A stretch of DNA of 58,798 nt from Phocaeicola coprocola DSM 17136. GTDB taxonomy: Bacteria > Bacteroidota > Bacteroidia > Bacteroidales > Bacteroidaceae. Below are positions 1 through 58,798 of the stretch, piece after piece. The DNA lies in the NCBI RefSeq assembly GCF_000154845.1, contig NZ_DS981478.1, forward strand, positions 1 through 58,798, read 5' to 3'. The position numbers and the translations under genes are program-made. Positions within the stretch are counted from its first letter, which is position 1; each line of letters starts with the position of its first letter. The notes below the pieces were generated by a model. It was not told where the DNA came from, ran no database searches, and saw only the letters and a program-made list of their open reading frames with translations.

Positions 1-15
1 CTGCCCATAAAAAGA

Positions 16-1011
16 ATGAATATGAAAATAGAATTAGAAAATTGCCAAAAAAGTCTTACTCTCAAAGATTTTGAAGAAATAGAGAGTAAATTGGGTTATG
101 CCTTGCCGGAAAGACTGAAAGAGTTCTATTTACAATATAATGGAGGTTCTACGAAACAGACCGCAAGCATAAATAAATATCAAGAGGTGGAAATTGAAGA
201 TTTCTTCCCATTCAAATATAACAAGGATTTTAAGAATGACCCCAGATATACGGCAGAAGGCGAAACATTAGAGTTAAGAAAAGCTGGAGCTATATCTGAT
301 AGCATTCTTATTTTTGCTATGGAATCTACCGATGAAGGTCGGATTACCATAGACTTGGTTAATGGAAAGATCTATCTTTACCCTATTGTGGGGATGCAAG
401 ATGTAATCTTCAATTTTGGAGAGCCACGACTTGTTGCAAATTCAATAGATGATTTCTTTGACAATCTCGTTGTTTTGGACGGGCACAAAGCAATTCCAGC
501 AATAGAAGAAATCGAAGAGGGACAAACGGAGACAGCAGGTGTAATGCCTGAACTTTCGGACTGTTCGGCTTCGCTAACAAAAGAAGATATAAAGAATTTT
601 GAGGTTGAGTTGAATGTAAAGATTCCGGCAGGCATGAAGAACTTTTACCTCAAGTTCAACGGTGGTATGCCATCACCATATTGTTATCAACCGCAGGACG
701 AGGATTTGGATCGGGTGGAGATAAATGCGTTCTTTCCGATAAAGGAACGCACCAATGCTTTTGAAACAATTGAAGTCATAGCCAAAGATATATGGAGTAG
801 GAATTTAATGCCATGCAATCTGTTGCCTTTTGCTATGGATTCGGGTGGAAACTATTATGCGTTGAACTTGAAGAATAAAAAGATTTACTATTACTTGACT
901 GACGAGTGGGACGAAAACGCTTCAAGAGAATACAACTTTGAAACAAATACTCGTTACATCGCCCAGTCATTCAATTACTTTATAAATCATTTTATCGAAG
1001 AAGAGGAATAA
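16..1011 (+). CDS. Double SMI1/KNR4 (SUKH) domain immunity-like protein
   Basis: The 331-residue protein contains two copies of the SUKH fold. Copy 1 has the LPERLKEFY..YNGG motif at residues 30-44, followed by an ILIFAMESTDEG segment near residue 100. Copy 2 repeats this as IPAGMKNFY..FNGG at about 203-217 and LLPFAMDSGGNYYAL near 275. SUKH proteins are a common immunity family that neutralises nuclease or deaminase toxins delivered between bacteria. No signal peptide is seen, so it should act in the cytoplasm. The first ATG at 16 and a second at 22 are both usable. It is the first complete gene in the array and is followed 10 bp after its stop by an attC-like repeat. Its target toxin is unknown. 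Confidence 0.75.
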   Translation: MNMKIELENCQKSLTLKDFEEIESKLGYALPERLKEFYLQYNGGSTKQTASINKYQEVEIEDFFPFKYNKDFKNDPRYTAEGETLELRKAGAISDSILIFAMESTDEGRITIDLVNGKIYLYPIVGMQDVIFNFGEPRLVANSIDDFFDNLVVLDGHKAIPAIEEIEEGQTETAGVMPELSDCSASLTKEDIKNFEVELNVKIPAGMKNFYLKFNGGMPSPYCYQPQDEDLDRVEINAFFPIKERTNAFETIEVIAKDIWSRNLMPCNLLPFAMDSGGNYYALNLKNKKIYYYLTDEWDENASREYNFETNTRYIAQSFNYFINHFIEEEE

Positions 1012-1021
1012 AGCGGGCAGA

Positions 1022-1071
1022 TAACAAGCGGATCAATCTCCTTTAATGATGATTATCCACCGAACATTAGC
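1022..1071 (+). repeat. attC-like site 1 (class A)
   Basis: It starts TAACAAGCGG and ends CGAACATTAGC. The arms GGATCAATC (1030-1038) and GATTATCC (1051-1058) pair along eight bases, leaving C1034 bulged from the left arm. This matches the place of the extrahelical base in integron attC sites. Confidence 0.75.
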
Positions 1072-1093
1072 AATTGACGAAAAAAAGAAAGCA

Positions 1094-1528
1094 ATGAGTG
1101 AAATTATAGAATACCGTCCAATTAATGAGGACGAACGAATAGAAATAGATCAGCTTGCGGCTAAAGGTTTAGTCCTTATAGGTTTGCAGGAAAGTGCTGA
1201 ATCCTCTGCCATCCTTGATGGCATAAAGAACTATCTCAATAATTTTGAAAGTTCAGATGACGAGGAAATTACGGATAGGGCTTATGAGTTAGGTTCCCTG
1301 TTAGGAAACACCATCCAAAAGCACTATGGATGGAACTGGTTTTGTGTAGAGGAAAATACAGATGATTCTTTTCATTGTGTTGCTTCTAATAAAGAACGAG
1401 CCTGCTGCGCCTGTCATGAATATATATACTCCATATTGACAAAACAGCATTCCAATAATGTAAAGTTGCTGTTCAATATGATAAAGAAGGACTATCCTAA
1501 AGAATGGCACTTCATGTTGCTTTCTTAA
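1094..1528 (+). CDS. Hypothetical protein, probable immunity cassette
   Basis: The family is not recognised. I start the gene at the ATG of MSEIIEY because the longer reading from 1046 would begin inside the preceding attC-like repeat, and because an A-rich leader with GAAAG precedes 1094. The 144-residue product is acidic at the N-terminus and has a central segment GWNWFCVEENTDDSFHCVAS, then a cysteine-rich stretch ERACCACHEY, and ends in a helical, basic-then-aromatic tail. There is no signal peptide or membrane segment. Position within the array and its flanking repeats suggest an immunity protein against an effector; this is inference from context only. Confidence 0.6.
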   Translation: MSEIIEYRPINEDERIEIDQLAAKGLVLIGLQESAESSAILDGIKNYLNNFESSDDEEITDRAYELGSLLGNTIQKHYGWNWFCVEENTDDSFHCVASNKERACCACHEYIYSILTKQHSNNVKLLFNMIKKDYPKEWHFMLLS

Positions 1529-1536
1529 AAGATTGC

Positions 1537-1584
1537 TAACAAACAGATGAAACATTTAAGGCAGTTTATCTGCTAAACATTATC
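1537..1584 (+). repeat. attC-like site 2 (class A')
   Basis: It starts TAACAAACAG. The arms CAGATGAAAC (1544-1553) and GTTTATCTG (1564-1572) pair over nine bases with a single G bulged in the left arm. It ends AAACATTATC. Confidence 0.75.
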
Positions 1585-1625
1585 GTTGTTTACATTAGAA
1601 TCAAAGAAATGAGAACATAGAAGAT

Positions 1626-2120
1626 ATGAAACTTGAATTATTGAGTGATGACTCAAACAGGTTTATACAAGCTCTAATAGATTATGACATAAATAGTAAA
1701 GATAAATATGGGAGTAATCTACTTCATTACTATATAATGAATTACAAGAGTATCGTACATCCCGCAGGTGTAATTATACCCGAATTTGTAAAAAAAGGGT
1801 TGGATATAAATGAAAAAAGGAAAGATGGACGCACTGCATTATATCTTTCTGTTCAATATCAGTTGAAAGGTATTTTTGAATTACTCCTGAATCATAATGC
1901 AGATATAGATATGCAAAATGCAAATGGTAATACTCCTTTATGGGAAGCTGTTATGCAATACAAGGGAGATGGCTTTTTTATCGAACACCTTTTGAAAAAT
2001 GGAGCTAATCCCGATATAGAGAACAACAATGGAGTATCTCCTAAATCATTGGCAAGAACTATCGCAAATTATGATGTAAGAAGATTCTTTAACAACGATA
2101 ACAAACAGCAAACCGACTGA
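1626..2120 (+). CDS. Ankyrin-repeat immunity-like protein
   Basis: The 164-residue cytoplasmic protein consists of about four ankyrin repeats. Visible repeat starts are YGSNLLHYYI, DGRTALYLSV, NGNTPLWEAV and NGVSPKSLAR, with helix pairs such as IFELLLNHNADIDMQ between them. Ankyrin proteins of this size occur as immunity proteins in polymorphic-toxin loci. The last residues (NKQQTD and stop) are encoded by the attC-like repeat that follows, so the C-terminal tail is a by-product of cassette structure. A second ankyrin cassette lies at 6381 with similar organisation. The partner toxin is unknown. Confidence 0.7.
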   Translation: MKLELLSDDSNRFIQALIDYDINSKDKYGSNLLHYYIMNYKSIVHPAGVIIPEFVKKGLDINEKRKDGRTALYLSVQYQLKGIFELLLNHNADIDMQNANGNTPLWEAVMQYKGDGFFIEHLLKNGANPDIENNNGVSPKSLARTIANYDVRRFFNNDNKQQTD

Positions 2121-2147
2121 ACAAGCGGCACGCTGCCGGACATTATC
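2099..2147 (+). repeat. attC-like site 3 (class B)
   Basis: It starts TAACAAACAGC and ends GGACATTATC. The outer arms CAGC/GCTG and inner arms CCG/CGG are separated by a small internal loop. The stop codon of the upstream ankyrin gene (2118-2120) lies inside the repeat. Confidence 0.7.
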
Positions 2148-2177
2148 TGCCCAATAATATGAACTAAAAAAAGTGAT

Positions 2178-2867
2178 ATGGAAACTAAAGCGGAAGTCCT
2201 AAAATACATGTTTACAAGAATACAAGAGATGCTTCCTGTAAATGTGGTCAAAGCAAAAAAGAATAAAGACTACTTTACTTACATAGTGGAAAACGATTGT
2301 AGCATTGAGTTTTACTTTCAAACAACCCAAGGTGGATATGCCGGTAAAAACACTTTTTGTATGGGTGTATCAGCTAAAATAAAGAATCCATATTTATGTA
2401 GTCTTGTATTAGAACCATTAAATAAAAAAGACGCTGGTGGTAACATCATAGCTTACTTTGATAGTAATATTGATTGGTATAATCAACATCAAATGGATAT
2501 GAATTATTTTTTCAGCAATAAAAGAGACAAGACTCCTGATATTGAGAAATTCTTAAACGATTTGAAAAAGGATTTTTTTCCGTATATCATACCTTTTGTC
2601 AAACAATATACAAAAATTATAGATTTTTACTCAAATACAGGTCATATTCAACATATATATGCAGATAAACAGTTTAGCTTGGGAGTAATCTGTTCTCTCT
2701 TGTGCAACCATGAAGAGTTCATTGAAGAAACTTTGGTTCCATTAGCCAAAGCAAGTGAAGGAGGTTGGATATTTAGAGAATTTTTTAAGTGCACAAACTA
2801 TGTTACCGATATAGTTGAGCCAATTAAGAAATATGTCGCAGAGGGTAATATCCATTTTGAACAATGA
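2178..2867 (+). CDS. Hypothetical protein, probable immunity cassette
   Basis: The 229-residue product is not assigned to a family. Its N-terminal half (about 1-110) looks beta-rich, with FYFQTTQGGYAGKNTFCMGV and a DSNIDWYNQHQMDMNYFF segment; its C-terminal half is helical. No signal peptide or membrane segment is seen, so a cytoplasmic role is expected. It starts 30 bp after one attC-like repeat and ends 19 bp before the next, so it is one complete cassette. An immunity role is inferred from neighbours only. Confidence 0.6.
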   Translation: METKAEVLKYMFTRIQEMLPVNVVKAKKNKDYFTYIVENDCSIEFYFQTTQGGYAGKNTFCMGVSAKIKNPYLCSLVLEPLNKKDAGGNIIAYFDSNIDWYNQHQMDMNYFFSNKRDKTPDIEKFLNDLKKDFFPYIIPFVKQYTKIIDFYSNTGHIQHIYADKQFSLGVICSLLCNHEEFIEETLVPLAKASEGGWIFREFFKCTNYVTDIVEPIKKYVAEGNIHFEQ

Positions 2868-2886
2868 GAAAAATAGAATGGGCAGA

Positions 2887-2938
2887 TAACAAGCGGATTA
2901 ATTGTCCTCGAAATGGTCGATTATCCACAGAAAATTAC
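2887..2938 (+). repeat. attC-like site 4 (class A)
   Basis: It starts TAACAAGCGG. The arms GGATTAATTG and CGATTATCC pair with one bulged T at the fixed position and one G-T wobble. The 3' end is AGAAAATTAC, the most divergent ATTA box of the set. Confidence 0.65.
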
Positions 2939-2956
2939 TAACGATAACAAATTTGT

Positions 2957-3325
2957 ATGAAAGTTTTTATTGGAGGTGAATTGGAACATAGTATTTCTGA
3001 TAAGTTTCGTAAAGCAAGAAACTCTGTAATAGAATATATGGATTGTCTATGTGATATTTCATATATTAATGAACTAAGTTTCTATGTATTCTGCTTAAAA
3101 GGATTTACTACAAATCCATTAAGTAGATATTCGAAAAAACGTAATCGGATAGAATTGGAAATTCTACTCCCATTTGATAAATTTGAAACAGCAAATGATT
3201 CTCAATGTGTTGAGATATTGAAACAAAGTATTCTTGATGCTATTGAGAACTATAAAAATAAAAACATTCCACAACAATATATTGATGTAATTGTAGAAAA
3301 AATGAAAGCATCAATTAATGAATGA
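2957..3325 (+). CDS. Small hypothetical immunity-like protein (Imm44-like pattern)
   Basis: The product has 122 residues with no membrane segment. An alpha/beta pattern is visible: an N-terminal helix with IEYMDCLCDIS, a strand ELSFYVFCLKGF, a RIELEILLPFDKF strand and a C-terminal amphipathic helix. The layout, with a helix followed by a strand ending in a proline-containing 'xIxxPxP' segment and a terminal helix, is shared with the cassette product at 3908. That suggests both belong to one divergent immunity family, perhaps Imm44; I am not certain. It begins 18 bp after an attC-like repeat and ends 9 bp before the next. Confidence 0.55.
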   Translation: MKVFIGGELEHSISDKFRKARNSVIEYMDCLCDISYINELSFYVFCLKGFTTNPLSRYSKKRNRIELEILLPFDKFETANDSQCVEILKQSILDAIENYKNKNIPQQYIDVIVEKMKASINE

Positions 3326-3334
3326 ATTCGTTAG

Positions 3335-3382
3335 TAACAAACAGCACTACTGCTTAAAGCGGAACGCTGTCGAACATTAATC
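3335..3382 (+). repeat. attC-like site 5 (class B)
   Basis: It starts TAACAAACAGC, contains GCGGAACGCTG and ends CGAACATTAATC. The CAGC/GCTG arms are intact. The internal part of the left arm differs from the other class B copies. Confidence 0.65.
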
Positions 3383-3401
3383 GCTTGAAATAATTAAATA
3401 T

Positions 3402-3824
3402 ATGATTTATGTAGATGACTTTATACGCAGAATTGAAAAAATGATAAGTACTGACCAAATAAGTGCTATAATCAAAATCAATTCAAAATTTGAATATAAA
3501 AATATACCTTTTGCCAATAATATACCCCAAGGTATAAGTGATTTATATTGCAAATTGAACTCTCTACAAATCATATATCCACGCCAATTTGAGTTGTTGC
3601 CAATAGAACAATTCAGGTTGATAAAAGACAAATATTTGTACTTTGCAACTATTAATCATATAGAAAAAATAGGCTTTAATATTTTACAAACAAATGTAGC
3701 AGGAGAATGGGATATAGTAAATACCAATAACGATTTTCGTATCACATATACTCTTGGGAGTTTCCTGACAACTAAGATTTGGCGATGGATTAACTGGGGT
3801 AAAGAAATATGGCAAGAAGAATGA
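3402..3824 (+). CDS. Possible SUKH-like immunity protein
   Basis: The 140-residue protein has the segment NIPQGISDLYCKLNS at about residues 39-53, resembling the SUKH motif (I/LP..L..FY...N). FELLPIEQF, YLYFATINHIEKIGFNIL and a late aromatic segment (TLGSFLTTKIWRWI) follow, again in SUKH order. The usual GG after the asparagine is missing, so the family call is tentative. No secretion signal is visible. It is a complete cassette between attC-like sites 5 and 6. Confidence 0.5.
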   Translation: MIYVDDFIRRIEKMISTDQISAIIKINSKFEYKNIPFANNIPQGISDLYCKLNSLQIIYPRQFELLPIEQFRLIKDKYLYFATINHIEKIGFNILQTNVAGEWDIVNTNNDFRITYTLGSFLTTKIWRWINWGKEIWQEE

Positions 3825-3831
3825 AAACGAT

Positions 3832-3883
3832 TAACAAGCGGCTCAACCTCCCCTTAAAGGTCGGTTAGCCACCAAACATTATA
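3832..3883 (+). repeat. attC-like site 6 (class A, best match to integron attC)
   Basis: It starts TAACAAGCGG. The arms GGCTCAACC (3840-3848) and GGTTAGCC (3863-3870) pair perfectly over eight bases with only C3844 bulged. The TCAA and TTAGCC boxes closely resemble the inner boxes of classical attC sites. It ends CAAACATTATA. Confidence 0.8.
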
Positions 3884-3907
3884 AACTCTGGATATAAGGA
3901 TGAATGT

Positions 3908-4399
3908 ATGAATAATCAATATGCAGTTTTAATAAGTAGTGAAATCCCCGAACTTGGAGAATTGGACTTACTGCGCTCAATTTACCGAGAGTTGAATGGT
4001 TATATGGAAGATTACAATAACCAAATCAACTTAGATGATTTGGGAGATTGGAAACTTCTCATACAGATAAATCTTCGAAATACTAATGGGGGGATTGGGA
4101 TTTTCAAACGGGCAAAACGTTTCCCATCTAATAAAGAGTTTGAAATATCTATTTCCATACCAGTACCAAATTTGGAGGAAGCACGCTATGGAATATCCGA
4201 TATGACGGGGATTTATATTCCTTTAAATATTAAAAACTTCTACATTCTTTCTCCATGCTTTAGTAAATATGATAATTTGTATCATTATATTCTTGAGAGT
4301 GCAAAACAAGCCATAGATGCAGCTTTTGCTTATGGCTTTACATGTAACGGCAAAAGAATAAAGAAAAAAGAGTTTATAACAAACAGCACTACCGACTGA
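3908..4399 (+). CDS. Hypothetical immunity-like protein (Imm44-like pattern)
   Basis: The 163-residue cytoplasmic protein has a helix (LDLLRSIYRELNGYMEDY), a strand WKLLIQINLRN, then FEISISIPVPNLEEARYG and a C-terminal helix (LYHYILESAKQAIDAAFAYGF). The strand-proline-helix order is shared with the smaller product at 2957. The last residues (TNSTTD and stop) are encoded by the downstream attC-like repeat. A start at 3901 with a few more residues is out of frame, so the ATG at 3908 is used. No catalytic motif is seen; immunity is inferred from context. Confidence 0.55.
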   Translation: MNNQYAVLISSEIPELGELDLLRSIYRELNGYMEDYNNQINLDDLGDWKLLIQINLRNTNGGIGIFKRAKRFPSNKEFEISISIPVPNLEEARYGISDMTGIYIPLNIKNFYILSPCFSKYDNLYHYILESAKQAIDAAFAYGFTCNGKRIKKKEFITNSTTD

Positions 4400-4426
4400 A
4401 TAAGGCGGAACGCTGCAAACCATTAG
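4377..4426 (+). repeat. attC-like site 7 (class B)
   Basis: It starts TAACAAACAGC, contains GGCGGAACGCTGC and ends ACCATTAGTC. It supplies the stop codon of the upstream gene. One extra G lengthens the central part relative to other class B copies. Confidence 0.65.
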
Positions 4427-4450
4427 TCGCTTGAAAAATAAAAAAAGAAA

Positions 4451-5344
4451 ATGAGTAAGATAATGATATGGGTCGGTCAATTCAATTCCGAAGCTGACTT
4501 TGAGAAATATATGGATCAATCGGCTTTCCGTCAATGGTGGAAAGATTACGATGAAGACAATAAGGAACTTCGTTGCCAATTCTGTAAGGAGCTTGGTGTA
4601 ATGAGCTATGATGAGGATTTTCTTATTATGAAATTCACATCTGACGGCTTGGCAGGATTACTTAACCTTATTCCTGCTGATACCCAAAAGATAAGTCTGT
4701 CGATGGCTGATAAAAATATTACAATGGCAAATGCTGTTATCTGCTATAATTGTCGTGAGGGTATATCTCCTAAGAAGGCAGAGAATGCCACAACCATGAC
4801 TTATCTTGGTACGTTTGAGTTTGAACTGTCGCCTGAAGGAGTGCAAGGGTCTAATGCCGGATTAGAATATATGATTTGGATTGGCACGACCGATAAAAGC
4901 CGGGAAGAGTTTATGGAGTATTTCAATCAAGATGAATACATGAAAGAAATACGAGATTACGAAGAAGGTCGTACAAAGAAACGTCCCAATCCGGAACATC
5001 GCTGTCAGTTTTGTAAAGACGTTAATATAAAGTATTACTATCCAGAATTTCTAACTGTGGAAATTAAGGATGAACCCGAAAATCCTTTTAATCTTGTTAG
5101 AATGATGATTGATAACAAACTTGTCCTTGACTGGTATATTGAGTCCGATATTGATGAATACCACATAAAGCCATCAAATTGTATTGTGTGCTATATACCC
5201 AATGGTTTCAAGGACAACAAAAGGAATCAGAAAATCTTTATTAAGAAGAAAAATTATGATTCATATGAAACACCTAAAAAATTTGTGGATGAATTAGACA
5301 GTTACAACGGTATTCAATATTTGGAAACTTATATTGCAGAATAA
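4451..5344 (+). CDS. Tandem Imm22-like (DUF4284-type) immunity protein
   Basis: The 297-residue protein is an internal duplication. Copy 1 starts MIWVGQFNSEADFEKYM and has RCQFCKELGVMSYDEDFL; copy 2 starts MIWIGTTDKSREEFMEYF near residue 142 and has RCQFCKDVNIKYYYPEFL. The IWVG..xS...FE.Y opening and the CQFCK motif are typical of the Imm22 family as I recall it. Each copy then has a CY(N/I)(C/P) segment (ICYNCRE, VCYIPNG). It is cytoplasmic, with no signal peptide. Duplication may broaden the range of toxins bound; that is speculation. It is the longest cassette but one in the array and ends 6 bp before attC-like site 8. Confidence 0.65.
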   Translation: MSKIMIWVGQFNSEADFEKYMDQSAFRQWWKDYDEDNKELRCQFCKELGVMSYDEDFLIMKFTSDGLAGLLNLIPADTQKISLSMADKNITMANAVICYNCREGISPKKAENATTMTYLGTFEFELSPEGVQGSNAGLEYMIWIGTTDKSREEFMEYFNQDEYMKEIRDYEEGRTKKRPNPEHRCQFCKDVNIKYYYPEFLTVEIKDEPENPFNLVRMMIDNKLVLDWYIESDIDEYHIKPSNCIVCYIPNGFKDNKRNQKIFIKKKNYDSYETPKKFVDELDSYNGIQYLETYIAE

Positions 5345-5350
5345 AGCTAC

Positions 5351-5400
5351 TAACAAACGGATAAATTTCCCTTAAAGATCGATTATCCACTGGACATTAC
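5351..5400 (+). repeat. attC-like site 8 (class A)
   Basis: It starts TAACAAACGG, the same nine bases that open the Vibrio cholerae repeats as I recall them. The arms GGATAAATT and GATTATCC pair with one bulged A. It ends TGGACATTAC. Confidence 0.7.
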
Positions 5401-5420
5401 TAACGCATAAATAAAGAAAG

Positions 5421-6302
5421 ATGAAATATTATACTGTAAAAAATAGAATAATGCCTTGGGGAAGTTATGGAGAAATGCTGTGGCAAGGTATTTACTGTTA
5501 TGATAAAGATACAAACTCCCACATGATTTTTAGAACCGGAGCGTTTTGCCCTTCTATCTACCGCTCTCAATATAACAGAGAAAGTCCTGTGTTAATTGTC
5601 AAGGAGGATGTTTTACAGTATATTATAGAATCAAATCTTACAGGCTTTGTCCTTCAACCGGTAAACAAGGAAAAGATTGTAAAATTGGATTGGGAGAACT
5701 GGGATTTACAATCACCGGAGCCTTTGATATATCCGTCTGGAAGTATGGATGCGGAAGAATATATTACACGGCGCAAACATAACGAAACGGTAGCGGAGCA
5801 AATAGGGAATTTATTTGCGTTGATACCTCAAAAGGACGGACTGCTTTATTGCGAGCAAGAACGTGGTTCTGCCAAGTTAGTAGAACAAAGCCTTTCAGGA
5901 TTGGATATTTTCATTGATAGGATTTTTTGCGACTTTTGCTCTGAAATTTATGTCAGTGAAAAGGCTAAAGACGTTTTATCTAAATATTATTCTGATCTGC
6001 TTATTTTCCAAGAAGTCCCAATATTTGTTGCAGATGAAAATCTCTTGCTTCAATTAGAACAGACGGCTAAACGTAAAGAATATCAGAAGCAACGAGAAGC
6101 GGAAATGACAAAAAACGATTGGCAAAGGTGGTTTCGTTTGAAAGATGATGCGAGAAAGTTAATAGAAGGACTTTCCCTGCTGAAAACAGAATCCGCTAAA
6201 TCCAAACGAAAATTGAATATCAATGATAAACTAAATTCTGCCAATGAAATATATCCTTTGGAATATGAAAGTTGGATGCAAGAGTATTGGAATAAAAAAT
6301 AA
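5421..6302 (+). CDS. Hypothetical protein, probable immunity cassette
   Basis: The 293-residue protein is not recognised. The N-terminal third is beta-rich and aromatic (MPWGSYGEMLWQGIYCYD), the middle has a motif CDFCSEIYVSEKAKDVL and the C-terminal part is a charged helical tail (KEYQKQREAEMTKNDW). No signal peptide or transmembrane stretch is present. The layout of a substrate-binding-like N-terminal domain with a charged tail is compatible with the larger immunity families (for example Imm11 or Imm43), but I cannot place it. It is flanked by attC-like sites 8 and 9. Confidence 0.6.
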   Translation: MKYYTVKNRIMPWGSYGEMLWQGIYCYDKDTNSHMIFRTGAFCPSIYRSQYNRESPVLIVKEDVLQYIIESNLTGFVLQPVNKEKIVKLDWENWDLQSPEPLIYPSGSMDAEEYITRRKHNETVAEQIGNLFALIPQKDGLLYCEQERGSAKLVEQSLSGLDIFIDRIFCDFCSEIYVSEKAKDVLSKYYSDLLIFQEVPIFVADENLLLQLEQTAKRKEYQKQREAEMTKNDWQRWFRLKDDARKLIEGLSLLKTESAKSKRKLNINDKLNSANEIYPLEYESWMQEYWNKK

Positions 6303-6310
6303 AGCGTTAG

Positions 6311-6359
6311 TAACAAACAGCAAACCGACCGAATAAGCGGAACGCTGCAAACCATTATC
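6311..6359 (+). repeat. attC-like site 9 (class B)
   Basis: It starts TAACAAACAGC, contains GCGGAACGCTGC and ends ACCATTATC. The CAGC/GCTG outer arms and CCG/CGG inner arms are intact. Confidence 0.7.
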
Positions 6360-6380
6360 AAATTCTAAAATAAAGCAGTT

Positions 6381-6896
6381 ATGAGTACAAAATATAACGA
6401 AGAAGCAGAAGATCTGATGTTTGAATTATTCGACGAAGATGATTTTACAAAAGTCATATCATTTGTGGATAAGTATGGATGTGATTTTGTGGATAGAGAT
6501 GGAAGAAATCTATTAATGAATTTCATCGTCGAAGGAAAGAGTACGTTTGCCATTGAACTAATAAAGCAATACAAAATGAATGGTTTGAATTTGGATTTGC
6601 AAGATGACTCTGGGTGGACGGCGTTGCATTTCGCTGCTCAAGAGAATATCCCGGAAATTATAGAACTTCTTGCAGGGTCAAAGGCAAACTTAAATATCCA
6701 AGAAGAAAATGGTCGTACCCCGCTATTCATTGCCATTTTTGATAGAAATGACAAATCTGCGATTACATTATTGGAAAATGGTGCAGATATAACAGTGAAT
6801 AATAATTCAGGTGTTTCTCCAATGTCATTTGTAACGAAAAAAGTAAAGAAATGGATAAATGAGAATTTGATAACAAACAGCAAACCGACTGAATAA
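6381..6896 (+). CDS. Ankyrin-repeat immunity-like protein
   Basis: The 171-residue protein has about four ankyrin repeats, seen as DGRNLLMNFI, SGWTALHFAAQEN, NGRTPLFIAIFDRND and SGVSPMSFV, with helices such as IPEIIELLAGSKANL between. It is cytoplasmic. It is a relative of the cassette at 1626, sharing repeat count and a NGVSP / SGVSP final repeat, but the sequences differ widely, so it is not a recent duplicate. Its final residues (TNSKPTE and stop) come from the downstream attC-like repeat. The toxin it would neutralise is unknown. Confidence 0.7.
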   Translation: MSTKYNEEAEDLMFELFDEDDFTKVISFVDKYGCDFVDRDGRNLLMNFIVEGKSTFAIELIKQYKMNGLNLDLQDDSGWTALHFAAQENIPEIIELLAGSKANLNIQEENGRTPLFIAIFDRNDKSAITLLENGADITVNNNSGVSPMSFVTKKVKKWINENLITNSKPTE

Positions 6897-6919
6897 GCGG
6901 AACGCTGCCGAACATTATC
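6871..6919 (+). repeat. attC-like site 10 (class B)
   Basis: It starts TAACAAACAGC, runs through CCGACTGAATAAGCGG and ends CGAACATTATC. It encodes the last residues and stop codon of the ankyrin gene at 6381. Confidence 0.75.
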
Positions 6920-6937
6920 AACTTATTAATGAATAAA

Positions 6938-7390
6938 ATGAAAAAAGACAAACATATAAAAGTGCTATTCCACTTGGAACAAGATGAAGATGGCTATCCA
7001 CCATTTTCTATTGAAGGTTTGTGGTGCAAAAAGGCAAGTAATGATACCTATATTGTCGATAATGTGCCATTCTATACCTATGGAATCAGTTTGGGGGATG
7101 AGATATGTGTTACAGAAGAAGATGGCGAATATCATTTTCAATCCATAGTGAATCCCTCTGGAAATAGCACATTGAGGGTATATTTTAACGATAAACGTAT
7201 GCAGATGGTCAGAGACAAACTACTTGATATGGGATGCAAGGTAGAGATTTCTAATCTCCCTTCATTCGTATCCATAAATGTACCACAAGAAGTTTCCTTA
7301 AAAGTGGTCGAAGATGTTCTGACCAATATGCAAAAAGAATGTGATAGTTTGGCTTATGAACATGGTGTTGTCAGACAAAATATAAGTTGA
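6938..7390 (+). CDS. DUF4265 domain protein, immunity-like
   Basis: The 150-residue protein matches the DUF4265 pattern: VLFHLEQDEDGYPPFSIEGLW near the start, then a Y.VDN.PFY.YG...GD segment (YIVDNVPFYTYGISLGDEI) and NPSGNSTLRVYF. These are the family's hallmark boxes. DUF4265 proteins occur in polymorphic-toxin immunity arrays and elsewhere; no enzymatic residues are known to me. I take the second in-frame ATG (6938), which follows an A-rich leader; 6929 is an alternative. The stop codon abuts attC-like site 11 directly. Confidence 0.65.
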   Translation: MKKDKHIKVLFHLEQDEDGYPPFSIEGLWCKKASNDTYIVDNVPFYTYGISLGDEICVTEEDGEYHFQSIVNPSGNSTLRVYFNDKRMQMVRDKLLDMGCKVEISNLPSFVSINVPQEVSLKVVEDVLTNMQKECDSLAYEHGVVRQNIS

Positions 7391-7439
7391 TAACAAACAG
7401 CAGACCGACTGAATAAGCGGAACGCTGCCGAACATTAGC
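7391..7439 (+). repeat. attC-like site 11 (class B)
   Basis: It starts immediately after the upstream stop codon. It is nearly identical to site 10 (one A to G change in the left arm) and ends CGAACATTAGC. Confidence 0.75.
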
Positions 7440-7461
7440 AACTTTACAAACTAAAAAGAAT

Positions 7462-7803
7462 ATGAGTAACCAAATAATTTTTGATGTTGACGGACTTATA
7501 GAAGCTCAAATCCGTCAGAGAGATAAAGACTATGCGAAAGTCTGTTGTCAGAACTTATTAAACTACGCATACGGAAAGGGGCTTTTGTGTGATAATCCAT
7601 GTGATAATGAAGGAAACCTAATCATGCCTTCAATTATTAAGGAAAGTTCTTTAACAGAAATTGGTAAACATATTTTTGTTGAATTGCTATTTAAGTGGTT
7701 TGCATACACAGATAATGAAAGTGGAAAAATTGACAGAAAAAATAACATCAAAATGTTAGAGAAGTATTACAATCAACTTTTACAAAAGATTGATAGAAAA
7801 TAG
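7462..7803 (+). CDS. Small hypothetical protein, probable immunity cassette
   Basis: The 113-residue product is not recognised. It appears all-helical, with QIRQRDKDYAKVCCQNLLNYAYGKGLL near the N-terminus, a turn with CDNPCDNEGN and a C-terminal helix KMLEKYYNQLLQKI. It has no membrane segment or signal peptide. It starts 22 bp after site 11 and ends 5 bp before site 12. Immunity function is inferred only from the array. Confidence 0.6.
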   Translation: MSNQIIFDVDGLIEAQIRQRDKDYAKVCCQNLLNYAYGKGLLCDNPCDNEGNLIMPSIIKESSLTEIGKHIFVELLFKWFAYTDNESGKIDRKNNIKMLEKYYNQLLQKIDRK

Positions 7804-7808
7804 GTTGC

Positions 7809-7857
7809 TAACAAACAGATGAAACATTGAAGGCGGTTTATCTGCCGGACATTATAA
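7809..7857 (+). repeat. attC-like site 12 (class A')
   Basis: It starts TAACAAACAG. The arms CAGATGAAAC and GTTTATCTG pair over nine bases with one bulged G, as in site 2. It ends CGGACATTAT. Confidence 0.75.
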
Positions 7858-7874
7858 ACTCGTAAAATAAAAAT

Positions 7875-8369
7875 ATGATTGAAGCACTGAAAAATATAGG
7901 ATTCATCGTTACAGAACGATTGGAAAGAAAAGAATTAAGCTCTGATTTACAAAATCGGTACTTCGAACTTCCTGCGGACTATCAGGAGTTTTTACAACGG
8001 TTTCAGACAATCACGAATGAAAGTGATAATGTTTGGTTTAATTCCATAGAGGACTTTAACGGAGAAAGCGATAGCGGATTCCGTTGGAATGAATTTGAGC
8101 TGATGGGACTTGAGGCGTTGGCAGATGATAAGGAATCCTGTGATATGATACGCCTGTTTTGGGATAGCCATATTCCTATTCTTATGTCAGTAAAAGATGG
8201 ATACCAATATTTGTGCATAGATTTATCTCCGGAAAATTACGGTAAAATCTATTATGGAGTTGAACCTGAATTTGAAGATTCGGCAGAATTTGTTTGCGAT
8301 AGCTTTAATCATTTATTAGAAATGTTGTCTTCCAATAAAAAGAATGATATACTGACAAATTTCAAATAG
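7875..8369 (+). CDS. SMI1/KNR4 (SUKH) family immunity-like protein
   Basis: The 164-residue protein has the SUKH signature in order: LPADYQEFLQRFQT at about residues 34-47, WFNSIEDFN, a HIPILMSVKDGYQYLCIDLS segment near 100-119 and GKIYYGVEPEFEDSAEFV..SFNHLLEML at the end. It has a single domain, in contrast to the double-domain protein at 16. SUKH proteins act in the cytoplasm by binding incoming toxins. It starts 17 bp after site 12 and ends 5 bp before site 13. Confidence 0.75.
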   Translation: MIEALKNIGFIVTERLERKELSSDLQNRYFELPADYQEFLQRFQTITNESDNVWFNSIEDFNGESDSGFRWNEFELMGLEALADDKESCDMIRLFWDSHIPILMSVKDGYQYLCIDLSPENYGKIYYGVEPEFEDSAEFVCDSFNHLLEMLSSNKKNDILTNFK

Positions 8370-8374
8370 GTTTA

Positions 8375-8424
8375 TAACAAGCAGATAAATCTCTCTGAAA
8401 GATTGATTATCCACCGAACATTAC
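8375..8424 (+). repeat. attC-like site 13 (class A)
   Basis: It starts TAACAAGCAG. The arms GATAAATC and GATTATC pair over seven bases with one bulged A. It ends CCGAACATTAC, only 4 bp before the next start codon. Confidence 0.7.
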
Positions 8425-8428
8425 AGCT

Positions 8429-9379
8429 ATGGATATAACGAATAGAATTATTGTCGCCTTACTGGAACGAATGAAAAGTAGAAACAAGAACTTTTCATTA
8501 TCAAAACCTAAGTTTCATCGGTTGTTTCAAATAAATCCCGATGGCTACTTATGGTATGGCGAGAAACTGGAGCGGCATTTACTTAACAAATATGGAGAAT
8601 CGGCTGATACATTGAAATATCTTGATATATATTATTTCATTGACAATATTGTGCGGTTGTATTACATGCCTAAAAATTCAAATTCGGAGGAAAACGAGTT
8701 TGGAAAGCTATACGCTTATGGCTCCATAATAGGGTTACACCGTTGTCATATTCCAGATAAGCGAATATATCTGAACCGATTGTTAAATACTTTACTGTTC
8801 TGTTGTCCGACTTCTGAAGAATATATCCGTAGATTCCGCTGGCAAAAAAACGGTATATATTACAAATCGCAGGATGTGGAAGTCCTTATTGCCGATACAT
8901 TTACAGAAATACGGGAATCGGACAAACAATCAGAATCCATTGAAATAGTTGAGTCAATAGTCAATGAGACATACCGTTATCTGGTAGGCTCAAATACGGG
9001 GCTTCCATTTGTCCGTTCGGAAACTTTATTGCACTACAACCTGAACCCATCTGATTATATGTGGCTATATCAGCACGATAAGGAATTGTTTTATACTTGT
9101 CTTGATGCAGCAGCATTACAGTCGGAGATTTTCAGTTACAAGTCATTTGTGTACAATTTCAACCTGTATATTCTAAAAGACGCAAATATATTGGACGAAT
9201 TGTCCAGATATTCCAAATGTTATGAAGCCGTTTTAGAACTGCTTTTCAAATCCGATTCAATTATGCAGAACTCTGTTATTCGGCAAATCAAATTATGTAG
9301 AAATGAAGATACCATTAAACAGAATAACAGATTGGATGCTATTAACAAATGGCTCAACTCCCTAAATAAGATTGGTTAG
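8429..9379 (+). CDS. Hypothetical protein, last cassette of the array
   Basis: The 316-residue protein is not recognised. It is helical throughout, rich in tyrosine and leucine (for example YLDIYYFIDNIVRLYYMP and LLHYNLNPSDYMWLYQHDKELFY), without a signal peptide. The start at 8429 is 4 bp after attC-like site 13, closer than for any other cassette. The 3' end runs deep into site 14: residues NKWLNSLNKIG and the stop codon are all encoded within the repeat. An immunity role is inferred from its place in the array. Confidence 0.6.
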   Translation: MDITNRIIVALLERMKSRNKNFSLSKPKFHRLFQINPDGYLWYGEKLERHLLNKYGESADTLKYLDIYYFIDNIVRLYYMPKNSNSEENEFGKLYAYGSIIGLHRCHIPDKRIYLNRLLNTLLFCCPTSEEYIRRFRWQKNGIYYKSQDVEVLIADTFTEIRESDKQSESIEIVESIVNETYRYLVGSNTGLPFVRSETLLHYNLNPSDYMWLYQHDKELFYTCLDAAALQSEIFSYKSFVYNFNLYILKDANILDELSRYSKCYEAVLELLFKSDSIMQNSVIRQIKLCRNEDTIKQNNRLDAINKWLNSLNKIG

Positions 9380-9394
9380 CCACAGAACATTAAA
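9343..9394 (+). repeat. attC-like site 14 (class A), last of the array
   Basis: It starts TAACAAATGG. The arms TGGCTCAACT and GGTTAGCCA pair over nine bases with one bulged C and one wobble. It ends CAGAACATTAAAC. About 35 bp of it overlap the upstream coding region, whose stop codon is the TAG in GGTTAGCC. Confidence 0.75.
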
Positions 9395-9403
9395 CATTAG
9401 AAA

Positions 9404-9994
9404 ATGAGAACACCAGTCATAATCCTGTTATTTGTAATCCTGCTTGCCGTAAGCTGCGGAGAGCCTCCCATGCCGCCGTCGGACGAGGAAATGATACGCC
9501 ACTTCACCACGCACGAGGCGGCGTTCCGTAAGGTGTACGAAATCATGGCAGAGAGTTCAGAAGGTAGTTTTCACTACCCGCCGCTTTCTCCGGAAGAGGT
9601 CATTATACTTGATTCAACAGAACAAAGCGATACATCCCATGAAACGAATGATGAACAAGACATCCCGGTATATGGACTGTTGAAGCCGGAGCGAATCCTA
9701 CTCGACTCCCTATTATCAGAGATTGGATGCGGTTTTATCCTTGTTGATCGCAGGGAATGGGGAACGGCAGATTCGGTATATGTGAGCCTCGTTATGCCGT
9801 ACTACTCCCACGGCATCGTGGATGCCGGAACGTCCAAGAGTTTCGTTTACGATCCCGGATTGAGAAGCCGTCGTAATATCCGTATCACCGAACATGGCGA
9901 CCTGAACGAGATCTACCGCAGGACGTACAACGACACCACGCTGTACAAGCCCATCAAGGGAAACTGGTACATCGAGTTAGACCATTCACGATAG
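9404..9994 (+). CDS. Lipoprotein of unknown function at the array boundary
   Basis: The 196-residue product has a lipoprotein signal peptide: a hydrophobic run (VIILLFVILLAV) and the lipobox AVSC, with cysteine at about residue 18. The mature part is acidic and includes PPMPPSDEEMIRHF, a proline-rich linker and a C-terminal beta-rich domain ending LYKPIKGNWYIELDH. It starts 9 bp after the last attC-like site but has none behind it, and its codons are more GC-rich than those of the cassettes. It may be a fixed gene of the conjugative element. Export and lipidation are well supported; function is unknown. Confidence 0.65.
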   Translation: MRTPVIILLFVILLAVSCGEPPMPPSDEEMIRHFTTHEAAFRKVYEIMAESSEGSFHYPPLSPEEVIILDSTEQSDTSHETNDEQDIPVYGLLKPERILLDSLLSEIGCGFILVDRREWGTADSVYVSLVMPYYSHGIVDAGTSKSFVYDPGLRSRRNIRITEHGDLNEIYRRTYNDTTLYKPIKGNWYIELDHSR

Positions 9995-10060
9995 CCTGAA
10001 AAGACAAATAAATGGTGTAACAAATCAAATTCCAGCATATCCAAAAACAAACTGAAAATT

Positions 10061-10684
10061 ATGATTGAGAAATTAAATAAAAATAAAATAACAGCGGATT
10101 GGCTAAATTTATTTTCTGATTTTTCCAAGTATAAAATAATGCACATTATAAAGCGGAATGGCTGCTTTTTGTCTGGCTTACAATTTGAAAGTTTATCAAG
10201 CCAACGCTATCGTGTTTGTTTTCATCTATATAACTTAATGGTTGATTTAGATATTCCAACCATTCCCTTAATTTCTGCTACTTATTTACTAAACAAAAAG
10301 GGAGCTATAAATAGTTTTTCTATGCAAGAGCATGATAATGATTTAGAATCCATTGTAAATGAATTATATAACCAAGTTCCCATTTTGACAAAACAACAAT
10401 TGACAAGTAATGATTTAATTGCATATATGAAGGGAACAAAAAATGCTTTTTACGACAAAACAACATTAACCGATATTGTTTTATTAAATTATTATTGTGG
10501 CAATGATGAGCAGGCGGAAATTGAAATTGAAAAAGGGAAGAAAATCATATTAGATTGGCCTGAAAGGGTCACAATCGACTATGGAAGTGCTAAAGGTTGG
10601 GAAAAACAGGTTAGAGAGTTAATGAATATGGATATATTAAACGATACAATGGAAAGGCAATTACAGAAATTGAAATTGCATTGA
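10061..10684 (+). CDS. Hypothetical AT-rich orphan gene
   Basis: The 207-residue helical protein has no signal peptide and no recognised family. Segments include YRVCFHLYNLMVDLDIP and a C-terminal IDYGSAKGWEKQVRELMNMD. Its AT-rich composition matches the immunity cassettes rather than the GC-rich mob genes that follow, yet it has no attC-like repeat on either side. It may be a former cassette that lost its site, or separate cargo. It is convergent with the small membrane-protein genes to its right. Confidence 0.55.
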   Translation: MIEKLNKNKITADWLNLFSDFSKYKIMHIIKRNGCFLSGLQFESLSSQRYRVCFHLYNLMVDLDIPTIPLISATYLLNKKGAINSFSMQEHDNDLESIVNELYNQVPILTKQQLTSNDLIAYMKGTKNAFYDKTTLTDIVLLNYYCGNDEQAEIEIEKGKKIILDWPERVTIDYGSAKGWEKQVRELMNMDILNDTMERQLQKLKLH

Positions 10685-10733
10685 GAGTTAGACCACGAAA
10701 GATAATGGCCCGGAGTTCGTATCAAAGTATGTA

Positions 10734-11120
10734 TCACTTTTTGTCAAGAAGATACATCATAAAGCAGATAATGGCTATCGCAAGGAAAAATAACAGAACC
10801 GCAAGGAGTTCGTTAAACCTGCACTTGGCATAGTGAGACATCACTGCTTTGCCTCGCCATTTGTAAATCCTGCTGACGAGCGACATAACGGCAAATGTGA
10901 CAATGCTAAAAACGACACATGGCAACAATGCCGACACACCTGGAAAAAGCCGGATAGTAACAGTCATCATAGGGAATATCAAAAGAGCGAAGATATAAAT
11001 CGAGAGCATCATTTCGCCATCGACCCTGCCTGTTCGTCTTGCCTGCTTCCATTTCTCCCCCATCCACCAAAGGTAGTCCCAGAGATAAAAGCGCCGTTTA
11101 TGTTCCTGTGGTTTCATCAT
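10734..11120 (-). CDS. Small membrane protein, paralogue of the next gene
   Basis: The 128-residue protein has an N-terminal cytoplasmic segment (FYLWDYLWWMGEKWKQ), two central hydrophobic segments at about 41-62 and 64-85, a basic loop (SRIYKWRGKA) and a C-terminal membrane segment at about 105-124. Its start overlaps the stop of the upstream gene by four bases (ATGA), so the two are co-translated. It shares with that gene the order YLW/YMW near the N-terminus, W...R, paired membrane helices and a basic loop, which indicates an old duplication. An immunity role against a membrane-active toxin is possible but unproven. Confidence 0.55.
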   Translation of the reverse strand: MMKPQEHKRRFYLWDYLWWMGEKWKQARRTGRVDGEMMLSIYIFALLIFPMMTVTIRLFPGVSALLPCVVFSIVTFAVMSLVSRIYKWRGKAVMSHYAKCRFNELLAVLLFFLAIAIICFMMYLLDKK

Positions 11121-11512
11121 GGCTTATGTATAAATCCGAGGTGGAACATCAGCGCTACATTTGCCACGATCAGGGCGATAGCGATAAGAACTATTTTGGC
11201 GAGCTTCCTGCCGGGATGTTTCATCTTCCCGTAATGTTCACGGAGCGCTTCACGCCGTCCGGCTGTATAGCGTAGCTTGCAGAATAAATCGGGAAGAAAG
11301 CATAGAGGAATCACTATGGCCAAACCAATCATCCAGCCGAAAAGGCGCAATATCGGTGGAAACCCAAGCGGTATGAGTAGGACGAAGAGCCAGCACCAAA
11401 ACAGTAGCATACGTCCGTTGAGATTGGTACGCTCCCTTTCGTGCCATATCTCGGCTACATACCACATATAGTCGATGAAGCAGATCCGGTATTTGCGATT
11501 GTCCTTTTCCAT
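11117..11512 (-). CDS. Small membrane protein, paralogue of the previous gene
   Basis: The 131-residue protein starts MEKDNRKYRICFIDYMWYVAEIWHERER, with two central membrane helices (LLFWCWLFVLLIPLGF and MIGLAIVIPLCFL), a basic loop RYTAGRREALREHYGKMKHPGRK and a last membrane helix. I choose the ATG at 11512, preceded by GGAG about 8 bp upstream and lying 4 bp after the stop of the upstream gene. It belongs to a tight three-gene leftward group after mobC. Function is unknown. Confidence 0.55.
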   Translation of the reverse strand: MEKDNRKYRICFIDYMWYVAEIWHERERTNLNGRMLLFWCWLFVLLIPLGFPPILRLFGWMIGLAIVIPLCFLPDLFCKLRYTAGRREALREHYGKMKHPGRKLAKIVLIAIALIVANVALMFHLGFIHKP

Positions 11513-11516
11513 ACCG

Positions 11517-11798
11517 TTATCTCCATACAAAGAAATCGACCAATATAAGTATAATCAGAACGCTGACCAACACAATCTGAACCCTGCGGCGTGTTTCAGG
11601 CTTGCAATCGTCAAATAACCACAGTTTGCTGTTAAACTGCCAATGACATGCCCATTTCCAACGGAACAGCAACCCTGCAAGCCATAGGGCAAGCAACCCG
11701 ACACCAAACAGCAACCCGTATTTCGGGTGAGCCTGCAACCACTCGAAAAACGCTTCCGCCTTGCTGTTCATTGCTTCGTATATATCGGTAACTGTCAT
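11517..11798 (-). CDS. Small membrane protein, Imm17-like
   Basis: The 93-residue protein (start at MTVTDIYEAMNS) has a first membrane helix GLLFGVGLLALWLAGLL at about 27-43, a motif RWKWACHWQF, a soluble hairpin and a C-terminal membrane helix IVLVSVLIILILVDFF. The ATG at 11798 is preferred over 11825 because the longer form adds a stretch without a leader. The FEWLQAHPKYGLLFG..LLALW..G pattern recalls the Imm17 family of two-helix immunity proteins in Bacteroidetes; this is memory-based and moderate. It is the first of three overlapping leftward genes between mobC and the array. Confidence 0.55.
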   Translation of the reverse strand: MTVTDIYEAMNSKAEAFFEWLQAHPKYGLLFGVGLLALWLAGLLFRWKWACHWQFNSKLWLFDDCKPETRRRVQIVLVSVLIILILVDFFVWR

Positions 11799-11899
11799 AC
11801 TTATAATTAAAAGGATTCCGAACACAAAAATAATGTTTTCCGTTCACATAATCACTACTTTATGCTCCAAAACACCGGCTGTGCGGTTATAAAATCAGG

Positions 11900-11944
11900 A
11901 AACAGCCCCCGTTAAGGTCACGGAGGTTGTTTGCGGGGGTGTTT
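11900..11944 (-). terminator. Probable terminator after mobC
   Basis: An inverted repeat AAACAGCCCCCG / CGGGGGTGTTT flanks a loop of about 22 bases just past the mobC stop codon. The run of A on the plus strand gives a short U-run for leftward transcripts. Read-through into the membrane-protein genes is possible. Confidence 0.4.
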
Positions 11945-11952
11945 GTGTTCAT

Positions 11953-12810
11953 TTAGTTCTGTTCCGGCAGGAGCTTGCAAAGCACCGGGTCGTTCTTGAT
12001 ACGTTCCAGTTCCTCGGCGACGATGCGGCCGGCCTCTGCCTTGATACGTTCGTAGTTTTCCTGCACGACCTGTTTCATGTGATCCGTCCCGTTCTCGTCC
12101 GTGAAGTCGGTAATTTGTGGTATCTTCTTGTACCGGGCCGTTTCCGCTTTCACTTTTTCGTTGTCCACGACAATCTCGCAGTGGAAAATCTTCTGCTCGA
12201 TACGTTCGTCGAAATTGTCCGCCACGGCCCCGACGAACATTCCCTGCGTGAGCGTCGAGATCTTCGAGGCCGGGATCAGGCTGTCCAGCTGCGTGGATAT
12301 GGATGTCGATTTGTCGCTGCGGCTCAACGTCATGCTCTGCCGCTTCTGCAATACCTTACCGAACCGTTCCGAGAGTGTCTTGGCCGTTTCACCTACGACC
12401 TGCCCGGAGAAGATGTTGCCCACCGTGTTCATCACGACGGCGGCCTCCTTGTCCCCGTAGTCCCTCTTCAACTGTGAAAAATCCTGGAAGCACAGCAGCA
12501 CGGCGACCTTGTTGCTTCTGGCCGTGGCGATCAGGTTGTCGAGTCCCTTGAAGTAGATTGTCGGCAGCTCGTCGATGATGATGCCCGATTTGAGCTGGCC
12601 TTTCTTATTTATGAGCTTGACAATCCGGGAATTATACAATCCCAAAGCCGCTCCGTAAATGTTTTGCCTGTCGGGATTGTTCCCCACGCAGAGTATCTTG
12701 GGATCGTCCGGGTTATTGATGTCGAGCGTGAAATCGTCGCCCGACATGACCCAATATAGCTGGGGCGAAATCATGCGGGAAAGCGGAATTTTGGCCGATG
12801 CTATCTGGCC
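11953..12810 (-). CDS. mobC: Coupling protein MobC/TraG, exon 2 (C-terminal part)
   Basis: This is the 3' exon of the type IV coupling protein gene split by a group II intron. It begins with the codons for GQIASAKIPLSRM directly after the intron end and runs 285 residues. The Walker B-like segment GIIIDELPTIYFKG and the arginine-rich KTLSERFGKVLQKRQS region typical of VirD4/TraG ATPases are here, so the enzyme is inactive without splicing. The protein pumps the relaxase-DNA complex into the transfer channel at the inner membrane. Joined to exon 1 (15277-16428) it gives 669 residues, a normal size. The open frame to its right (to 12966) is intron sequence, not protein. Confidence 0.85.
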   Translation of the reverse strand, partial: GQIASAKIPLSRMISPQLYWVMSGDDFTLDINNPDDPKILCVGNNPDRQNIYGAALGLYNSRIVKLINKKGQLKSGIIIDELPTIYFKGLDNLIATARSNKVAVLLCFQDFSQLKRDYGDKEAAVVMNTVGNIFSGQVVGETAKTLSERFGKVLQKRQSMTLSRSDKSTSISTQLDSLIPASKISTLTQGMFVGAVADNFDERIEQKIFHCEIVVDNEKVKAETARYKKIPQITDFTDENGTDHMKQVVQENYERIKAEAGRIVAEELERIKNDPVLCKLLPEQN

Positions 12811-12873
12811 ATAGGCTAAGCACCCAGCGCCTTGCCACTTTTTACAGTGGTAGGTTTCCAAGCACTCGCCTCC

Positions 12874-12907
12874 GAACCGTGCATACAGGTCTCCCCGTAC
12901 ACGGCTC
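12874..12907 (-). ncRNA. Group II intron domain V
   Basis: A 34-nt hairpin reads GAGCCGTG...CACGGTTC on the minus strand, with the AGC triad at positions 2-4 and a 12-nt upper stem-loop. It holds the metal-binding active site of the ribozyme. Domain VI and the 3' splice site follow within 65 bases. Confidence 0.85.
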
Positions 12908-12920
12908 TCCACCTTCTCAT

Positions 12921-14738
12921 TCAGTCTAACTTTCCTGCGTGTATTTTGTGATGGCATACTGAACATACTGCTAATGTTTTGCGGTTACGTGAAATCATTT
13001 TAATTTCCCAATCACTTTTGCCTTTTAGGTCTTTCAATTTGCGTACATGGTGCATTTCAAGATTGTCCGTAGCACCGCAATTTTCACATACACGTGCCTG
13101 AAGTCTCTTGATTAGTCCATTTCTGCCGCCTGTTATGGCAACCGTGTTTGGCAGTTTGTCATCCAAATACCGATTGGGCAGTTCCTTTCGCTTAAAGCCT
13201 TTGTCGTAGAACTCACGTTTGAACTCATATCCCCTTTTATTGGTGTACGGTATGGCAAATACTCCGTTCTTCTTGTACTTCGCAATGATTTTCTTTTTAG
13301 AAGTGCTGTACTTTGCGGCGTATGTCTTATACATACTGTATTCCATGATGTTATAAAAAGAGTCAATGACGGGACTATTATTTGCAATCGAATAGAAGTT
13401 ATAGAACCCCATGATTTCAGAGTTATATTGGCTTATAATTTCCAAATCATCAAGACAGCGCATATATGTACGTCCTTTGGGCTTCCAAACCTCCTTACCT
13501 TTTTGAACAGTAATCTTTACCGCATCATATTCAAGGAGCTTCTTCCGCATCACTTCGGTAGTCATATACAGGACTATCTTATGGTCTAAGCTTCTTGTCA
13601 AATGTCCGTTTTTATCCCTATGGGTGTCATTGGATTTGCGTACAAATACGTCATAGCCGAGAAATTTAGCATGTTTTCTTGCATTGGTTATCAGCGTTTT
13701 TTCATCAGATAGTTCCAATTTCAATTTGTCTGCCATAAATTGCTTTATGTCCTCTTTGATTTTGATACAATCCTCTTTGCTGCCAATAACACCAATGAGA
13801 AAATCATCCGCATATCTCACATATTTTAGACGTTTCATGTCCGCATCCATTTCATCACTTGCCGGATATTTCAGACGTTCTTTGACAACTTCTCCAATTT
13901 GTTTCAACAGTAGTCGCCGTTCCGTTTCATTCTTTGCTTGTTTCAGCTTTGTTGTCAAGTAGTATTTTTTCTGCCCAAGTTGTTTTGCTATCGGATTTTC
14001 TTTGCGCCTTTTTCCCTTATTGAATTTTTGAGTGTATTCTTTGATGTATTTGTCGAACTTGTCAAGATAGATATTTGCCAGTATAGGACTTATTATCCCA
14101 CCTTGTGGTGTTCCGCTATACGATTTGTGAAATACCCAATCTTCCACATATCCGGCATTCAGAAACTTTCGGATAAGGCGTAGAAAACGCATATCTGAAA
14201 TACGTTCTGAAAGAATAGCTATCAATACTTCGTGGTCTATATTGTCAAAAAAACCTTTAATGTCTCCCTCGATGAACCATTTTGTATTGTTGAATGTCTT
14301 TTGTATGCTCCAAAGTGCAGTCTGCGGACTTCTCTGTGGTCTGAAACCGTGAGAAGAATTTTCAAAACTGCCCTCGTAGATTGCTTCCAAAATCATTCGG
14401 ATAACTTCTTGCAGAAGTTTGTCAATGAATGACGGAATACCCAGCGGTCGCATTTTCCCGTTTTTCTTGGGAATGTACACCCGCTGAGAGGGATTTGGCT
14501 GGTACGTCTCATCTTTGAGTGTACCTATCAACCGTTCAATATGGGATATACAGAAACCGTCAATGGTTTTTCCATCGACACCTTTCGTCATATTGCCCTG
14601 TTTCGTATAAATACGTTGGTAGGCAATGTAGTACATCTCCTCATTAAACAGTAACCGATACAAACGTTCAAACTTGTAAGCCAAGTCGGAACTATGTTGT
14701 GTTAGACTGTTTAATATCTTTTCTGGATTTCTTTTCAT
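12921..14738 (-). CDS. ltrA: Group II intron reverse transcriptase/maturase with HNH endonuclease
   Basis: The 605-residue protein (611 from the alternative ATG at 14756) has the group II order: an N-terminal RT-0 region (NPEKILNSLTQHSS), RT fingers with GVDGKTIDGF, RPLGIPSF and GFRPQRSPQTAL, the catalytic YADD at residues 315-318 of the long form, a maturase domain X with LRNYYSIA-like NFYSIANNSPV, and a C-terminal HNH module with CENCGATDNLEMHHV and CSVCHHKIH. All key residues are present, so it should be active. It binds its own intron RNA to help splicing and retargets the intron by target-primed reverse transcription. Expression depends on mobC transcription. Confidence 0.92.
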   Translation of the reverse strand: MKRNPEKILNSLTQHSSDLAYKFERLYRLLFNEEMYYIAYQRIYTKQGNMTKGVDGKTIDGFCISHIERLIGTLKDETYQPNPSQRVYIPKKNGKMRPLGIPSFIDKLLQEVIRMILEAIYEGSFENSSHGFRPQRSPQTALWSIQKTFNNTKWFIEGDIKGFFDNIDHEVLIAILSERISDMRFLRLIRKFLNAGYVEDWVFHKSYSGTPQGGIISPILANIYLDKFDKYIKEYTQKFNKGKRRKENPIAKQLGQKKYYLTTKLKQAKNETERRLLLKQIGEVVKERLKYPASDEMDADMKRLKYVRYADDFLIGVIGSKEDCIKIKEDIKQFMADKLKLELSDEKTLITNARKHAKFLGYDVFVRKSNDTHRDKNGHLTRSLDHKIVLYMTTEVMRKKLLEYDAVKITVQKGKEVWKPKGRTYMRCLDDLEIISQYNSEIMGFYNFYSIANNSPVIDSFYNIMEYSMYKTYAAKYSTSKKKIIAKYKKNGVFAIPYTNKRGYEFKREFYDKGFKRKELPNRYLDDKLPNTVAITGGRNGLIKRLQARVCENCGATDNLEMHHVRKLKDLKGKSDWEIKMISRNRKTLAVCSVCHHKIHAGKLD

Positions 14739-15276
14739 GTCTCTCACATTTTCCAAAATTTGACATTAAACGATATTGGCTGCTTCCCTTCGCCATGTAC
14801 AAGGCTTTCCCTTGCTCGGACTACTACGGAAGCTCTGTTGCCATATGGGTTGCCCCACTTAGGCAATCCCCGTTTAGACATATAATAACTATTGGCATGA
14901 TAGATTGTCGGATACGACTTTCGTCCTTTACTATGTATGTAGTTGCTCCGTGATAAGTTCTTTTTGCCCATGCATCCTACAAGGCGAAGCTGGGTATCAC
15001 GGCTTGACGTTTGTAACTGTCTTCCGTCAAGGCTTAACCATCGAGCCGCTTAGACTATCGTTCAACCAGTATAGGCTTTATCCTCATATCTATCGTTTCA
15101 CCTCGCCACACGGTCAGAACTTGACAGTTAGTTCACTCGTGGCTTTACCGACATGCTACACTCCCCATCGTCTTTCGTTGAATGGATAAGTCGGCTGGTG
15201 ATAGGTTATTATTTCAAAGAACACGAACCTAATAGCTTGCCAAAGCTATATTTATTATATGCCCTTACGGGCGCAC

Positions 15277-16428
15277 CTGGAGCTGGTCTTGAGCGCCTCC
15301 GAGCCAGGCATCCATAAAGGGGCTGAGGTAGTTTTCGAGTTCCGGGTAGGATGTCAGAATCGGGAAAATATCCTCGTACCGCTTGTTCAGGAACTCGATG
15401 GCGTGCGGGAAGGTACAATACCGCCCGTTGTCGTAGATGCGCAGGAACCAGATCACGGCCGCGAAAAGGATAATGGGGCTTTCCACAAAAAAATCGCCCT
15501 GCTTCTGCACCCAGCTTCGGTTCAGGTTGAGCATGATGGTATAGGCGCTCTCGTAGGCGTCCGAAATATCGGTCATGAAGTCCGGGTGAATGGGGTTACA
15601 GCGGTGCGAGCGGCGCGGGTCGTCGAAATTTATGACGTAGAAAGTCGGGATTTTCTTGTAACCTTTCTGGTGATTCAGCAGGTGGTTGTAAGCGATTTCC
15701 GAAAGATCGGGAAACTTGTAGTCATAGATGTATTGGGTATAGCCCTTTTCGATTTGCTGTTTAATGAACTGGTTTACAACACAATAACTCTTTCCGCTGC
15801 CCGGGCTTCCCATGCAGATGCAAGCCCTTTGCGGGTTTACGACATTGGCGAACCCGTTGTTCCACTGTTTGTTATAGTAAAATTTCGTCGGCAGATTTAT
15901 GGAGTACTCGTTCTCGATCAGGCGTGTTTCCTGCTGGAATGATTCGTTCTCGTTGTTGAAAGGGTCATCCATGAGATTGTTCTTCAGCAGGCGGGACATC
16001 CACACGCCGCCCATCAAGAGGCAGATATACCCGGCCGATAGGGTCAGTATGTAGAAAGCCGCGTTCGCCATCGCCGTCAGCGGCAAGTCCAGCAGCCACC
16101 AGTTGAAGAAGAACAGCACGCCTCCCGTGGCCAGCGATGCCGTGATTTTCCGCCAGGTAATTTTCTCCTCTTTTACTCCTTTTGTCCCGAGGCATGAAAG
16201 GGCGAGGAACACGACGGCGAAAAGTTTCGTCCATAGTATATTCCGGAACAGCCCCGCGGTGCGGTCGAAGTTCAGCAGAATCCTATCGACCACGCCGATA
16301 TTGATTCCCCATTCCCGTATCTGCCCGTAACAGAACCAGTAGATGTTGATAACCACGAACAAGATACTCAATGCCCGCATGAAATCCATTGTTTTTGCAA
16401 GACCCCGAAGGTCGTCTTCCTGTTGCAT
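15277..16428 (-). CDS. mobC: Coupling protein MobC/TraG, exon 1 (N-terminal part)
   Basis: Exon 1 encodes 384 residues. The N-terminal part has several membrane segments (for example ALSILFVVINIYWFCYG, LFAVVFLALSCLG and AAFYILTLSAGYICLLMGGVW). The cytoplasmic ATPase domain follows with Walker A GSPGSGKSYCV near residue 198. Without splicing, translation would run into the intron and add only VRP before a stop at 15265. With splicing it continues at 12810. The protein is the VirD4-like coupling ATPase of the transfer system. It lies 37 bp downstream of mobB in the leftward mobA-mobB-mobC operon. Confidence 0.88.
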
Positions 16429-16465
16429 AACCGTAAAATTTAATAAATGAATGATAATTGAGATG

Positions 16466-17611
16466 TTATACTTTCCTCCGTCGTGAGGTATTCCGCTTCC
16501 GTTGCCCGTCCCGTCCGGCAGGCGCTTGTTTCGGGGACAAGTCCCTCGTGTTTTCCCCGGGATTCCGTTTCCCGCCGAAGCGCAGCTCGAAGGCGTTGGC
16601 CGAGTATGCCTTTCCCAGCCGTGATCCGTTCACGACCGTCCGTGTTTCGTGGTCAATGAAGGTCACACCCACGATGCGGCCGTTTTCGTTGCGTCGTATG
16701 TAGAGATCCACTCGGGCTTCCCGCAGGCGTTCGCGCAGTTCTTCCTCCGTGGGTTCTCCCCGAAGCGCTTTATCGACCCGGCCACGGATTTGCCTCCTCG
16801 TGTCGTCCTTCCCGAACCGTTCGGCGCTGCGCTCCATGTGCCGTTCCAGCCCGTCATACCCGACCTCTTTACCGAACAGTGAGGATTTGAGCGGCGCGGC
16901 CACTGCCTTGTCCCCGTTCTCGTCCAGCAGCGTGTAGAGCAATCCCCGGTAGGGGGTTCCGTTCCGCTCTCCCCGGACTTCCTCTATACCTATATTATAT
17001 AAGGACAGCAATGCCCGGAACTCGCCGAGGGTTTGGAAGCGGTATGTCGCCACGGCCGGTTTTATTACCGCTGCCACCTGGCGTTTCAGGTCGCCCCGCG
17101 TGTAATCGGCGGGGACGATCCCTTGCCCTTTCTCCCGCCTTCTCCCTTTGGCGGGATGCAGTCCGTACTCCCGTTCCAGTTCCTCGGTAACGGCCACGCT
17201 GTGTTCGTTGCGCCTGCTGTCGTTTATCTTGCGCCCGTCCTGGGCCACCTGCACCGACACGATATGGATATGCTCCCGTCCGATGTCGGTATGCTTGAAT
17301 ACGATATAAGGTTGTCCTCCCCAACCCATGCGCTCCATGTAGGCCCCGGCTATCTCCGCGAGTTGCCCGTCGTCGAGGCGGTCTTCGGGAGCCGGGTTGA
17401 GCGACACGTGCACGACGGGTTTTTCCGTCCGGTAGTGCGAGGGCATCCAGCGCAGGAGGTCTTCTGCCGTCGCGGCCACGTTGAAGCGCCCATCCGCCGG
17501 CTCCCTCACGATGTGGGTCAGCAGTACCTTCCCGTCGCCCCGATCGACTTTCTCCTGGTTGTACGCCAGCGCGCCGTACACGTCTTTTCCGGTGGTGATA
17601 TTGGCTACCAT
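16466..17611 (-). CDS. mobB: Relaxase MobB
   Basis: The 381-residue protein is a Relaxase-family (PF03432-type) nuclease. Candidate catalytic tyrosines lie at residues 12 and 17, and the histidine motif is H107 with H114 and H116 in HTDIGREHIHIVSV. The C-terminal half is basic and ends in an arginine-rich tail (NTSRRRK). It nicks DNA at oriT, stays linked to the 5' end and is carried to the recipient through MobC. Its start overlaps the mobA stop by seven bases (ATGGTAG), so the two are coupled. It is intact and of normal length for this family. Confidence 0.88.
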   Translation of the reverse strand: MVANITTGKDVYGALAYNQEKVDRGDGKVLLTHIVREPADGRFNVAATAEDLLRWMPSHYRTEKPVVHVSLNPAPEDRLDDGQLAEIAGAYMERMGWGGQPYIVFKHTDIGREHIHIVSVQVAQDGRKINDSRRNEHSVAVTEELEREYGLHPAKGRRREKGQGIVPADYTRGDLKRQVAAVIKPAVATYRFQTLGEFRALLSLYNIGIEEVRGERNGTPYRGLLYTLLDENGDKAVAAPLKSSLFGKEVGYDGLERHMERSAERFGKDDTRRQIRGRVDKALRGEPTEEELRERLREARVDLYIRRNENGRIVGVTFIDHETRTVVNGSRLGKAYSANAFELRFGGKRNPGENTRDLSPKQAPAGRDGQRKRNTSRRRKV

Positions 17612-18027
17612 CGTTGTTTGAACTCTTCGGAGAGCGACACGACCTGCTGCCCGACGGCCGCCAGTTCACGTGTCGCTCTCTCCAGTTTATAGAGCAGCGC
17701 GAGTGTTTTCTTCTCGGAAAAATGCGCGTGCAGCTCCTTCACCACCTGGTTGTAATTCGTTCCCACGGCACGGAATTGGGCGTGGAAAGCGGTCAGCTTC
17801 GCCACGTATTCGAGCGTTCCCCGGTCGGTCTTTACCACCCGGAACGCCTCGTTGAACACTCTCGCTTTGATAAAAGCGGCTTTGGACAATAGCCCGGACT
17901 GCTCGTAAAGGTCGAGGAAACGGGCATGTTCCACGGCTGAAAAGTTTACCGAAAAGCGGTAAACGGCCGGGTCGTTTTTCGCGGGTCGTCCCCCTTTGCC
18001 CCCTCGGGGCTTTCTGTTCTTTTCCAT
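17605..18027 (-). CDS. mobA: Relaxosome accessory protein MobA
   Basis: The 140-residue basic protein starts MEKNRKPRGGKGGRPAKND, followed by a ribbon-helix-helix-like segment (YRFSVNFSAVEHARFLDLYEQSGLLSKAAFIKARVF) at about 28-63. A long helical region follows to the C-terminus (TNYNQVVKELHAHF). Proteins of this kind bind near oriT and help the relaxase MobB load. It is the first gene of the leftward mob operon and is divergent from traA across a 703-bp region with inverted repeats, its likely binding target. Confidence 0.82.
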   Translation of the reverse strand: MEKNRKPRGGKGGRPAKNDPAVYRFSVNFSAVEHARFLDLYEQSGLLSKAAFIKARVFNEAFRVVKTDRGTLEYVAKLTAFHAQFRAVGTNYNQVVKELHAHFSEKKTLALLYKLERATRELAAVGQQVVSLSEEFKQRW

Positions 18028-18147
18028 CGCATCGAAATTTTAAGGAGAGGCCAGGGCCCCACCGGTTCCTGAAAATTCCGATCCCTTCGCGGCTTGCCGC
18101 CTTTCTGAAAAGCACCGACTCCGGAGGTGCTTTCTCCCCCTTGCGGG

Positions 18148-18199
18148 CAAGCTGTTTTCTGCTGCAAAACGAGAATCGTGCAGCAGAAAACACAGCTTG
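18148..18199. repeat. Long inverted repeat upstream of mobA
   Basis: The left arm 18148-18166 (CAAGCTG TTTTCTGCTGCA) pairs with the right arm 18179-18199 (TGCAGCAGAAAA CA CAGCTTG), with a two-base insertion and a 12-nt loop. In the leftward mobA transcript it would be a stable leader hairpin about 120 nt before the start codon. As DNA it could be the oriT hairpin. Confidence 0.7.
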
Positions 18200-18470
18200 C
18201 TATTTGCCCTTTGCAAATACCTTCTGCCCGCTCGCGGACAGAACATTGAAAGAGCCGCCGTAAAACGGGGCAAGGACGGCTTCATTAGCGTCGGGATCGT
18301 TCACGAGGCAAAGATACCTACCTATTCAATCACTTGTGTCATAAGCGATTACGCCACTTGCGTCCACTTTGACGCCACACGCGGCCATAGCGGAAAAAGA
18401 GCATACAACCCGTGTTTTTAAGGGTTTACTTTGCACGTGAGAACGGATACGGGCAATGACACATCCCCCT

Positions 18471-18488
18471 GTCCGCACACGTGCGGAC
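18471..18488. repeat. 18-bp palindrome GTCCGCAC-AC-GTGCGGAC
   Basis: Perfect 8-bp arms surround a 2-bp centre. The length suits a dimeric DNA-binding protein. It lies 243 bp before traA, so it may be an operator or relaxosome site. Confidence 0.6.
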
Positions 18489-18579
18489 GGATGCAGAAAA
18501 CACCGTGTGCAGAGGAAAAAGCGGGTCTTTGTCCGGATAAGCAAATGCGGTTGCGCATGAGTATAAAATCGGACACGCG

Positions 18580-18651
18580 CCCATGCACCGGCATACCGGC
18601 GTAACAGCCTGCCAGCGCACCAGCATATATGCGTGCCGGCATACCTGCATA
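18580..18651. repeat. Three tandem imperfect 24-bp iterons
   Basis: Units 18580-18603, 18604-18627 and 18628-18651 follow each other without gaps. On the minus strand each opens TATGC or TACGC, then GGT and a GC-rich half. They lie 80 bp before traA, which encodes a ParA-type ATPase. Confidence 0.6.
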
Positions 18652-18730
18652 AAATCTCATGCCCTCACTTGCCCGGATACGTGAAGAGATGAACGATTAC
18701 CCGATTGTATAACTAAAAACGCATGGAACA

Positions 18731-19483
18731 ATGAAAGAGAAAACGAAATTCGTGGCCTTCTCCACCCAGAAAGGCGGAGCGGGCAAAACCACCCTCACGG
18801 TGCTGGCAGCCTCTTACCTGCACTATGTAAAGGGTTTCAATGTCGCGGTCATCGACTGCGATTATCCCCAACACTCCATCGTGGAGATGCGGGAACGTGA
18901 CCTGAAGCTTGCCCTCGAAGACGAACATTACAAGAGGTTAGCTTACGAACAATTCACCCGGCTTCAAAAGAAAGCCTATCCTGTCGTGGAAAGCAACACG
19001 AAAGAGGCGTTGGCCGATGCCGACTACCTCCTGCCGCAAGGTGATTTCGATTATGTGTTCTTCGACCTTCCCGGTACGATCAATAACGAGGATCTGATTC
19101 ATTCCCTGGCCGGAATGGATTATCTCGTCGCCCCGATCAGTGCCGACCGGGTTGTCATGGAAAGCACCCTGAATTACGCGGTTGTGGTAAAGGAGCATAT
19201 CATGGGCCGCGAGAAGTCCCGGATGAAAGGGCTGTATATGCTATGGAACATGGTGGACGGACGTGAAAAGACAGAATTATATCAGGTTTACGAGGCGGTA
19301 ATGAAAGAGCTGGATCTTCCTGTCCTGAAGACCTTCTTGCCTGACACCAAGCGTTTTCGTCGTGAGCAGAACGCCAGCCGTCGCTCTGTCTTCCGCTCCA
19401 CGCTCTTCCCGGCAGACCGTTCTTTGATCCGGGGCAGCAACCTGGATAAACTCGTGGATGAATTGATCGAACTGTTAAAGTAG
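18731..19483 (+). CDS. traA: ParA-family ATPase TraA
   Basis: The 250-residue protein has the deviant Walker A KGGAGKT at residues 14-20, a VIDCDYPQHS segment (Walker A' region) near 40 and a second FDLPG motif near 113. It belongs to the ParA/MinD group and is the standard first gene of Bacteroides conjugative-transposon tra operons. The role is probably positioning of the relaxosome or transfer complex; this is inferred from the family. It starts the rightward operon and is followed 6 bp later by traB. The upstream iterons are candidate partner sites. Confidence 0.85.
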   Translation: MKEKTKFVAFSTQKGGAGKTTLTVLAASYLHYVKGFNVAVIDCDYPQHSIVEMRERDLKLALEDEHYKRLAYEQFTRLQKKAYPVVESNTKEALADADYLLPQGDFDYVFFDLPGTINNEDLIHSLAGMDYLVAPISADRVVMESTLNYAVVVKEHIMGREKSRMKGLYMLWNMVDGREKTELYQVYEAVMKELDLPVLKTFLPDTKRFRREQNASRRSVFRSTLFPADRSLIRGSNLDKLVDELIELLK

Positions 19484-19489
19484 GATCTC

Positions 19490-19912
19490 ATGAGCGGAAA
19501 AGAACATGACGACGGTTTGGACGCTTCCTTCATCATCAGCCAGGCCAAAAGCCGAAACCGGCCATTACATCCTTACACGCCGGAAAAAGAGGAGGAGGCA
19601 TCGGCTCTATCGGAACCGTCCGGCGAGGCCGCCTCCTCGTCGGCTACGAAAGAGGAGGGACGCCGCCGAAGAGGGAAAGGCCAGGATTACGAGCGTCTTT
19701 TTATCCGGAACGCCCCCTCCAATACCCGAAGCGGCAAAACGGTGTATATCCGCAAGGAGTTTCACGAGCGTATAACCCGGATAGTGCAGGTTATCGGTAA
19801 GAACGAACTCTCGCTGTATAGCTACCTGGACAATGTGCTGGAGCAGCATTTCGCGACCTATCAGGAGGAAATTTCGGAACTCTACAAGAAACGGAACTCC
19901 GATATTTTTTAG
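19490..19912 (+). CDS. traB: DUF3408 protein TraB
   Basis: The 140-residue protein has a disordered, charged N-terminal half (acidic then EEGRRRRGKGQ) and a C-terminal domain with TVYIRKEFHERITRIVQVIGKNELSLYSYLDNVLEQHF. This is the DUF3408 pattern, resembling a ribbon-helix-helix fold. A DNA-binding partner role for TraA is plausible by analogy with ParA/ParB-like pairs. It sits between traA and traC in the operon. The same C-terminal motif recurs in the next gene. Confidence 0.75.
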   Translation: MSGKEHDDGLDASFIISQAKSRNRPLHPYTPEKEEEASALSEPSGEAASSSATKEEGRRRRGKGQDYERLFIRNAPSNTRSGKTVYIRKEFHERITRIVQVIGKNELSLYSYLDNVLEQHFATYQEEISELYKKRNSDIF

Positions 19913-19953
19913 TTATGAACCCAATATTTACAACCCATTAAAAACAATCCATC

Positions 19954-20373
19954 ATGTCAGACAAAGCAATTATTTTATCTGTTATCCTGGCGGCCGTCCT
20001 TTGCGTCGCCGTGCCCTTCATCTTCCGCGTGTGCCGCTACCGGCGCAGGATGAAAACCCTTATCGTCCCCGACGGCCCTTCGGGGGAGGTCGCCGTGGGG
20101 ACTGTCCCCACCCCCGAGGCCGAGTACCTGGCCCGTTACATCTGCCTGCTGCGGCTGCCTTTCGCCGGTAACAAGCACGTGAAGATACGTCCGTCGTATC
20201 ACGAGCGTATCCGCGAGATCACCCGTGTCATCGGTCGTGGCGACGTGACGATCACGGCCTACGTGGACAAGGTTCTCAAGGCGCACCTGGACGATAACCG
20301 GGAAACCATCGAGCGGCTTTTCGAGGAGCGTGAGGCCGTGGCCTCCCGGCAACCCAAAGCGGAGGAGCGATGA
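19954..20373 (+). CDS. traC: DUF3408 membrane-anchored protein TraC
   Basis: The 139-residue product has an N-terminal membrane segment (IILSVILAAVLCVAVPFIF) and a C-terminal domain HVKIRPSYHERIREITRVIGRGDVTITAYVDKVLKAHL, matching the traB C-terminal domain. The pair therefore arose by duplication, one soluble and one membrane-bound. Its stop overlaps the traD start (ATGA). The function in conjugation is unknown, but both genes are standard members of these operons. Confidence 0.72.
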   Translation: MSDKAIILSVILAAVLCVAVPFIFRVCRYRRRMKTLIVPDGPSGEVAVGTVPTPEAEYLARYICLLRLPFAGNKHVKIRPSYHERIREITRVIGRGDVTITAYVDKVLKAHLDDNRETIERLFEEREAVASRQPKAEER

Positions 20374-21110
20374 ACGGGGCGTTGTGGCTGCTGCCCCTCT
20401 TTGCCGTGGGGTATGCCTTGTGGGCGTTTTTCCGCCTGCGGCGGATGGAACGTAACGAACCGGCAGACGGGATCGTTGCCGAAGACACGCCCTGCCGGCA
20501 GGAGATCATCGGCAGGAGCCGCTTTGTCCTCGACTTGCGCCACTCCCGGCCACAAGCTGCCGTAGAATCTGAAACTGAAAAAGTTACGGAAAAAGCCGAT
20601 ATATTTGTGCCCACGAATGTACCCGAACACCCCCGGCAGATTCCGCCGGAAGACCTGGATGAAGTGTTCGGTGTCGCTCCCGAGGGGGAGCCTAACGAAC
20701 CTCTGGAAATCGACTTTCCGCTGTACGATGAATCTTTCCCGGATGCGGACGCGGAGGAGCCGGATTATGACGAGGATGAAGACGACACCGAAGAGCTGCC
20801 CCTTTTGGGCCGCTCGCTTGCCCAGGGGGTTAGTTTTGAACAGATGGGCGAAGCCTACCGCCACGTGGTACACGATCCACCTTCAACAGACGAGCAAAGG
20901 GAGGAAACGGGACGTGTCCTCCTGGGCCTGAAACAGACCGACATGTTCGAGGTCATCGTTTCGGGCTGCCCCGACGGGAACGACAGGGTAAAATCCCTGA
21001 TCGACACCTACCTCTCGGCTTTTCACCGGCGTATGTCCGAGAGGTCTGCGGAAAGCCCATCTCCGCAGGGTTCGGTTCCCACGGGTTTCGACGTCCGTGA
21101 GTTTGTTTAA
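20370..21110 (+). CDS. traD: Conjugal transfer protein TraD
   Basis: The 246-residue protein has an N-terminal membrane segment (ALWLLPLFAVGYALWAFF) and a long acidic cytoplasmic region (DADAEEPDYDEDEDDTEELP) before a C-terminal helical part with FEQMGEAYRHVVHDPP and VLLGLKQTDMFEVIVS. Position after the DUF3408 pair and its layout fit TraD of Bacteroides conjugative transposons. The role is unknown. It is followed by a 145-bp gap before traE that holds a hairpin. Confidence 0.72.
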   Translation: MNGALWLLPLFAVGYALWAFFRLRRMERNEPADGIVAEDTPCRQEIIGRSRFVLDLRHSRPQAAVESETEKVTEKADIFVPTNVPEHPRQIPPEDLDEVFGVAPEGEPNEPLEIDFPLYDESFPDADAEEPDYDEDEDDTEELPLLGRSLAQGVSFEQMGEAYRHVVHDPPSTDEQREETGRVLLGLKQTDMFEVIVSGCPDGNDRVKSLIDTYLSAFHRRMSERSAESPSPQGSVPTGFDVREFV

Positions 21111-21206
21111 CCCCATAATGACATCACGATGAAAGAAAAAGACTACGGGTAGCGCGTGAGGCTATCCTCGAACCACTGAAAAAAAACGAATCAAGAAGTT
21201 TAACCC

Positions 21207-21233
21207 GGTGCGGGGCCTATCCATCCCCGCGCC
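21207..21233 (+). terminator. Hairpin between traD and traE
   Basis: GGTGCGGGG pairs with CCCCGCGCC around a 9-nt loop. No U-run follows, so it may be a processing or attenuation element rather than a full stop. An eight-codon open frame (start 21129) lies just before it. Confidence 0.4.
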
Positions 21234-21255
21234 ACAATTCAAACATTATCGAGTT

Positions 21256-21558
21256 ATGAGAAAGAACAAGATTCTTCTTCCGGCGGCATTTCTCTTTGCC
21301 GCCATCTCCTCCGCTTTCGCGCAGGGCAACGGCATCGCCGGCATTACGGAGGCTACCAACATGGTAACCAGCTACTTCGACCCCGGCACGAAACTCGTGT
21401 ACGCTGTGGGGGCTGTGGTCGGCCTTATCGGGGGCATCAAGGTCTATAACAAGTTTTCGAGCGGCGACCCCGACACGTCGAAGACCGCCGCGAGCTGGTT
21501 CGGCGCGTGTATTTTCCTGATTGTCGCCGCGACGATCCTACGCTCTTTCTTCTTGTAG
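21256..21558 (+). CDS. traE: Conjugal transfer protein TraE (DUF4134)
   Basis: The 100-residue protein starts MRKNKILLPAAFLFAAISSAFA, a cleavable signal peptide, followed by a glycine-rich region and two membrane segments (LVYAVGAVVGLIGGIKVY and FGACIFLIVAATIL). This is the DUF4134 TraE family, thought to be the VirB2-like pilin-type component. I start at 21256 because the upstream extension to 21208 covers the hairpin and lacks a signal peptide. It is followed 23 bp later by traF. Confidence 0.85.
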   Translation: MRKNKILLPAAFLFAAISSAFAQGNGIAGITEATNMVTSYFDPGTKLVYAVGAVVGLIGGIKVYNKFSSGDPDTSKTAASWFGACIFLIVAATILRSFFL

Positions 21559-21581
21559 TCCAACCTGTCATGCAAATAATT

Positions 21582-21905
21582 ATGGAATATGGAATCAACA
21601 AGGGAATCGGCAAGAGCGTGGAGTTCCGGGGCCTGAAGGCGCAGTACCTCTTCATCTTCGCGGGCGGCCTGCTGGCCGTCTTCGTGGTGTTCGTCATCCT
21701 CTACATGGCAGGGGTCGATCAGTGGGTATGTATCGCTTTCGGCGTTGCGGCGGCTTCGGTGCTGGTCTGGCTTACCTTCCGCCTGAACACCCGTTACGGG
21801 GAACACGGGCTGATGAAGCTGCTCGCCGCGCGCCGGCATCCCCGCTACCTGCTCAACCGCAAGTCCCTGCGCCGGTTGCTGAAAAGAAAGGGGGGCCGCG
21901 TATGA
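21582..21905 (+). CDS. traF: Conjugal transfer protein TraF (DUF4133)
   Basis: The 107-residue protein starts MEYGINKGIGKSVEFRGLKAQYLF, the DUF4133 hallmark, and has two membrane segments at about 22-44 and 49-67. The family is VirB3-like and works with the TraG ATPase. The ATG at 21582 is chosen over earlier in-frame codons because it begins the conserved domain. Its stop overlaps the traG start (ATGA). Confidence 0.85.
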   Translation: MEYGINKGIGKSVEFRGLKAQYLFIFAGGLLAVFVVFVILYMAGVDQWVCIAFGVAAASVLVWLTFRLNTRYGEHGLMKLLAARRHPRYLLNRKSLRRLLKRKGGRV

Positions 21906-24397
21906 GAAACCTCTTGAAAGCCACCACGCTGGAAAGCAAGTTCCCGCTCCTGGCCGTGGAAGGCGGTTGTATCATCAGCAAGGACGCGGACATAACGGTC
22001 GTCTATCGGGTCGAACTCCCGGAGCTGTTCACCGTCACGTCCGCCGAGTACGAGGCGATCCACGCCGCCTGGTGCAAGGCCCTGAAGGTCTTGCCCGAAT
22101 ACAGCGTGGTACACAAGCAGGACTGGTTCATCCGCGAGCGTTACCGCCCGGCCACGGGCGAGGGGGACATGAGTTTCCTCTCCCGCAGTTACGAGCGGCA
22201 TTTCAACGAGCGTCCGTTCCTGACCCACGCCTGCTTCCTCTACCTGACGAAAACGACGAGGGAGCGTATGCACATGCGTTCAGACTTCTCGACCCTCTGC
22301 CGGGGCAACATCATTCCCAAAGAGGTAAACCGGGAATCGGCGACAAAATTCCTGGAGGCGGCGGAACAGTTCGAGCGTATTCTGAACGATTCGGGTTTCT
22401 TGGCCCTTGTCCGCCTCACGGGGGACGAGATCACGGGTACGGCGGATTGTCCGGGCCTGCTGGAGCGGTACTTTTCCCTCTCGCTCTCGGAGACGACTTC
22501 TCTTCAGGACATCGAGCTGGGGGCCGAGGTTCTGCGCGTGGGCAACAAACGGGTGTGCCTGCACACGCTCTCGGACACGGAAGACCTGCCGGGGCGCGTG
22601 GGTACGGACACCCGTTACGAGCGTCTTTCCACCGACCGTTCGGACTGCCTGCTCTCGTTCGCGGCCCCCGTGGGGCTTCTGCTTTCCTGCGACCACCTTT
22701 ACAACCAGTACGTGTTCCTGGAAGACAGCGACGAAAACCTGCGTATGTTCGAGAAACGTGCGCGTAACATGCAGTCCCTTTCCCGCTACTCCCGCGGGAA
22801 CCAGATAAACAAGGAGTGGATCGACCAGTATCTCAACGAGGCGCACTCGTTCGGTCTTCAATCCGTCCGGGCCCATTTCAACGTGCTGGCCTGGTCGGAC
22901 GACGTGCAGGAGCTCCGGCATATCCGCAATGATGTGGGCAGCCAGCTCGCTCTGATGGAGTGCCGCCCGCGCCACAACACCGTGGATGCCGCCACGCTCT
23001 ACTGGGCGGGTATGCCGGGCAATGCGGGGGATTTCCCCGCCGAGGAATCGTTCTACACGTTCATCGAGCCCGCGGTCTGTTTCTTCACGGAGGAAACCAA
23101 CTATAAATCCTCGTCCAGTCCTTTCGGCATCAAGCTGTGCGACCGCATAAGCGGCAGGCCCCTGCACCTGGACATCTCGGACGAACCGATGAAAAAAGGG
23201 ATCATTACCAACCGGAATAAATTCGTGTTAGGCGGCTCGGGGTCAGGCAAGTCATTCTTTATGAATCATTTAGTCCGCCAATACTGGGAGCAGGGCACGC
23301 ATGTCGTGCTGGTGGATACCGGTAACAGCTACCAGGGTCTTTGCGAGCTGATCCGGCGTAAGACCAAAGGTGAGGACGGCGTGTATTTTACCTATACCGA
23401 GGAACATCCCATCAGTTTCAACCCGTTCTACACCGACGACTACTATTTCGACGTGGAGAAGAAGGACAGCATCAAGACGCTGCTGCTGACACTCTGGAAA
23501 ACCGAGGACGACAAGATCACGAAGACCGAGAGCGGCGAGCTGGGCAGTGCCGTGAACGCCTATATCGAGCGTATCCGCGCCGACCGGAATATCGTGCCGT
23601 GTTTTGACAGTTTCTACGAGTACCTGCGGGACGACTACCGCCGCGAGCTGGAGGAGCGGGAGATCCGGGTCAGCCGCGAGGATTTCAACATCGACAACAT
23701 GCTCATCACCCTGCGGCAGTATTATAAGGGCGGACGCTACGACTTCCTTCTGAACTCCCGGGCCAACATCGACCTGCTCTCGAAGCGCTTCGTGGTCTTC
23801 GAGGTGGATTCCATCAAGGAAAACAAGGAGCTTTTTCCCGTGGTCACCATTATCATCATGGAGGCTTTCATAAACAAGATGAGACGGCTCAAGGGGGTAC
23901 GCAAACAGCTCATCGTCGAGGAGGCCTGGAAGGCGCTCTCTACGGCCAATATGGCTGAATATCTGCGTTATATGTATAAAACCGTCCGCAAATACTACGG
24001 TGAGGCCATCGTTGTGACGCAGGAGGTCGAGGACATCATTTCCAGCCCGGTGGTCAAGGAGGCGATCATCAACAACTCGGACTGCAAGATCCTGCTCGAC
24101 CAGCGCAAGTTCATGAACCGTTTCGACGCGATTCAGTCCTTGTTGGGACTGACCGACAAGGAGAAGGCGCAGATTCTCTCGATCAACCAGTCCAACGACC
24201 CTTCCCGTAAATACAAGGAGGTCTGGATCGGTCTGGGCGGCGTTCAGTCGGCGGTCTATGCCACGGAGGTCAGCGTCCCGGAGTACCTGGCCTACACGAC
24301 CGAGGAAACGGAGAAAGTGGAGGTACAGCGGCTTGCCGGGGAGCTGGGCGGTGATATGGAACTGGCGATCAGGCAGCTCGCCGAGGGCAAACGTTAA
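21902..24397 (+). CDS. traG: Conjugation ATPase TraG (VirB4-like)
   Basis: The 831-residue protein starts MRNLLKATTLESKFPLLAVEGG. The Walker A motif is GGSGSGKS at residues 444-451, and a Walker B-like segment RKQLIVEEAWKALS lies near 670. It is the VirB4-type ATPase that powers assembly of the mating apparatus at the inner membrane. The frame stays open far upstream of 21902, but the family start and the ATGA overlap with traF fix the start here. It is separate from the coupling protein encoded by mobC. Confidence 0.92.
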   Translation: MRNLLKATTLESKFPLLAVEGGCIISKDADITVVYRVELPELFTVTSAEYEAIHAAWCKALKVLPEYSVVHKQDWFIRERYRPATGEGDMSFLSRSYERHFNERPFLTHACFLYLTKTTRERMHMRSDFSTLCRGNIIPKEVNRESATKFLEAAEQFERILNDSGFLALVRLTGDEITGTADCPGLLERYFSLSLSETTSLQDIELGAEVLRVGNKRVCLHTLSDTEDLPGRVGTDTRYERLSTDRSDCLLSFAAPVGLLLSCDHLYNQYVFLEDSDENLRMFEKRARNMQSLSRYSRGNQINKEWIDQYLNEAHSFGLQSVRAHFNVLAWSDDVQELRHIRNDVGSQLALMECRPRHNTVDAATLYWAGMPGNAGDFPAEESFYTFIEPAVCFFTEETNYKSSSSPFGIKLCDRISGRPLHLDISDEPMKKGIITNRNKFVLGGSGSGKSFFMNHLVRQYWEQGTHVVLVDTGNSYQGLCELIRRKTKGEDGVYFTYTEEHPISFNPFYTDDYYFDVEKKDSIKTLLLTLWKTEDDKITKTESGELGSAVNAYIERIRADRNIVPCFDSFYEYLRDDYRRELEEREIRVSREDFNIDNMLITLRQYYKGGRYDFLLNSRANIDLLSKRFVVFEVDSIKENKELFPVVTIIIMEAFINKMRRLKGVRKQLIVEEAWKALSTANMAEYLRYMYKTVRKYYGEAIVVTQEVEDIISSPVVKEAIINNSDCKILLDQRKFMNRFDAIQSLLGLTDKEKAQILSINQSNDPSRKYKEVWIGLGGVQSAVYATEVSVPEYLAYTTEETEKVEVQRLAGELGGDMELAIRQLAEGKR

Positions 24398-24411
24398 AGG
24401 GAGGGCAGGCC

Positions 24412-24726
24412 ATGTATCGCAAGTGTATCGGATCAGACCCCACGGCGGCGCGTTTGGACTTCGCGCTGTACGAGGTGGCGGGCGAGTGGGAAAGCCGCTC
24501 GGGTTCTCCCCGGGTTCGCATCTACCGCAACCCGGGACGCCGGGGCGGCGGTTTTTACGTGGAGGTGTCCTACAAGGACGGGACACGCTTCTCCCGTCCC
24601 GTGAGGAAGTATTGGGGAGGTATCCGTTACTTCGACCTCTACGGGTATGTCGCCCTGGCCTACGATGCGGGGCGCGAGGTGCTCCAGCTCTCCGCCTACG
24701 GGGATTATTATCGGGCGTCGGAATGA
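24412..24726 (+). CDS. traH: DUF3876 protein TraH
   Basis: The 104-residue soluble protein has GEWESRSGSPRVRIYRN and RYFDLYGYVALAYDAGREVLQLSAYG, matching the DUF3876 family found between traG and traI in these operons. It is beta-rich with no membrane segment. Its role is unknown. It lies 14 bp after traG and 26 bp before traI. Confidence 0.72.
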   Translation: MYRKCIGSDPTAARLDFALYEVAGEWESRSGSPRVRIYRNPGRRGGGFYVEVSYKDGTRFSRPVRKYWGGIRYFDLYGYVALAYDAGREVLQLSAYGDYYRASE

Positions 24727-24752
24727 CCGCCCAAGTATTCACGAATTAAATA

Positions 24753-25382
24753 ATGAAAAGGATGAAACGATTGATTTTAACGCTGTTCGTGGGGCTTCTT
24801 TGCTTCACGTACCAGGCAAAAGCGCAGTGGACGGTCATCGACCCGTCGAACCTCGTTCAGAACATCAAGAGCGCGGTTCAAAGCTCGACCACGGCGACCA
24901 ACATGGTCAAGTCGCTGCAAGAGAGTATCAAGATTTATAACCAGAGCAAGGCTTACTACGACGCCCTCAAATCGGTGCATAACATCATCAAGGATGCCCG
25001 GAAGGTGAAGCTGACGCTCGAAATGGTCAGCGAGATCACGGAAATCTACACCTCGGGATTCAACCGTATGGTTTCAGACCCGAACTTCACGGTGGACGAG
25101 CTGGCGGCGATCTCGGCGGGTTACGCCCGATTGCTGGAGGAGGGCGGTGCGCTGGTGGCGGAACTCAAGACGGTCATAACCGGCGGCAACGGCCTCTCGC
25201 TCTCGGACAAGGAGCGGATGGACGTGGTGGATCAGGTTTACACGAAGATGCTGGAGTACCGCAACCTCACGCGCTATTACACGCGCAAGACCATCTCCGT
25301 GTCCTTCATCCGCAGCCGCGAAAAGGGCGACGCGCACCGGGTGCTGGCACTTTACGGGAACCCGAACGACAGATATTGGTAA
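24753..25382 (+). CDS. traI: Conjugal transfer protein TraI (DUF4141)
   Basis: The 209-residue protein has a signal peptide (LILTLFVGLLCFTYQAKA) and a helical periplasmic body with SNLVQNIKSAVQSSTTATNMVKSLQ. This is the DUF4141 family, similar in layout to VirB5-like proteins. It lies 19 bp before traJ. The second methionine (residue 4) is an alternative start. Confidence 0.82.
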   Translation: MKRMKRLILTLFVGLLCFTYQAKAQWTVIDPSNLVQNIKSAVQSSTTATNMVKSLQESIKIYNQSKAYYDALKSVHNIIKDARKVKLTLEMVSEITEIYTSGFNRMVSDPNFTVDELAAISAGYARLLEEGGALVAELKTVITGGNGLSLSDKERMDVVDQVYTKMLEYRNLTRYYTRKTISVSFIRSREKGDAHRVLALYGNPNDRYW

Positions 25383-25401
25383 CCTGAAAACGGAGGCAGT
25401 C

Positions 25402-26451
25402 ATGGATTTCGACAATTTACACCAGGTTCTCCGGAACCTGTATCAGGAGATGATGCCGCTATGCGGCGACATGATCGGGGTGGCGAAAGGTATCGCCGGC
25501 CTGGGTGCGCTCTTTTACGTGGCTTACCGGGTATGGAAGGCACTGGCCAGCGCGGAGCCTATCGACGTGTTCCCGCTCCTGCGGCCTTTCGCCATCGGCT
25601 TGTGCGTGATGTTCTTTCCCACCGTGGTTCTGGGGACGATCAACGCCGTGATGTCGCCCGTGGTGCAGGGCACGCACGCCATACTGGAGGGGCAGACATT
25701 GGATTTGCAGGCATACCAGCAACAGAAGGACGATTTGGAAGCCGAGGCCCGCAGGCGCGAGGGCAAGGCTTGGTTAGTGGACGACGAGGTGTATGAACAA
25801 CGGCTTGCGGATATGGGTATCACGGACTTGGGCGAGATTATCAGCATGTGGGCCGAACGCACGTGGTACGACATCAAGGCCGGTTTCCGGCAGCTTGTCC
25901 GGGACTTCTTCGAGTTGTTGTTCAACGCCGCGGGGCTTACCATCGACACGCTGCGGACATTCTTTTTAGTCGTGCTGTCGATTCTGGGGCCCTTGTCGTT
26001 CGCCCTCTCCATTTACGACGGCTTCCACTCGACGCTCGCGAGCTGGATTTCCCGCTATATCAGCGTGTACCTTTGGCTTCCCATCGCCGACCTGTTCTCC
26101 GCGGTGCTGGCCAAGATCCAGACGTTGATGCTCCAGGCGGACGTCCTGGCCCTGCAAGACCCCAATTACATTCCCGACAGCGGCAGCGGTGTCTATATTA
26201 TCTTTTTGATTATAGGTATCATAGGCTATTTCACGATCCCCACCGTTGCCGAGTGGGTGATCCAGTCGGGCGGAGCCGGCGGGGCTATGGGCGGTATCAA
26301 CAAGGCCGGGGCATTCGCCACGGGTGTCGCTGGCGGTATCGCCGGCAACATGATCGGCCGCACGTTCGGGCGTCGCGGCGGTGGCCCGGCTTCGGGCAGT
26401 GCCCCCAACGGGCGCAACCTGGCAACACAAGGTAACAATAATCATTCATAA
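25402..26451 (+). CDS. traJ: Conjugal transfer protein TraJ
   Basis: The 349-residue polytopic membrane protein has helices around 23-40, 55-75, 190-215 and 270-290, and a glycine-rich basic tail (GRTFGRRGGGPASG). It resembles VirB6-like channel proteins and is the standard TraJ of Bacteroides conjugative transposons. It sits at the inner membrane with TraG and TraK. It is of normal length with no defects. Confidence 0.85.
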   Translation: MDFDNLHQVLRNLYQEMMPLCGDMIGVAKGIAGLGALFYVAYRVWKALASAEPIDVFPLLRPFAIGLCVMFFPTVVLGTINAVMSPVVQGTHAILEGQTLDLQAYQQQKDDLEAEARRREGKAWLVDDEVYEQRLADMGITDLGEIISMWAERTWYDIKAGFRQLVRDFFELLFNAAGLTIDTLRTFFLVVLSILGPLSFALSIYDGFHSTLASWISRYISVYLWLPIADLFSAVLAKIQTLMLQADVLALQDPNYIPDSGSGVYIIFLIIGIIGYFTIPTVAEWVIQSGGAGGAMGGINKAGAFATGVAGGIAGNMIGRTFGRRGGGPASGSAPNGRNLATQGNNNHS

Positions 26452-26462
26452 CAATTTGGACA

Positions 26463-27086
26463 ATGGAATTCAAGTCATTAAAAAACATCGAAACAAGTTT
26501 CAGGCAGATTCGGCTTTTCGGTATCGTGTTCCTCTGCCTGTGCGCGCTGGTATCCGTGTTCAGCGTGGTCGCGAGCTTCCGTTTCGCCGAAAAGCAGCGC
26601 GAGAAGATCTACGTCCTGGACGGGGGCAAGTCGCTGATGCTGGCGCTCTCGCAGGATTTGAGCCAGAACCGCCCCGTGGAGGCGCGCGAACATATCCGGC
26701 GTTTTCACGAGTTGTTCTTCACCCTCTCGCCCGACCGTGCGGCCATCGAGAGCAACATCAACCGCGCGCTGTTCCTGGTCGATAAGAGCGCCTTCGCCTA
26801 TTACCAGGACATGCAGGAGAAAGGTTACTACAACCGTGTGGTGTCGGGGAACATCAGCCAGCGTATCGAGGTGGACTCCGTGGTGTGCGACTTCAACGCC
26901 TATCCCTACCGGGCCATGACCTATGCCCGGCAAATGATTGTCCGCGAGAGCAACATCACCGAGCGTTCGCTGGTCACGCGCTGCGAGCTGATCAACTCGG
27001 GGCGTTCGGACAATAACCCGCAGGGTTTCATCATGGAGAAATTCGAGATTCTGGAGAACCGCGATTTACGTACATTAAAAAGATAA
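26463..27086 (+). CDS. traK: Conjugal transfer protein TraK
   Basis: The 207-residue protein starts MEFKSLKNIETSFRQIRLFGIVF, with one membrane segment at about 17-38 and a periplasmic domain. The N-terminal FKSLKNIETSFRQIR box is conserved in TraK, a VirB8-like protein that links the inner-membrane complex. It lies 11 bp after traJ and 4 bp before traL. Confidence 0.87.
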   Translation: MEFKSLKNIETSFRQIRLFGIVFLCLCALVSVFSVVASFRFAEKQREKIYVLDGGKSLMLALSQDLSQNRPVEAREHIRRFHELFFTLSPDRAAIESNINRALFLVDKSAFAYYQDMQEKGYYNRVVSGNISQRIEVDSVVCDFNAYPYRAMTYARQMIVRESNITERSLVTRCELINSGRSDNNPQGFIMEKFEILENRDLRTLKR

Positions 27087-27090
27087 GGCT

Positions 27091-27390
27091 ATGGCAAAGA
27101 AGAGAATAAAGGCTTTCGGGGAGTGGGTCGAAGACCACCTGCGCCGCGCTTGCGGGGCGCTCTCGCCCGATAAGCGGATTATCGTGATCCTCACGCTGCT
27201 CTTGTTCTTTTCCGTCTTGTCGCTCTACTTTACCGTGTCTTCCATCTACCGCTTCGGCAAGGGAGCCGGGGAACGGATGCAGATACGGCATATCGAGCGG
27301 CTGGAGCTGGAATTAAGACAACGGCAGGAGGCCGACAGTGTAAAACATCTAAAAGATTTCAATTATGACGACGAACGAAAAACAGAATAA
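27091..27390 (+). CDS. traL: Conjugal transfer protein TraL (DUF3989)
   Basis: The 99-residue protein has a basic N-terminus, a single membrane segment (IVILTLLLFFSVLSLYFTVSSIY) and a C-terminal coiled helix (HIERLELELRQRQEADS). The DUF3989 TraL family fits by size, layout and place. Its last 26 bases overlap traM. Confidence 0.82.
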   Translation: MAKKRIKAFGEWVEDHLRRACGALSPDKRIIVILTLLLFFSVLSLYFTVSSIYRFGKGAGERMQIRHIERLELELRQRQEADSVKHLKDFNYDDERKTE

Positions 27391-28645
27391 ACAGCCGGAG
27401 GCGGGGAAAAAGGAACTCACGCCCCGGCAGATACAGATGCGGAAGAAGATGGTGGTCTTCCCGCTCTTTTTCCTGGCCTTTGCCGGGTGCATGTGGCTGA
27501 TCTTCTCCCCCGGCGAAAAAGAACGGGAGGAGCCTTCGGCGGGTTTCAACACGGAGCTGCCGACCCCGGAATCGGAGGGTATCCTCTCGGACAAGCGTGA
27601 TGCCTACGTGCAGGAGGAGATGCGGCGCAGGGAGCGGGAAAAGATGCGCTCCTTGCAGGATTTCGCGTTCGGGATGGAGGACGAGGAGGAAGAGCCCGTC
27701 ATGCCCGCTGCCGTGCCGGATAAGTCTTCCGGCCCTGCCGGCGGTTCGTCGGGAGCTTTCCGGACTTCCCGTGCCGCCTATGCCGACATCAACCGCCAGT
27801 TAGGCAGTTTCTACGAGGAGACCGCCGGTGAAACGGGGGAAGAGCGCGAGATGCAGGCCCGCATCGAGGAACTGGAACGCCGCCTGGAAGAACAGCAGGC
27901 GCAGAAAACGGCCCAGGAGGAGCAGGTGGCGCTGCTGGAGAAGTCCTACGAGATCGCCGCCCGCTACATGAACGGCGGTCAGGCCCCTGAAGCCCCGCGT
28001 CAGAAAGCCTCCGTTTCCGGCAAGGCTTCCGTGCAGCCCGTGCGCCAGGTGCGCCGTAACATCGTGTCGCTGCTTGCCGCCCCGCTGCCCGATTCGGTCT
28101 TCGCCCGTGAGTTCGTCAAGCCCCGGAACTGGGGTTTCAACACGGTGGGGAGCGACCTTCGCGAGCCCGAGCGCAACAGTATCCGTGCCGCCGTGCAGCA
28201 AACCGTGACGCTCACCGATGGCGGGGAGGTTACTTTCCGGCTGCTGGAACCGATGATGGCGGGAGATCTGCTCATCCCCTCGGGTACGCCCGTAACGGGG
28301 GCGGCGAGGATCAACGGTGAACGGCTGACGGTCAAGGTCAGCGCTGTCCAGCACGGCGGGGCGGTCGTTCCGGTCGATCTGTCGGTCTATGACACGAACG
28401 GCAACGAGGGTATTCCCGTGCCGGGGTCGGAAGAACTCAATGCCGTGAAGGAGATCGCCGCCAATATGGGCGCGGGCATGGGCAGCAGTATCACGATCAC
28501 GGACGATGCCGGTTCGCAACTGCTCTCCGACCTGGGGCGCAGCGCCATCCAGGGCGTGTCGCAATACGTGAGCAAGAAGATGCGCTCGGTCAAGGTCACG
28601 CTCAAGGCCGGTTACAGCGTCCTGCTGCTCCCGCCCCTTCAATAA
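27365..28645 (+). CDS. traM: Conjugal transfer protein TraM
   Basis: The 426-residue protein has a cytoplasmic N-terminus, one membrane segment (MVVFPLFFLAFAGCMWLIF), a coiled-coil (EEREMQARIEELERRLEEQQAQ) and a C-terminal domain starting GFNTVGSDLREPERNSIRA with LIPSGTPVTGAARI. It is a VirB10-like protein that spans the periplasm and contacts TraN. The start overlaps traL, as in related operons. Confidence 0.88.
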   Translation: MTTNEKQNKQPEAGKKELTPRQIQMRKKMVVFPLFFLAFAGCMWLIFSPGEKEREEPSAGFNTELPTPESEGILSDKRDAYVQEEMRRREREKMRSLQDFAFGMEDEEEEPVMPAAVPDKSSGPAGGSSGAFRTSRAAYADINRQLGSFYEETAGETGEEREMQARIEELERRLEEQQAQKTAQEEQVALLEKSYEIAARYMNGGQAPEAPRQKASVSGKASVQPVRQVRRNIVSLLAAPLPDSVFAREFVKPRNWGFNTVGSDLREPERNSIRAAVQQTVTLTDGGEVTFRLLEPMMAGDLLIPSGTPVTGAARINGERLTVKVSAVQHGGAVVPVDLSVYDTNGNEGIPVPGSEELNAVKEIAANMGAGMGSSITITDDAGSQLLSDLGRSAIQGVSQYVSKKMRSVKVTLKAGYSVLLLPPLQ

Positions 28646-28717
28646 GGGTACAAACGACGTACTTCCGTACACCACTGAAAAAATCCATTTTTATCAACAA
28701 TCAAAAATTTATCGAGT

Positions 28718-29638
28718 ATGAAAAAGATTCTTCTGGCACTCGCTTTTATCGGGTGCATGTTCGCTGCCCACGCGCAGGAAAAGCCCTCCACGGGCGATTT
28801 GTACGACGGTCTTACCCGTCCGCTGACCTTCAACCGGGTTATCCCGCCCTACGCGCTGGAGGTGACGTTCAGCAAGACCGTTCATGTGATTTTCCCCTCG
28901 GCCATCCGTTACGTCGATCTGGGGTCTTCGGATCTTCTGGCGGCGAAAGCCGACGGCACGGAAAACGTGCTGCGTGTAAAGGCGGCCCTGCGTGATTTCT
29001 CGCGCGAGAGCAACCTTTCGGTCATTACCGAGGACGGGGCCTATTACAGCTTCAATGTCAAGTATGCCGACGAGCCGGTGAAACTGTCGGTCGAGATGGC
29101 GGACTTCCTGCATGACGGGGAGGCGGTAAACCGCCCCAATAACGCGCTGGACATCTATTTGCAGGAGTTGGGATGCGAATCTCCGCTGCTGGTCAAACTG
29201 ATCATGCAGTCCATTTACAAGAATGACCGCCGCGAGATCAAGCATATCGGTTGCAAGCGTTTCGGGGTACAATACCTCCTCAAAGGTATCTACGTGCATA
29301 ACGACCTGCTTTATTTCCACCTCCAACTGAAAAACTCCTCCAACGTGCCTTTCAACGTGGACTACCTGACGTTCAAGATTACGGACAAGAAGGTGGCCAA
29401 ACGCACGGCCATCCAGGAGCAGGTCGTATGGCCCGTGCGTGCGTACAACAACGTGCAGGTCATCGGCGGCAAGCGTACCGAGCGCATGGTCTTCACGCTC
29501 CCGAAGTTCACGCTGGCCGACGACAAGCAGCTGGTCGTGGAACTGCACGAGCAGCAAGGCGGGCGACACCAGACTTTCACGGTGGAGAATGCCGACCTGG
29601 TGCGCGCACGTGTTATCAACGAGTTAAAGGTAAAGTGA
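28718..29638 (+). CDS. traN: Conjugal transfer protein TraN (DUF4138)
   Basis: The 306-residue protein has a signal peptide (KKILLALAFIGCMFAAHAQ) and a beta-rich body with RPLTFNRVIPPYALEVTFSKTVHVIFPSAIRYVDLGS, the DUF4138 hallmark. It is thought to be the VirB9-like periplasmic or outer-membrane partner of TraM. It is intact and is followed by traO after 1 bp. Confidence 0.88.
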   Translation: MKKILLALAFIGCMFAAHAQEKPSTGDLYDGLTRPLTFNRVIPPYALEVTFSKTVHVIFPSAIRYVDLGSSDLLAAKADGTENVLRVKAALRDFSRESNLSVITEDGAYYSFNVKYADEPVKLSVEMADFLHDGEAVNRPNNALDIYLQELGCESPLLVKLIMQSIYKNDRREIKHIGCKRFGVQYLLKGIYVHNDLLYFHLQLKNSSNVPFNVDYLTFKITDKKVAKRTAIQEQVVWPVRAYNNVQVIGGKRTERMVFTLPKFTLADDKQLVVELHEQQGGRHQTFTVENADLVRARVINELKVK

Positions 29639-29639
29639 T

Positions 29640-30224
29640 ATGAAACGGGCGATATTCATTCTCACGCTGGGGTTATGCCTCCTCCTTTCGGACGGGGCGC
29701 ACGCCCAGCGTGCCCTGCCCGCCATGCGCGGGCTGGAAATACGGGGAGGCATGGCCGACGGCTTCTATACCCGGGACAGCCGCAGCGAAACGGGCTACTG
29801 GTTCGGGCTGGCCATGAGCCGCTACGCGAAGAATGCCGACAAGTGGGTGTTCGGCGCGGAGTTCCTGAACCGTTATTACCCCTACAAGTCGGAACGTATC
29901 CCGGTGGCGCAGTTCACGGCCGAGGGAGGTTACTATTACAAGTTCCTCGCCGACCCGTCCAGGACTTTTTTCTTCTACCTCGGCGGCTCGGCGCTGGCCG
30001 GTTACGAGAGCGTGAACCGGGGCGAGAGGCGGCTCTATGACGGCTCTACGCTCCGCCACCGCGACCGTTTCCTCTATGGCGGGGCCGTCACGCTGGAGGT
30101 CGATGCGTACCTGACCGACAGGATTATCCTCTCGCTGACGGGGCGTGAGCGTATCCTATGGGGCACTACAACGGGACATTTCCACGCGCAGTTCGGCCTG
30201 GGCGTGAAATTCATAATCCATTAA
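29640..30224 (+). CDS. traO: Conjugal transfer protein TraO
   Basis: The 194-residue protein has a signal peptide (AIFILTLGLCLLLSDGAHAQ) and alternating beta strands ending in a typical outer-membrane barrel terminus (HAQFGLGVKFIIH). It matches TraO, an outer-membrane protein of these systems. It starts 1 bp after the traN stop. Confidence 0.82.
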   Translation: MKRAIFILTLGLCLLLSDGAHAQRALPAMRGLEIRGGMADGFYTRDSRSETGYWFGLAMSRYAKNADKWVFGAEFLNRYYPYKSERIPVAQFTAEGGYYYKFLADPSRTFFFYLGGSALAGYESVNRGERRLYDGSTLRHRDRFLYGGAVTLEVDAYLTDRIILSLTGRERILWGTTTGHFHAQFGLGVKFIIH

Positions 30225-30237
30225 ACTTGCAAGCGAC

Positions 30238-30681
30238 ATGAAAAAGATGAAAAAGATATTGGCCCTGGCGGTCTGGATCGCCGCCCTGGGTCTTTTATGC
30301 GCATCCTGCGACAACGGGCTGGATATACAGCAGGCGTACACGTTCTCTCTGGAAACGATGCCCGTTCAGAAGCGAATCTCCGTTGGTGAAACCGCTGAAA
30401 TCCGCTGCACGCTCGTGCGGGAGGGGAGATATGACGGCGCGCGTTACACGATCCGCTATTTCCAGCCCGACGGGCGCGGTGAGTTGAGGATGGACGACGG
30501 TACGGTGTTCCTGCCCAACGACCGCTATCCGCTCGACCGTGAGGTGTTCCGCCTCTATTACACATCGCGCAGCGATGACCAGCAGACCATCGACGTCTAT
30601 GTCGAGGACAACACGGGTCAGGTCGTGAAGACCTCCTTCACGTTCCAGAGCGAGAACGGGACGGAGGAAACGGAACGATAA
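30238..30681 (+). CDS. traQ: Conjugal transfer lipoprotein TraQ (DUF3872)
   Basis: The 147-residue protein has a lipoprotein signal (ALAVWIAALGLLCASC) and a DUF3872 domain with KRISVGETAEIRCTLVREG and RYTIRYFQPDGRGEL. In related elements traP, a primase, lies between traO and traQ; here the two are only 13 bp apart and traP is absent. A strong terminator follows. Confidence 0.82.
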   Translation: MKKMKKILALAVWIAALGLLCASCDNGLDIQQAYTFSLETMPVQKRISVGETAEIRCTLVREGRYDGARYTIRYFQPDGRGELRMDDGTVFLPNDRYPLDREVFRLYYTSRSDDQQTIDVYVEDNTGQVVKTSFTFQSENGTEETER

Positions 30682-30703
30682 CGTAATATGTCTAACCAAG
30701 AGA

Positions 30704-30727
30704 AGCGCCCGTCACCCGGGCGCTTTC
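30704..30727 (+). terminator. Terminator of the tra operon
   Basis: AGCGCCCG (30704-30711) pairs with CGGGCGCT (30717-30724) around the loop TCACC, followed by TTTCC. It lies 23 bp after traQ and 20 bp before the DUF4116 gene. Confidence 0.7.
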
Positions 30728-30744
30728 CATAAATACTGAAAACC

Positions 30745-32697
30745 ATGACAGAGCAAGAGAGAATAGATATAGCCTATCTCGATACGGGGGTGTACGAGAA
30801 CCCGTGGCGCGAGAACCTTTTCGAGACGCTGCCCGAGGATCGGAAAACGGCGGAAGTCTGCCGTTTCGCCATCAAGAAATCGGCTTTCAACATCGAGTTC
30901 GTTCCCGAAGCGATGAAAACGCCGGAACTTTGTCTTGCCGCGGCCGGCCACCGGGGCGAAACACTGAAATTCGTCCCTGACCGTCTGAAGACACCGAAAA
31001 TGTGCCGTGCCGCCGTCGATAGCAACAGCTACGCGCTGTATTACGTTCCGGAGGGGTTGAAGACCCCCGAACTGTGCATGACGGCCGTGAAGCGCAACGG
31101 TCTGGTGCTGGAGGCCGTCCCCGGGGAATTGAGGACGCCGCAAATATGCCGTGCGGCGTTGAAAGCGGTGGACAGTGCCGATTACAAGATACTCCCTTAC
31201 ATTCCGTATCCCGATATATGCCTGGAAGGGCTGAAAAAATTCGGGATGTCGTTCGTGGACAAGTTCGAGATTTTCGCCTCCATTGCCCCGGAGGTCATGA
31301 CCGGGGAACTGGCCCTTCACGGCGTGGGGATGGACGCGTCCTGCCTTTCGCTCGTGCCGGTGGAACTGCGCACGGAGGCAGTCTGCCTGCGTGCCGTCAG
31401 CGGGGACGGCATCCTGCTCCATGAAGTGCCGGAGGAATTACGCACGGAACGGGTCTGCGAGGCCGCCGTGTCCTCGAACTACCTGGCACTGGAGTACGTT
31501 CCGAAACATCTGAAAACCGACCGTCTGTGCGGGATGGCGCTGGAGCGCGATCCCCTGGCCATCCGCTTTTTCAACCCCGAACAGCTCACGCCGGAGGTCT
31601 GCAACCGGGCGTTGGCCCGTACCGACGACCTGCGTGTCCTCCGCTATATCCCCTTCGAGGAGATACACCTGAAAGTGTTGGGGTTCTATTGCACGAATTA
31701 CGATAAGACCTTCGATTTTTTGGAGAACATGAACCCCTGGTTCCTCACGCCGAGGGTGGCCCGGGAAATTTTCGCCCTGGAGCCGGAGCTGTTCTACAAC
31801 CTTCCCGACCACGCCAAGAACGAGGAGATGTGCCGCCGGGCCGTCTGGCACGACGGGAGCTACCTGCAATATGTCCCCGAGAAGTGGAAAACGCCGGAGT
31901 TGTGCATGGAGGCCATACGGCGCAGTCCCTATGCCATCGCCCACCTGCCCGAGAGCATGAAAAGCCCGGATCTATACATGAGCCTGGTGCGGGAGAACCC
32001 GCAAAACCTGAAAGGCGTCCCCCGCGAAGCCCGGACGCCGGAGATGAGCCGGGAGGCTTTCGAGCGTACCTACGGGAAGGACAAAACCGATTTCTCGGTT
32101 ATCAGCGCGTTGAGCGACCCCGCCCTGGTCTTGCAGGTGTTCCGCGAGCAGGACGACCCGCAGCAGATACACCGGTTGATGAGTGTCCTGCACCTGAACC
32201 GCCGGCTTGTAACGGAGGAGGTGGCGTTGGAGGCCGTTCGCAAGGATGCGGGGGTGCTGTACGACATTCCCCAGAGGGCCATCACGCCGCTCGTGGCCGA
32301 TACGGCCGTGCGGGGCGACCCGAGGATGATCCAGTGGGTTCCGAGGGAGCTTCGCACGGCGGATCTGTGCCTCTATGCCGAGGCCGCCCATCCCGAGTTG
32401 CGGGTTTACGTTCCCGACGAAATAGCAAAGGGACGTAATATCTACTCGTTCCACCGTCAGGTGGACGCGAAATTGCGGCAGCCGCTCGAATACGAACAAT
32501 ACAAGACCCTCTACTCGGGCGGCGCGGTGCGTGTGAACAACGTGTGGACGTCGGTTGCGGGTGAGATTGACTGCTGCGAGGTGCGTTACGACCGTAAGAC
32601 GGAGAAACTCAAACTGCGGATCGTCGAACCGCCCAGGGAGAAGAAGGCGCAGCCGAAGGTCGCGCCCCGCAAACCCGCCCGGGGGCCGAAATTGTAG
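30745..32697 (+). CDS. DUF4116 repeat protein
   Basis: The 650-residue soluble protein is almost wholly built of degenerate units of about 25 residues with the pattern TPELC..A....G..L..VP..L(K/R), for example TPELCLAAAGHRGETLKFVP and TPEVCNRALARTDDLRVLRY. I estimate near twenty units. This is the DUF4116 repeat, likely an alpha-helical solenoid. The last 50 residues are basic (EKKAQPKVAPRKPARGPK). It starts 20 bp after the tra terminator. No catalytic motif is seen; a binding or scaffold role is inferred. Confidence 0.75.
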   Translation: MTEQERIDIAYLDTGVYENPWRENLFETLPEDRKTAEVCRFAIKKSAFNIEFVPEAMKTPELCLAAAGHRGETLKFVPDRLKTPKMCRAAVDSNSYALYYVPEGLKTPELCMTAVKRNGLVLEAVPGELRTPQICRAALKAVDSADYKILPYIPYPDICLEGLKKFGMSFVDKFEIFASIAPEVMTGELALHGVGMDASCLSLVPVELRTEAVCLRAVSGDGILLHEVPEELRTERVCEAAVSSNYLALEYVPKHLKTDRLCGMALERDPLAIRFFNPEQLTPEVCNRALARTDDLRVLRYIPFEEIHLKVLGFYCTNYDKTFDFLENMNPWFLTPRVAREIFALEPELFYNLPDHAKNEEMCRRAVWHDGSYLQYVPEKWKTPELCMEAIRRSPYAIAHLPESMKSPDLYMSLVRENPQNLKGVPREARTPEMSREAFERTYGKDKTDFSVISALSDPALVLQVFREQDDPQQIHRLMSVLHLNRRLVTEEVALEAVRKDAGVLYDIPQRAITPLVADTAVRGDPRMIQWVPRELRTADLCLYAEAAHPELRVYVPDEIAKGRNIYSFHRQVDAKLRQPLEYEQYKTLYSGGAVRVNNVWTSVAGEIDCCEVRYDRKTEKLKLRIVEPPREKKAQPKVAPRKPARGPKL

Positions 32698-33058
32698 GAC
32701 GGCGGGTAGTTCTTTGGCAGGAAGGTTGTTAAAAATCGCACGTGTTGTCGCCGATACCCGAATGAAATCGTTATATTTGCAATCGAATCCTCCGGCGGCG
32801 TGCCGCCGGGCGATTTACATACGGAAGGAACACATTATGGTGGGGCATTGAAAACAGCCAAATTTTAATCCGCTCGCAAAATAATGGGTAGTTCTCTTCT
32901 TCATCGTCGTGTCTATATGCGTCAAGCGTATGCGATAGCGGCGTGGGGAGAAATTATCTATCGAGTGGATGGGTGCTTGGCTGTACCTCAATGCCGGTAT
33001 TTAACGTATTCTCACGCCTTTTTCGTATGGTATTTGTCTGAACCTAAAGAAAAGCGAT
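32698..33058 (+). promoter_or_regulatory. Non-coding leader with promoter and hairpin
   Basis: A -7 motif TATATTTG lies at 32772-32779, with no clear -33 box. A hairpin CCGGCGGC / GCCGCCGG (32792-32809) would sit at the very start of the transcript. An open frame at 32884-33081 is not convincing. The region leads into the gene at 33059. Confidence 0.45.
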
Positions 33059-33445
33059 ATGGAAACGAAATCGACAAATGAGGTAAAGGGTGATTACGAC
33101 CGGGTATCGGCGAGTGAATGCCTGGGGTCGCTAATCGAGTTGCACGGGATTGTCATGGAAGACGATCTGTTCGTCATTCCCGATGCGGATGGCACGGCAG
33201 TATTATACAATGACGGGAAGATACGTTTTGACGAGATCGCCGACATCGAGGTCGGCTCGGTGTTCGTGGGCATCCTGCTCCGCAACGGCTATCTGTTCTA
33301 CCTTTCCCGTACCGAACCGCTCAAGACGTGCATATACACGCATGGCGGGTGGGGTTCAATCTCTGAAATTTCTCCCCGTGGCATTGCCGGACATATCGGG
33401 CGTGAACTGCACGGGAAGCTGGGCGACCATACGGCGGTCGATTGA
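33059..33445 (+). CDS. Hypothetical protein
   Basis: The 128-residue soluble protein is acidic and beta-rich (ELHGIVMEDDLFVIPDADGTAVLYND, then GSVFVGILLRNGYLFYLSR) with a glycine-rich end (IYTHGGWGSISEISPRGIAGHIG). The family is not recognised. It is separated from the DUF4116 gene by a 361-bp leader with its own promoter motif, and it ends at a bidirectional terminator. It is likely an accessory gene of the element. Confidence 0.6.
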   Translation: METKSTNEVKGDYDRVSASECLGSLIELHGIVMEDDLFVIPDADGTAVLYNDGKIRFDEIADIEVGSVFVGILLRNGYLFYLSRTEPLKTCIYTHGGWGSISEISPRGIAGHIGRELHGKLGDHTAVD

Positions 33446-33452
33446 CGGGAAA

Positions 33453-33487
33453 CAAAAAATCGGACGGTTGTCGTCCGATTTTTTTCG
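33453..33487. terminator. Bidirectional terminator
   Basis: ATCGGACG (33459-33466) pairs with CGTCCGAT (33472-33479), flanked by an A-run on the left and a T-run on the right. It serves the rightward gene at 33059 and the leftward accessory operon ending at 33498. Confidence 0.85.
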
Positions 33488-33497
33488 CGTCGTATTT

Positions 33498-33701
33498 TCA
33501 CGGCCGTTGCCTGCCGTGTTCCCGTTTCCGCCTTTGCAGGGCGAGCAGTTGCCGCAACATGTAGGCATGGTTTTCCCCCACGGTATGCCCCGAGGGCATC
33601 AGGTAGGGACTTGCGAGGCACTCCCGGCATTGGCGTACCGCCTCTTTTAAGTCGGTAACGGTTATTTCCGCTCCCGTGATGTCTTTAATCTTTGTTTCCA
33701 T
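33498..33701 (-). CDS. Small hypothetical accessory protein
   Basis: The 67-residue protein starts METKIKDITGAEITVTDLKEAVRQCRECLASP and ends in a basic tail (LALQRRKREHGRQRP). It has a single helical core and no membrane segment. It is the last gene of the leftward accessory operon and overlaps the 59-codon gene upstream by 17 bases. The function is unknown. Confidence 0.6.
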   Translation of the reverse strand: METKIKDITGAEITVTDLKEAVRQCRECLASPYLMPSGHTVGENHAYMLRQLLALQRRKREHGRQRP

Positions 33702-33864
33702 TCTTTTCTTGTTTTTTGGGTTCGTACCAACTGTCCCGGTAATTTTCTCCCACGAGCGAGAAAATTCCGCTCATGCCGCTTTCAGCGGCGAAATTTTTGG
33801 CTTCCCATATACCGGAAAACTCTCCCAGCAGCCGGTAGCCGATGAATAATTTGTACTTGCGCAT
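33685..33864 (-). CDS. Very small hypothetical protein (59 residues)
   Basis: The frame starts ATGCGCAAGTAC at 33864 and reads MRKYKLFIGYRLLGEFSGIW, ending with a basic tail and TAA at 33685. It fills the 167-bp gap between two operon genes, is preceded by an A-rich leader (GGAAAAACGATAAAATC), and sits 4 bp from the upstream stop codon. These points favour a real gene. No family is recognised. Confidence 0.55.
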   Translation of the reverse strand: MRKYKLFIGYRLLGEFSGIWEAKNFAAESGMSGIFSLVGENYRDSWYEPKKQEKNGNKD

Positions 33865-33868
33865 GATT

Positions 33869-34135
33869 TTATCGTTTTTCCAGGTTGATAATCGGTGTGT
33901 TCTTTTGCAGCCATTCCTTTATGCTGTCCATGTTGTATTCGGATGTGATAACCGCCGTTCGGTCGTCGATTTCGGTGAAGCGCGTAGTTTCATACCCGTC
34001 GATCCACTGCTTCAGCGTGGCAACGCCCCACACCTGCGGGTCGTCGAACATGGTGTCGAGCCGCCCGATACCCTCGCCGAAGGTTACGAGCAGCGTTTCA
34101 TAGGAGATTTCCTTGTTTACTTCATTCGTTTTCAT
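33869..34135 (-). CDS. Small hypothetical accessory protein
   Basis: The 88-residue soluble acidic protein includes YETLLVTFGEGIGRLDTMFDDPQVWG and TRFTEIDDRTAVITSEYNMDSIKEWLQ. Such small proteins are common next to PcfJ-like genes of Bacteroides elements, but the function is unknown. A GC-rich hairpin lies 15 nt before its start codon. Confidence 0.6.
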   Translation of the reverse strand: MKTNEVNKEISYETLLVTFGEGIGRLDTMFDDPQVWGVATLKQWIDGYETTRFTEIDDRTAVITSEYNMDSIKEWLQKNTPIINLEKR

Positions 34136-34150
34136 ATTCTCGCTTTTTAC

Positions 34151-34168
34151 GGGCGGCTTTTGCCGCCC
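34151..34168 (-). repeat. Pre-start hairpin a
   Basis: GGGCGGC / GCCGCCC with an AAAA loop on the minus strand, ending 15 nt before the ATG at 34135. Confidence 0.7.
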
Positions 34169-34181
34169 CGAAATTTTTTAA

Positions 34182-34499
34182 TCAGACAAGTTCCACTTTA
34201 ACCCTGCTCATGTTCGCCCAGAACACGCCGTTGCAGTAGTAGGCGTAGCCGTTATGCCAGTTGCTCCTGCGGCGTATCACGTCCTGCTCGGGTGGTCGTA
34301 TCTCGATACTCGTGGTGTAGATGTTGTGTCCCACGGTAATGACGAGGTTGCACCTTCTCCATATCTCGGAATGGGTTTTGAACCCGTTTTTCCCCTCGAC
34401 GAGTGCAAGGGCCGTCTTGACTGCTTCCCGAACTTCCCAATCCCACTCCCCGAAGGGTTTGAGCGGGCGTGCCATGTAGCTTTTATAGATGATTTTCAT
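34182..34499 (-). CDS. Small hypothetical accessory protein
   Basis: The 105-residue protein starts MKIIYKSYMARPLKPFGEWDWEVREAVKTAL and is basic, with a beta-rich second half (CNLVITVGHNIYTTSIEIRPP, NGYAYYCNGVFWANMSRV). I use 34499 because the longer frame to 34553 would run through the hairpin and the end of the upstream gene. The function is unknown. Confidence 0.6.
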   Translation of the reverse strand: MKIIYKSYMARPLKPFGEWDWEVREAVKTALALVEGKNGFKTHSEIWRRCNLVITVGHNIYTTSIEIRPPEQDVIRRRSNWHNGYAYYCNGVFWANMSRVKVELV

Positions 34500-34516
34500 T
34501 GTTATGTTTTTTTGTA

Positions 34517-34534
34517 GGGCGGCTTTCGCCGCCC
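34517..34534 (-). repeat. Pre-start hairpin b (GNRA loop)
   Basis: On the minus strand GGGCGGC-GAAA-GCCGCCC, 17 nt before the ATG at 34499 and 5 nt past the upstream stop codon. Confidence 0.75.
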
Positions 34535-34539
34535 CGATT

Positions 34540-34866
34540 TTATAATTCGACAATCCTTTCCACTCTGCCGTACAACATGGAGCGTATGCTCGTCTTGTCC
34601 ACGCCCTTATATTCCGTGTAATGCCCGTACTGCTTTACCACGAATGTTTTCAGTACATCGACAAAGTTGAAACGATACCCTAAAAGCAGAATGGAGTCCT
34701 TGAAATAGGTGTTATGGTTTACCTCACGGGTAATCCAGTCTTTCTCCTCACGGGTGAGCGTTCCCCCATCATTGAGCCGTTTGCGTAATATGTACGCTTT
34801 TGAGCCTGCAAGGCTTTCGAGTGCGGGAACGTCCCACGACACGAATTTATATGCTATTTGGTTCAT
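34540..34866 (-). CDS. Small hypothetical accessory protein
   Basis: The 108-residue protein starts MNQIAYKFVSWDVPALESLAGSKAYILRK and is helical with a basic middle. Segments LTREEKDWITREVN and YFKDSILLLGYRFNFVDVLKTF are visible. It appears soluble. It lies between two hairpin-led genes of the leftward accessory operon. The family is not recognised. Confidence 0.6.
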   Translation of the reverse strand: MNQIAYKFVSWDVPALESLAGSKAYILRKRLNDGGTLTREEKDWITREVNHNTYFKDSILLLGYRFNFVDVLKTFVVKQYGHYTEYKGVDKTSIRSMLYGRVERIVEL

Positions 34867-34882
34867 TCTATTTTGTTTTTGC

Positions 34883-34900
34883 GGGCGGCTTTCGCCGCCC
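34883..34900 (-). repeat. Pre-start hairpin c (GNRA loop)
   Basis: On the minus strand GGGCGGC-GAAA-GCCGCCC, identical in stem and loop to hairpin b, 16 nt before the ATG at 34866. Confidence 0.75.
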
Positions 34901-34906
34901 CGATTT

Positions 34907-36190
34907 TTATGCTGTCATTCGTTTCCGTATAAGGGACATGTTCCCCTTCATCAGTTTCAGTATTTGCCCGTGGTATGGGGTATTCTTGTTACACACGCCA
35001 CGGCTCTGCACGACCTCCATGCGTTTTAGGGACACCTCTATCGTTTCGATACGTTTGCCGTCGATTGTGGCCGAGAGTATGAGCGAGTCGGCTTTCAGAT
35101 AGTATTCGTTGGTAAACACGCAATGGTGCATGGCCTCGCCCTCCTGCCGTATGGCTTCAACGCTGTCCAATACCTTGATGCAGATTTCCCCGTCGGAAAA
35201 CTCCACTCCGAAAAACCGTCCTTTGGCTTTGACAAACGAGGCTTCCTGTTCCAACGCCTTGCGCCGTTCCTCCTGCCGCCGTTCCATTTGCATGTGCCGC
35301 CGTTTTTTAGCCATGTAGAGGTCATGCGCTGCGGGCAGGTCTGCGGGACACACGAAATGGGCGTTATGCAGGTCTTTCCCGAAAAATCGCAGCAGGTCGA
35401 TGTAGTCGCACCATTCCGTCGGTTTCCCGATAGCGTACCCGTTACGGATGGCGATACGGATGGCCGGCCAATAGTCGGCGATATTGCGGGAGGAACGGGC
35501 GAAAAATCGCACGAGTGCCGTTTGTCCCGCTTTAAGCAGCGTTTCGGCCTTGTTCTCCGAGAGCAGCAGGTGGATAAGGTCGAAAGGGGTTACATCGGGG
35601 AGTTGTTTGCCGTAACCGCTTCGGCGCAGTTCGGGGATAAGCCGTTGCCGGGGATAGATGCGTGTGGGCGTGATGTTGTATTTCCCGTCGTTCTCCGCCC
35701 GCAGTTCCAATGCGCTCGACCAACTCCACCCGTGAACGAAGAAGCCCATCGGGCGCAGCCGTGCGAAGGTTGCGGAGCGTCCGTCGGGGGCAATCCACCG
35801 CTGTACGGCTTCGATATGGGTGTAAACGGGTGTCTGTCCCACTTTCGCCCAACACTCGATATAGACGAAGCGCAGGACTTGAAAACCCTTGCAGCGGGTT
35901 ACGATGCACAAATACTCGTAATCGTTGAACTTGCGGCGCAGGGTGGTTTCCACTTTCAGCGTGGTGTGGCAGTGCGGACACTCGCACCCTAACAGATTGT
36001 CCGTGAGTTCTCCGTTTTCGCTCTGCCACGTGTGGCCGCACTCGGTGCAGGTGATAAGTCCTTTCGGCGTGCGGCGTCCGATATGCTCGATGCAGTTCTT
36101 GTACCCCCATTCGATTTGTGCGGGGGTAAGCGGCGGCAGGTGTTTGCTTGCCGCCACAACGCTCTGTTGGAATTTTGTTCTCGGTTTCAT
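34907..36190 (-). CDS. PcfJ-like protein
   Basis: The 427-residue protein has an N-terminal zinc-ribbon-like part with CTECGHTW and CECPHCHTTL at about residues 48-77. A PcfJ-like domain follows, with the motif GEAMHHCVFTNEYYLKADSLILSATIDGKRIETIEVSL near 355-395. PcfJ-like proteins accompany conjugative elements in Gram-positives and Bacteroidetes; their role is unclear, possibly nucleic-acid binding. It lies 2 bp after the PcfK-like gene, so the two are translationally coupled. Confidence 0.78.
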   Translation of the reverse strand: MKPRTKFQQSVVAASKHLPPLTPAQIEWGYKNCIEHIGRRTPKGLITCTECGHTWQSENGELTDNLLGCECPHCHTTLKVETTLRRKFNDYEYLCIVTRCKGFQVLRFVYIECWAKVGQTPVYTHIEAVQRWIAPDGRSATFARLRPMGFFVHGWSWSSALELRAENDGKYNITPTRIYPRQRLIPELRRSGYGKQLPDVTPFDLIHLLLSENKAETLLKAGQTALVRFFARSSRNIADYWPAIRIAIRNGYAIGKPTEWCDYIDLLRFFGKDLHNAHFVCPADLPAAHDLYMAKKRRHMQMERRQEERRKALEQEASFVKAKGRFFGVEFSDGEICIKVLDSVEAIRQEGEAMHHCVFTNEYYLKADSLILSATIDGKRIETIEVSLKRMEVVQSRGVCNKNTPYHGQILKLMKGNMSLIRKRMTA

Positions 36191-36192
36191 AA

Positions 36193-36603
36193 CTAAAATA
36201 GACTGGGCATTAGTTTGTTATCTTCGATTTTCTTGGGTTTGGACTTGGCTTTCGCCAACTTGGCGTAGGCTTCGCTCTCGGCCTTCCGTATGGCGTTCCG
36301 CCGTGCCTCGGCTTTTTCCTCCTCGGTCAGTTCAACGGTGTGATTGACCACTACCTTGCAACTGACGGGTTTGCCGATGTCGATGTCCTCCTCGTCGTAA
36401 TAGTGGAGTGCCATAGAGTATATTTCCTCGTCGGCAAACCCGTTGCAACCGCTCTGCCGTACTTGGTTGATGATGAAAGTGCAGCAATCGTCAATGTTCT
36501 TTTTCGGGTTGGCGTATCGGGGTGCGAAAAGTTCGTCCTCCCGTGCCCGTGCGTCGAGATAGTTCTGTATCGTCAGTTTGAAATAATCTGTTCCTTGTGC
36601 CAT
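36193..36603 (-). CDS. PcfK-like protein
   Basis: The 136-residue protein starts MAQGTDYFKLTIQNYLDARAREDELFAPRYANP and has NIDDCCTFIINQVRQSGCNGFADEEIYSMALHYYDEEDID, the PcfK-like pattern. The C-terminus is a charged helix rich in K and A (KAESEAYAKLAKAKSKPKK). I start at 36603 because the longer frame crosses hairpin d. It pairs with the PcfJ-like gene. Confidence 0.78.
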   Translation of the reverse strand: MAQGTDYFKLTIQNYLDARAREDELFAPRYANPKKNIDDCCTFIINQVRQSGCNGFADEEIYSMALHYYDEEDIDIGKPVSCKVVVNHTVELTEEEKAEARRNAIRKAESEAYAKLAKAKSKPKKIEDNKLMPSLF

Positions 36604-36619
36604 GATTTTTTGGTATTGT

Positions 36620-36636
36620 GGGGCGGCGAGCCGCCC
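36620..36636 (-). repeat. Pre-start hairpin d
   Basis: GGGCGG / CCGCCC around a CTCG loop on the minus strand, 17 nt before the ATG at 36603. The stem resembles hairpins a-c but the loop differs. Confidence 0.65.
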
Positions 36637-36648
36637 CGTGTTCAACAT

Positions 36649-37641
36649 TTATTCGTCCTTTCCGAGAAGCCGCCGCACCTCGTCCTCTTTGGTCTTTTGG
36701 AAAATCCATCCCGCTCTCTTCTGCCCGTCATGCGTCAGCCGTGCGTTGAAGCGTCCCCCGAGTGCGTGAAGGGCGTCCTTGACGGGCTTGGTGTCCCCGA
36801 ATACGGCTATCGCCTTCTCGGAATAGTCCACGATGATAAACCCGCCTTGCACGCTCGTTTCAGTGCGTTCCGCCCGTTTTTCGTCTTTCGGCTCGGGCAG
36901 ACATATATTCTCCTCGTTTCCTGCGATATATGCCAGCCTGTCGATGTACCCTTCACGTGTGTAGTGGGTCAGTTTGCAGACACTCCACCCGTATTTCGGA
37001 CTTTTGCCGAGCGTGAAAACGGGATAGCGGTGTTCGTTCTTGGGGTCGTATTCGGAGAGGTGCGCCGTTTGCGGGAAATTGGCCGCCGCCTTTCTCAACT
37101 CCCCGAAGCCGTTGCGGGAGGTGGCCGAAAAGCCGAGAATGACGGTACGCACGCTTCGGGTGGTCGAACACTCGTAAGAGGGGTCAGTGTATTCCGTTTC
37201 GTTGAGTTCGGCGATGATTACGCCCTGCACCCCTTCGGGCATGATGCGGCGTAACCTCTGCGCTCCTATTTCCGCTATGCGGTCATGCTCGGCTTTCTCT
37301 TTGGCGGCGGCGATGGCCTGCGCCGTGGCTTGCTCTTCCGCCTGCCCCACGAGCAAAGCCACCTCGAAAGCGTCCATGAACTCGGGGTTCACGTCGTCGT
37401 AGTACCTGCCGATACCGAATGTTTGCGAGAGGGGTCGCAGAATGTCCGTTTGGCTGATTTCCTTTGTTTCGGTATCGACCATGTGGTACACGTAGCCACG
37501 GGCGGTGTGTTCCACCTTGTAAACGACGTAACGCTTTCTGCTCGCACCCGCACCGATACCGATGATTACCTGGTTTTCCTTGACTACCTGCACCCGTGTG
37601 TCCGTGGTAGTCGCTCCGAATAATGAAATGTACTTTGTCAT
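36649..37641 (-). CDS. Accessory protein of conjugative element, unknown function
   Basis: The 330-residue soluble protein has an N-terminal beta-rich region (YVVYKVEHTARGYVYHMVDTET), a middle helical region rich in A and E, and a C-terminal module (IAVFGDTKPVKDALHALGG-RFNARL..GWIFQKTKEDEVRRLL) that resembles small modules often fused to DNA-processing proteins of such elements. No catalytic motif is seen. It lies 12 bp before the small membrane gene's stop and is first but one in the leftward operon. Confidence 0.6.
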   Translation of the reverse strand: MTKYISLFGATTTDTRVQVVKENQVIIGIGAGASRKRYVVYKVEHTARGYVYHMVDTETKEISQTDILRPLSQTFGIGRYYDDVNPEFMDAFEVALLVGQAEEQATAQAIAAAKEKAEHDRIAEIGAQRLRRIMPEGVQGVIIAELNETEYTDPSYECSTTRSVRTVILGFSATSRNGFGELRKAAANFPQTAHLSEYDPKNEHRYPVFTLGKSPKYGWSVCKLTHYTREGYIDRLAYIAGNEENICLPEPKDEKRAERTETSVQGGFIIVDYSEKAIAVFGDTKPVKDALHALGGRFNARLTHDGQKRAGWIFQKTKEDEVRRLLGKDE

Positions 37642-37653
37642 ACCTGTAATAAT

Positions 37654-37905
37654 TTAGAAGATGTGAGTGAATAGGAAATAGAAAAAGCCGGTTAGAGCCA
37701 CGAGAGAAACAAGGCAGGAGAAAATGCCCCGCAGGATGTCATAACAGAACGTGAAGCCCAAAACGACCCAAATAAAGTCGATACCCCACACGTGGAAGCC
37801 CAAAGCCACCGCCCCGACCTTTACCGCCAACCCGACCTTTGCCTTTATGCCAAGTGGAAGGTTGGAGGATTTCTGTTTCCATTTATTTTTCTCTTCGTTT
37901 CTCAT
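37654..37905 (-). CDS. Small membrane protein
   Basis: The 83-residue protein has a basic N-terminus (MRNEEKNKWKQKSS) and two or three membrane helices (AVKVGAVALGFHVWGIDFIWVV, then FSCLVSLVALTGFFYFLF). It is the first gene of the leftward accessory operon. The function is unknown. Confidence 0.6.
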   Translation of the reverse strand: MRNEEKNKWKQKSSNLPLGIKAKVGLAVKVGAVALGFHVWGIDFIWVVLGFTFCYDILRGIFSCLVSLVALTGFFYFLFTHIF

Positions 37906-38435
37906 AACCTTTGACTTTTTTTTTATGCCGTAGCGGAGCCGGTATGGATGGAATCTGTTTCGGTAGCATCAAAAGGTGTCGGGGATAGCTGCTGCAAGAT
38001 TTTGTCGGAAAATACGCTCGCCCGCAGGGAAAGAGGAAGATTTTGCGGCAAACCGCCCCGCGGCCCGATCTTGCAGCAGCGTGAGCCCCGTAACTACCTT
38101 TGCTACTGACAACAGATTTCCATACCGCGCTCCGCGGCATGAAAAAAAGAGAGGAAAAGGTTATGGGAGAGAAACGGGGAGAAAACGATATGCCGTGAAC
38201 GCTCGCGAAAGTCGGTTCACGGCTCACCCTGCATGGAATGATAAATCGCCCGCGAACATTTCCTTTCACGGGCGATTGGCGTATCGGAGCGTGCCGATCC
38301 CGTATCGGCGGAGGATCGTTTCCGCCGGACGTGGCGCCACTCGCTGCCACTTTGAAGACGGATACGTCCATATGCCACTGGCTGATAACAAGATACTGTT
38401 CATTTGTGTACTTTTGGGCATCCGGGAAACAAAAA
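37906..38435. other. Divergent non-coding region rich in inverted repeats
   Basis: This 530-bp gap separates the leftward accessory operon from two rightward helix-turn-helix genes. It holds a perfect 13-bp inverted repeat GCTGCTGCAAGAT (37988-38000) / ATCTTGCAGCAGC (38068-38080). Two AAGATTTTG direct repeats lie between or at the arms. Further right are GTGAAC/GTTCAC, TCGCCCG/CGGGCGA, CGGCGGA/TCCGCCG and GTGGCGCCAC. Open frames here look spurious. It could be a replication, excision or regulatory site. Confidence 0.5.
38409..38416 (+). promoter_or_regulatory. Promoter -7 box of the helix-turn-helix genes
   Basis: TACTTTTG fits TAnnTTTG and lies 20 bp before the start codon at 38436. No clear -33 box is visible. 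Confidence 0.5.
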
Positions 38436-38741
38436 ATGAAACAGAACATGGAAATAATAAGTATGGACGTGAAGGCTTTCGACGCGCTGGCAGGGCACGT
38501 GGAAGCCATTGAAAGAAAAGCCGAGGCGTTATGCCGCAGGCAGGAGGACGTGAGTTTGAAAAAATGGCTGGACAACCAGGATGTCTGTGACGTGCTGGGG
38601 ATATCGAAACGTACCCTGCAAACCTACCGGGAGAAAGGGTTGCTGCCTTTCAGCCGCATCCGTCACAAAATCTTCTACAAACCGGAAGATGTCGGGAAAC
38701 TGCTGCAATCGTCGCACTATCCTAATACCGCCGCGTTATGA
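38436..38741 (+). CDS. Helix-turn-helix DNA-binding protein (excisionase-like)
   Basis: The 101-residue protein starts MKQNMEIISMDVKAFDALAGHVEAIERKAE and carries a MerR/Xis-type helix-turn-helix: WLDNQDVCDVLGISKRTLQTYREKGLLPFSRIRHKIFYKPEDVGKLL. Such proteins act as excisionases or regulators in Bacteroides elements. An ATG at 38448 is an alternative start. The stop overlaps the next start (ATGA). Confidence 0.8.
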   Translation: MKQNMEIISMDVKAFDALAGHVEAIERKAEALCRRQEDVSLKKWLDNQDVCDVLGISKRTLQTYREKGLLPFSRIRHKIFYKPEDVGKLLQSSHYPNTAAL

Positions 38742-39049
38742 GCCATTATTTCATCGACAAGCACGATCCGCGTGTGGCGGATCTCTTCCGGCGTTTGGAA
38801 AAGGCCGGCAAGGCACTGGATAAACTGGAATCCTCCGGAGGCCGGACACTCAAGGGAGAGCGGTTCGTCACCGACGAGGAATTGTCCCGGCTGCTGAAAA
38901 TCAGCAGGCGTACATTGCAGGAATACCGCACGGCGCGGATCATTCCCTATTATTTGATTCAGGGCAAGGTACTATACATGGAATCCGAGATACAGAAATT
39001 TCTGGAAGATTCCCGGAAGAAATGTATCGGGGGACAGGAATGGGTATAA
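38738..39049 (+). CDS. Helix-turn-helix DNA-binding protein (excisionase-like)
   Basis: The 103-residue protein has a charged helical N-terminal region and a helix-turn-helix of the same type: FVTDEELSRLLKISRRTLQEYRTARIIPYYLIQGKVLYMESEIQKFL. It is paired with the upstream gene, suggesting that both proteins act together on DNA, for example in excision or in control of the integrase genes. A strong bidirectional terminator follows. Confidence 0.8.
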   Translation: MSHYFIDKHDPRVADLFRRLEKAGKALDKLESSGGRTLKGERFVTDEELSRLLKISRRTLQEYRTARIIPYYLIQGKVLYMESEIQKFLEDSRKKCIGGQEWV

Positions 39050-39050
39050 A

Positions 39051-39083
39051 AGAAGAACGGCCATCACGGCCGTTCTTCTTTTT
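39051..39083. terminator. Bidirectional terminator
   Basis: AGAAGAACGGCC (39051-39062) and GGCCGTTCTTCT (39068-39079) form a perfect 12-bp stem around ATCAC, followed by TTTT. It separates the convergent helix-turn-helix and RhuM-like genes. Confidence 0.9.
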
Positions 39084-39448
39084 CAGTTCAATATCGTGTT
39101 CATGCCGGGGAGCTGCCAGACGACGGCGGTCGTCGTGGCCCTTCGGACAAGCCACCGTCGGAAGGCTTCGGCATTCCCGGATTTTAAGCGGAAAGCCAGC
39201 GCGGCGATCATTTCGAGCGAATACAGCTCGACAATACCGCCGTCACGGTTGCGCTCCCGGCGGTAAACCCGCTCCTCACGGAGTATGCCGCTTTTGAGTA
39301 TGGAGCGGATGTTGCTCCCCACGGCAGGAACGAAGACTCCGAACAGGTCGGCAATCTGGTGGCGCGTGAGCCATACACGGTTCTCCGGCGTGTGGATTTC
39401 CACCCGCCCGTTTTCAATGCTGATAGGTTCTCTTGTCGTCATAGTCAT
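39083..39448 (-). CDS. RhuM/Rha-like DNA-binding protein
   Basis: The 121-residue protein has VWLTRHQIADLFGVFVPAVGSNIRSILKSGILREERVYRRE at about residues 25-65, a helix-turn-helix pattern like the N-terminal part of RhuM-family proteins. GGIVELYSLEMIAALAFRLKSGNAEAFRRWL follows. It is shorter than full RhuM proteins. It is placed just downstream of the integrase gene on the same strand and may be co-transcribed with it. A regulatory role is inferred. Confidence 0.6.
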   Translation of the reverse strand: MTMTTREPISIENGRVEIHTPENRVWLTRHQIADLFGVFVPAVGSNIRSILKSGILREERVYRRERNRDGGIVELYSLEMIAALAFRLKSGNAEAFRRWLVRRATTTAVVWQLPGMNTILN

Positions 39449-39476
39449 ACAAATTTATCAATTTTTGTTATACTGT

Positions 39477-40766
39477 TCAACCGTTTACCGTTATAATATC
39501 TGCCGTTTCCGGTTCGTCCTCCTCGTAGAGATTTATTTTCCGGCCTTTGGTCTGTTCTTTCAGACGTTTCATGTCCTCGTCCACCTTGCGGTCGGTCACT
39601 TTGGCGTAAATCTGCGTGGTGGAAATGCTCTTGTGTCCCATCATGCGGCTGACAGTTTCGATAGGCACACCCAGCGAGAGCGTGATATGTGTCCCGAAAT
39701 TGTGCCTCGCCTTGTGAAAGGTCATGTCGAAGCCGTATGTCCGTCCCAGTTCTCTGGTGAGCTTGATGAGATACCCCCGGCAATAGAGGTTGAAAATCCT
39801 GTCGCTTTTACGCTCGTGGCGGTATTTCTCGATGATCTGCAACGGCACGTTCAGCAGGCGGATGGCCGAGGGCGTTTCGGTCTTCTGGCGCCGGATGTGT
39901 ATCCAGTACGTTCCGTCGTCCGACTGCGTGATGTCTTTTTCGGACAAGCGTTTCAGGTCGGCGTAGGACAACCCCGTGAAGGTAGCGAAGAGAAACCAGT
40001 CCCGCACCCGCTGGAGGTTGGGTTTACCGACGGGAGTTTCCATCAGTTTTTTGAGGTCTTCGAGTTTCAAATGGCGGCTCTTGCGCCGGGGCAGTTCCGG
40101 GTGCAGCTTCCCGTAAGGGTCGCGCCGGAGTGTACCCTGACTGACAGCCCGCTTGGTCATTTTTTTCAACCGGTAAAGATGCTCGTGTACTGTCTTGGGT
40201 TTCATTTCACGATCTGTACGCAGGAATATTTCAAAATCATCGTAGAACTCCCGGTCAAGGCTCCGCAACGCTACATCCTCCTTTTCCTTCCTTTTTTTCA
40301 CGAAGGAGGCTAAAATATTATAGGAGTTCTCGTAACTTTCATAAGTTTCTTCCTTGCGATCCACGCCGACACGCTTGCGGAACTCCTCGTTATGCTCGCG
40401 GAACAAGGCAAGGAGGGTGAACGGTTTCTGCCCGATTCCTTCCACGGCGTTTTTGACCAGCTCGGCCGTCACGAAACCGAGGCTTTTACGAATATGACGG
40501 TAATGTCCGGTGATTTTTTCGGTCAGTTTCTCTATTGCCTGGTTTACCGTTCGGGCGTTCTCGCTTCGTCCGTTCGCCCTTTTGGTTTCCGGATTCCAAA
40601 GCGATGGATCGACAAACGCGTTGATATTGATCGGGGCCGACTTGGCGTCGATGCTTACCTTGCATAACAATTTACATGTTCCGTCCTTGCGGACTTTCGT
40701 GCGGTTGATGTAGAACAGCAGGGAGAACGTGCTGCGGCGTTTTATCTCTTTATTATTCGTTTCCAT
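39477..40766 (-). CDS. Tyrosine recombinase (integrase) 2
   Basis: The 429-residue protein starts METNNKEIKRRSTFSLLFYINRTKVRKDG, an arm-binding domain typical of Bacteroides integrases. The core-binding and catalytic domains follow. Catalytic boxes are FATFTGLSYADLKRL (Arg region), HKARHNFGTHITLSLGVPIETVSRMMGH (H..R..H) and the tyrosine in STTQIYAKV. All appear intact. It is the downstream gene of a tandem pair. It probably acts in element integration or excision. Confidence 0.85.
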   Translation of the reverse strand: METNNKEIKRRSTFSLLFYINRTKVRKDGTCKLLCKVSIDAKSAPININAFVDPSLWNPETKRANGRSENARTVNQAIEKLTEKITGHYRHIRKSLGFVTAELVKNAVEGIGQKPFTLLALFREHNEEFRKRVGVDRKEETYESYENSYNILASFVKKRKEKEDVALRSLDREFYDDFEIFLRTDREMKPKTVHEHLYRLKKMTKRAVSQGTLRRDPYGKLHPELPRRKSRHLKLEDLKKLMETPVGKPNLQRVRDWFLFATFTGLSYADLKRLSEKDITQSDDGTYWIHIRRQKTETPSAIRLLNVPLQIIEKYRHERKSDRIFNLYCRGYLIKLTRELGRTYGFDMTFHKARHNFGTHITLSLGVPIETVSRMMGHKSISTTQIYAKVTDRKVDEDMKRLKEQTKGRKINLYEEDEPETADIITVNG

Positions 40767-40797
40767 AATCGTTGTGAATTTGATTGTCAATGATAGA

Positions 40798-42021
40798 TTA
40801 AATAGCTACGGAGAAGCGGCCGGCAATCTTTTCCTCTAAAGACCGGGTATCCATGTCGATCTTGTCATCGGTCACTTTGGCGTAAATCTGCGTCGTGGAA
40901 ATGCGGCTATGCCCCAGCATTTTACTGACGGTTTCAAGCGGGACACCATGCGAAAGCGTGATCTCGGTGGCGTAGGTATGGCGTCCGCAGTGAAAGACGA
41001 GCTTCCGTTCAATTCCGCAAATGGCGGCAATACGTTTCAGTGTCCGGTTGAGTTCGTTGTTGCTGTACATCGGCAGCAGTTTTCCTTCCGGGGCCATATC
41101 CCGGTACTTGTCGAGGATGAGCAACGGTATGTCGAGCAACGGCACTTCATAGTCGATTTTCGTCTTCTTGCGGGCGGTCTTGATCCATACCTCACCGTCC
41201 TCGGCCACTTCCAGATCCTCCGTCGTCAGGCGGCACATGTCCCCGTAAGGGATACCCGTGTAGCAGGAGAAGAGGAACAGGTCGCGGATATGGTAGAGTT
41301 TCGGGTCGTGCAGGGGTGTGGTCATCAGCCGTTGTAACTCCACGGCGGTAAGGTATTTCTGTTCCCGCTCGGGATGTTCGGCTTCATAACCCGCGAACGG
41401 GTCGGCAGTGATAATCCCTTCCGCGATGGCTTCCCCGACAATCGTGTTCAACCGTGTGACAAGCAACACGATAGTTCCCAGGGCAAAGCGGCGCTCCGTG
41501 CGTAGGTAGAGGTCATAGTTGTCGATGAATGAACGGTTCAGGGCCGTGAAAGGAACATCCGACAACTTGTATTTCTCCTGGATGAAAGCGGCCACACAGT
41601 TACAAGCATAGCGGTAAGATTGCGCTGTTCCCTTTTCCCGGTTCACGCCGACACGTTTTTCGAAATGTTCGATGAACGTCCGGAAATAACCCAACAGGGT
41701 TTCCTGCCCGAAAGCTGTCCCCAACAACAGATTCCTTATTTCTTCAGCCGTTACATTCTCACGGGTGGCTGACAGTTCGGCATAAATGGAAATGGCTGAA
41801 GCTCGCAAATCGTCCAGTTGCCGGTTGATTTCCCGCGCGGCGTTACTTTTACCCGTGGCACGTCCGGATGCCCACAGTGCAGCGGGTACGGACATTTTCG
41901 CACTAAAAGCCGCTTCTGAAAATTTGCCGACAACAAGTTTCGCCATGACCGGGCAATGTCCCTCGTCATTCATTTCGCTCTTTTTGAGGTAGAACGTAAC
42001 CGTTACATCCGTCTGTTTCAT
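40798..42021 (-). CDS. Tyrosine recombinase (integrase) 1
   Basis: The 407-residue protein starts MKQTDVTVTFYLKKSEMNDEGHCPVMAKLVVG. It has an arm-binding domain, a core-binding domain and a catalytic domain with FSCYTGIPYGDMCRL, FHCGRHTYATEITLSHGVPLETVSKMLGHSRISTTQIYAKV. The catalytic R, H, R, H and Y are all present. It lies 32 bp upstream of the second integrase and next to the presumed right end. Tandem tyrosine recombinases of this kind often work together on one element. Confidence 0.87.
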   Translation of the reverse strand: MKQTDVTVTFYLKKSEMNDEGHCPVMAKLVVGKFSEAAFSAKMSVPAALWASGRATGKSNAAREINRQLDDLRASAISIYAELSATRENVTAEEIRNLLLGTAFGQETLLGYFRTFIEHFEKRVGVNREKGTAQSYRYACNCVAAFIQEKYKLSDVPFTALNRSFIDNYDLYLRTERRFALGTIVLLVTRLNTIVGEAIAEGIITADPFAGYEAEHPEREQKYLTAVELQRLMTTPLHDPKLYHIRDLFLFSCYTGIPYGDMCRLTTEDLEVAEDGEVWIKTARKKTKIDYEVPLLDIPLLILDKYRDMAPEGKLLPMYSNNELNRTLKRIAAICGIERKLVFHCGRHTYATEITLSHGVPLETVSKMLGHSRISTTQIYAKVTDDKIDMDTRSLEEKIAGRFSVAI

Positions 42022-42041
42022 AACTCTATTTTTTTTATGTT

Positions 42042-42051
42042 GCAAAATTAC
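42042..42051 (-). promoter_or_regulatory. Integrase promoter -7 box, also fitting an attachment core motif
   Basis: On the minus strand it reads GTAATTTTGC. TAATTTTG fits the -7 consensus and lies about 20 bp before the start at 42021. The ten bases also fit GTANNTTTGC, the CTnDOT-type crossover core as I recall it. Promoter use is the simpler reading. Confidence 0.5.
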
Positions 42052-42421
42052 TTGATATATAGCTATTTACAGTTATGAAAATTATAGCGGAACAAAGAAT
42101 AAAACCCCGGATGCCGGTAACATAACCTGTATTTCCATGAAAAACGGAAAAAAACGGTTATCTTTACGGGCAAAATATAGGGTTCTTTGCATGGTGAACG
42201 GTAAAACCGCAGGTGGTCAAGCGTTATTTTGCCGGATTATCCGGGGCTAAAAAAGGTAACGGATAAGTAGCAAATCTTTCTCTTAACCTTTCATTATCCT
42301 GCATTTTAGCGATTTGGAAAGGTATAGAAGAATTTGGCTTAACTCTCCTCAATACCAAACACTTACTTTATTTATCCAAATTTTGCCGTTTTTTTGCGAG
42401 TTCTTATGTATATTTGTGATA
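42052..42421. other. Non-coding junction between element and PUL
   Basis: About 370 bp with no gene. The right end of the conjugative element should lie here. Repeats of AACGG/GGTAAC type are visible but no clear att duplication can be tested because the left end is not in the window. A -7 motif TATATTTG (42409-42416) lies just before the AraC gene. Confidence 0.45.
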
Positions 42422-43327
42422 ATGAAAACAAATGCTATGGAAAAACTGGTAAATGAAAATTTTATACGCGAAATAACTCCACTTTCGGACAAGGACTGTT
42501 TTTATATAGCCGACCGGCATAAGAAAGAGTTTACCTATCCGATGCATTCGCATAAAGAGTTTGAATTGAATTTTGTAGAACATGCGCCTGGAGTGCGCCG
42601 TGTGGTGGGTGATTCGGCAGAGGTTATAGGCGATTACGATTTAGTGCTGATAACAAGTCCGGACCTGGAACACGTTTGGGAGCAAAATACCTGTTCGTCA
42701 TCAAATATCCGGGAAATAACCATTCAGTTTGTACCCGCTTTTTTGAGTGGACTGATAGATGCCAATCAGTTTGATATGATTCGAAAGATGCTCGACAAGG
42801 CGCAATACGGCTTATGTTTTCCAATGGATGCGGTGATGAAAGTGTATGCACTGATAGACAAGCTTCCGGAAATGAAAGGTTTTTATGCAGTAGTGCATTT
42901 TCTGACCTTGCTGTATGAACTTTCCCTTTTTACAGATCAGGCACGTACGTTGTCTAGTTCTTCGTTTGCAAAAATCGAAGTGCACTCAGATAGCCGGAGA
43001 GTACAGAAAGTACAGGATTATATTGGAAAACATTATCAGGAGGAAATCAGACTAGGTCTGCTTGCTGATATGGTAGGTATGACAGAAGTTTCGTTCAGCC
43101 GTTTTTTCAAGTTGCGTACCGGAAAGAACCTGTCAGATTACATTATTGATTTACGTTTGGGGCATGCTACCCGTTTACTGGTAGATTCTACGATGGCGAT
43201 TGCTGAAATCTGCTATGAGTGCGGTTTCAACAATCTTTCCAACTTTAACCGTATCTTTAAGAAAAAGAAGAATTGTTCTCCGAAAGAGTTCAGGGATGAT
43301 TATCGGAAGAAACGTACAATTATTTGA
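42422..43327 (+). CDS. AraC-family transcriptional regulator
   Basis: The 301-residue protein has an N-terminal cupin-like sensing domain (YPMHSHKEFELNFVEHAPGVRRVVGDS) and two C-terminal helix-turn-helix motifs (LGLLADMVGMTEVSFSRFFK and IAEICYECGFNNLSNFNRIFKKKKNCSPKEFRDDY). It probably controls the adjacent glycan-utilisation genes. I start at 42422 (MKTNAMEKLV); 42437 is an alternative that fits better if the -7 box ending 42416 is used. The longer frame to 42314 covers the promoter. A terminator follows. Confidence 0.88.
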   Translation: MKTNAMEKLVNENFIREITPLSDKDCFYIADRHKKEFTYPMHSHKEFELNFVEHAPGVRRVVGDSAEVIGDYDLVLITSPDLEHVWEQNTCSSSNIREITIQFVPAFLSGLIDANQFDMIRKMLDKAQYGLCFPMDAVMKVYALIDKLPEMKGFYAVVHFLTLLYELSLFTDQARTLSSSSFAKIEVHSDSRRVQKVQDYIGKHYQEEIRLGLLADMVGMTEVSFSRFFKLRTGKNLSDYIIDLRLGHATRLLVDSTMAIAEICYECGFNNLSNFNRIFKKKKNCSPKEFRDDYRKKRTII

Positions 43328-43346
43328 TAAAGCTAGTATGGTAAGT

Positions 43347-43399
43347 AAAGCGGTGTTTCCTTTCAAGACTAATGTCTGTAAAAGAAACATCGCTTTTTT
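43347..43399 (+). terminator. Terminator after the AraC gene
   Basis: AAAGCGGTGTTTC (43347-43359) pairs with GAAACATCGCTTT (43384-43396), one wobble, followed by TTT. The 24-nt loop is long. Confidence 0.75.
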
Positions 43400-43489
43400 A
43401 TTGTCAATGTTATGGTAAGATGAACTATCGCTGTTAGCGTATATAAATAAGGTAATAAAAAGCGGTTTGTGATAGAAATGCAACAATCA

Positions 43490-43533
43490 GATAAAATAGT
43501 ATTGCTTTTTTATTTTATGATAGTCTACTTTTG
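43490..43533 (+). promoter_or_regulatory. PUL promoter 1: operator and -7 box
   Basis: Operator GATAAAATAGTATT (43490-43503), 22-bp spacer, -7 box TACTTTTG (43526-43533). The last base of the operator departs from the consensus (T for C). It drives the GH5 gene at 43571. Confidence 0.75.
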
Positions 43534-43570
43534 CAAGTGTTAATCGAATGGATTTTTAATTTGAAATGCT

Positions 43571-44539
43571 ATGGACCGAAACATGATTAAAAGCGTCTTT
43601 TCTATTCTGCAAGTTTGTGTATTGTGCTGCCTGATGTTTTTATATGGTAGTGTAAATGCTAGTGCAGCTGTGGAACGTTTGTCTGTAAAAGGAACCTTTC
43701 TTGTAAACGAAAAAGGCGAAAAGGTCGTATTGAAAGGAGTCAGTATGGGCTGGCATAACTGGTGGTCTCGCTTTTATAATGCTTCGGCTGTGAAAACGCT
43801 GAAAGAGCAATGGAATTGTACGCTGATTCGTGCCGCTATGGGAGTAGAGCCCGAAGGAGCTTATCTAAGCAATCCGGAGAAGGCGTTGAAATGTGTGACG
43901 GCTGTTGCCGATGCTGCTATCGCCAATGATGTGTATGTCATTATAGACTGGCATAGCCATGGGTTACATACAGAAGAGGCGAAAGAGTTTTTTAGTCAGA
44001 TAACCGCTCGCTATAAAGGTGTTCCCAATGTTATTTATGAAATATTCAACGAACCGGTAAAGGATACCTGGGCTGATGTGAAAAAATATTCAGAGGACGT
44101 TATTGCTTGTATTCGTGCCGTCGATAGGGAGGCATTGATTCTGGTGGGTACTCCTCATTGGGATCAGGATGTACATCTGGCCGCCGATGATCCAATAAAG
44201 AATGTACATAATATAATGTATACACTGCATTTTTATGCTGCTACTCATAAAACTTCGTTGCGTGAGCGTGCCGATTATGCGTTGGAAAAAGGACTTCCTC
44301 TTTTTGTTTCCGAATGTGCCGGCATGGAAGCAAGCGGAGATGGAAATATAGATTTGGAGGAATGGAATAAATGGCAGGCGTGGATGAAAGAACATGCTGT
44401 CAGCTGGGCTGCCTGGTCAATAGCTGACAAAGACGAAACTTGCTCGATGCTTTATCCTTCAGCACCTGATACTGGGTGGAAAAGTGAGGATTTGAAGGAG
44501 TGGGGGCGTATTGTAAAAGAAGTGTTATTGGTAAAATAA
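43571..44539 (+). CDS. GH5 endo-beta-glycanase (GH5_2-like)
   Basis: The 322-residue protein has a signal peptide (SILQVCVLCCLMFLYGSVNASAA) and a GH5 barrel. The acid/base glutamate is E161 in IFNEP and the nucleophile is E248 in FVSECAG. Other GH5 boxes are VIIDWHSHG and LHFYAATH. The subfamily resembles GH5_2, mostly endo-beta-1,4-glucanases, so it may cut glucomannan or cellulose-like links. It is exported, probably to the periplasm. It is preceded by its own promoter with the PUL operator and is followed by a hairpin. Confidence 0.85.
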   Translation: MDRNMIKSVFSILQVCVLCCLMFLYGSVNASAAVERLSVKGTFLVNEKGEKVVLKGVSMGWHNWWSRFYNASAVKTLKEQWNCTLIRAAMGVEPEGAYLSNPEKALKCVTAVADAAIANDVYVIIDWHSHGLHTEEAKEFFSQITARYKGVPNVIYEIFNEPVKDTWADVKKYSEDVIACIRAVDREALILVGTPHWDQDVHLAADDPIKNVHNIMYTLHFYAATHKTSLRERADYALEKGLPLFVSECAGMEASGDGNIDLEEWNKWQAWMKEHAVSWAAWSIADKDETCSMLYPSAPDTGWKSEDLKEWGRIVKEVLLVK

Positions 44540-44598
44540 GATATGTTGTTTATAGATAAAGTGTTTTTTTAGGTAAGGTTGAAAGGATAATGGTTTTT

Positions 44599-44627
44599 GT
44601 GCCGGTAATTCTCTGAATTATCGGCAC
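44599..44627 (+). terminator. Hairpin after the GH5_2-like gene
   Basis: GTGCCGGTAATTC pairs with GAATTATCGGCAC around TCT, one wobble. The following T-run is weak. Confidence 0.6.
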
Positions 44628-44711
44628 TATTTATTTGAAAGTATTCGGGAGATTTATAGGACATAGAGTAGATGTAAGTAATTAGACTATCTGCAATGTT
44701 GTGAATTATTG

Positions 44712-44755
44712 GATAAAATTATATCATATTTCTAGATAGTTTCTTCTTACTTTTG
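44712..44755 (+). promoter_or_regulatory. PUL promoter 2: operator and -7 box
   Basis: Operator GATAAAATTATATC (44712-44725), 22-bp spacer, -7 box TACTTTTG (44748-44755). It lies upstream of the GH5_7-like mannanase gene. Confidence 0.8.
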
Positions 44756-44780
44756 CATTGTTGAAATAAATCTAATAGAT

Positions 44781-46088
44781 ATGCGGAAGCAGAACTTTTT
44801 TTTGTTGTTAATGTCACTTGTGGTTATTGTGTCGTGTACCACAATGTCGAAAAATCAGAAAGAGAATAATTTTGTACGAGTAGAGAACGGACAGTTTATC
44901 CGTAATGGAAAGCCTTATTATTACATTGGTACTAACTTTTGGTATGGTGCAATATTAGGCTCAGAAGGCGAAGGAGGTAACCGTGTGCGTCTATGTCGCG
45001 AGCTTGATTCATTAAAAAGTATTGGCATTGATAATTTACGTATACTGGTTGGTTCTGATGGCGAGCGCGGAGTAGCTGCTAAAGTGGAACCTACGCTTCA
45101 GGTTGCTCCAGGAGTTTACAATGATACTATTTTTGCAGGACTTGACTATCTGCTTGCTGAAATGGCAAAGCGTGATATGCTGGCTGTGCTTTATCTGAAT
45201 AATTCATGGGAATGGAGTGGAGGATATGGACAGTATCTGCAATGGGCTGGTTATGGAAAAGCACCACAGCCGGCAGTTGATGGGTATGCGGCTTATATGA
45301 ATTTTGCCGGTCAGTTTGTATGCTCGGACAGTGCCCAAGCTCTTTATGCAAATTATGTAAAGGATGTAATAACCCGTACCAACCGTTATACAAATGTGCG
45401 TTATATAGACGATCCGACTATTATGTCATGGCAGATAGGTAACGAACCTCGTGCTTTCTCACCAGAATATAAACAGAATTTTGCCAATTGGATGGGTAAG
45501 GCTGCTGCCTTGATCAAATCTCTTGATCCCAATCACCTGGTTTCTACCGGAAGCGAAGGTAAATGGGGCTGTGAGATGGATATGGACTTGTTCGAAAAAA
45601 TTCATGCAGATGCTAATGTGGATTATATGAATATTCATATCTGGCCATACAATTGGGGATGGGCTCCGAAAGATCGTTTGCAGGAGAATCTGGAAAAAGC
45701 AAAACAGAATTCGAAAGTGTATATCGACGAACATCTTGCAGTTGCAAAGAAGTATCAGAAGCCTTTGGTAATGGAAGAATTTGGATATCCTAGAGATAAT
45801 TTTCAATTTAGTAAATCGTCGTCAGTGAAAGCACGAGATGCTTATTATAAATATATATTCGATTTGGTATTAGATAATGCTTCATCTCACACTTTGTTTG
45901 CGGGTTGTAATTTCTGGGGATGGGGAGGCTTTGCTAATCCTTCTGAAGAATATGAATATTGGAAACCTGGAGACGATTATACTGGCGATCCTGCTCAGGA
46001 GCAGCAGGGGCTGAATTCTGTATTTGCATCGGATAGTACAACTATCACTTTAATAAAACAGGCTAATAGAGTATTAGGTAACAATTGA
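44781..46088 (+). CDS. GH5 beta-mannanase lipoprotein (GH5_7-like)
   Basis: The 435-residue protein has a lipoprotein signal peptide (FFLLLMSLVVIVSC; cysteine at about 19). The GH5_7 features include YYYIGTNFWYGAILGS near the start, the acid/base E222 in WQIGNEPR and the nucleophile E333 in VMEEFGYP, plus IHIWPYNWGW. It should cut beta-1,4-mannan internally. The lipid anchor suggests the cell surface or periplasm. It is monocistronic, with its own promoter and a weak hairpin behind. Confidence 0.9.
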   Translation: MRKQNFFLLLMSLVVIVSCTTMSKNQKENNFVRVENGQFIRNGKPYYYIGTNFWYGAILGSEGEGGNRVRLCRELDSLKSIGIDNLRILVGSDGERGVAAKVEPTLQVAPGVYNDTIFAGLDYLLAEMAKRDMLAVLYLNNSWEWSGGYGQYLQWAGYGKAPQPAVDGYAAYMNFAGQFVCSDSAQALYANYVKDVITRTNRYTNVRYIDDPTIMSWQIGNEPRAFSPEYKQNFANWMGKAAALIKSLDPNHLVSTGSEGKWGCEMDMDLFEKIHADANVDYMNIHIWPYNWGWAPKDRLQENLEKAKQNSKVYIDEHLAVAKKYQKPLVMEEFGYPRDNFQFSKSSSVKARDAYYKYIFDLVLDNASSHTLFAGCNFWGWGGFANPSEEYEYWKPGDDYTGDPAQEQQGLNSVFASDSTTITLIKQANRVLGNN

Positions 46089-46107
46089 AATCTGAAAAAT
46101 ATATCAT

Positions 46108-46142
46108 AATCAGGTAGTATTTATACAAACTATACCCTGATT
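46108..46142 (+). terminator. Weak terminator after the mannanase gene
   Basis: AATCAGG pairs with CCTGATT, with GTAT/ATAC-like inner pairing. It is not followed by a strong T-run. Confidence 0.45.
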
Positions 46143-46256
46143 GAAAACATATTTACCCCTTTTGTTCTAATGTAAATGCCTATTTTTGCTTCGTGTTTTT
46201 TATGCAAAACTAATTTATAATTGAAGAAATAAAATTGTAACAAGTTATAATTTTAT

Positions 46257-46300
46257 GATAAAATTATATCGGAATATAGATTGCGTATTCTGTAACTTTG
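46257..46300 (+). promoter_or_regulatory. PUL promoter 3: operator and -7 box for susC
   Basis: Operator GATAAAATTATATC (46257-46270, identical to promoter 2), 22-bp spacer, -7 box TAACTTTG (46293-46300). It leaves a leader of about 65 nt before susC. Confidence 0.8.
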
Positions 46301-46373
46301 CATTGAAGATATATGATATAAGTCTTTATATAGAGTAATAAAAATACTTGAAAACTTTAAAAAATATGATGTT

Positions 46374-49300
46374 ATGAACAAACATGCAAAAAGAACTGTA
46401 TTGGTTGCAGGAACTTGCTTATCAGTAATGGTTGCAGGTTTTCCAGGGACATTGTCTGCATCAACAGGAACTATGATTGCTGCTCAACAGACAAAGTCTA
46501 TTTCTGGTACGATTGTTGATTCTAATGGAATTCCAGTGATCGGTGCTAATGTCTTGGTAAAAGGAACAACGAATGGTACAATTACTGACATTGATGGTAA
46601 TTTTACTTTAACTGTTCCTGCTGGTGCTATATTACAAATCTCTTTTATTGGTTATAATAGTCAAGAGGTAACTGTTGGAGAACAGACATCTTTCAATGTT
46701 GTATTGAAGGAAGATACAGAAACTTTGGAAGAAGTTGTCGTAGTTGGTTATGGTGTTCAGAAAAAGAAACTCGTAACAGGTGCTACTGTTGAAGTAAAGG
46801 GTGATGATGTAGCAAAAAGAAATACGATTAGTGCATTGGGAGCTTTGCAGAACCAAAGCCCTGGTGTAAATATTCAGGCTACTTCAGGTAAACCGGGTGA
46901 TGGGTATAAAATCAGTATTCGTGGTGCTGGAACTAATAGTTCTACTAATCCGCTTTATATTATTGATGGTGTTGCCGGAGGTGATATTAATGCGTTAAAC
47001 CCTGCTGATATTGAACGTATTGACGTCTTGAAAGATGCAGCTTCGTGTGCTATTTATGGAGCTCGTGCAGCTAATGGTGTTATTATGGTTACTACTAAGC
47101 AGGGTAAAGCTGGAAAAGTTACTGTAACTTATGATGCAAATGTCGGTTGGCAGAATGTATATAAAAAACCAGACTTGCTGAATGCTAAAGAATATATGGC
47201 TGTTCAGGATCAGGTAGCTTATAATAATGGAGGTAATCCTTATGACTGGTCAAAATATATAGATGCTGATTTATTGGCAGATTATCAAAGTGGAGCAAAT
47301 GAAGGAACAAACTGGTTGGATCAGATTATTAATGACAATGCAATAACTACTTCTCATGCATTGAATATCTCAGGTGGTTCTGAACTTTCAAAATTCTCTA
47401 CAGGATTTGGTTATCAGTATCAGGACGGTGTCATAGGAAATATAGCAAAATCTGATTATCGTCGTTTTACTTTTCGTTTAAATTCTGAGCACATTATTTA
47501 TAAAACAGATGACAGAGATGTGATCAAGTTTGGTCAGAACCTGTATTATCAGCATGCTCAGACACAAGGTATTCAGATTGGTAATCAATATAGTAATGCC
47601 ATATCTACTATGCTACGTGCAAATCCGTGCGTACCTGTATATAATGCAAATGGTGATTACTTTATGTATGATGATTTGAAGAACTCAGGTACAGATGGTT
47701 GGTTTGCTTATAACTCATATACAAGCAATCCTGTTGCTGAAATAGTTAATACTCAAAGTGGAAACAACAAGAGTAAAAACTTCAACTTGAATGCGGTTGC
47801 TTATTTTGAAGTACAACCAATTAAAAATTTGACTTATAGATCACAGGCGTATTATAAACAGTATTCAAGTTTATGGAAAGGATATACTGGTGAATACAAG
47901 ATAAATGATCAAGGTAATGCTGCTGACCAAAGTACATTGTCTGAAAATATGACAATAGGATGGAACTGGGGAGTTACCAATACCTTGAACTATAAATTTG
48001 ATCTTCCAAAAGAACACCACTTTGATGTATTGGTTGGTACAGAGTACTCTCGTGAAGGTAATAATATGGCTGAAACATTGGAGGCAATAGCTAAAGGTAA
48101 TGTCTTCACAGATTTTTCTCATGCTTATTTTGATAACTTTACAGGACGTACAGGACTTGCAACAGTAGGAGGCTATCCAGTAGACGACCACTCTATATTG
48201 TCATACTTCGGTCGTGTCAACTACGATTATAAAGAACGGTATATGTTTACCGCAATTATGCGTGGTGATGGTTCTTCTAACTTTGCGGATGGACACCGCT
48301 GGGGATATTTCCCTTCTTTCTCTGCTGGTTGGGTTATCTCGAACGAACAGTTTATGCAAAGTACAACAAACTGGCTTGATTTCTTGAAGTTGCGTGCAAG
48401 CTGGGGACAGAATGGTAATGAAAATATTGGAGCTTTCCGGTATCTGGCAACTTATTCATTTGGTGACTTAGGTCAGTATCCGTTTGGTAGTGATAAGAAT
48501 TCGGCTACACAAGGAGGCTATCCTACTCGACTTTCAAATAATGATTTGACTTGGGAAACTTCTGAACAGACCAATATTGGTGTTGATACTCGTTTCTTGG
48601 GCGGAAAATTGAGCTTTACATTTGATTGGTATAGTAAGAAAACAAAAGACTTGTTGATCAATGTTCCGGTTTCTTCTATCAATGGATTTACAACAAAAGC
48701 AGCAAATGCCGGTAGTATCGAGAATAAAGGTATTGAGATCTCTTTAGGTTGGAACGATAGTGTTGGTGATGATTTTACTTATGGAGCAAACTTTAATTTG
48801 TCACATAACAAAAATGAAGTTATAGAGGTTAATAATGGTTCTGGCTATGTAGAAGGAGGTAATGATAACCTTTCTCAGAATACTGGTTTTATGGCCCGTA
48901 TGAAAGAAGGACATCCAATCGGATACTTCTATGGATATAAGACTGACGGTGTAATGCAAAATATGGATGACGTTCAGGCTTATTTGAACCAGAATTGTGG
49001 AGGGAATGTTGCTAATTCTTTGCAGGGAACTTCAATTAAACCGGGTGATTTGAAATTTGTGGATGTAAATGGTGATGGAGTTATCAACTCAGATGATAAG
49101 ACAGATTTGGGAAATCCGCATCCAGATATTACAATGGGATTGAATTTAAATGCTGCATATAAAGGTTTTGATCTTTCAATTTCTGCTTATGGAGCTTTCG
49201 GACAGCAGGTTGCTCGCTCTTATCGTAAATTTACAGATGGTCAATATGAAAATTATACTACAGAGGTATATGATTACTGGCATGGCGAAGGAACATCTGA

Positions 49301-49622
49301 TCGCTATCCACTTTTGACTCCGGGTAATGCAGGTCCAAACTGGCAGAATATTTCAGATATTTATGTAGAAGATGCAGATTATGTGCGTTTGCAGAATTTG
49401 ACAATAGGATATGATGTGAAACGTGTTTGGAAAACTTGTCCACTTCAGCAGTTACGAGTTTACTTTACAGCCCAGAATTTATTTACTATTACTGGATATA
49501 AAGGTATGGATCCAGAAAATGGTATGGCTTTAAATAGTAATGAGCCTTGGGTTACAGGAGTTGATGTTGGTAACTATCCTCAGCCTAGAACTTATATGTT
49601 TGGTGTTAATGTTAAATTTTAA
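46374..49622 (+). CDS. susC: SusC-family TonB-dependent transporter
   Basis: The 1,082-residue outer-membrane protein has a signal peptide, an N-terminal carboxypeptidase-like domain (GTIVDSNGIPVIGANVLVKG..GTITDIDGNF) at about 42-125, the EEVVVVGYG box just after, a plug domain with LYIIDGVAGGDINALNPADIERIDVLKDAAS, and a beta barrel ending in a typical aromatic terminus (YMFGVNVKF). It imports oligosaccharides captured by SusD using TonB energy. It starts the operon susC-susD-SGBP under the shared operator. There are no defects. Confidence 0.95.
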   Translation: MNKHAKRTVLVAGTCLSVMVAGFPGTLSASTGTMIAAQQTKSISGTIVDSNGIPVIGANVLVKGTTNGTITDIDGNFTLTVPAGAILQISFIGYNSQEVTVGEQTSFNVVLKEDTETLEEVVVVGYGVQKKKLVTGATVEVKGDDVAKRNTISALGALQNQSPGVNIQATSGKPGDGYKISIRGAGTNSSTNPLYIIDGVAGGDINALNPADIERIDVLKDAASCAIYGARAANGVIMVTTKQGKAGKVTVTYDANVGWQNVYKKPDLLNAKEYMAVQDQVAYNNGGNPYDWSKYIDADLLADYQSGANEGTNWLDQIINDNAITTSHALNISGGSELSKFSTGFGYQYQDGVIGNIAKSDYRRFTFRLNSEHIIYKTDDRDVIKFGQNLYYQHAQTQGIQIGNQYSNAISTMLRANPCVPVYNANGDYFMYDDLKNSGTDGWFAYNSYTSNPVAEIVNTQSGNNKSKNFNLNAVAYFEVQPIKNLTYRSQAYYKQYSSLWKGYTGEYKINDQGNAADQSTLSENMTIGWNWGVTNTLNYKFDLPKEHHFDVLVGTEYSREGNNMAETLEAIAKGNVFTDFSHAYFDNFTGRTGLATVGGYPVDDHSILSYFGRVNYDYKERYMFTAIMRGDGSSNFADGHRWGYFPSFSAGWVISNEQFMQSTTNWLDFLKLRASWGQNGNENIGAFRYLATYSFGDLGQYPFGSDKNSATQGGYPTRLSNNDLTWETSEQTNIGVDTRFLGGKLSFTFDWYSKKTKDLLINVPVSSINGFTTKAANAGSIENKGIEISLGWNDSVGDDFTYGANFNLSHNKNEVIEVNNGSGYVEGGNDNLSQNTGFMARMKEGHPIGYFYGYKTDGVMQNMDDVQAYLNQNCGGNVANSLQGTSIKPGDLKFVDVNGDGVINSDDKTDLGNPHPDITMGLNLNAAYKGFDLSISAYGAFGQQVARSYRKFTDGQYENYTTEVYDYWHGEGTSDRYPLLTPGNAGPNWQNISDIYVEDADYVRLQNLTIGYDVKRVWKTCPLQQLRVYFTAQNLFTITGYKGMDPENGMALNSNEPWVTGVDVGNYPQPRTYMFGVNVKF

Positions 49623-49624
49623 TT

Positions 49625-51400
49625 ATGAATAATACGATGAAAAAGTTTATAAATATATTAGCTGCAGCGCTCCTAGGTTTGGGAGGAGTAACATCGTGTA
49701 CTCTTGATGCTGTGAACTATGTGGAGAAAACACCTGAAAATTTCCCTGTTACATCTAGTGATGCTTCTCAGGCACTTGCGGGTATTTATCAAAACTTAAG
49801 TTTGGTTTGTGCTAATCCACAAATGTCTTTCTTCTATTTGTCAATGTTGGCAAGTGATGATAATTTAGGTGGTGGTGGTACAAATGATAAATTAATGCAA
49901 GCAATGGATTTGCTTTTGAACTACCAAACAGATATGACACATCAGTTCTGGAGTGATCGTTATCAGGGTATCAACCGTGCCAATGCATTATTGGAAGGCG
50001 TGGAAAATATGGAACTAGAGGAAAGTGAGAGAAATCAGGTAGTAGGTGAAGCTAAATTTATGCGTGCTTTCTTCTATTATGAGCTGGCTTCTCAGTATGG
50101 TCGTGTACCTTTGGTTCTTTCAACAGAAGAGGCTGAGCCGTCTCAACCAGCAGTTGCTGCTTTGTGGGGACAGATTCTGATGGATTTACGAGATGCTGCT
50201 GCAACAATGCCTGCTGTTCGTAAGACTGATGGACATGTGGATAAATATGCGGCTGAGGCTATGTTAGGACGTGCATGGTTGTTTTATACCGGAATGTATG
50301 GTAATGGTGACGACTTAGCTGCACTGACTAGTACCACATATAATCCTCTTTCAGAAGTGGCTTTGCCTGACGGTACTACATTGACAAAGAATGAAGTAAT
50401 TGGTTATATCGATGACTGTGTTGATAATTCTGGATATTCATTAGTCCCAGATTATCGTAATTTATGGGCCTATACCAACCGTTGTACAGTAGAAGATTAT
50501 AATTATACGAAAGGACAGGGATTAAAGTGGGTTGAAGACGATGCTGCTGTAAACCCTGAGTCTATGTTTGCTATCAAATTTAATAAACTTGCTAGTTGGC
50601 AGACTACAATCGGTTATGCAAATGGATATGCATTGCATTTTGGTATGCGAGGTGGACAGGATTATTCGAAAACATTCCCATTTGGTCAAGGATGGGGAGC
50701 TGGTCCTGTTGCTCCAAATTTAGTGAACGACTGGAGTTCAGCAGAGTCGGATGATATGCGTCGTGAAGCTTCTGTTCAGAATGTAAAAGATTTGCCGGCT
50801 TACACATATGGTGGATGGGCTGATTTTGTTCAAGAAACAGATTACTATGAAAAGAAGCAATCGTCAGTGTCAGCACAATATACAGATGAAAGTGGAACTC
50901 TTCAATATACTCCTGTTTTTGAATATTTAATGTATGGTGAAAACGGATGGCAGAACGATAACTTGATGCAAACAGGTAATATTCATGATTTAGTTTTGAT
51001 TCGTTTTGCTGATGTTCTGTTGATGCAATCTGAGTTAAAAGAGGATGTGTCGGGTATTAATAGAGTACGAGAACGTGCAGGCTTGGATCCTATAGGTTCT
51101 TATTCTTTGGAAGCCTTACAGAATGAACGCCGTTGGGAGTTAGCTTTTGAAGGTGTAAGATGGAATGATATACGTCGTTGGCACATTGCTGCTGCTGCCC
51201 TTGAAAAACAGACAAATCAGCCTGTTTATTATTTAGGATCATCTGCTAAAAACACACCACATGCTGGTGGATATGCAGCCCGATACAATGCTACTGCAGG
51301 TTTCTTTAAGATACCAGAAACTGAAGTTTCTTTGTCTAATGGTGGATTGGTTCAGAATGAAGGTTGGACGGATGCAAGCAGTGAATATAGTGGTTGGTAA
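49625..51400 (+). CDS. susD: SusD-family surface glycan-binding lipoprotein
   Basis: The 591-residue protein has a lipoprotein signal (NILAAALLGLGGVTSC) and the SusD layout: TPENFPVTSSDASQALAGIYQNL, RANALLEGVENM, VVGEAKFMRAFFYYELASQYGRVPLVL, and the late box LQNERRWELAFEGVRWNDIRRWH. It forms the lid of the SusC transporter and binds the glycan at the cell surface. It starts 2 bp after the susC stop; the ATG at residue 5 is an alternative start. Confidence 0.94.
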   Translation: MNNTMKKFINILAAALLGLGGVTSCTLDAVNYVEKTPENFPVTSSDASQALAGIYQNLSLVCANPQMSFFYLSMLASDDNLGGGGTNDKLMQAMDLLLNYQTDMTHQFWSDRYQGINRANALLEGVENMELEESERNQVVGEAKFMRAFFYYELASQYGRVPLVLSTEEAEPSQPAVAALWGQILMDLRDAAATMPAVRKTDGHVDKYAAEAMLGRAWLFYTGMYGNGDDLAALTSTTYNPLSEVALPDGTTLTKNEVIGYIDDCVDNSGYSLVPDYRNLWAYTNRCTVEDYNYTKGQGLKWVEDDAAVNPESMFAIKFNKLASWQTTIGYANGYALHFGMRGGQDYSKTFPFGQGWGAGPVAPNLVNDWSSAESDDMRREASVQNVKDLPAYTYGGWADFVQETDYYEKKQSSVSAQYTDESGTLQYTPVFEYLMYGENGWQNDNLMQTGNIHDLVLIRFADVLLMQSELKEDVSGINRVRERAGLDPIGSYSLEALQNERRWELAFEGVRWNDIRRWHIAAAALEKQTNQPVYYLGSSAKNTPHAGGYAARYNATAGFFKIPETEVSLSNGGLVQNEGWTDASSEYSGW

Positions 51401-51430
51401 TAATTAACTAATAACAAAGCGAAAATAATT

Positions 51431-52267
51431 ATGAAAAAGATACTATTTGCGTTGCCATTTTTATTTGCAATTCTTTTGGTCGCATGTGATGCTTCGGTTG
51501 ATGATAAACAACCCGGAGCAAGTGTAACGGTTGATGAGTTGACTAATAGTTTTCAACTAGTAGCTCGTAGTGAAGGTAATAACAACATTACAGTAAAATT
51601 ATCTCCTGTACGTTACGTTAAAGTATATTCTGCAGATAATGATGCACTGTTAGCTGAAGGTACAAATCCTACTTTCCAGGTAACACCTCCTACAACAGAA
51701 TTAGATGTGTATATAACAGCTATTAATCAAGATGGTAGCATTACAAAATCATCAACGAAAAGTATAACTGTTAGTGAATATACAGATTTGCCTGCTATTT
51801 ATGAGCAGATATTTGGTCTGGAAAATGGAGAATATGGTACAACTAAATGGACTTGGGACGATACTTTGACTCGTTACTGGGGAAATGGAGGCTGGGGAAG
51901 TGATACAACTCCTTCTTGGTGGGGAGCTCCCGATGCTGCCGATATTAATGAACAATGTGAAGGCAAAGGCTTACCTAACGATGGTATTGGAGCATGGTTC
52001 TCTTTAAGTCTTACAGGAGTACAGACAAGTCGTGGTGAAACAGGTAGTGTAAAAGTTACCGAAGAACAACTTGTTGCAGGATGGGGAGTCGGTACAATGA
52101 CTTTCTCTGGTACAGTTCCTTTGTTAGGAGTATTACCTAATGATGGCAATCAGCGTTGCTATACTTATCAGATTATATCTGCAGATGGTGATCATTTGGT
52201 TTTAGCTGCTCAGACTTTGTCTAATTCTTCAGAAGGTTGGTTCTTCTGTTATAAACGTATTGAATGA
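51431..52267 (+). CDS. Surface glycan-binding lipoprotein (SusE-position)
   Basis: The 278-residue protein has a lipobox (LFAILLVACDAS), an Ig-like domain (residues about 30-115) and a C-terminal domain rich in tryptophan (TTKWTWDDTLTRYWGNGGWGSDTTPSWWGAPD), fitting a surface glycan-binding protein. It is third in the susCD operon, the place of SusE/F-type proteins. Sequence similarity to characterised families is not clear to me. A terminator follows. Confidence 0.78.
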   Translation: MKKILFALPFLFAILLVACDASVDDKQPGASVTVDELTNSFQLVARSEGNNNITVKLSPVRYVKVYSADNDALLAEGTNPTFQVTPPTTELDVYITAINQDGSITKSSTKSITVSEYTDLPAIYEQIFGLENGEYGTTKWTWDDTLTRYWGNGGWGSDTTPSWWGAPDAADINEQCEGKGLPNDGIGAWFSLSLTGVQTSRGETGSVKVTEEQLVAGWGVGTMTFSGTVPLLGVLPNDGNQRCYTYQIISADGDHLVLAAQTLSNSSEGWFFCYKRIE

Positions 52268-52299
52268 TACAAAGACTGTAATTGATAAGTAATGTATAT

Positions 52300-52342
52300 A
52301 AAAGAGAGGTGTTTTAGGATAGTCCTATTACATCTCTCTTTT
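52300..52342 (+). terminator. Terminator of the susCD operon
   Basis: AAAAGAGAGGTG (52300-52311) pairs with CATCTCTCTTTT (52331-52342), one wobble, with an inner AGGAT/GTCCT stem in the loop. Confidence 0.75.
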
Positions 52343-52369
52343 CTTATTATAGATAAAATTCTATAAAAT

Positions 52370-52413
52370 GTTAAGATAGTATCATTTCTATAAGCTAAAG
52401 GTGTGTAACTTTG
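52370..52413 (+). promoter_or_regulatory. PUL promoter 4: operator and -7 box
   Basis: Operator GTTAAGATAGTATC (52370-52383), 22-bp spacer, -7 box TAACTTTG (52406-52413). It drives the membrane-protein and PD40-lipoprotein pair. Confidence 0.78.
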
Positions 52414-52441
52414 AACATGCAAATAAACCTAATATAATCCA

Positions 52442-54199
52442 ATGTCTATGCAGAACAATATAAGAGCACTTTTGTCTATTCTCTTTGTGGGTATTGCTTT
52501 TTTGTTTTGGGCAATATACTATCCTTTTCATTTGTTGTATCAGGAACAATATTTATTATTTTTGTATATTCCTTCATATTTTTTCGATAAGCTATCTTAT
52601 CCCGGTGGGGTTGGAGAATACATAGCTGAATTTTTAACTCAGTTTTATTACTATCCCTATCTTGGAGCTTTGATTGTGGCTTTATTGCTAGGAGGAATAC
52701 AGAGGCTTATGTATAGGATTATGCTGAAAATGCAAAAGAACTCTATTGATTGGTATGTTTTGTCGTTTATTCCATCACTGGGAGCTTGGGCATTTTTATG
52801 CGATGAAAATAGTCTGTTGGCAGGTATAGTTTCATTGCTTCTTTCTATGGGAATATCCTATGGTTATATGTCATTATCTCGTCAATGGGTAAAATATGTG
52901 TATGTATTGGGGGTATTTCCATTGCTTTATTGGTGTGTTGGAGGAGTATGTATAGTAACTCTATGTCTGATTTTAGCTTATGAGTGGTTGGTTGATTCTA
53001 TATCGATTAAACATAAGAGTGCTATTAGTTTACTTATGGTGATAGCATGGGGGATAAGTGTGGGATATGCTATACTTCATTTGCAATATCCGGTTTCTAG
53101 ATTGATTACAGGAATTGGTTATTATCGCTTTCCTACACTTATTCCTTTTTCTGGAGTCTTGACCTGTGTTATAGTTGTATTATTGGCAGGAGGTGTAGTT
53201 TTTCTACCTCTGTATCAAAAGTATCGTTCCTTATATTGGTCTATACAAAGTATTGTTGTATTGACTCTTGGAGCTGGATGGATTTATAGTGCAACGAGTA
53301 TGAAAAAGGAACGTGATATGGCTTATGATTATTGGGCGAGTACATGTCAATGGCAGCAGATTATCCAGTCTGCAGAACAAAATAATCCAGATACACCTTT
53401 GTCTGTCGTTTGTTTGAATCTGGCTTTAGGGAAAACTGGGCAATTAGGCGAACGTATGTTTCAATTCTTTCAAAATGGTACAGATGGGCTGATTCCTGAT
53501 TTTGTTCGGGACTATACGATTCCACTTACAGTCAATGAAGTTTATTTTCATTTGGGAATGATTAATACTAGTCAGCGATATGTGTTTGAAGCAATGGAGG
53601 CCAATCCGTCTTATCATAAAAGTACACGTTGTATTCGTCGTCTTGCAGAAACAAACTTGTTGAACGGAGAATATAAGGTAGCTGCAAAATATCTGAATCT
53701 GTTGAAACATACACTTTTTTATAAAAAATGGGCTGAAGAAACAGAAACATATCTTTATGAAGAAGATAAAATAAACTCTCATCCGGAGTGGGGAAGGCTA
53801 CGAAAAATGCGCTATACTGAAGATTTCTTATTCAGTGAAAATGAAAAAGATATGATGTTAGGATTGCTTTTAGTGCATAATAAAAATAATCGTCTTGCCT
53901 TTGAATATTTATTGGCCTATACACTTTTAAATCGTGATATAGCGTCATTTTTAAAATATTATCCAATAGGGAAAAATATGGGATATGCTGTTATTCCACG
54001 TTCCTATCAGGAAGCATTGGTATATGTTTGGACACAATCTCATCCGAATTTTCAAGGAATGCCTTGGAGTATTTCTCCTGTCGTAATGAAGGAAGTAACA
54101 GAGTTTGCTACTCATTATGTACGCGCTCCGAAGGATGAAGCATTTTTTCTTAATCGTTTTGGAAAAAGTTATTGGTATTATTTATTATTCAGAAAGTAG
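52442..54199 (+). CDS. Polytopic membrane protein, DUF6057-like
   Basis: The 585-residue protein has about nine membrane helices in its first 300 residues (for example ALLSILFVGIAFLFWAIYYPF, YLGALIVALLLGGI and YWCVGGVCIVTLCLILAY). A soluble helical C-terminal domain follows with tetratricopeptide-like segments (AAKYLNLLKHTLFYKKWAEE, NRLAFEYLLAYTLLNRDI). The layout fits the DUF6057 family that occurs beside glycan-utilisation genes in Bacteroides. The role is unknown. It is followed 3 bp later by the PD40 lipoprotein gene, so the two form one operon under the PUL operator. Confidence 0.72.
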   Translation: MSMQNNIRALLSILFVGIAFLFWAIYYPFHLLYQEQYLLFLYIPSYFFDKLSYPGGVGEYIAEFLTQFYYYPYLGALIVALLLGGIQRLMYRIMLKMQKNSIDWYVLSFIPSLGAWAFLCDENSLLAGIVSLLLSMGISYGYMSLSRQWVKYVYVLGVFPLLYWCVGGVCIVTLCLILAYEWLVDSISIKHKSAISLLMVIAWGISVGYAILHLQYPVSRLITGIGYYRFPTLIPFSGVLTCVIVVLLAGGVVFLPLYQKYRSLYWSIQSIVVLTLGAGWIYSATSMKKERDMAYDYWASTCQWQQIIQSAEQNNPDTPLSVVCLNLALGKTGQLGERMFQFFQNGTDGLIPDFVRDYTIPLTVNEVYFHLGMINTSQRYVFEAMEANPSYHKSTRCIRRLAETNLLNGEYKVAAKYLNLLKHTLFYKKWAEETETYLYEEDKINSHPEWGRLRKMRYTEDFLFSENEKDMMLGLLLVHNKNNRLAFEYLLAYTLLNRDIASFLKYYPIGKNMGYAVIPRSYQEALVYVWTQSHPNFQGMPWSISPVVMKEVTEFATHYVRAPKDEAFFLNRFGKSYWYYLLFRK

Positions 54200-54202
54200 C
54201 TT

Positions 54203-55666
54203 ATGAAATTAATTGTAAAGTGGATAGGATGTCTTGCTCTTTGCTTGTGTATGTCTTGTGCTGAGCAAGTTGAATCACCTGAAATGGTTGATACTTTTCC
54301 TGATATTTATCCAGATTATATAGCTGTAACTGTACCGGTTGGTATAGCTCCTCTTAATTTTACTATGAAAGATGACTGTGAAAGAATCGATATCAGAATG
54401 CAAGGTGTGGGCGGAAAGGAGTTGCACATGAATGATACAGATGTAGATATAGATATAGAGGAATGGAAACAGTTGTTGAAAGCTAGTAAAGGCGATAGTA
54501 TAATTGTAACTGTATCTGCAAAATATGATGGAAAATGGAAACAATATAAGCCTTTCCCTTTTTATGTTAGCAACTATTCTATCGACTATGGATTGGCATA
54601 TAGATTGATAGCTCCTGGTTATGAGGTATATAGTAAGATGGGTATTTATCAGCGTGAGCTAGGTAGTTTTCAGGAACAGGCAGTGATCGAAAATACTTTG
54701 ATACCGGGAATGTGTATAAACTGTCATGCTAGTAATCGAACAAATTCAGATCGTTTAAGTTTGCATGTACGAGGAGATCATGGAGCTACTCTGATGCAGT
54801 TAGAAGGGCGGTTAGAAGTTCTTGATACAAAAACTGATAGTACAATTTCAGCATGTGTGTATCCTTATTGGCATCCGTCAGGTGATTATATTGCATATTC
54901 TGTTAATGATACAAAACAGGCTTTTCATGTAGTTCATGATGAGCGTATAGAAGTAATGGATAATGCTTCTGATATAGTGGTTTATCATCCAGAAACTCAT
55001 CGTTTGCTTACTAGTCCTTTGCTTAGTAAAAAGGAATCATTTGAAACGTTTCCTGTATTTTCTGCAGATGGAAGAAAACTCTATTTTTGTAGTGCAGAAG
55101 CGCAAGCTATGCCTGAAGATTATAAAAAAGTAAGATATAGTTTATGTTCTATTGATTTCGACTCATCTCGTGGAACTTTTGGAAATAAAATAGATACTTT
55201 AGTATCTGCGAGCTCTTTGGGAAAAAGTGTTTCATTCCCTCGTCCGTCTTATGATGGGAAATATATTATGTATACTCTTTCCGATTATGGAAACTTTTCT
55301 ATCTGGCATCGGGAAGCTGATTTGTGGCTGCTTGATTTAAAGAGCGGTGAAAGTCGTAATATTACTGAAGTGAATAGTCCGGAAACTGAAAGTTATCATA
55401 ATTGGAGCAGTAATTCTCATTGGTTTGTTTTTAGCTCCCGGCGGGATGATGGACTTTATACACGTTTGTATTTAGCTTCTATAGATGATAACGGAAATGT
55501 TAGTAAACCTTTTATGCTTCCTCAACAGTATCCGGCAGAATATTATACAGAATTGTTATATTCATATAATGTGCCTGATTTCATTAGCAAACCTATTCGC
55601 ATGGATAAGCAAGAAGTTGAAAAGGGCTTGATGTCGAAGGAAAGGATAAAGATAAAATATCAGTAA
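54203..55666 (+). CDS. PD40/TolB-like lipoprotein with a CxxCH motif
   Basis: The 487-residue protein has a lipoprotein signal (IGCLALCLCMSC) and a propeller-like body with PD40 boxes (YPYWHPSGDYIAYSVND, FPVFSADGRKLYFCSAE, FPRPSYDGKYIMYTLSD, NWSSNSHWFVFSSRR). At residues 171-175 it carries CINCH, a typical c-type heme-attachment motif, in MCINCHASNRTNSDRL. Such a heme-motif propeller is also known from other Bacteroides loci with the upstream membrane protein. The function is unknown; electron transfer or glycan sensing are guesses. Its stop lies in a palindrome shared with the convergent gene. Confidence 0.75.
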   Translation: MKLIVKWIGCLALCLCMSCAEQVESPEMVDTFPDIYPDYIAVTVPVGIAPLNFTMKDDCERIDIRMQGVGGKELHMNDTDVDIDIEEWKQLLKASKGDSIIVTVSAKYDGKWKQYKPFPFYVSNYSIDYGLAYRLIAPGYEVYSKMGIYQRELGSFQEQAVIENTLIPGMCINCHASNRTNSDRLSLHVRGDHGATLMQLEGRLEVLDTKTDSTISACVYPYWHPSGDYIAYSVNDTKQAFHVVHDERIEVMDNASDIVVYHPETHRLLTSPLLSKKESFETFPVFSADGRKLYFCSAEAQAMPEDYKKVRYSLCSIDFDSSRGTFGNKIDTLVSASSLGKSVSFPRPSYDGKYIMYTLSDYGNFSIWHREADLWLLDLKSGESRNITEVNSPETESYHNWSSNSHWFVFSSRRDDGLYTRLYLASIDDNGNVSKPFMLPQQYPAEYYTELLYSYNVPDFISKPIRMDKQEVEKGLMSKERIKIKYQ

Positions 55667-55675
55667 AAATTACTG
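55661..55675. terminator. Palindrome spanning two convergent stop codons
   Basis: CAGTAA-AAA-TTACTG. The TAA at 55664-55666 ends the rightward gene and the complementary TAA at 55670-55672 ends the leftward gene. The hairpin is short for a terminator. Confidence 0.55.
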
Positions 55676-56800
55676 TGATAACTGGCATATACCTTCTATT
55701 TCTACTAATAACTCTTCTCTGCATATATCAGTGAAAAGATATATTGCTGGTATTAGGGGAAATCGGGTCTCAACAGTTTTACGTATGACCTGATAGTGGT
55801 TTCTATTTTTTATGTATACTCGTAAGTTACATATTTTTAATGATGTATCTGGGCAAGAATTATATTGTAGATTTTCCAATGATATTAAATATTCTATGTT
55901 GTCTAAAGTTAGTTCTGTTTGTTTCTGGGGAGATTGTATATGAGTGCTATATTCTCCTCTGATAGCTGCGGTACCAGATATGAAACAAAATATATTATTG
56001 GCGAAATCTATAAGTTTAGCTCGCTCAAACTTTGGCGTTTCTTTTAAAGAGGTTGTTGATGATCCTATTAAAACTTCTTTAGAATAAGAATGGGCGGCTA
56101 TTTGCAGAGGATTGTTTAATGGGTAAATTCTTTTATGTTTGTTGTTTGTGCTTTTGAATGCAATACAACTGATGATGAGTCCGTTGAATTGAGCGCCTAT
56201 ACCGGTTGCTGCAGGATATCCGTAGGGCCATGAAGTCTTCTGGTAGAATTGAGTTCGGGAGTTGTTGTATATTTGGTAGTTCTGTTCATTATTATGATAC
56301 CCTGTAATATTTCCGATATAATTCCATTGGCGTACTATATCTCCGATGGTAAAATTATGTTTGTAAAGTATTGATTCAAGCTTGGTAAATATATCGATAC
56401 TTTGTTGAGATATTGATAAGAAATGACTCGAAGATGGAATACCTTCGATACATAACATTTCGCTTTGCTGGTCTTTTATATATAAATAATGAATGTTGTT
56501 AGTCGTTTCATGGGATATAGATATTGTATTATCTGAATTATATTCCCAAACCTCTACCCAGAGTTCTTGAGAAGAAATAGTTTGTTCTGGAATAAATGTA
56601 ATAAGAATTTTTTTACTTAGTATTGTATATACAGCTTGTTTTATGTTGTGTAAAATTGTATGATAAGTCTGATCAATACATGTTCCAAAAAATGTCAGAC
56701 TTAAGATTTTGTCTTGCTGGGTATGTTTTAGCAAATTGTGGATGGTTGTAAATATGTTAGAATCTATTGGAGCATGTAAATAATAGGTATTAGTAATCAT
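55670..56800 (-). CDS. Chorismatase / FkbO-Hyg5-like (YjgF-fold) protein
   Basis: The 376-residue soluble protein starts MITNTYYLHAPI, behind an AAAGGAAC ribosome-binding site. It has DIVRQWNYIGNITG, YQIYNNSRTQFYQKTSWPYGYPAATGIGAQF and ISGTAAIRGEYSTH, which together resemble chorismatase (FkbO/Hyg5) and related YjgF-fold proteins. Those enzymes hydrolyse chorismate; whether this one does is unknown. It is the only leftward gene in the PUL. Upstream it has a -7 motif TATTTTTG (minus strand, 56840-56847) but no PUL operator. Confidence 0.65.
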   Translation of the reverse strand: MITNTYYLHAPIDSNIFTTIHNLLKHTQQDKILSLTFFGTCIDQTYHTILHNIKQAVYTILSKKILITFIPEQTISSQELWVEVWEYNSDNTISISHETTNNIHYLYIKDQQSEMLCIEGIPSSSHFLSISQQSIDIFTKLESILYKHNFTIGDIVRQWNYIGNITGYHNNEQNYQIYNNSRTQFYQKTSWPYGYPAATGIGAQFNGLIISCIAFKSTNNKHKRIYPLNNPLQIAAHSYSKEVLIGSSTTSLKETPKFERAKLIDFANNIFCFISGTAAIRGEYSTHIQSPQKQTELTLDNIEYLISLENLQYNSCPDTSLKICNLRVYIKNRNHYQVIRKTVETRFPLIPAIYLFTDICREELLVEIEGICQLSQ

Positions 56801-56972
56801 ATTTGTTCCTTTCTTTTGTTTAATATGTTTTTCATGTATACAAAAATATATTGTTTTTTTGATGTATAGGAATATTTGCAAGAGAAAATTCCGTGTGTCG
56901 GTGCTTGATTTTTATTACTCTTGTATAGATTAAGTCTGGTATTAAGTAAAAAGAAAAAACGTATATGCATAT

Positions 56973-57016
56973 GTTAAGATTGTATCATTCTGTGGTATAA
57001 AATTTCTCTATCTTTG
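56973..57016 (+). promoter_or_regulatory. PUL promoter 5: operator and -7 box for the GH26 gene
   Basis: Operator GTTAAGATTGTATC (56973-56986), 22-bp spacer, -7 box TATCTTTG (57009-57016). Confidence 0.78.
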
Positions 57017-57044
57017 CTGATGTTAAATAGTAAAACTAATTATT

Positions 57045-58151
57045 ATGAAATTCTCGAAAGCTATTGTTTCAACTATGATTATCGGTACTTGTCTGACTGC
57101 TTGCGGCAATCAGCAAAAAAAACAATCAGAAATGGATAAAACACCTGAAGCATACTCTATGCTAAATGTGCTTGAGAAGCTTCCTCAGCATAAAATGTTC
57201 ATGTTTGGACATCACGATGATCCGGTTTATGGTATCGGCTGGGACGGAGATGAGAACCGAAGCGATGTGAAAAGTGTTTGCGGGGACTATCCGGCAATGA
57301 TGTCTTTTGATTTGGGAAGAATGGAGATCTACGGTGATAAAACACTAGATAATGTATCGCTCGACCGTATCAGAAAGGAAGTTATTGCTCAGTATGAGCG
57401 TGGGGGTATGTCATCTTTCAGCTGGCACGTAGATAATCCTTTGACAGGAAAGGATTCATGGGATGTGAGTGACTCTACTGTGGTAAAGTCGGTTTTGCCG
57501 GGAGGAGTTAATCATGATGAGTTTATAGGTTGGCTGGATAAAGTAGCAGATTATCTTAATTCAATTCAGACTTCAGAAGGAGTAAAGGTTCCTGTGCTGT
57601 TCCGTCCTTGGCATGAACATACGGGAAGTTGGTTCTGGTGGGGAAAGAATTTGTGCTCAACTGAAGATTATAAAGCGCTTTGGAGAATGACTTATGACCG
57701 TTTGCAAGAAAAAGGGGCTACTCAGTTGCTGTATGCATATTCTCCGGGTACGGAACCCAAAGACTCTACCGAATATCTGGAACGCTATCCGGGAGATGAT
57801 ATTGTTGACCTGATAGGAGTAGATGCATATCAGTTTGATAAAGATGCTTATGTGAAGAGCCTGGATAATGCACTTACCATTATGTCACAGGTAAGCAAGG
57901 CGCATAAAAAGCTGATGGCCGTAACCGAAACAGGCTATGAAACAATTCCTGATTCGCTTTGGTGGACACAAACATTGATGCCTGTAATTGAAAAATATCC
58001 AATTAGTTATGTGCTGGTATGGAGAAATGCGCGTGAAAGAGAAAATCACTACTATGCTCCTTATCCGGGACATCCGTCGGCTGCCGATTTTGTGAACTTC
58101 TATAATGATCCGCGGACATTGTTTGCCGGAGATATGAAAACAATAAAGTAA
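57045..58151 (+). CDS. GH26 beta-mannanase lipoprotein
   Basis: The 368-residue protein has a lipoprotein signal (TMIIGTCLTAC) and a GH26 barrel. The acid/base E191 is in RPWHEHTGSWFWWG and the nucleophile E295 is in AVTETGYE; MFMFGHHDDPVYGIGW near the start is typical of Bacteroides GH26 mannanases that release mannobiose. It should cut beta-1,4-mannan. It carries its own promoter with the PUL operator and a terminator behind. Confidence 0.92.
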   Translation: MKFSKAIVSTMIIGTCLTACGNQQKKQSEMDKTPEAYSMLNVLEKLPQHKMFMFGHHDDPVYGIGWDGDENRSDVKSVCGDYPAMMSFDLGRMEIYGDKTLDNVSLDRIRKEVIAQYERGGMSSFSWHVDNPLTGKDSWDVSDSTVVKSVLPGGVNHDEFIGWLDKVADYLNSIQTSEGVKVPVLFRPWHEHTGSWFWWGKNLCSTEDYKALWRMTYDRLQEKGATQLLYAYSPGTEPKDSTEYLERYPGDDIVDLIGVDAYQFDKDAYVKSLDNALTIMSQVSKAHKKLMAVTETGYETIPDSLWWTQTLMPVIEKYPISYVLVWRNARERENHYYAPYPGHPSAADFVNFYNDPRTLFAGDMKTIK

Positions 58152-58180
58152 ATTGATATAAAACTTATTATAACAATACT

Positions 58181-58198
58181 TCGGTAAATTTTTACCGA
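58181..58198 (+). terminator. Terminator after the GH26 gene
   Basis: TCGGTAAA pairs perfectly with TTTACCGA around TT, 29 bp past the stop codon. No long T-run follows. Confidence 0.55.
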
Positions 58199-58399
58199 TA
58201 AATTAAAATTAAACATAGAATCGGCATAATCCGGTTCAAAAATATATTCAAGAAATCATTGAAATACTGTCAAGAATGAATCGTCAAGGAGTAAGAAAAG
58301 GGATGAAAAAGATATGCTAAACAGCTGAAAACCAACAGAAAAAGTATTGCATAATTTGTTGATTATTAGTAAATTAGAAGTATTCCACCACTTTTAATT

Positions 58400-58798
58400 A
58401 TGACTAAAGAATCACTTCTTATGCAATACCAATCCGAGTGCAGAAACGCTCTCGAATCAGTTGTAAATATAAGCAAATCTTTTCAGAAAGTATTCATGGA
58501 TGCAATGAAATTGTTCATGGCTATACCTAACCGCGTCAATTTCCTTCAAATGGGACGATATGGATGTTTCTCGGAACAGACATACCGGAACAATTTTGAG
58601 AATGATGACTTTGACTGGTTTTCCTTCAATGAAGCCATCATCAGGGAACACCTTAAAGGTGGTCGCAAGGCGATAGCCGTTGATCCGTCTTTCATTCCAA
58701 AATCAGGCAGCAAAACGCCGTGGATTGGCTATTTCTGGTCCGGTTGTGCCGGTGAATACAAACGTGGACTGGAAATAACCGGTATTGGAGTTATAGAC
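58400..58798 (+). CDS. Transposase, IS4-like, 5' part only
   Basis: The frame starts MTKESLLMQYQSECRNALESVV and stays open for 133 codons to the window edge. AIAVDPSFIPKSGSKTPWIGYFWSG near residues 93-117 carries the first aspartate of a DDE transposase. The family looks IS4-like but I am not certain. The terminal inverted repeat could not be identified in the 200 bp before the start. The gene is cut by the window, so completeness is unknown. Confidence 0.7.
   Translation, partial: MTKESLLMQYQSECRNALESVVNISKSFQKVFMDAMKLFMAIPNRVNFLQMGRYGCFSEQTYRNNFENDDFDWFSFNEAIIREHLKGGRKAIAVDPSFIPKSGSKTPWIGYFWSGCAGEYKRGLEITGIGVID

What the first reader, a model, noticed from the sequence alone, without database searches (positions are those of the whole stretch)
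1..9394. Integron-like array of immunity cassettes in a Bacteroidales conjugative element
Fourteen co-oriented small genes alternate with 14 repeats of one architecture (TAACAARCRG ... hairpin ... ACATTA). The gene-plus-site unit is that of integron cassettes, yet the payload is a set of immunity-type proteins without toxins. Such recombinase-associated defence arrays have been reported from gut Bacteroidales; whether this exact array and these site classes have been described I cannot tell. The recombinase should be left of the window.
Basis: partly seen in the sequence, partly recalled or inferred. Interest (0 to 1): 0.95.

Follow-up and report, generated by a model that had tools for sequence, protein, structure and literature searches.

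The report
Integron-like bank of immunity genes
A gut bacterium carries a row of 14 small genes, several from toxin-immunity families, each followed by a short site predicted to fold into a hairpin; near-identical single gene-plus-site units sit in other orders in other species, so they are likely moved one at a time by a tyrosine recombinase that is encoded at the start of such arrays and lacks the helix that integron integrases are thought to need.

Summary
In detail: 14 co-oriented genes alternate with 14 sites (TAACAA…ATTA, 45-51 nt). It is the right-hand part of a rAID array (recombinase-associated acquired interbacterial defence), a known kind. Phocaeicola plebeius DSM 17135 has the whole array: recombinase, attI-like junction, 20 cassettes, of which the last 14 match the window's at 99.8-100%. 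New here is the anatomy. Each cassette begins with its own word (mostly 5-9 nt) and ends with that word's reverse complement, so the two pair only when the cassette is circular, as in integrons (recalled). This holds in 216 of 304 intervals, against 5 of 304 for array neighbours. Cassettes shared between arrays carry their own 3' site (98% identity), not the 5' one (69%); identity breaks at CATTA|word. In 27 of 49 loci the array starts at a fixed distance from the recombinase stop. The recombinase lacks the I2 helix, which published work calls necessary for cassette capture. Two marine Maribellus genomes have longer attC-like sites behind a related recombinase. Best reading: integron-like cassette capture with an I2-less integrase, probably on folded single strands. 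Movement is shown by comparison; enzyme and strand are inferred. Ross 2019 could not be read.

The parts
1..1021 (+). cassette 1 body: tandem SUKH-1 protein (gene 16-1011); start word (T)CTGCCC, end word GGGCAGA at 1015-1021
   Evidence: same cassette in P. plebeius, B. oleiciplenus, P. clara, P. goldsteinii
1022..1069 (+). attC-like site 1
1070..1536 (+). cassette 2 body: 160-aa ORF 1046-1528 (first ATG lies in site 1; ATG at 1094 also possible), no Pfam hit; words GCAAT/ATTGC
1537..1582 (+). attC-like site 2
1583..2098 (+). cassette 3 body: ankyrin-repeat protein 1626-2120 (runs into its site); words TCGTTGTT/AACAACGA
2099..2145 (+). attC-like site 3
2146..2886 (+). cassette 4 body: 229-aa protein 2178-2867, no Pfam hit; words TCTGCCCA/TGGGCAGA
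2887..2937 (+). attC-like site 4
2938..3334 (+). cassette 5 body: Imm44 protein 2957-3325; words CTAACGA/TCGTTAG
3335..3379 (+). attC-like site 5
3380..3831 (+). cassette 6 body: 140-aa protein 3402-3824, no Pfam hit; words ATCG/CGAT
3832..3881 (+). attC-like site 6
3882..4376 (+). cassette 7 body: Imm9 protein 3908-4399 (runs into its site); words TAAACTCT/AGAGTTTA
4377..4425 (+). attC-like site 7
4426..5350 (+). cassette 8 body: Imm22 (DUF4284) protein 4451-5344; words GTCGCT/AGCTAC (one mismatch)
5351..5399 (+). attC-like site 8
5400..6310 (+). cassette 9 body: 293-aa protein 5421-6302, no Pfam hit; words CTAACGC/GCGTTAG
6311..6357 (+). attC-like site 9
6358..6870 (+). cassette 10 body: ankyrin-repeat protein 6381-6896 (runs into its site); words TCAAATTCT/AGAATTTGA
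6871..6917 (+). attC-like site 10
6918..7390 (+). cassette 11 body: DUF4265 protein 6929-7390; words TCAACTTAT/ATAAGTTGA
7391..7437 (+). attC-like site 11
7438..7808 (+). cassette 12 body: 113-aa protein 7462-7803, no Pfam hit; words GCAAC/GTTGC
7809..7854 (+). attC-like site 12
7855..8374 (+). cassette 13 body: SUKH protein 7875-8369; words TAAAC/GTTTA
8375..8423 (+). attC-like site 13
8424..9342 (+). terminal cassette 14: 316-aa protein 8429-9379 (runs into site 14), no Pfam hit; the terminal words do NOT pair
   Evidence: same terminal cassette in all four comparison arrays
9343..9392 (+). attC-like site 14, fixed right border of the array
9404..9994 (+). DUF4948 protein gene just outside the array (boundary marker, not a cassette)
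   Evidence: window 8429-9700 hit at 99-100% over its length in 6 of 8 A-type genomes

Best explanation
This is an integron-like array of gene cassettes, several of immunity families, whose single units (gene plus its own 3' site) have moved between arrays of different gut Bacteroidales, likely by the action of the tyrosine recombinase encoded at the left end of such arrays, which lacks the I2 helix of integron integrases. Shown by comparison: the mobile unit is word-gene-complementary word-site; the break lies at CATTA|word; arrays begin at an attI-like junction behind the recombinase and the A-type arrays compared end at one terminal cassette; order is scrambled between species. Inferred: the recombinase excises a cassette as a circle; in the circle the two words meet on either side of the site and pair, extending TAA/TTA into an arm of about 8-12 bp (an R box) above a short unpaired spacer and an inner stem (an L box); the folded strand is cut beside TTA and joined to attI or to another site. 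Also inferred: the stock of immunity genes protects the host against effectors of rival bacteria, as reported for other rAID genes (PMC12247911, passages).
For: Complementarity: window cassettes 2-14, mean 5.9 contiguous nt against 0.54 for other pairs, 0 of 200,000 permutations as high; 52 array stretches, >=4 nt in 195 of 277 intervals against 4 of 277 for the array neighbour; enlarged set 216 of 304 against 5 of 304. Words follow N-Y-R-R-Y (78, 77, 84, 92% at positions 2-5) in 164 distinct cassettes that obey at >=5 nt. Sites: 290 forward against 14 on the reverse strand in 47 recombinase loci. Travel: 42 pairs >=95% identical with unlike upstream DNA (26 clusters), own 3' site 97.9%, preceding site 68.7%, 3'>5' in 41 of 42; identity leftwards stops within 10 nt in 41 of 42; in 42 pairs with unlike downstream DNA it stops within 2 nt beyond the own site in 41. 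Window against three other species: 9 of 13 internal right breakpoints exactly at a site end, 10 of 13 left ones 4-10 nt before a cassette's first base. attI: first-cassette word at a fixed distance in 27 of 49 loci. Reordering. Orientation: longest ORF along the sites in 194 of 194 obeying cassettes with an ORF of 60 aa or more. Spacer: 3' side longer in 189 of 203 sites. I2 missing.
Against: No excision circle, cleavage or strand preference was observed; everything is comparative and between species. 88 of 304 intervals fall short of 4 nt; some contain missed sites or insertions, not all are explained. Terminal cassette 14 fails the rule in all five arrays. 22 of 49 loci gave no attI match at the fixed place, 5 of them for want of a site. 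Class B sites have mismatches in the L box, and two of five covariation measures do not exceed shuffles. The site finder asked for a fold energy, so folding z-scores are biased. No pair of extrahelical bases was defined. In the own assembly the recombinase is not on the window's contig, and C78's tail may be a mis-join.
Confidence: 0.8

Rival explanations
1. Same cassette system, but the sites recombine as ordinary double-stranded DNA (Xer/dif-like); the inverted words are then binding arms of a double-stranded site on the circle, not a hairpin stem.
For: The enzyme lacks I2 and is nearest XerA by structure and sequence; published work ties single-strand recombination to I2 (PMC7790495, passages).
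Against: The two complementary arms are about 40 nt apart, whereas simple sites have 6-8 bp between arms (recalled); the inner stem pairs in 84% of cells; the spacer asymmetry is near constant (189 of 203).
Confidence: 0.25
2. Cassettes spread only by homologous recombination between arrays, using conserved repeats and shared cassettes; the recombinase is not involved.
For: Blocks are shared (window cassettes 13-14 with P. goldsteinii); own contig C78 switches from the P. plebeius-like prefix to another tail right behind a shared cassette.
Against: Breakpoints fall at one fixed point with only 5-10 nt of identity beyond it in 41 of 42 pairs; the flanking sites are only 69% alike; the cassette-specific words have no reason to exist.
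Confidence: 0.06
3. The words and hairpins act in RNA (terminator, attenuator, mRNA protection) and the array is an ordinary operon.
For: All genes co-oriented; a predicted hairpin after each gene.
Against: Start and end words pair across a whole gene; no Rfam family (one match far below its cut-off); the site follows the gene between genomes with sharp borders.
Confidence: 0.03
4. A canonical integron served by an IntI elsewhere in the genome.
For: Site anatomy resembles attC.
Against: The own genome has no TIGR02249 match at 1e-50; the array-linked recombinases score 203 and 191 against a cut-off of 265 and lack I2.
Confidence: 0.03

Closest known systems
rAID, recombinase-associated acquired interbacterial defence (Ross 2019, not readable here; described in PMC12247911, passages)
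   Same: Tyrosine recombinase at one end, co-oriented array of short low-GC immunity-type genes, conserved intergenic motifs, Bacteroidales.
   Different: The passages read give no site anatomy, attI, cassette unit or crossover point, and call the mechanism of rAID biogenesis an area of active research.
Integron (IntI / attI / attC)
   Same: attI-like junction behind the integrase gene, gene-plus-3'-site cassettes, sites with R-box/spacer/L-box layout, cassette-specific pairing of the circular form (recalled for integrons), reordering; even TAAC/TTA and the R/Y code of the words (RYYRNTAAC/TTANYRRY against RYYYAAC/GTTRRRY, the latter recalled).
   Different: The integrase lacks I2 and carries an extra N-terminal domain; sites are 45-52 nt in gut arrays; the right end is ATTA, not GTTA, there; the integrase gene points the same way as the cassettes; immunity genes are prominent in the cargo.
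XerA / XerC / XerD / XerH recombinases
   Different: Separate branch from the own genome's two Xer-type proteins (my label, by similarity); linked to cassette arrays.

Membership tests
rAID | Predicted tyrosine recombinase upstream of the array | tested here: met
   In P. plebeius, whose last 14 cassettes match the window's at 99.8-100%; in the own assembly only through contigs C69 and C78
rAID | Two or more co-directional short genes with GC below 41% | tested here: met
   14 of 14 co-oriented, all below 41% GC, 113-331 codons
rAID | Conserved intergenic motifs | tested here: met
   14 sites; identity with the published motif not checked, paper not held
rAID | Genes are orphan immunity genes that protect against effectors | tested here: inconclusive
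   8 of 14 have Pfam hits (SUKH, Imm9, Imm22, Imm44, Ank, DUF4265), 6 none; protection not testable here
Integron | Integrase of the IntI family with the I2 helix | tested here: not met
   I2 region absent in A, B and three further relatives against IntI1 and in A against IntI4; no insertion there in any of 19 rows; TIGR02249 203.4 and 191.3 bits, cut-off 265
Integron | attI site next to the integrase gene where the array starts | tested here: met
   Fixed distance and word match in 27 of 49 loci; anatomy only, no recombination assay
Integron | attC site: R''-L''-L'-R' hairpin with unpaired spacer | tested here: met
   predicted folding only, and the finder was biased to folds
Integron | Extrahelical bases on one side of the folded attC | tested here: inconclusive
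   near-constant spacer asymmetry (189 of 203), but no defined bases
Integron | Mobile cassette = gene plus 3' attC, order varies | tested here: met
Integron | Cassette promoter Pc in the platform | tested here: inconclusive
   no Bacteroides-type consensus at the P. plebeius junction; simple motif scan of one array
Integron | Recombination of the folded single (bottom) strand | not testable with these tools
   needs a strand-specific substrate assay
XerC/XerD | Reaches the curated XerC/XerD cut-offs | tested here: not met
   type A: 188.0 against 335.15 and 182.9 against 329.6 bits; type B lower

The most novel reading that the evidence does not exclude
Bacteroidota hold a second integron lineage: an integrase family that never acquired (or lost) the I2 helix, recombines folded single-stranded attC-like sites, and has run gene-capture platforms from marine bacteria (sites of about 125 nt) to conjugative elements of gut Bacteroidales (miniaturised 45-52-nt sites), where it became an exchange market for immunity genes against rivals' toxins. 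I2 would then not be the invention that made integrons possible, and integron-like platforms would be common in a class where IntI itself is hardly found.
Probability: 0.5. Interest if true: 0.9.

Novelty: new variant of a known kind. Interest (0 to 1): 0.75.

Why it matters
It gives a testable model of how rAID arrays are built, which a 2025 preprint calls an area of active research (PMC12247911, passages). [quoted passage not shown] this family would be missed by searches that require IntI. Two precise, cheap predictions follow: circles joined at TTA|word, and rescue of recombination by compensating word changes.

Tried and rejected

Non-independence: L048, L064, L171 and the window are one array lineage; L104 and L105 are near copies; pair counts are not event counts. 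The tree has long branches to Xer and IntI. The model search over 151 genomes of the family found sites in 9, own genome included, with strict filters, so these arrays are not everywhere.
Full report
What is in the window. Fourteen co-oriented ORFs lie between window 1 and 9392, each followed by a site that starts TAACAA and ends ATTA, 45-51 nt long. A covariance model of the 14 sites finds 28 matches at E<=0.01 in the 4.3-Mb genome, all on contigs with such arrays; over 151 genomes of the family it finds matches in 9, own genome included. The array has 34.5% GC against 47.9% for the rest of the window. Pfam recognises 8 of 14 proteins at E<=0.01: two SUKH, two ankyrin, Imm44, Imm9, Imm22, DUF4265. 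To the right lies a conjugative element with relaxase, TraG and coupling protein.

The overlooked feature. Right after ATTA each cassette begins with a word of its own, and right before its own site it ends with the reverse complement of that word (TCAACTTAT…ATAAGTTGA for cassette 11). For cassettes 2-14, whose two ends lie in the window, the mean contiguous match is 5.9 nt, against 0.54 for all other pairings; none of 200,000 permutations reached it. Cassette 8 has one mismatch and cassette 14 fails. Across 52 array stretches (47 recombinase loci, four other own-genome stretches and the window) the match is >=4 nt in 195 of 277 intervals between successive sites, but in 4 of 277 between a cassette and its array neighbour. 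With longer stretches for three genomes and one plasmid it is 216 of 304 against 5 of 304. So the words fit only when a cassette's ends are brought together, as in a circle. In integrons the same holds for R'' and R' of the circular cassette (recalled). Over 164 distinct cassettes that obey at >=5 nt the words follow N-Y-R-R-Y (78, 77, 84 and 92% at positions 2-5), so the arm reads RYYRNTAAC/TTANYRRY; the integron consensus is RYYYAAC/GTTRRRY (recalled).

The hairpin. Inside the window's sites an inner stem is paired in 84% of cells, against 18-40% in slid controls, with 20 doubly changed cells (0 of 500 shuffles); but the number of pairs with a double change (5 against 4.7) and of further pair types (7 against 10.2) do not exceed the shuffles (the structure was drawn from these sequences). 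Of 203 distinct ATTA-ended sites of the larger set (P. plebeius locus L064 left out) 167 have a DNA folding z below -1 (mean -2.6); since the finder asked for a fold energy of at most -2.5, this figure is biased. The unpaired spacer is mostly 3-5 nt on the 5' arm and 6-8 nt on the 3' arm, longer on the 3' side in 189 of 203. This is the R-box, spacer, L-box, terminal-loop order of a folded attC (PMC8946536, passages).

The mobile unit and the crossover. Of 196 cassettes obeying the rule at >=3 nt (81 of 277 intervals dropped) 106 fall into 43 recurrent clusters. In 42 pairs >=95% identical but with unlike upstream DNA (26 clusters) the own 3' site is 97.9% identical and the preceding site 68.7%; 3' exceeds 5' in 41 of 42, with one tie. 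Going left from the cassette start, identity stops after 5-10 nt in 41 of 42. In 42 pairs with unlike downstream DNA (25 clusters) identity beyond the own site stops at once in 31 and within 2 nt in 41. Comparing the window with B. oleiciplenus, P. clara and P. goldsteinii, 16 shared stretches (>=94%, >=200 nt) have 13 internal right ends, 9 exactly at a site end, and 13 internal left ends, 10 of them 4-10 nt before a cassette's first base. The crossover therefore lies in CATTA|word.

Platform and borders. P. plebeius DSM 17135 carries the array complete: recombinase, junction, 20 cassettes, terminal cassette; the window's 14 cassettes are its cassettes 7-20 at 99.8-100%. In 27 of 49 recombinase loci a first-cassette start word matching the end word by >=5 nt lies at a fixed distance from the recombinase stop (A-type 45-48 nt; B-type 56-58 or 89-90 nt), in each of the 27 behind TTA; 5 loci had no site and 17 no such match. 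The right border is shared too: window 8429-9700 is hit at 99-100% over its length in 6 of 8 A-type genomes, only in part in the other two. The cassettes between vary: P. clara holds window cassettes in the order 10, 2, 7, 11, 3, 1, 5, 14. In 194 of 194 obeying cassettes with an ORF of at least 60 aa the longest ORF points the same way as the sites.

Why the contig starts where it does. C69 joins the window's first cassette to the site of a preceding cassette (TCAGTAATT), as in P. plebeius. C78 carries the recombinase and the same prefix (99.99% over 8331 nt) up to that same site, then a different tail whose first cassette follows TCAGTAATT in the B-type arrays L104 and L105 too. Either two arrays of this genome share that cassette, or C78 is a mis-join at the repeat. 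Both explain a contig break exactly at the crossover point.

Spread. The genome-contig scan found 343 relatives and kept the best 80: mostly gut Bacteroidales at 73-100% (A-type) and 46-49% (B-type), and mostly marine or environmental Bacteroidota at 40-50%. Maribellus sediminis and Maribellus sp. YY47 have sites of 126-146 nt behind the recombinase, several of the form TAACAnnGTACAT…ATGTACCAACCGTTA; the word rule holds in 4 of 4 intervals in YY47 and 2 of 4 in M. sediminis. Of the 32 such loci 19 gave no forward hit of the long-site finder. B-type arrays carry immunity families, T6SS ones among them (Tdi1, PoNi, Imm5, Imm43, Imm-NTF2, Bfi1, TaeI), and more hydrophobic proteins than A-type (37 of 93 against 5 of 73); cassettes are shared between the two types. 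True IntI over the cut-off occurs in 85 of 296 sampled Bacteroidota genomes, but only 1 of the 87 genomes with a match at 1e-50 lies in the window's class.

Known or new. rAID is a published kind; the preprint that I could read in passages gives recombinase, co-oriented array and intergenic motifs, and calls the mechanism of rAID biogenesis an area of active research. Eight literature searches, seen as listings, brought up no paper on attC-like anatomy, attI or I2-less integrases for these arrays; the founding paper (Ross 2019) is not held, so I cannot say what it noted about the motifs. I file the finding as a new variant of a known kind: a rAID array by the features that could be tested (protection could not), working like an integron, but not an IntI integron because the defining integrase feature was tested and not met.

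Shown and inferred. Shown: anatomy, statistics, shared cassettes with fixed breakpoints, borders, reordering, absence of I2 by alignment. Inferred: that this recombinase is the agent, that circles exist, that a folded single strand is the substrate, and that the genes protect.

Noticed in passing
L062, L077, L082, L091, L098, and in part L089 (contig end), just behind the recombinase: An IS91-family element (Y2_Tnp and Zn_Tnp_IS91 domains) lies directly behind the attI-like junction; where read (L062, L098) the junction goes GTT or ATT then CAAG. In L098 there are two tandem copies. It recalls ISCR elements beside class 1 integrons (recalled)..
   Followed up: partly
window 11953-16428 (-): The coupling-protein gene of the conjugative element seems split: YWFCY part 15268-16428, TraG-D_C part 11953-12963, with a group II intron reverse transcriptase (12924-14756) between them.
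   Followed up: no
own genome contigs C78, C36, C16, C60: The same genome holds further array pieces: one with an A-type recombinase (C78), two with a B-type recombinase (C36, C16), and C60. One cassette (336-aa protein, start word GCAAAA) sits directly behind the recombinase in C36 and C16 and behind another site in C60.
   Followed up: partly
L141 (Phocaeicola massiliensis plasmid OY726013): A recombinase 69% identical to the A-type with an eight-site array on a 46-kb circular plasmid record.
   Followed up: partly
[not shown]
   Followed up: partly
L076 (Paraprevotella xylaniphila): The recombinase reading frame has three stop codons; two sites were found behind it.
   Followed up: no
window 8424-9392: The terminal cassette is the same in all five arrays compared, and its end words do not pair in any of them: possibly a frozen border.
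   Followed up: partly
upstream of recombinase genes in L089, L090, L095, L096, L098, L101, L108: A Bacteroides-type promoter consensus (TTG or TTTG, then TAnnTTTG) lies 107-113 nt before the matched start in 7 of 42 loci scanned, all of the B-type.
   Followed up: no
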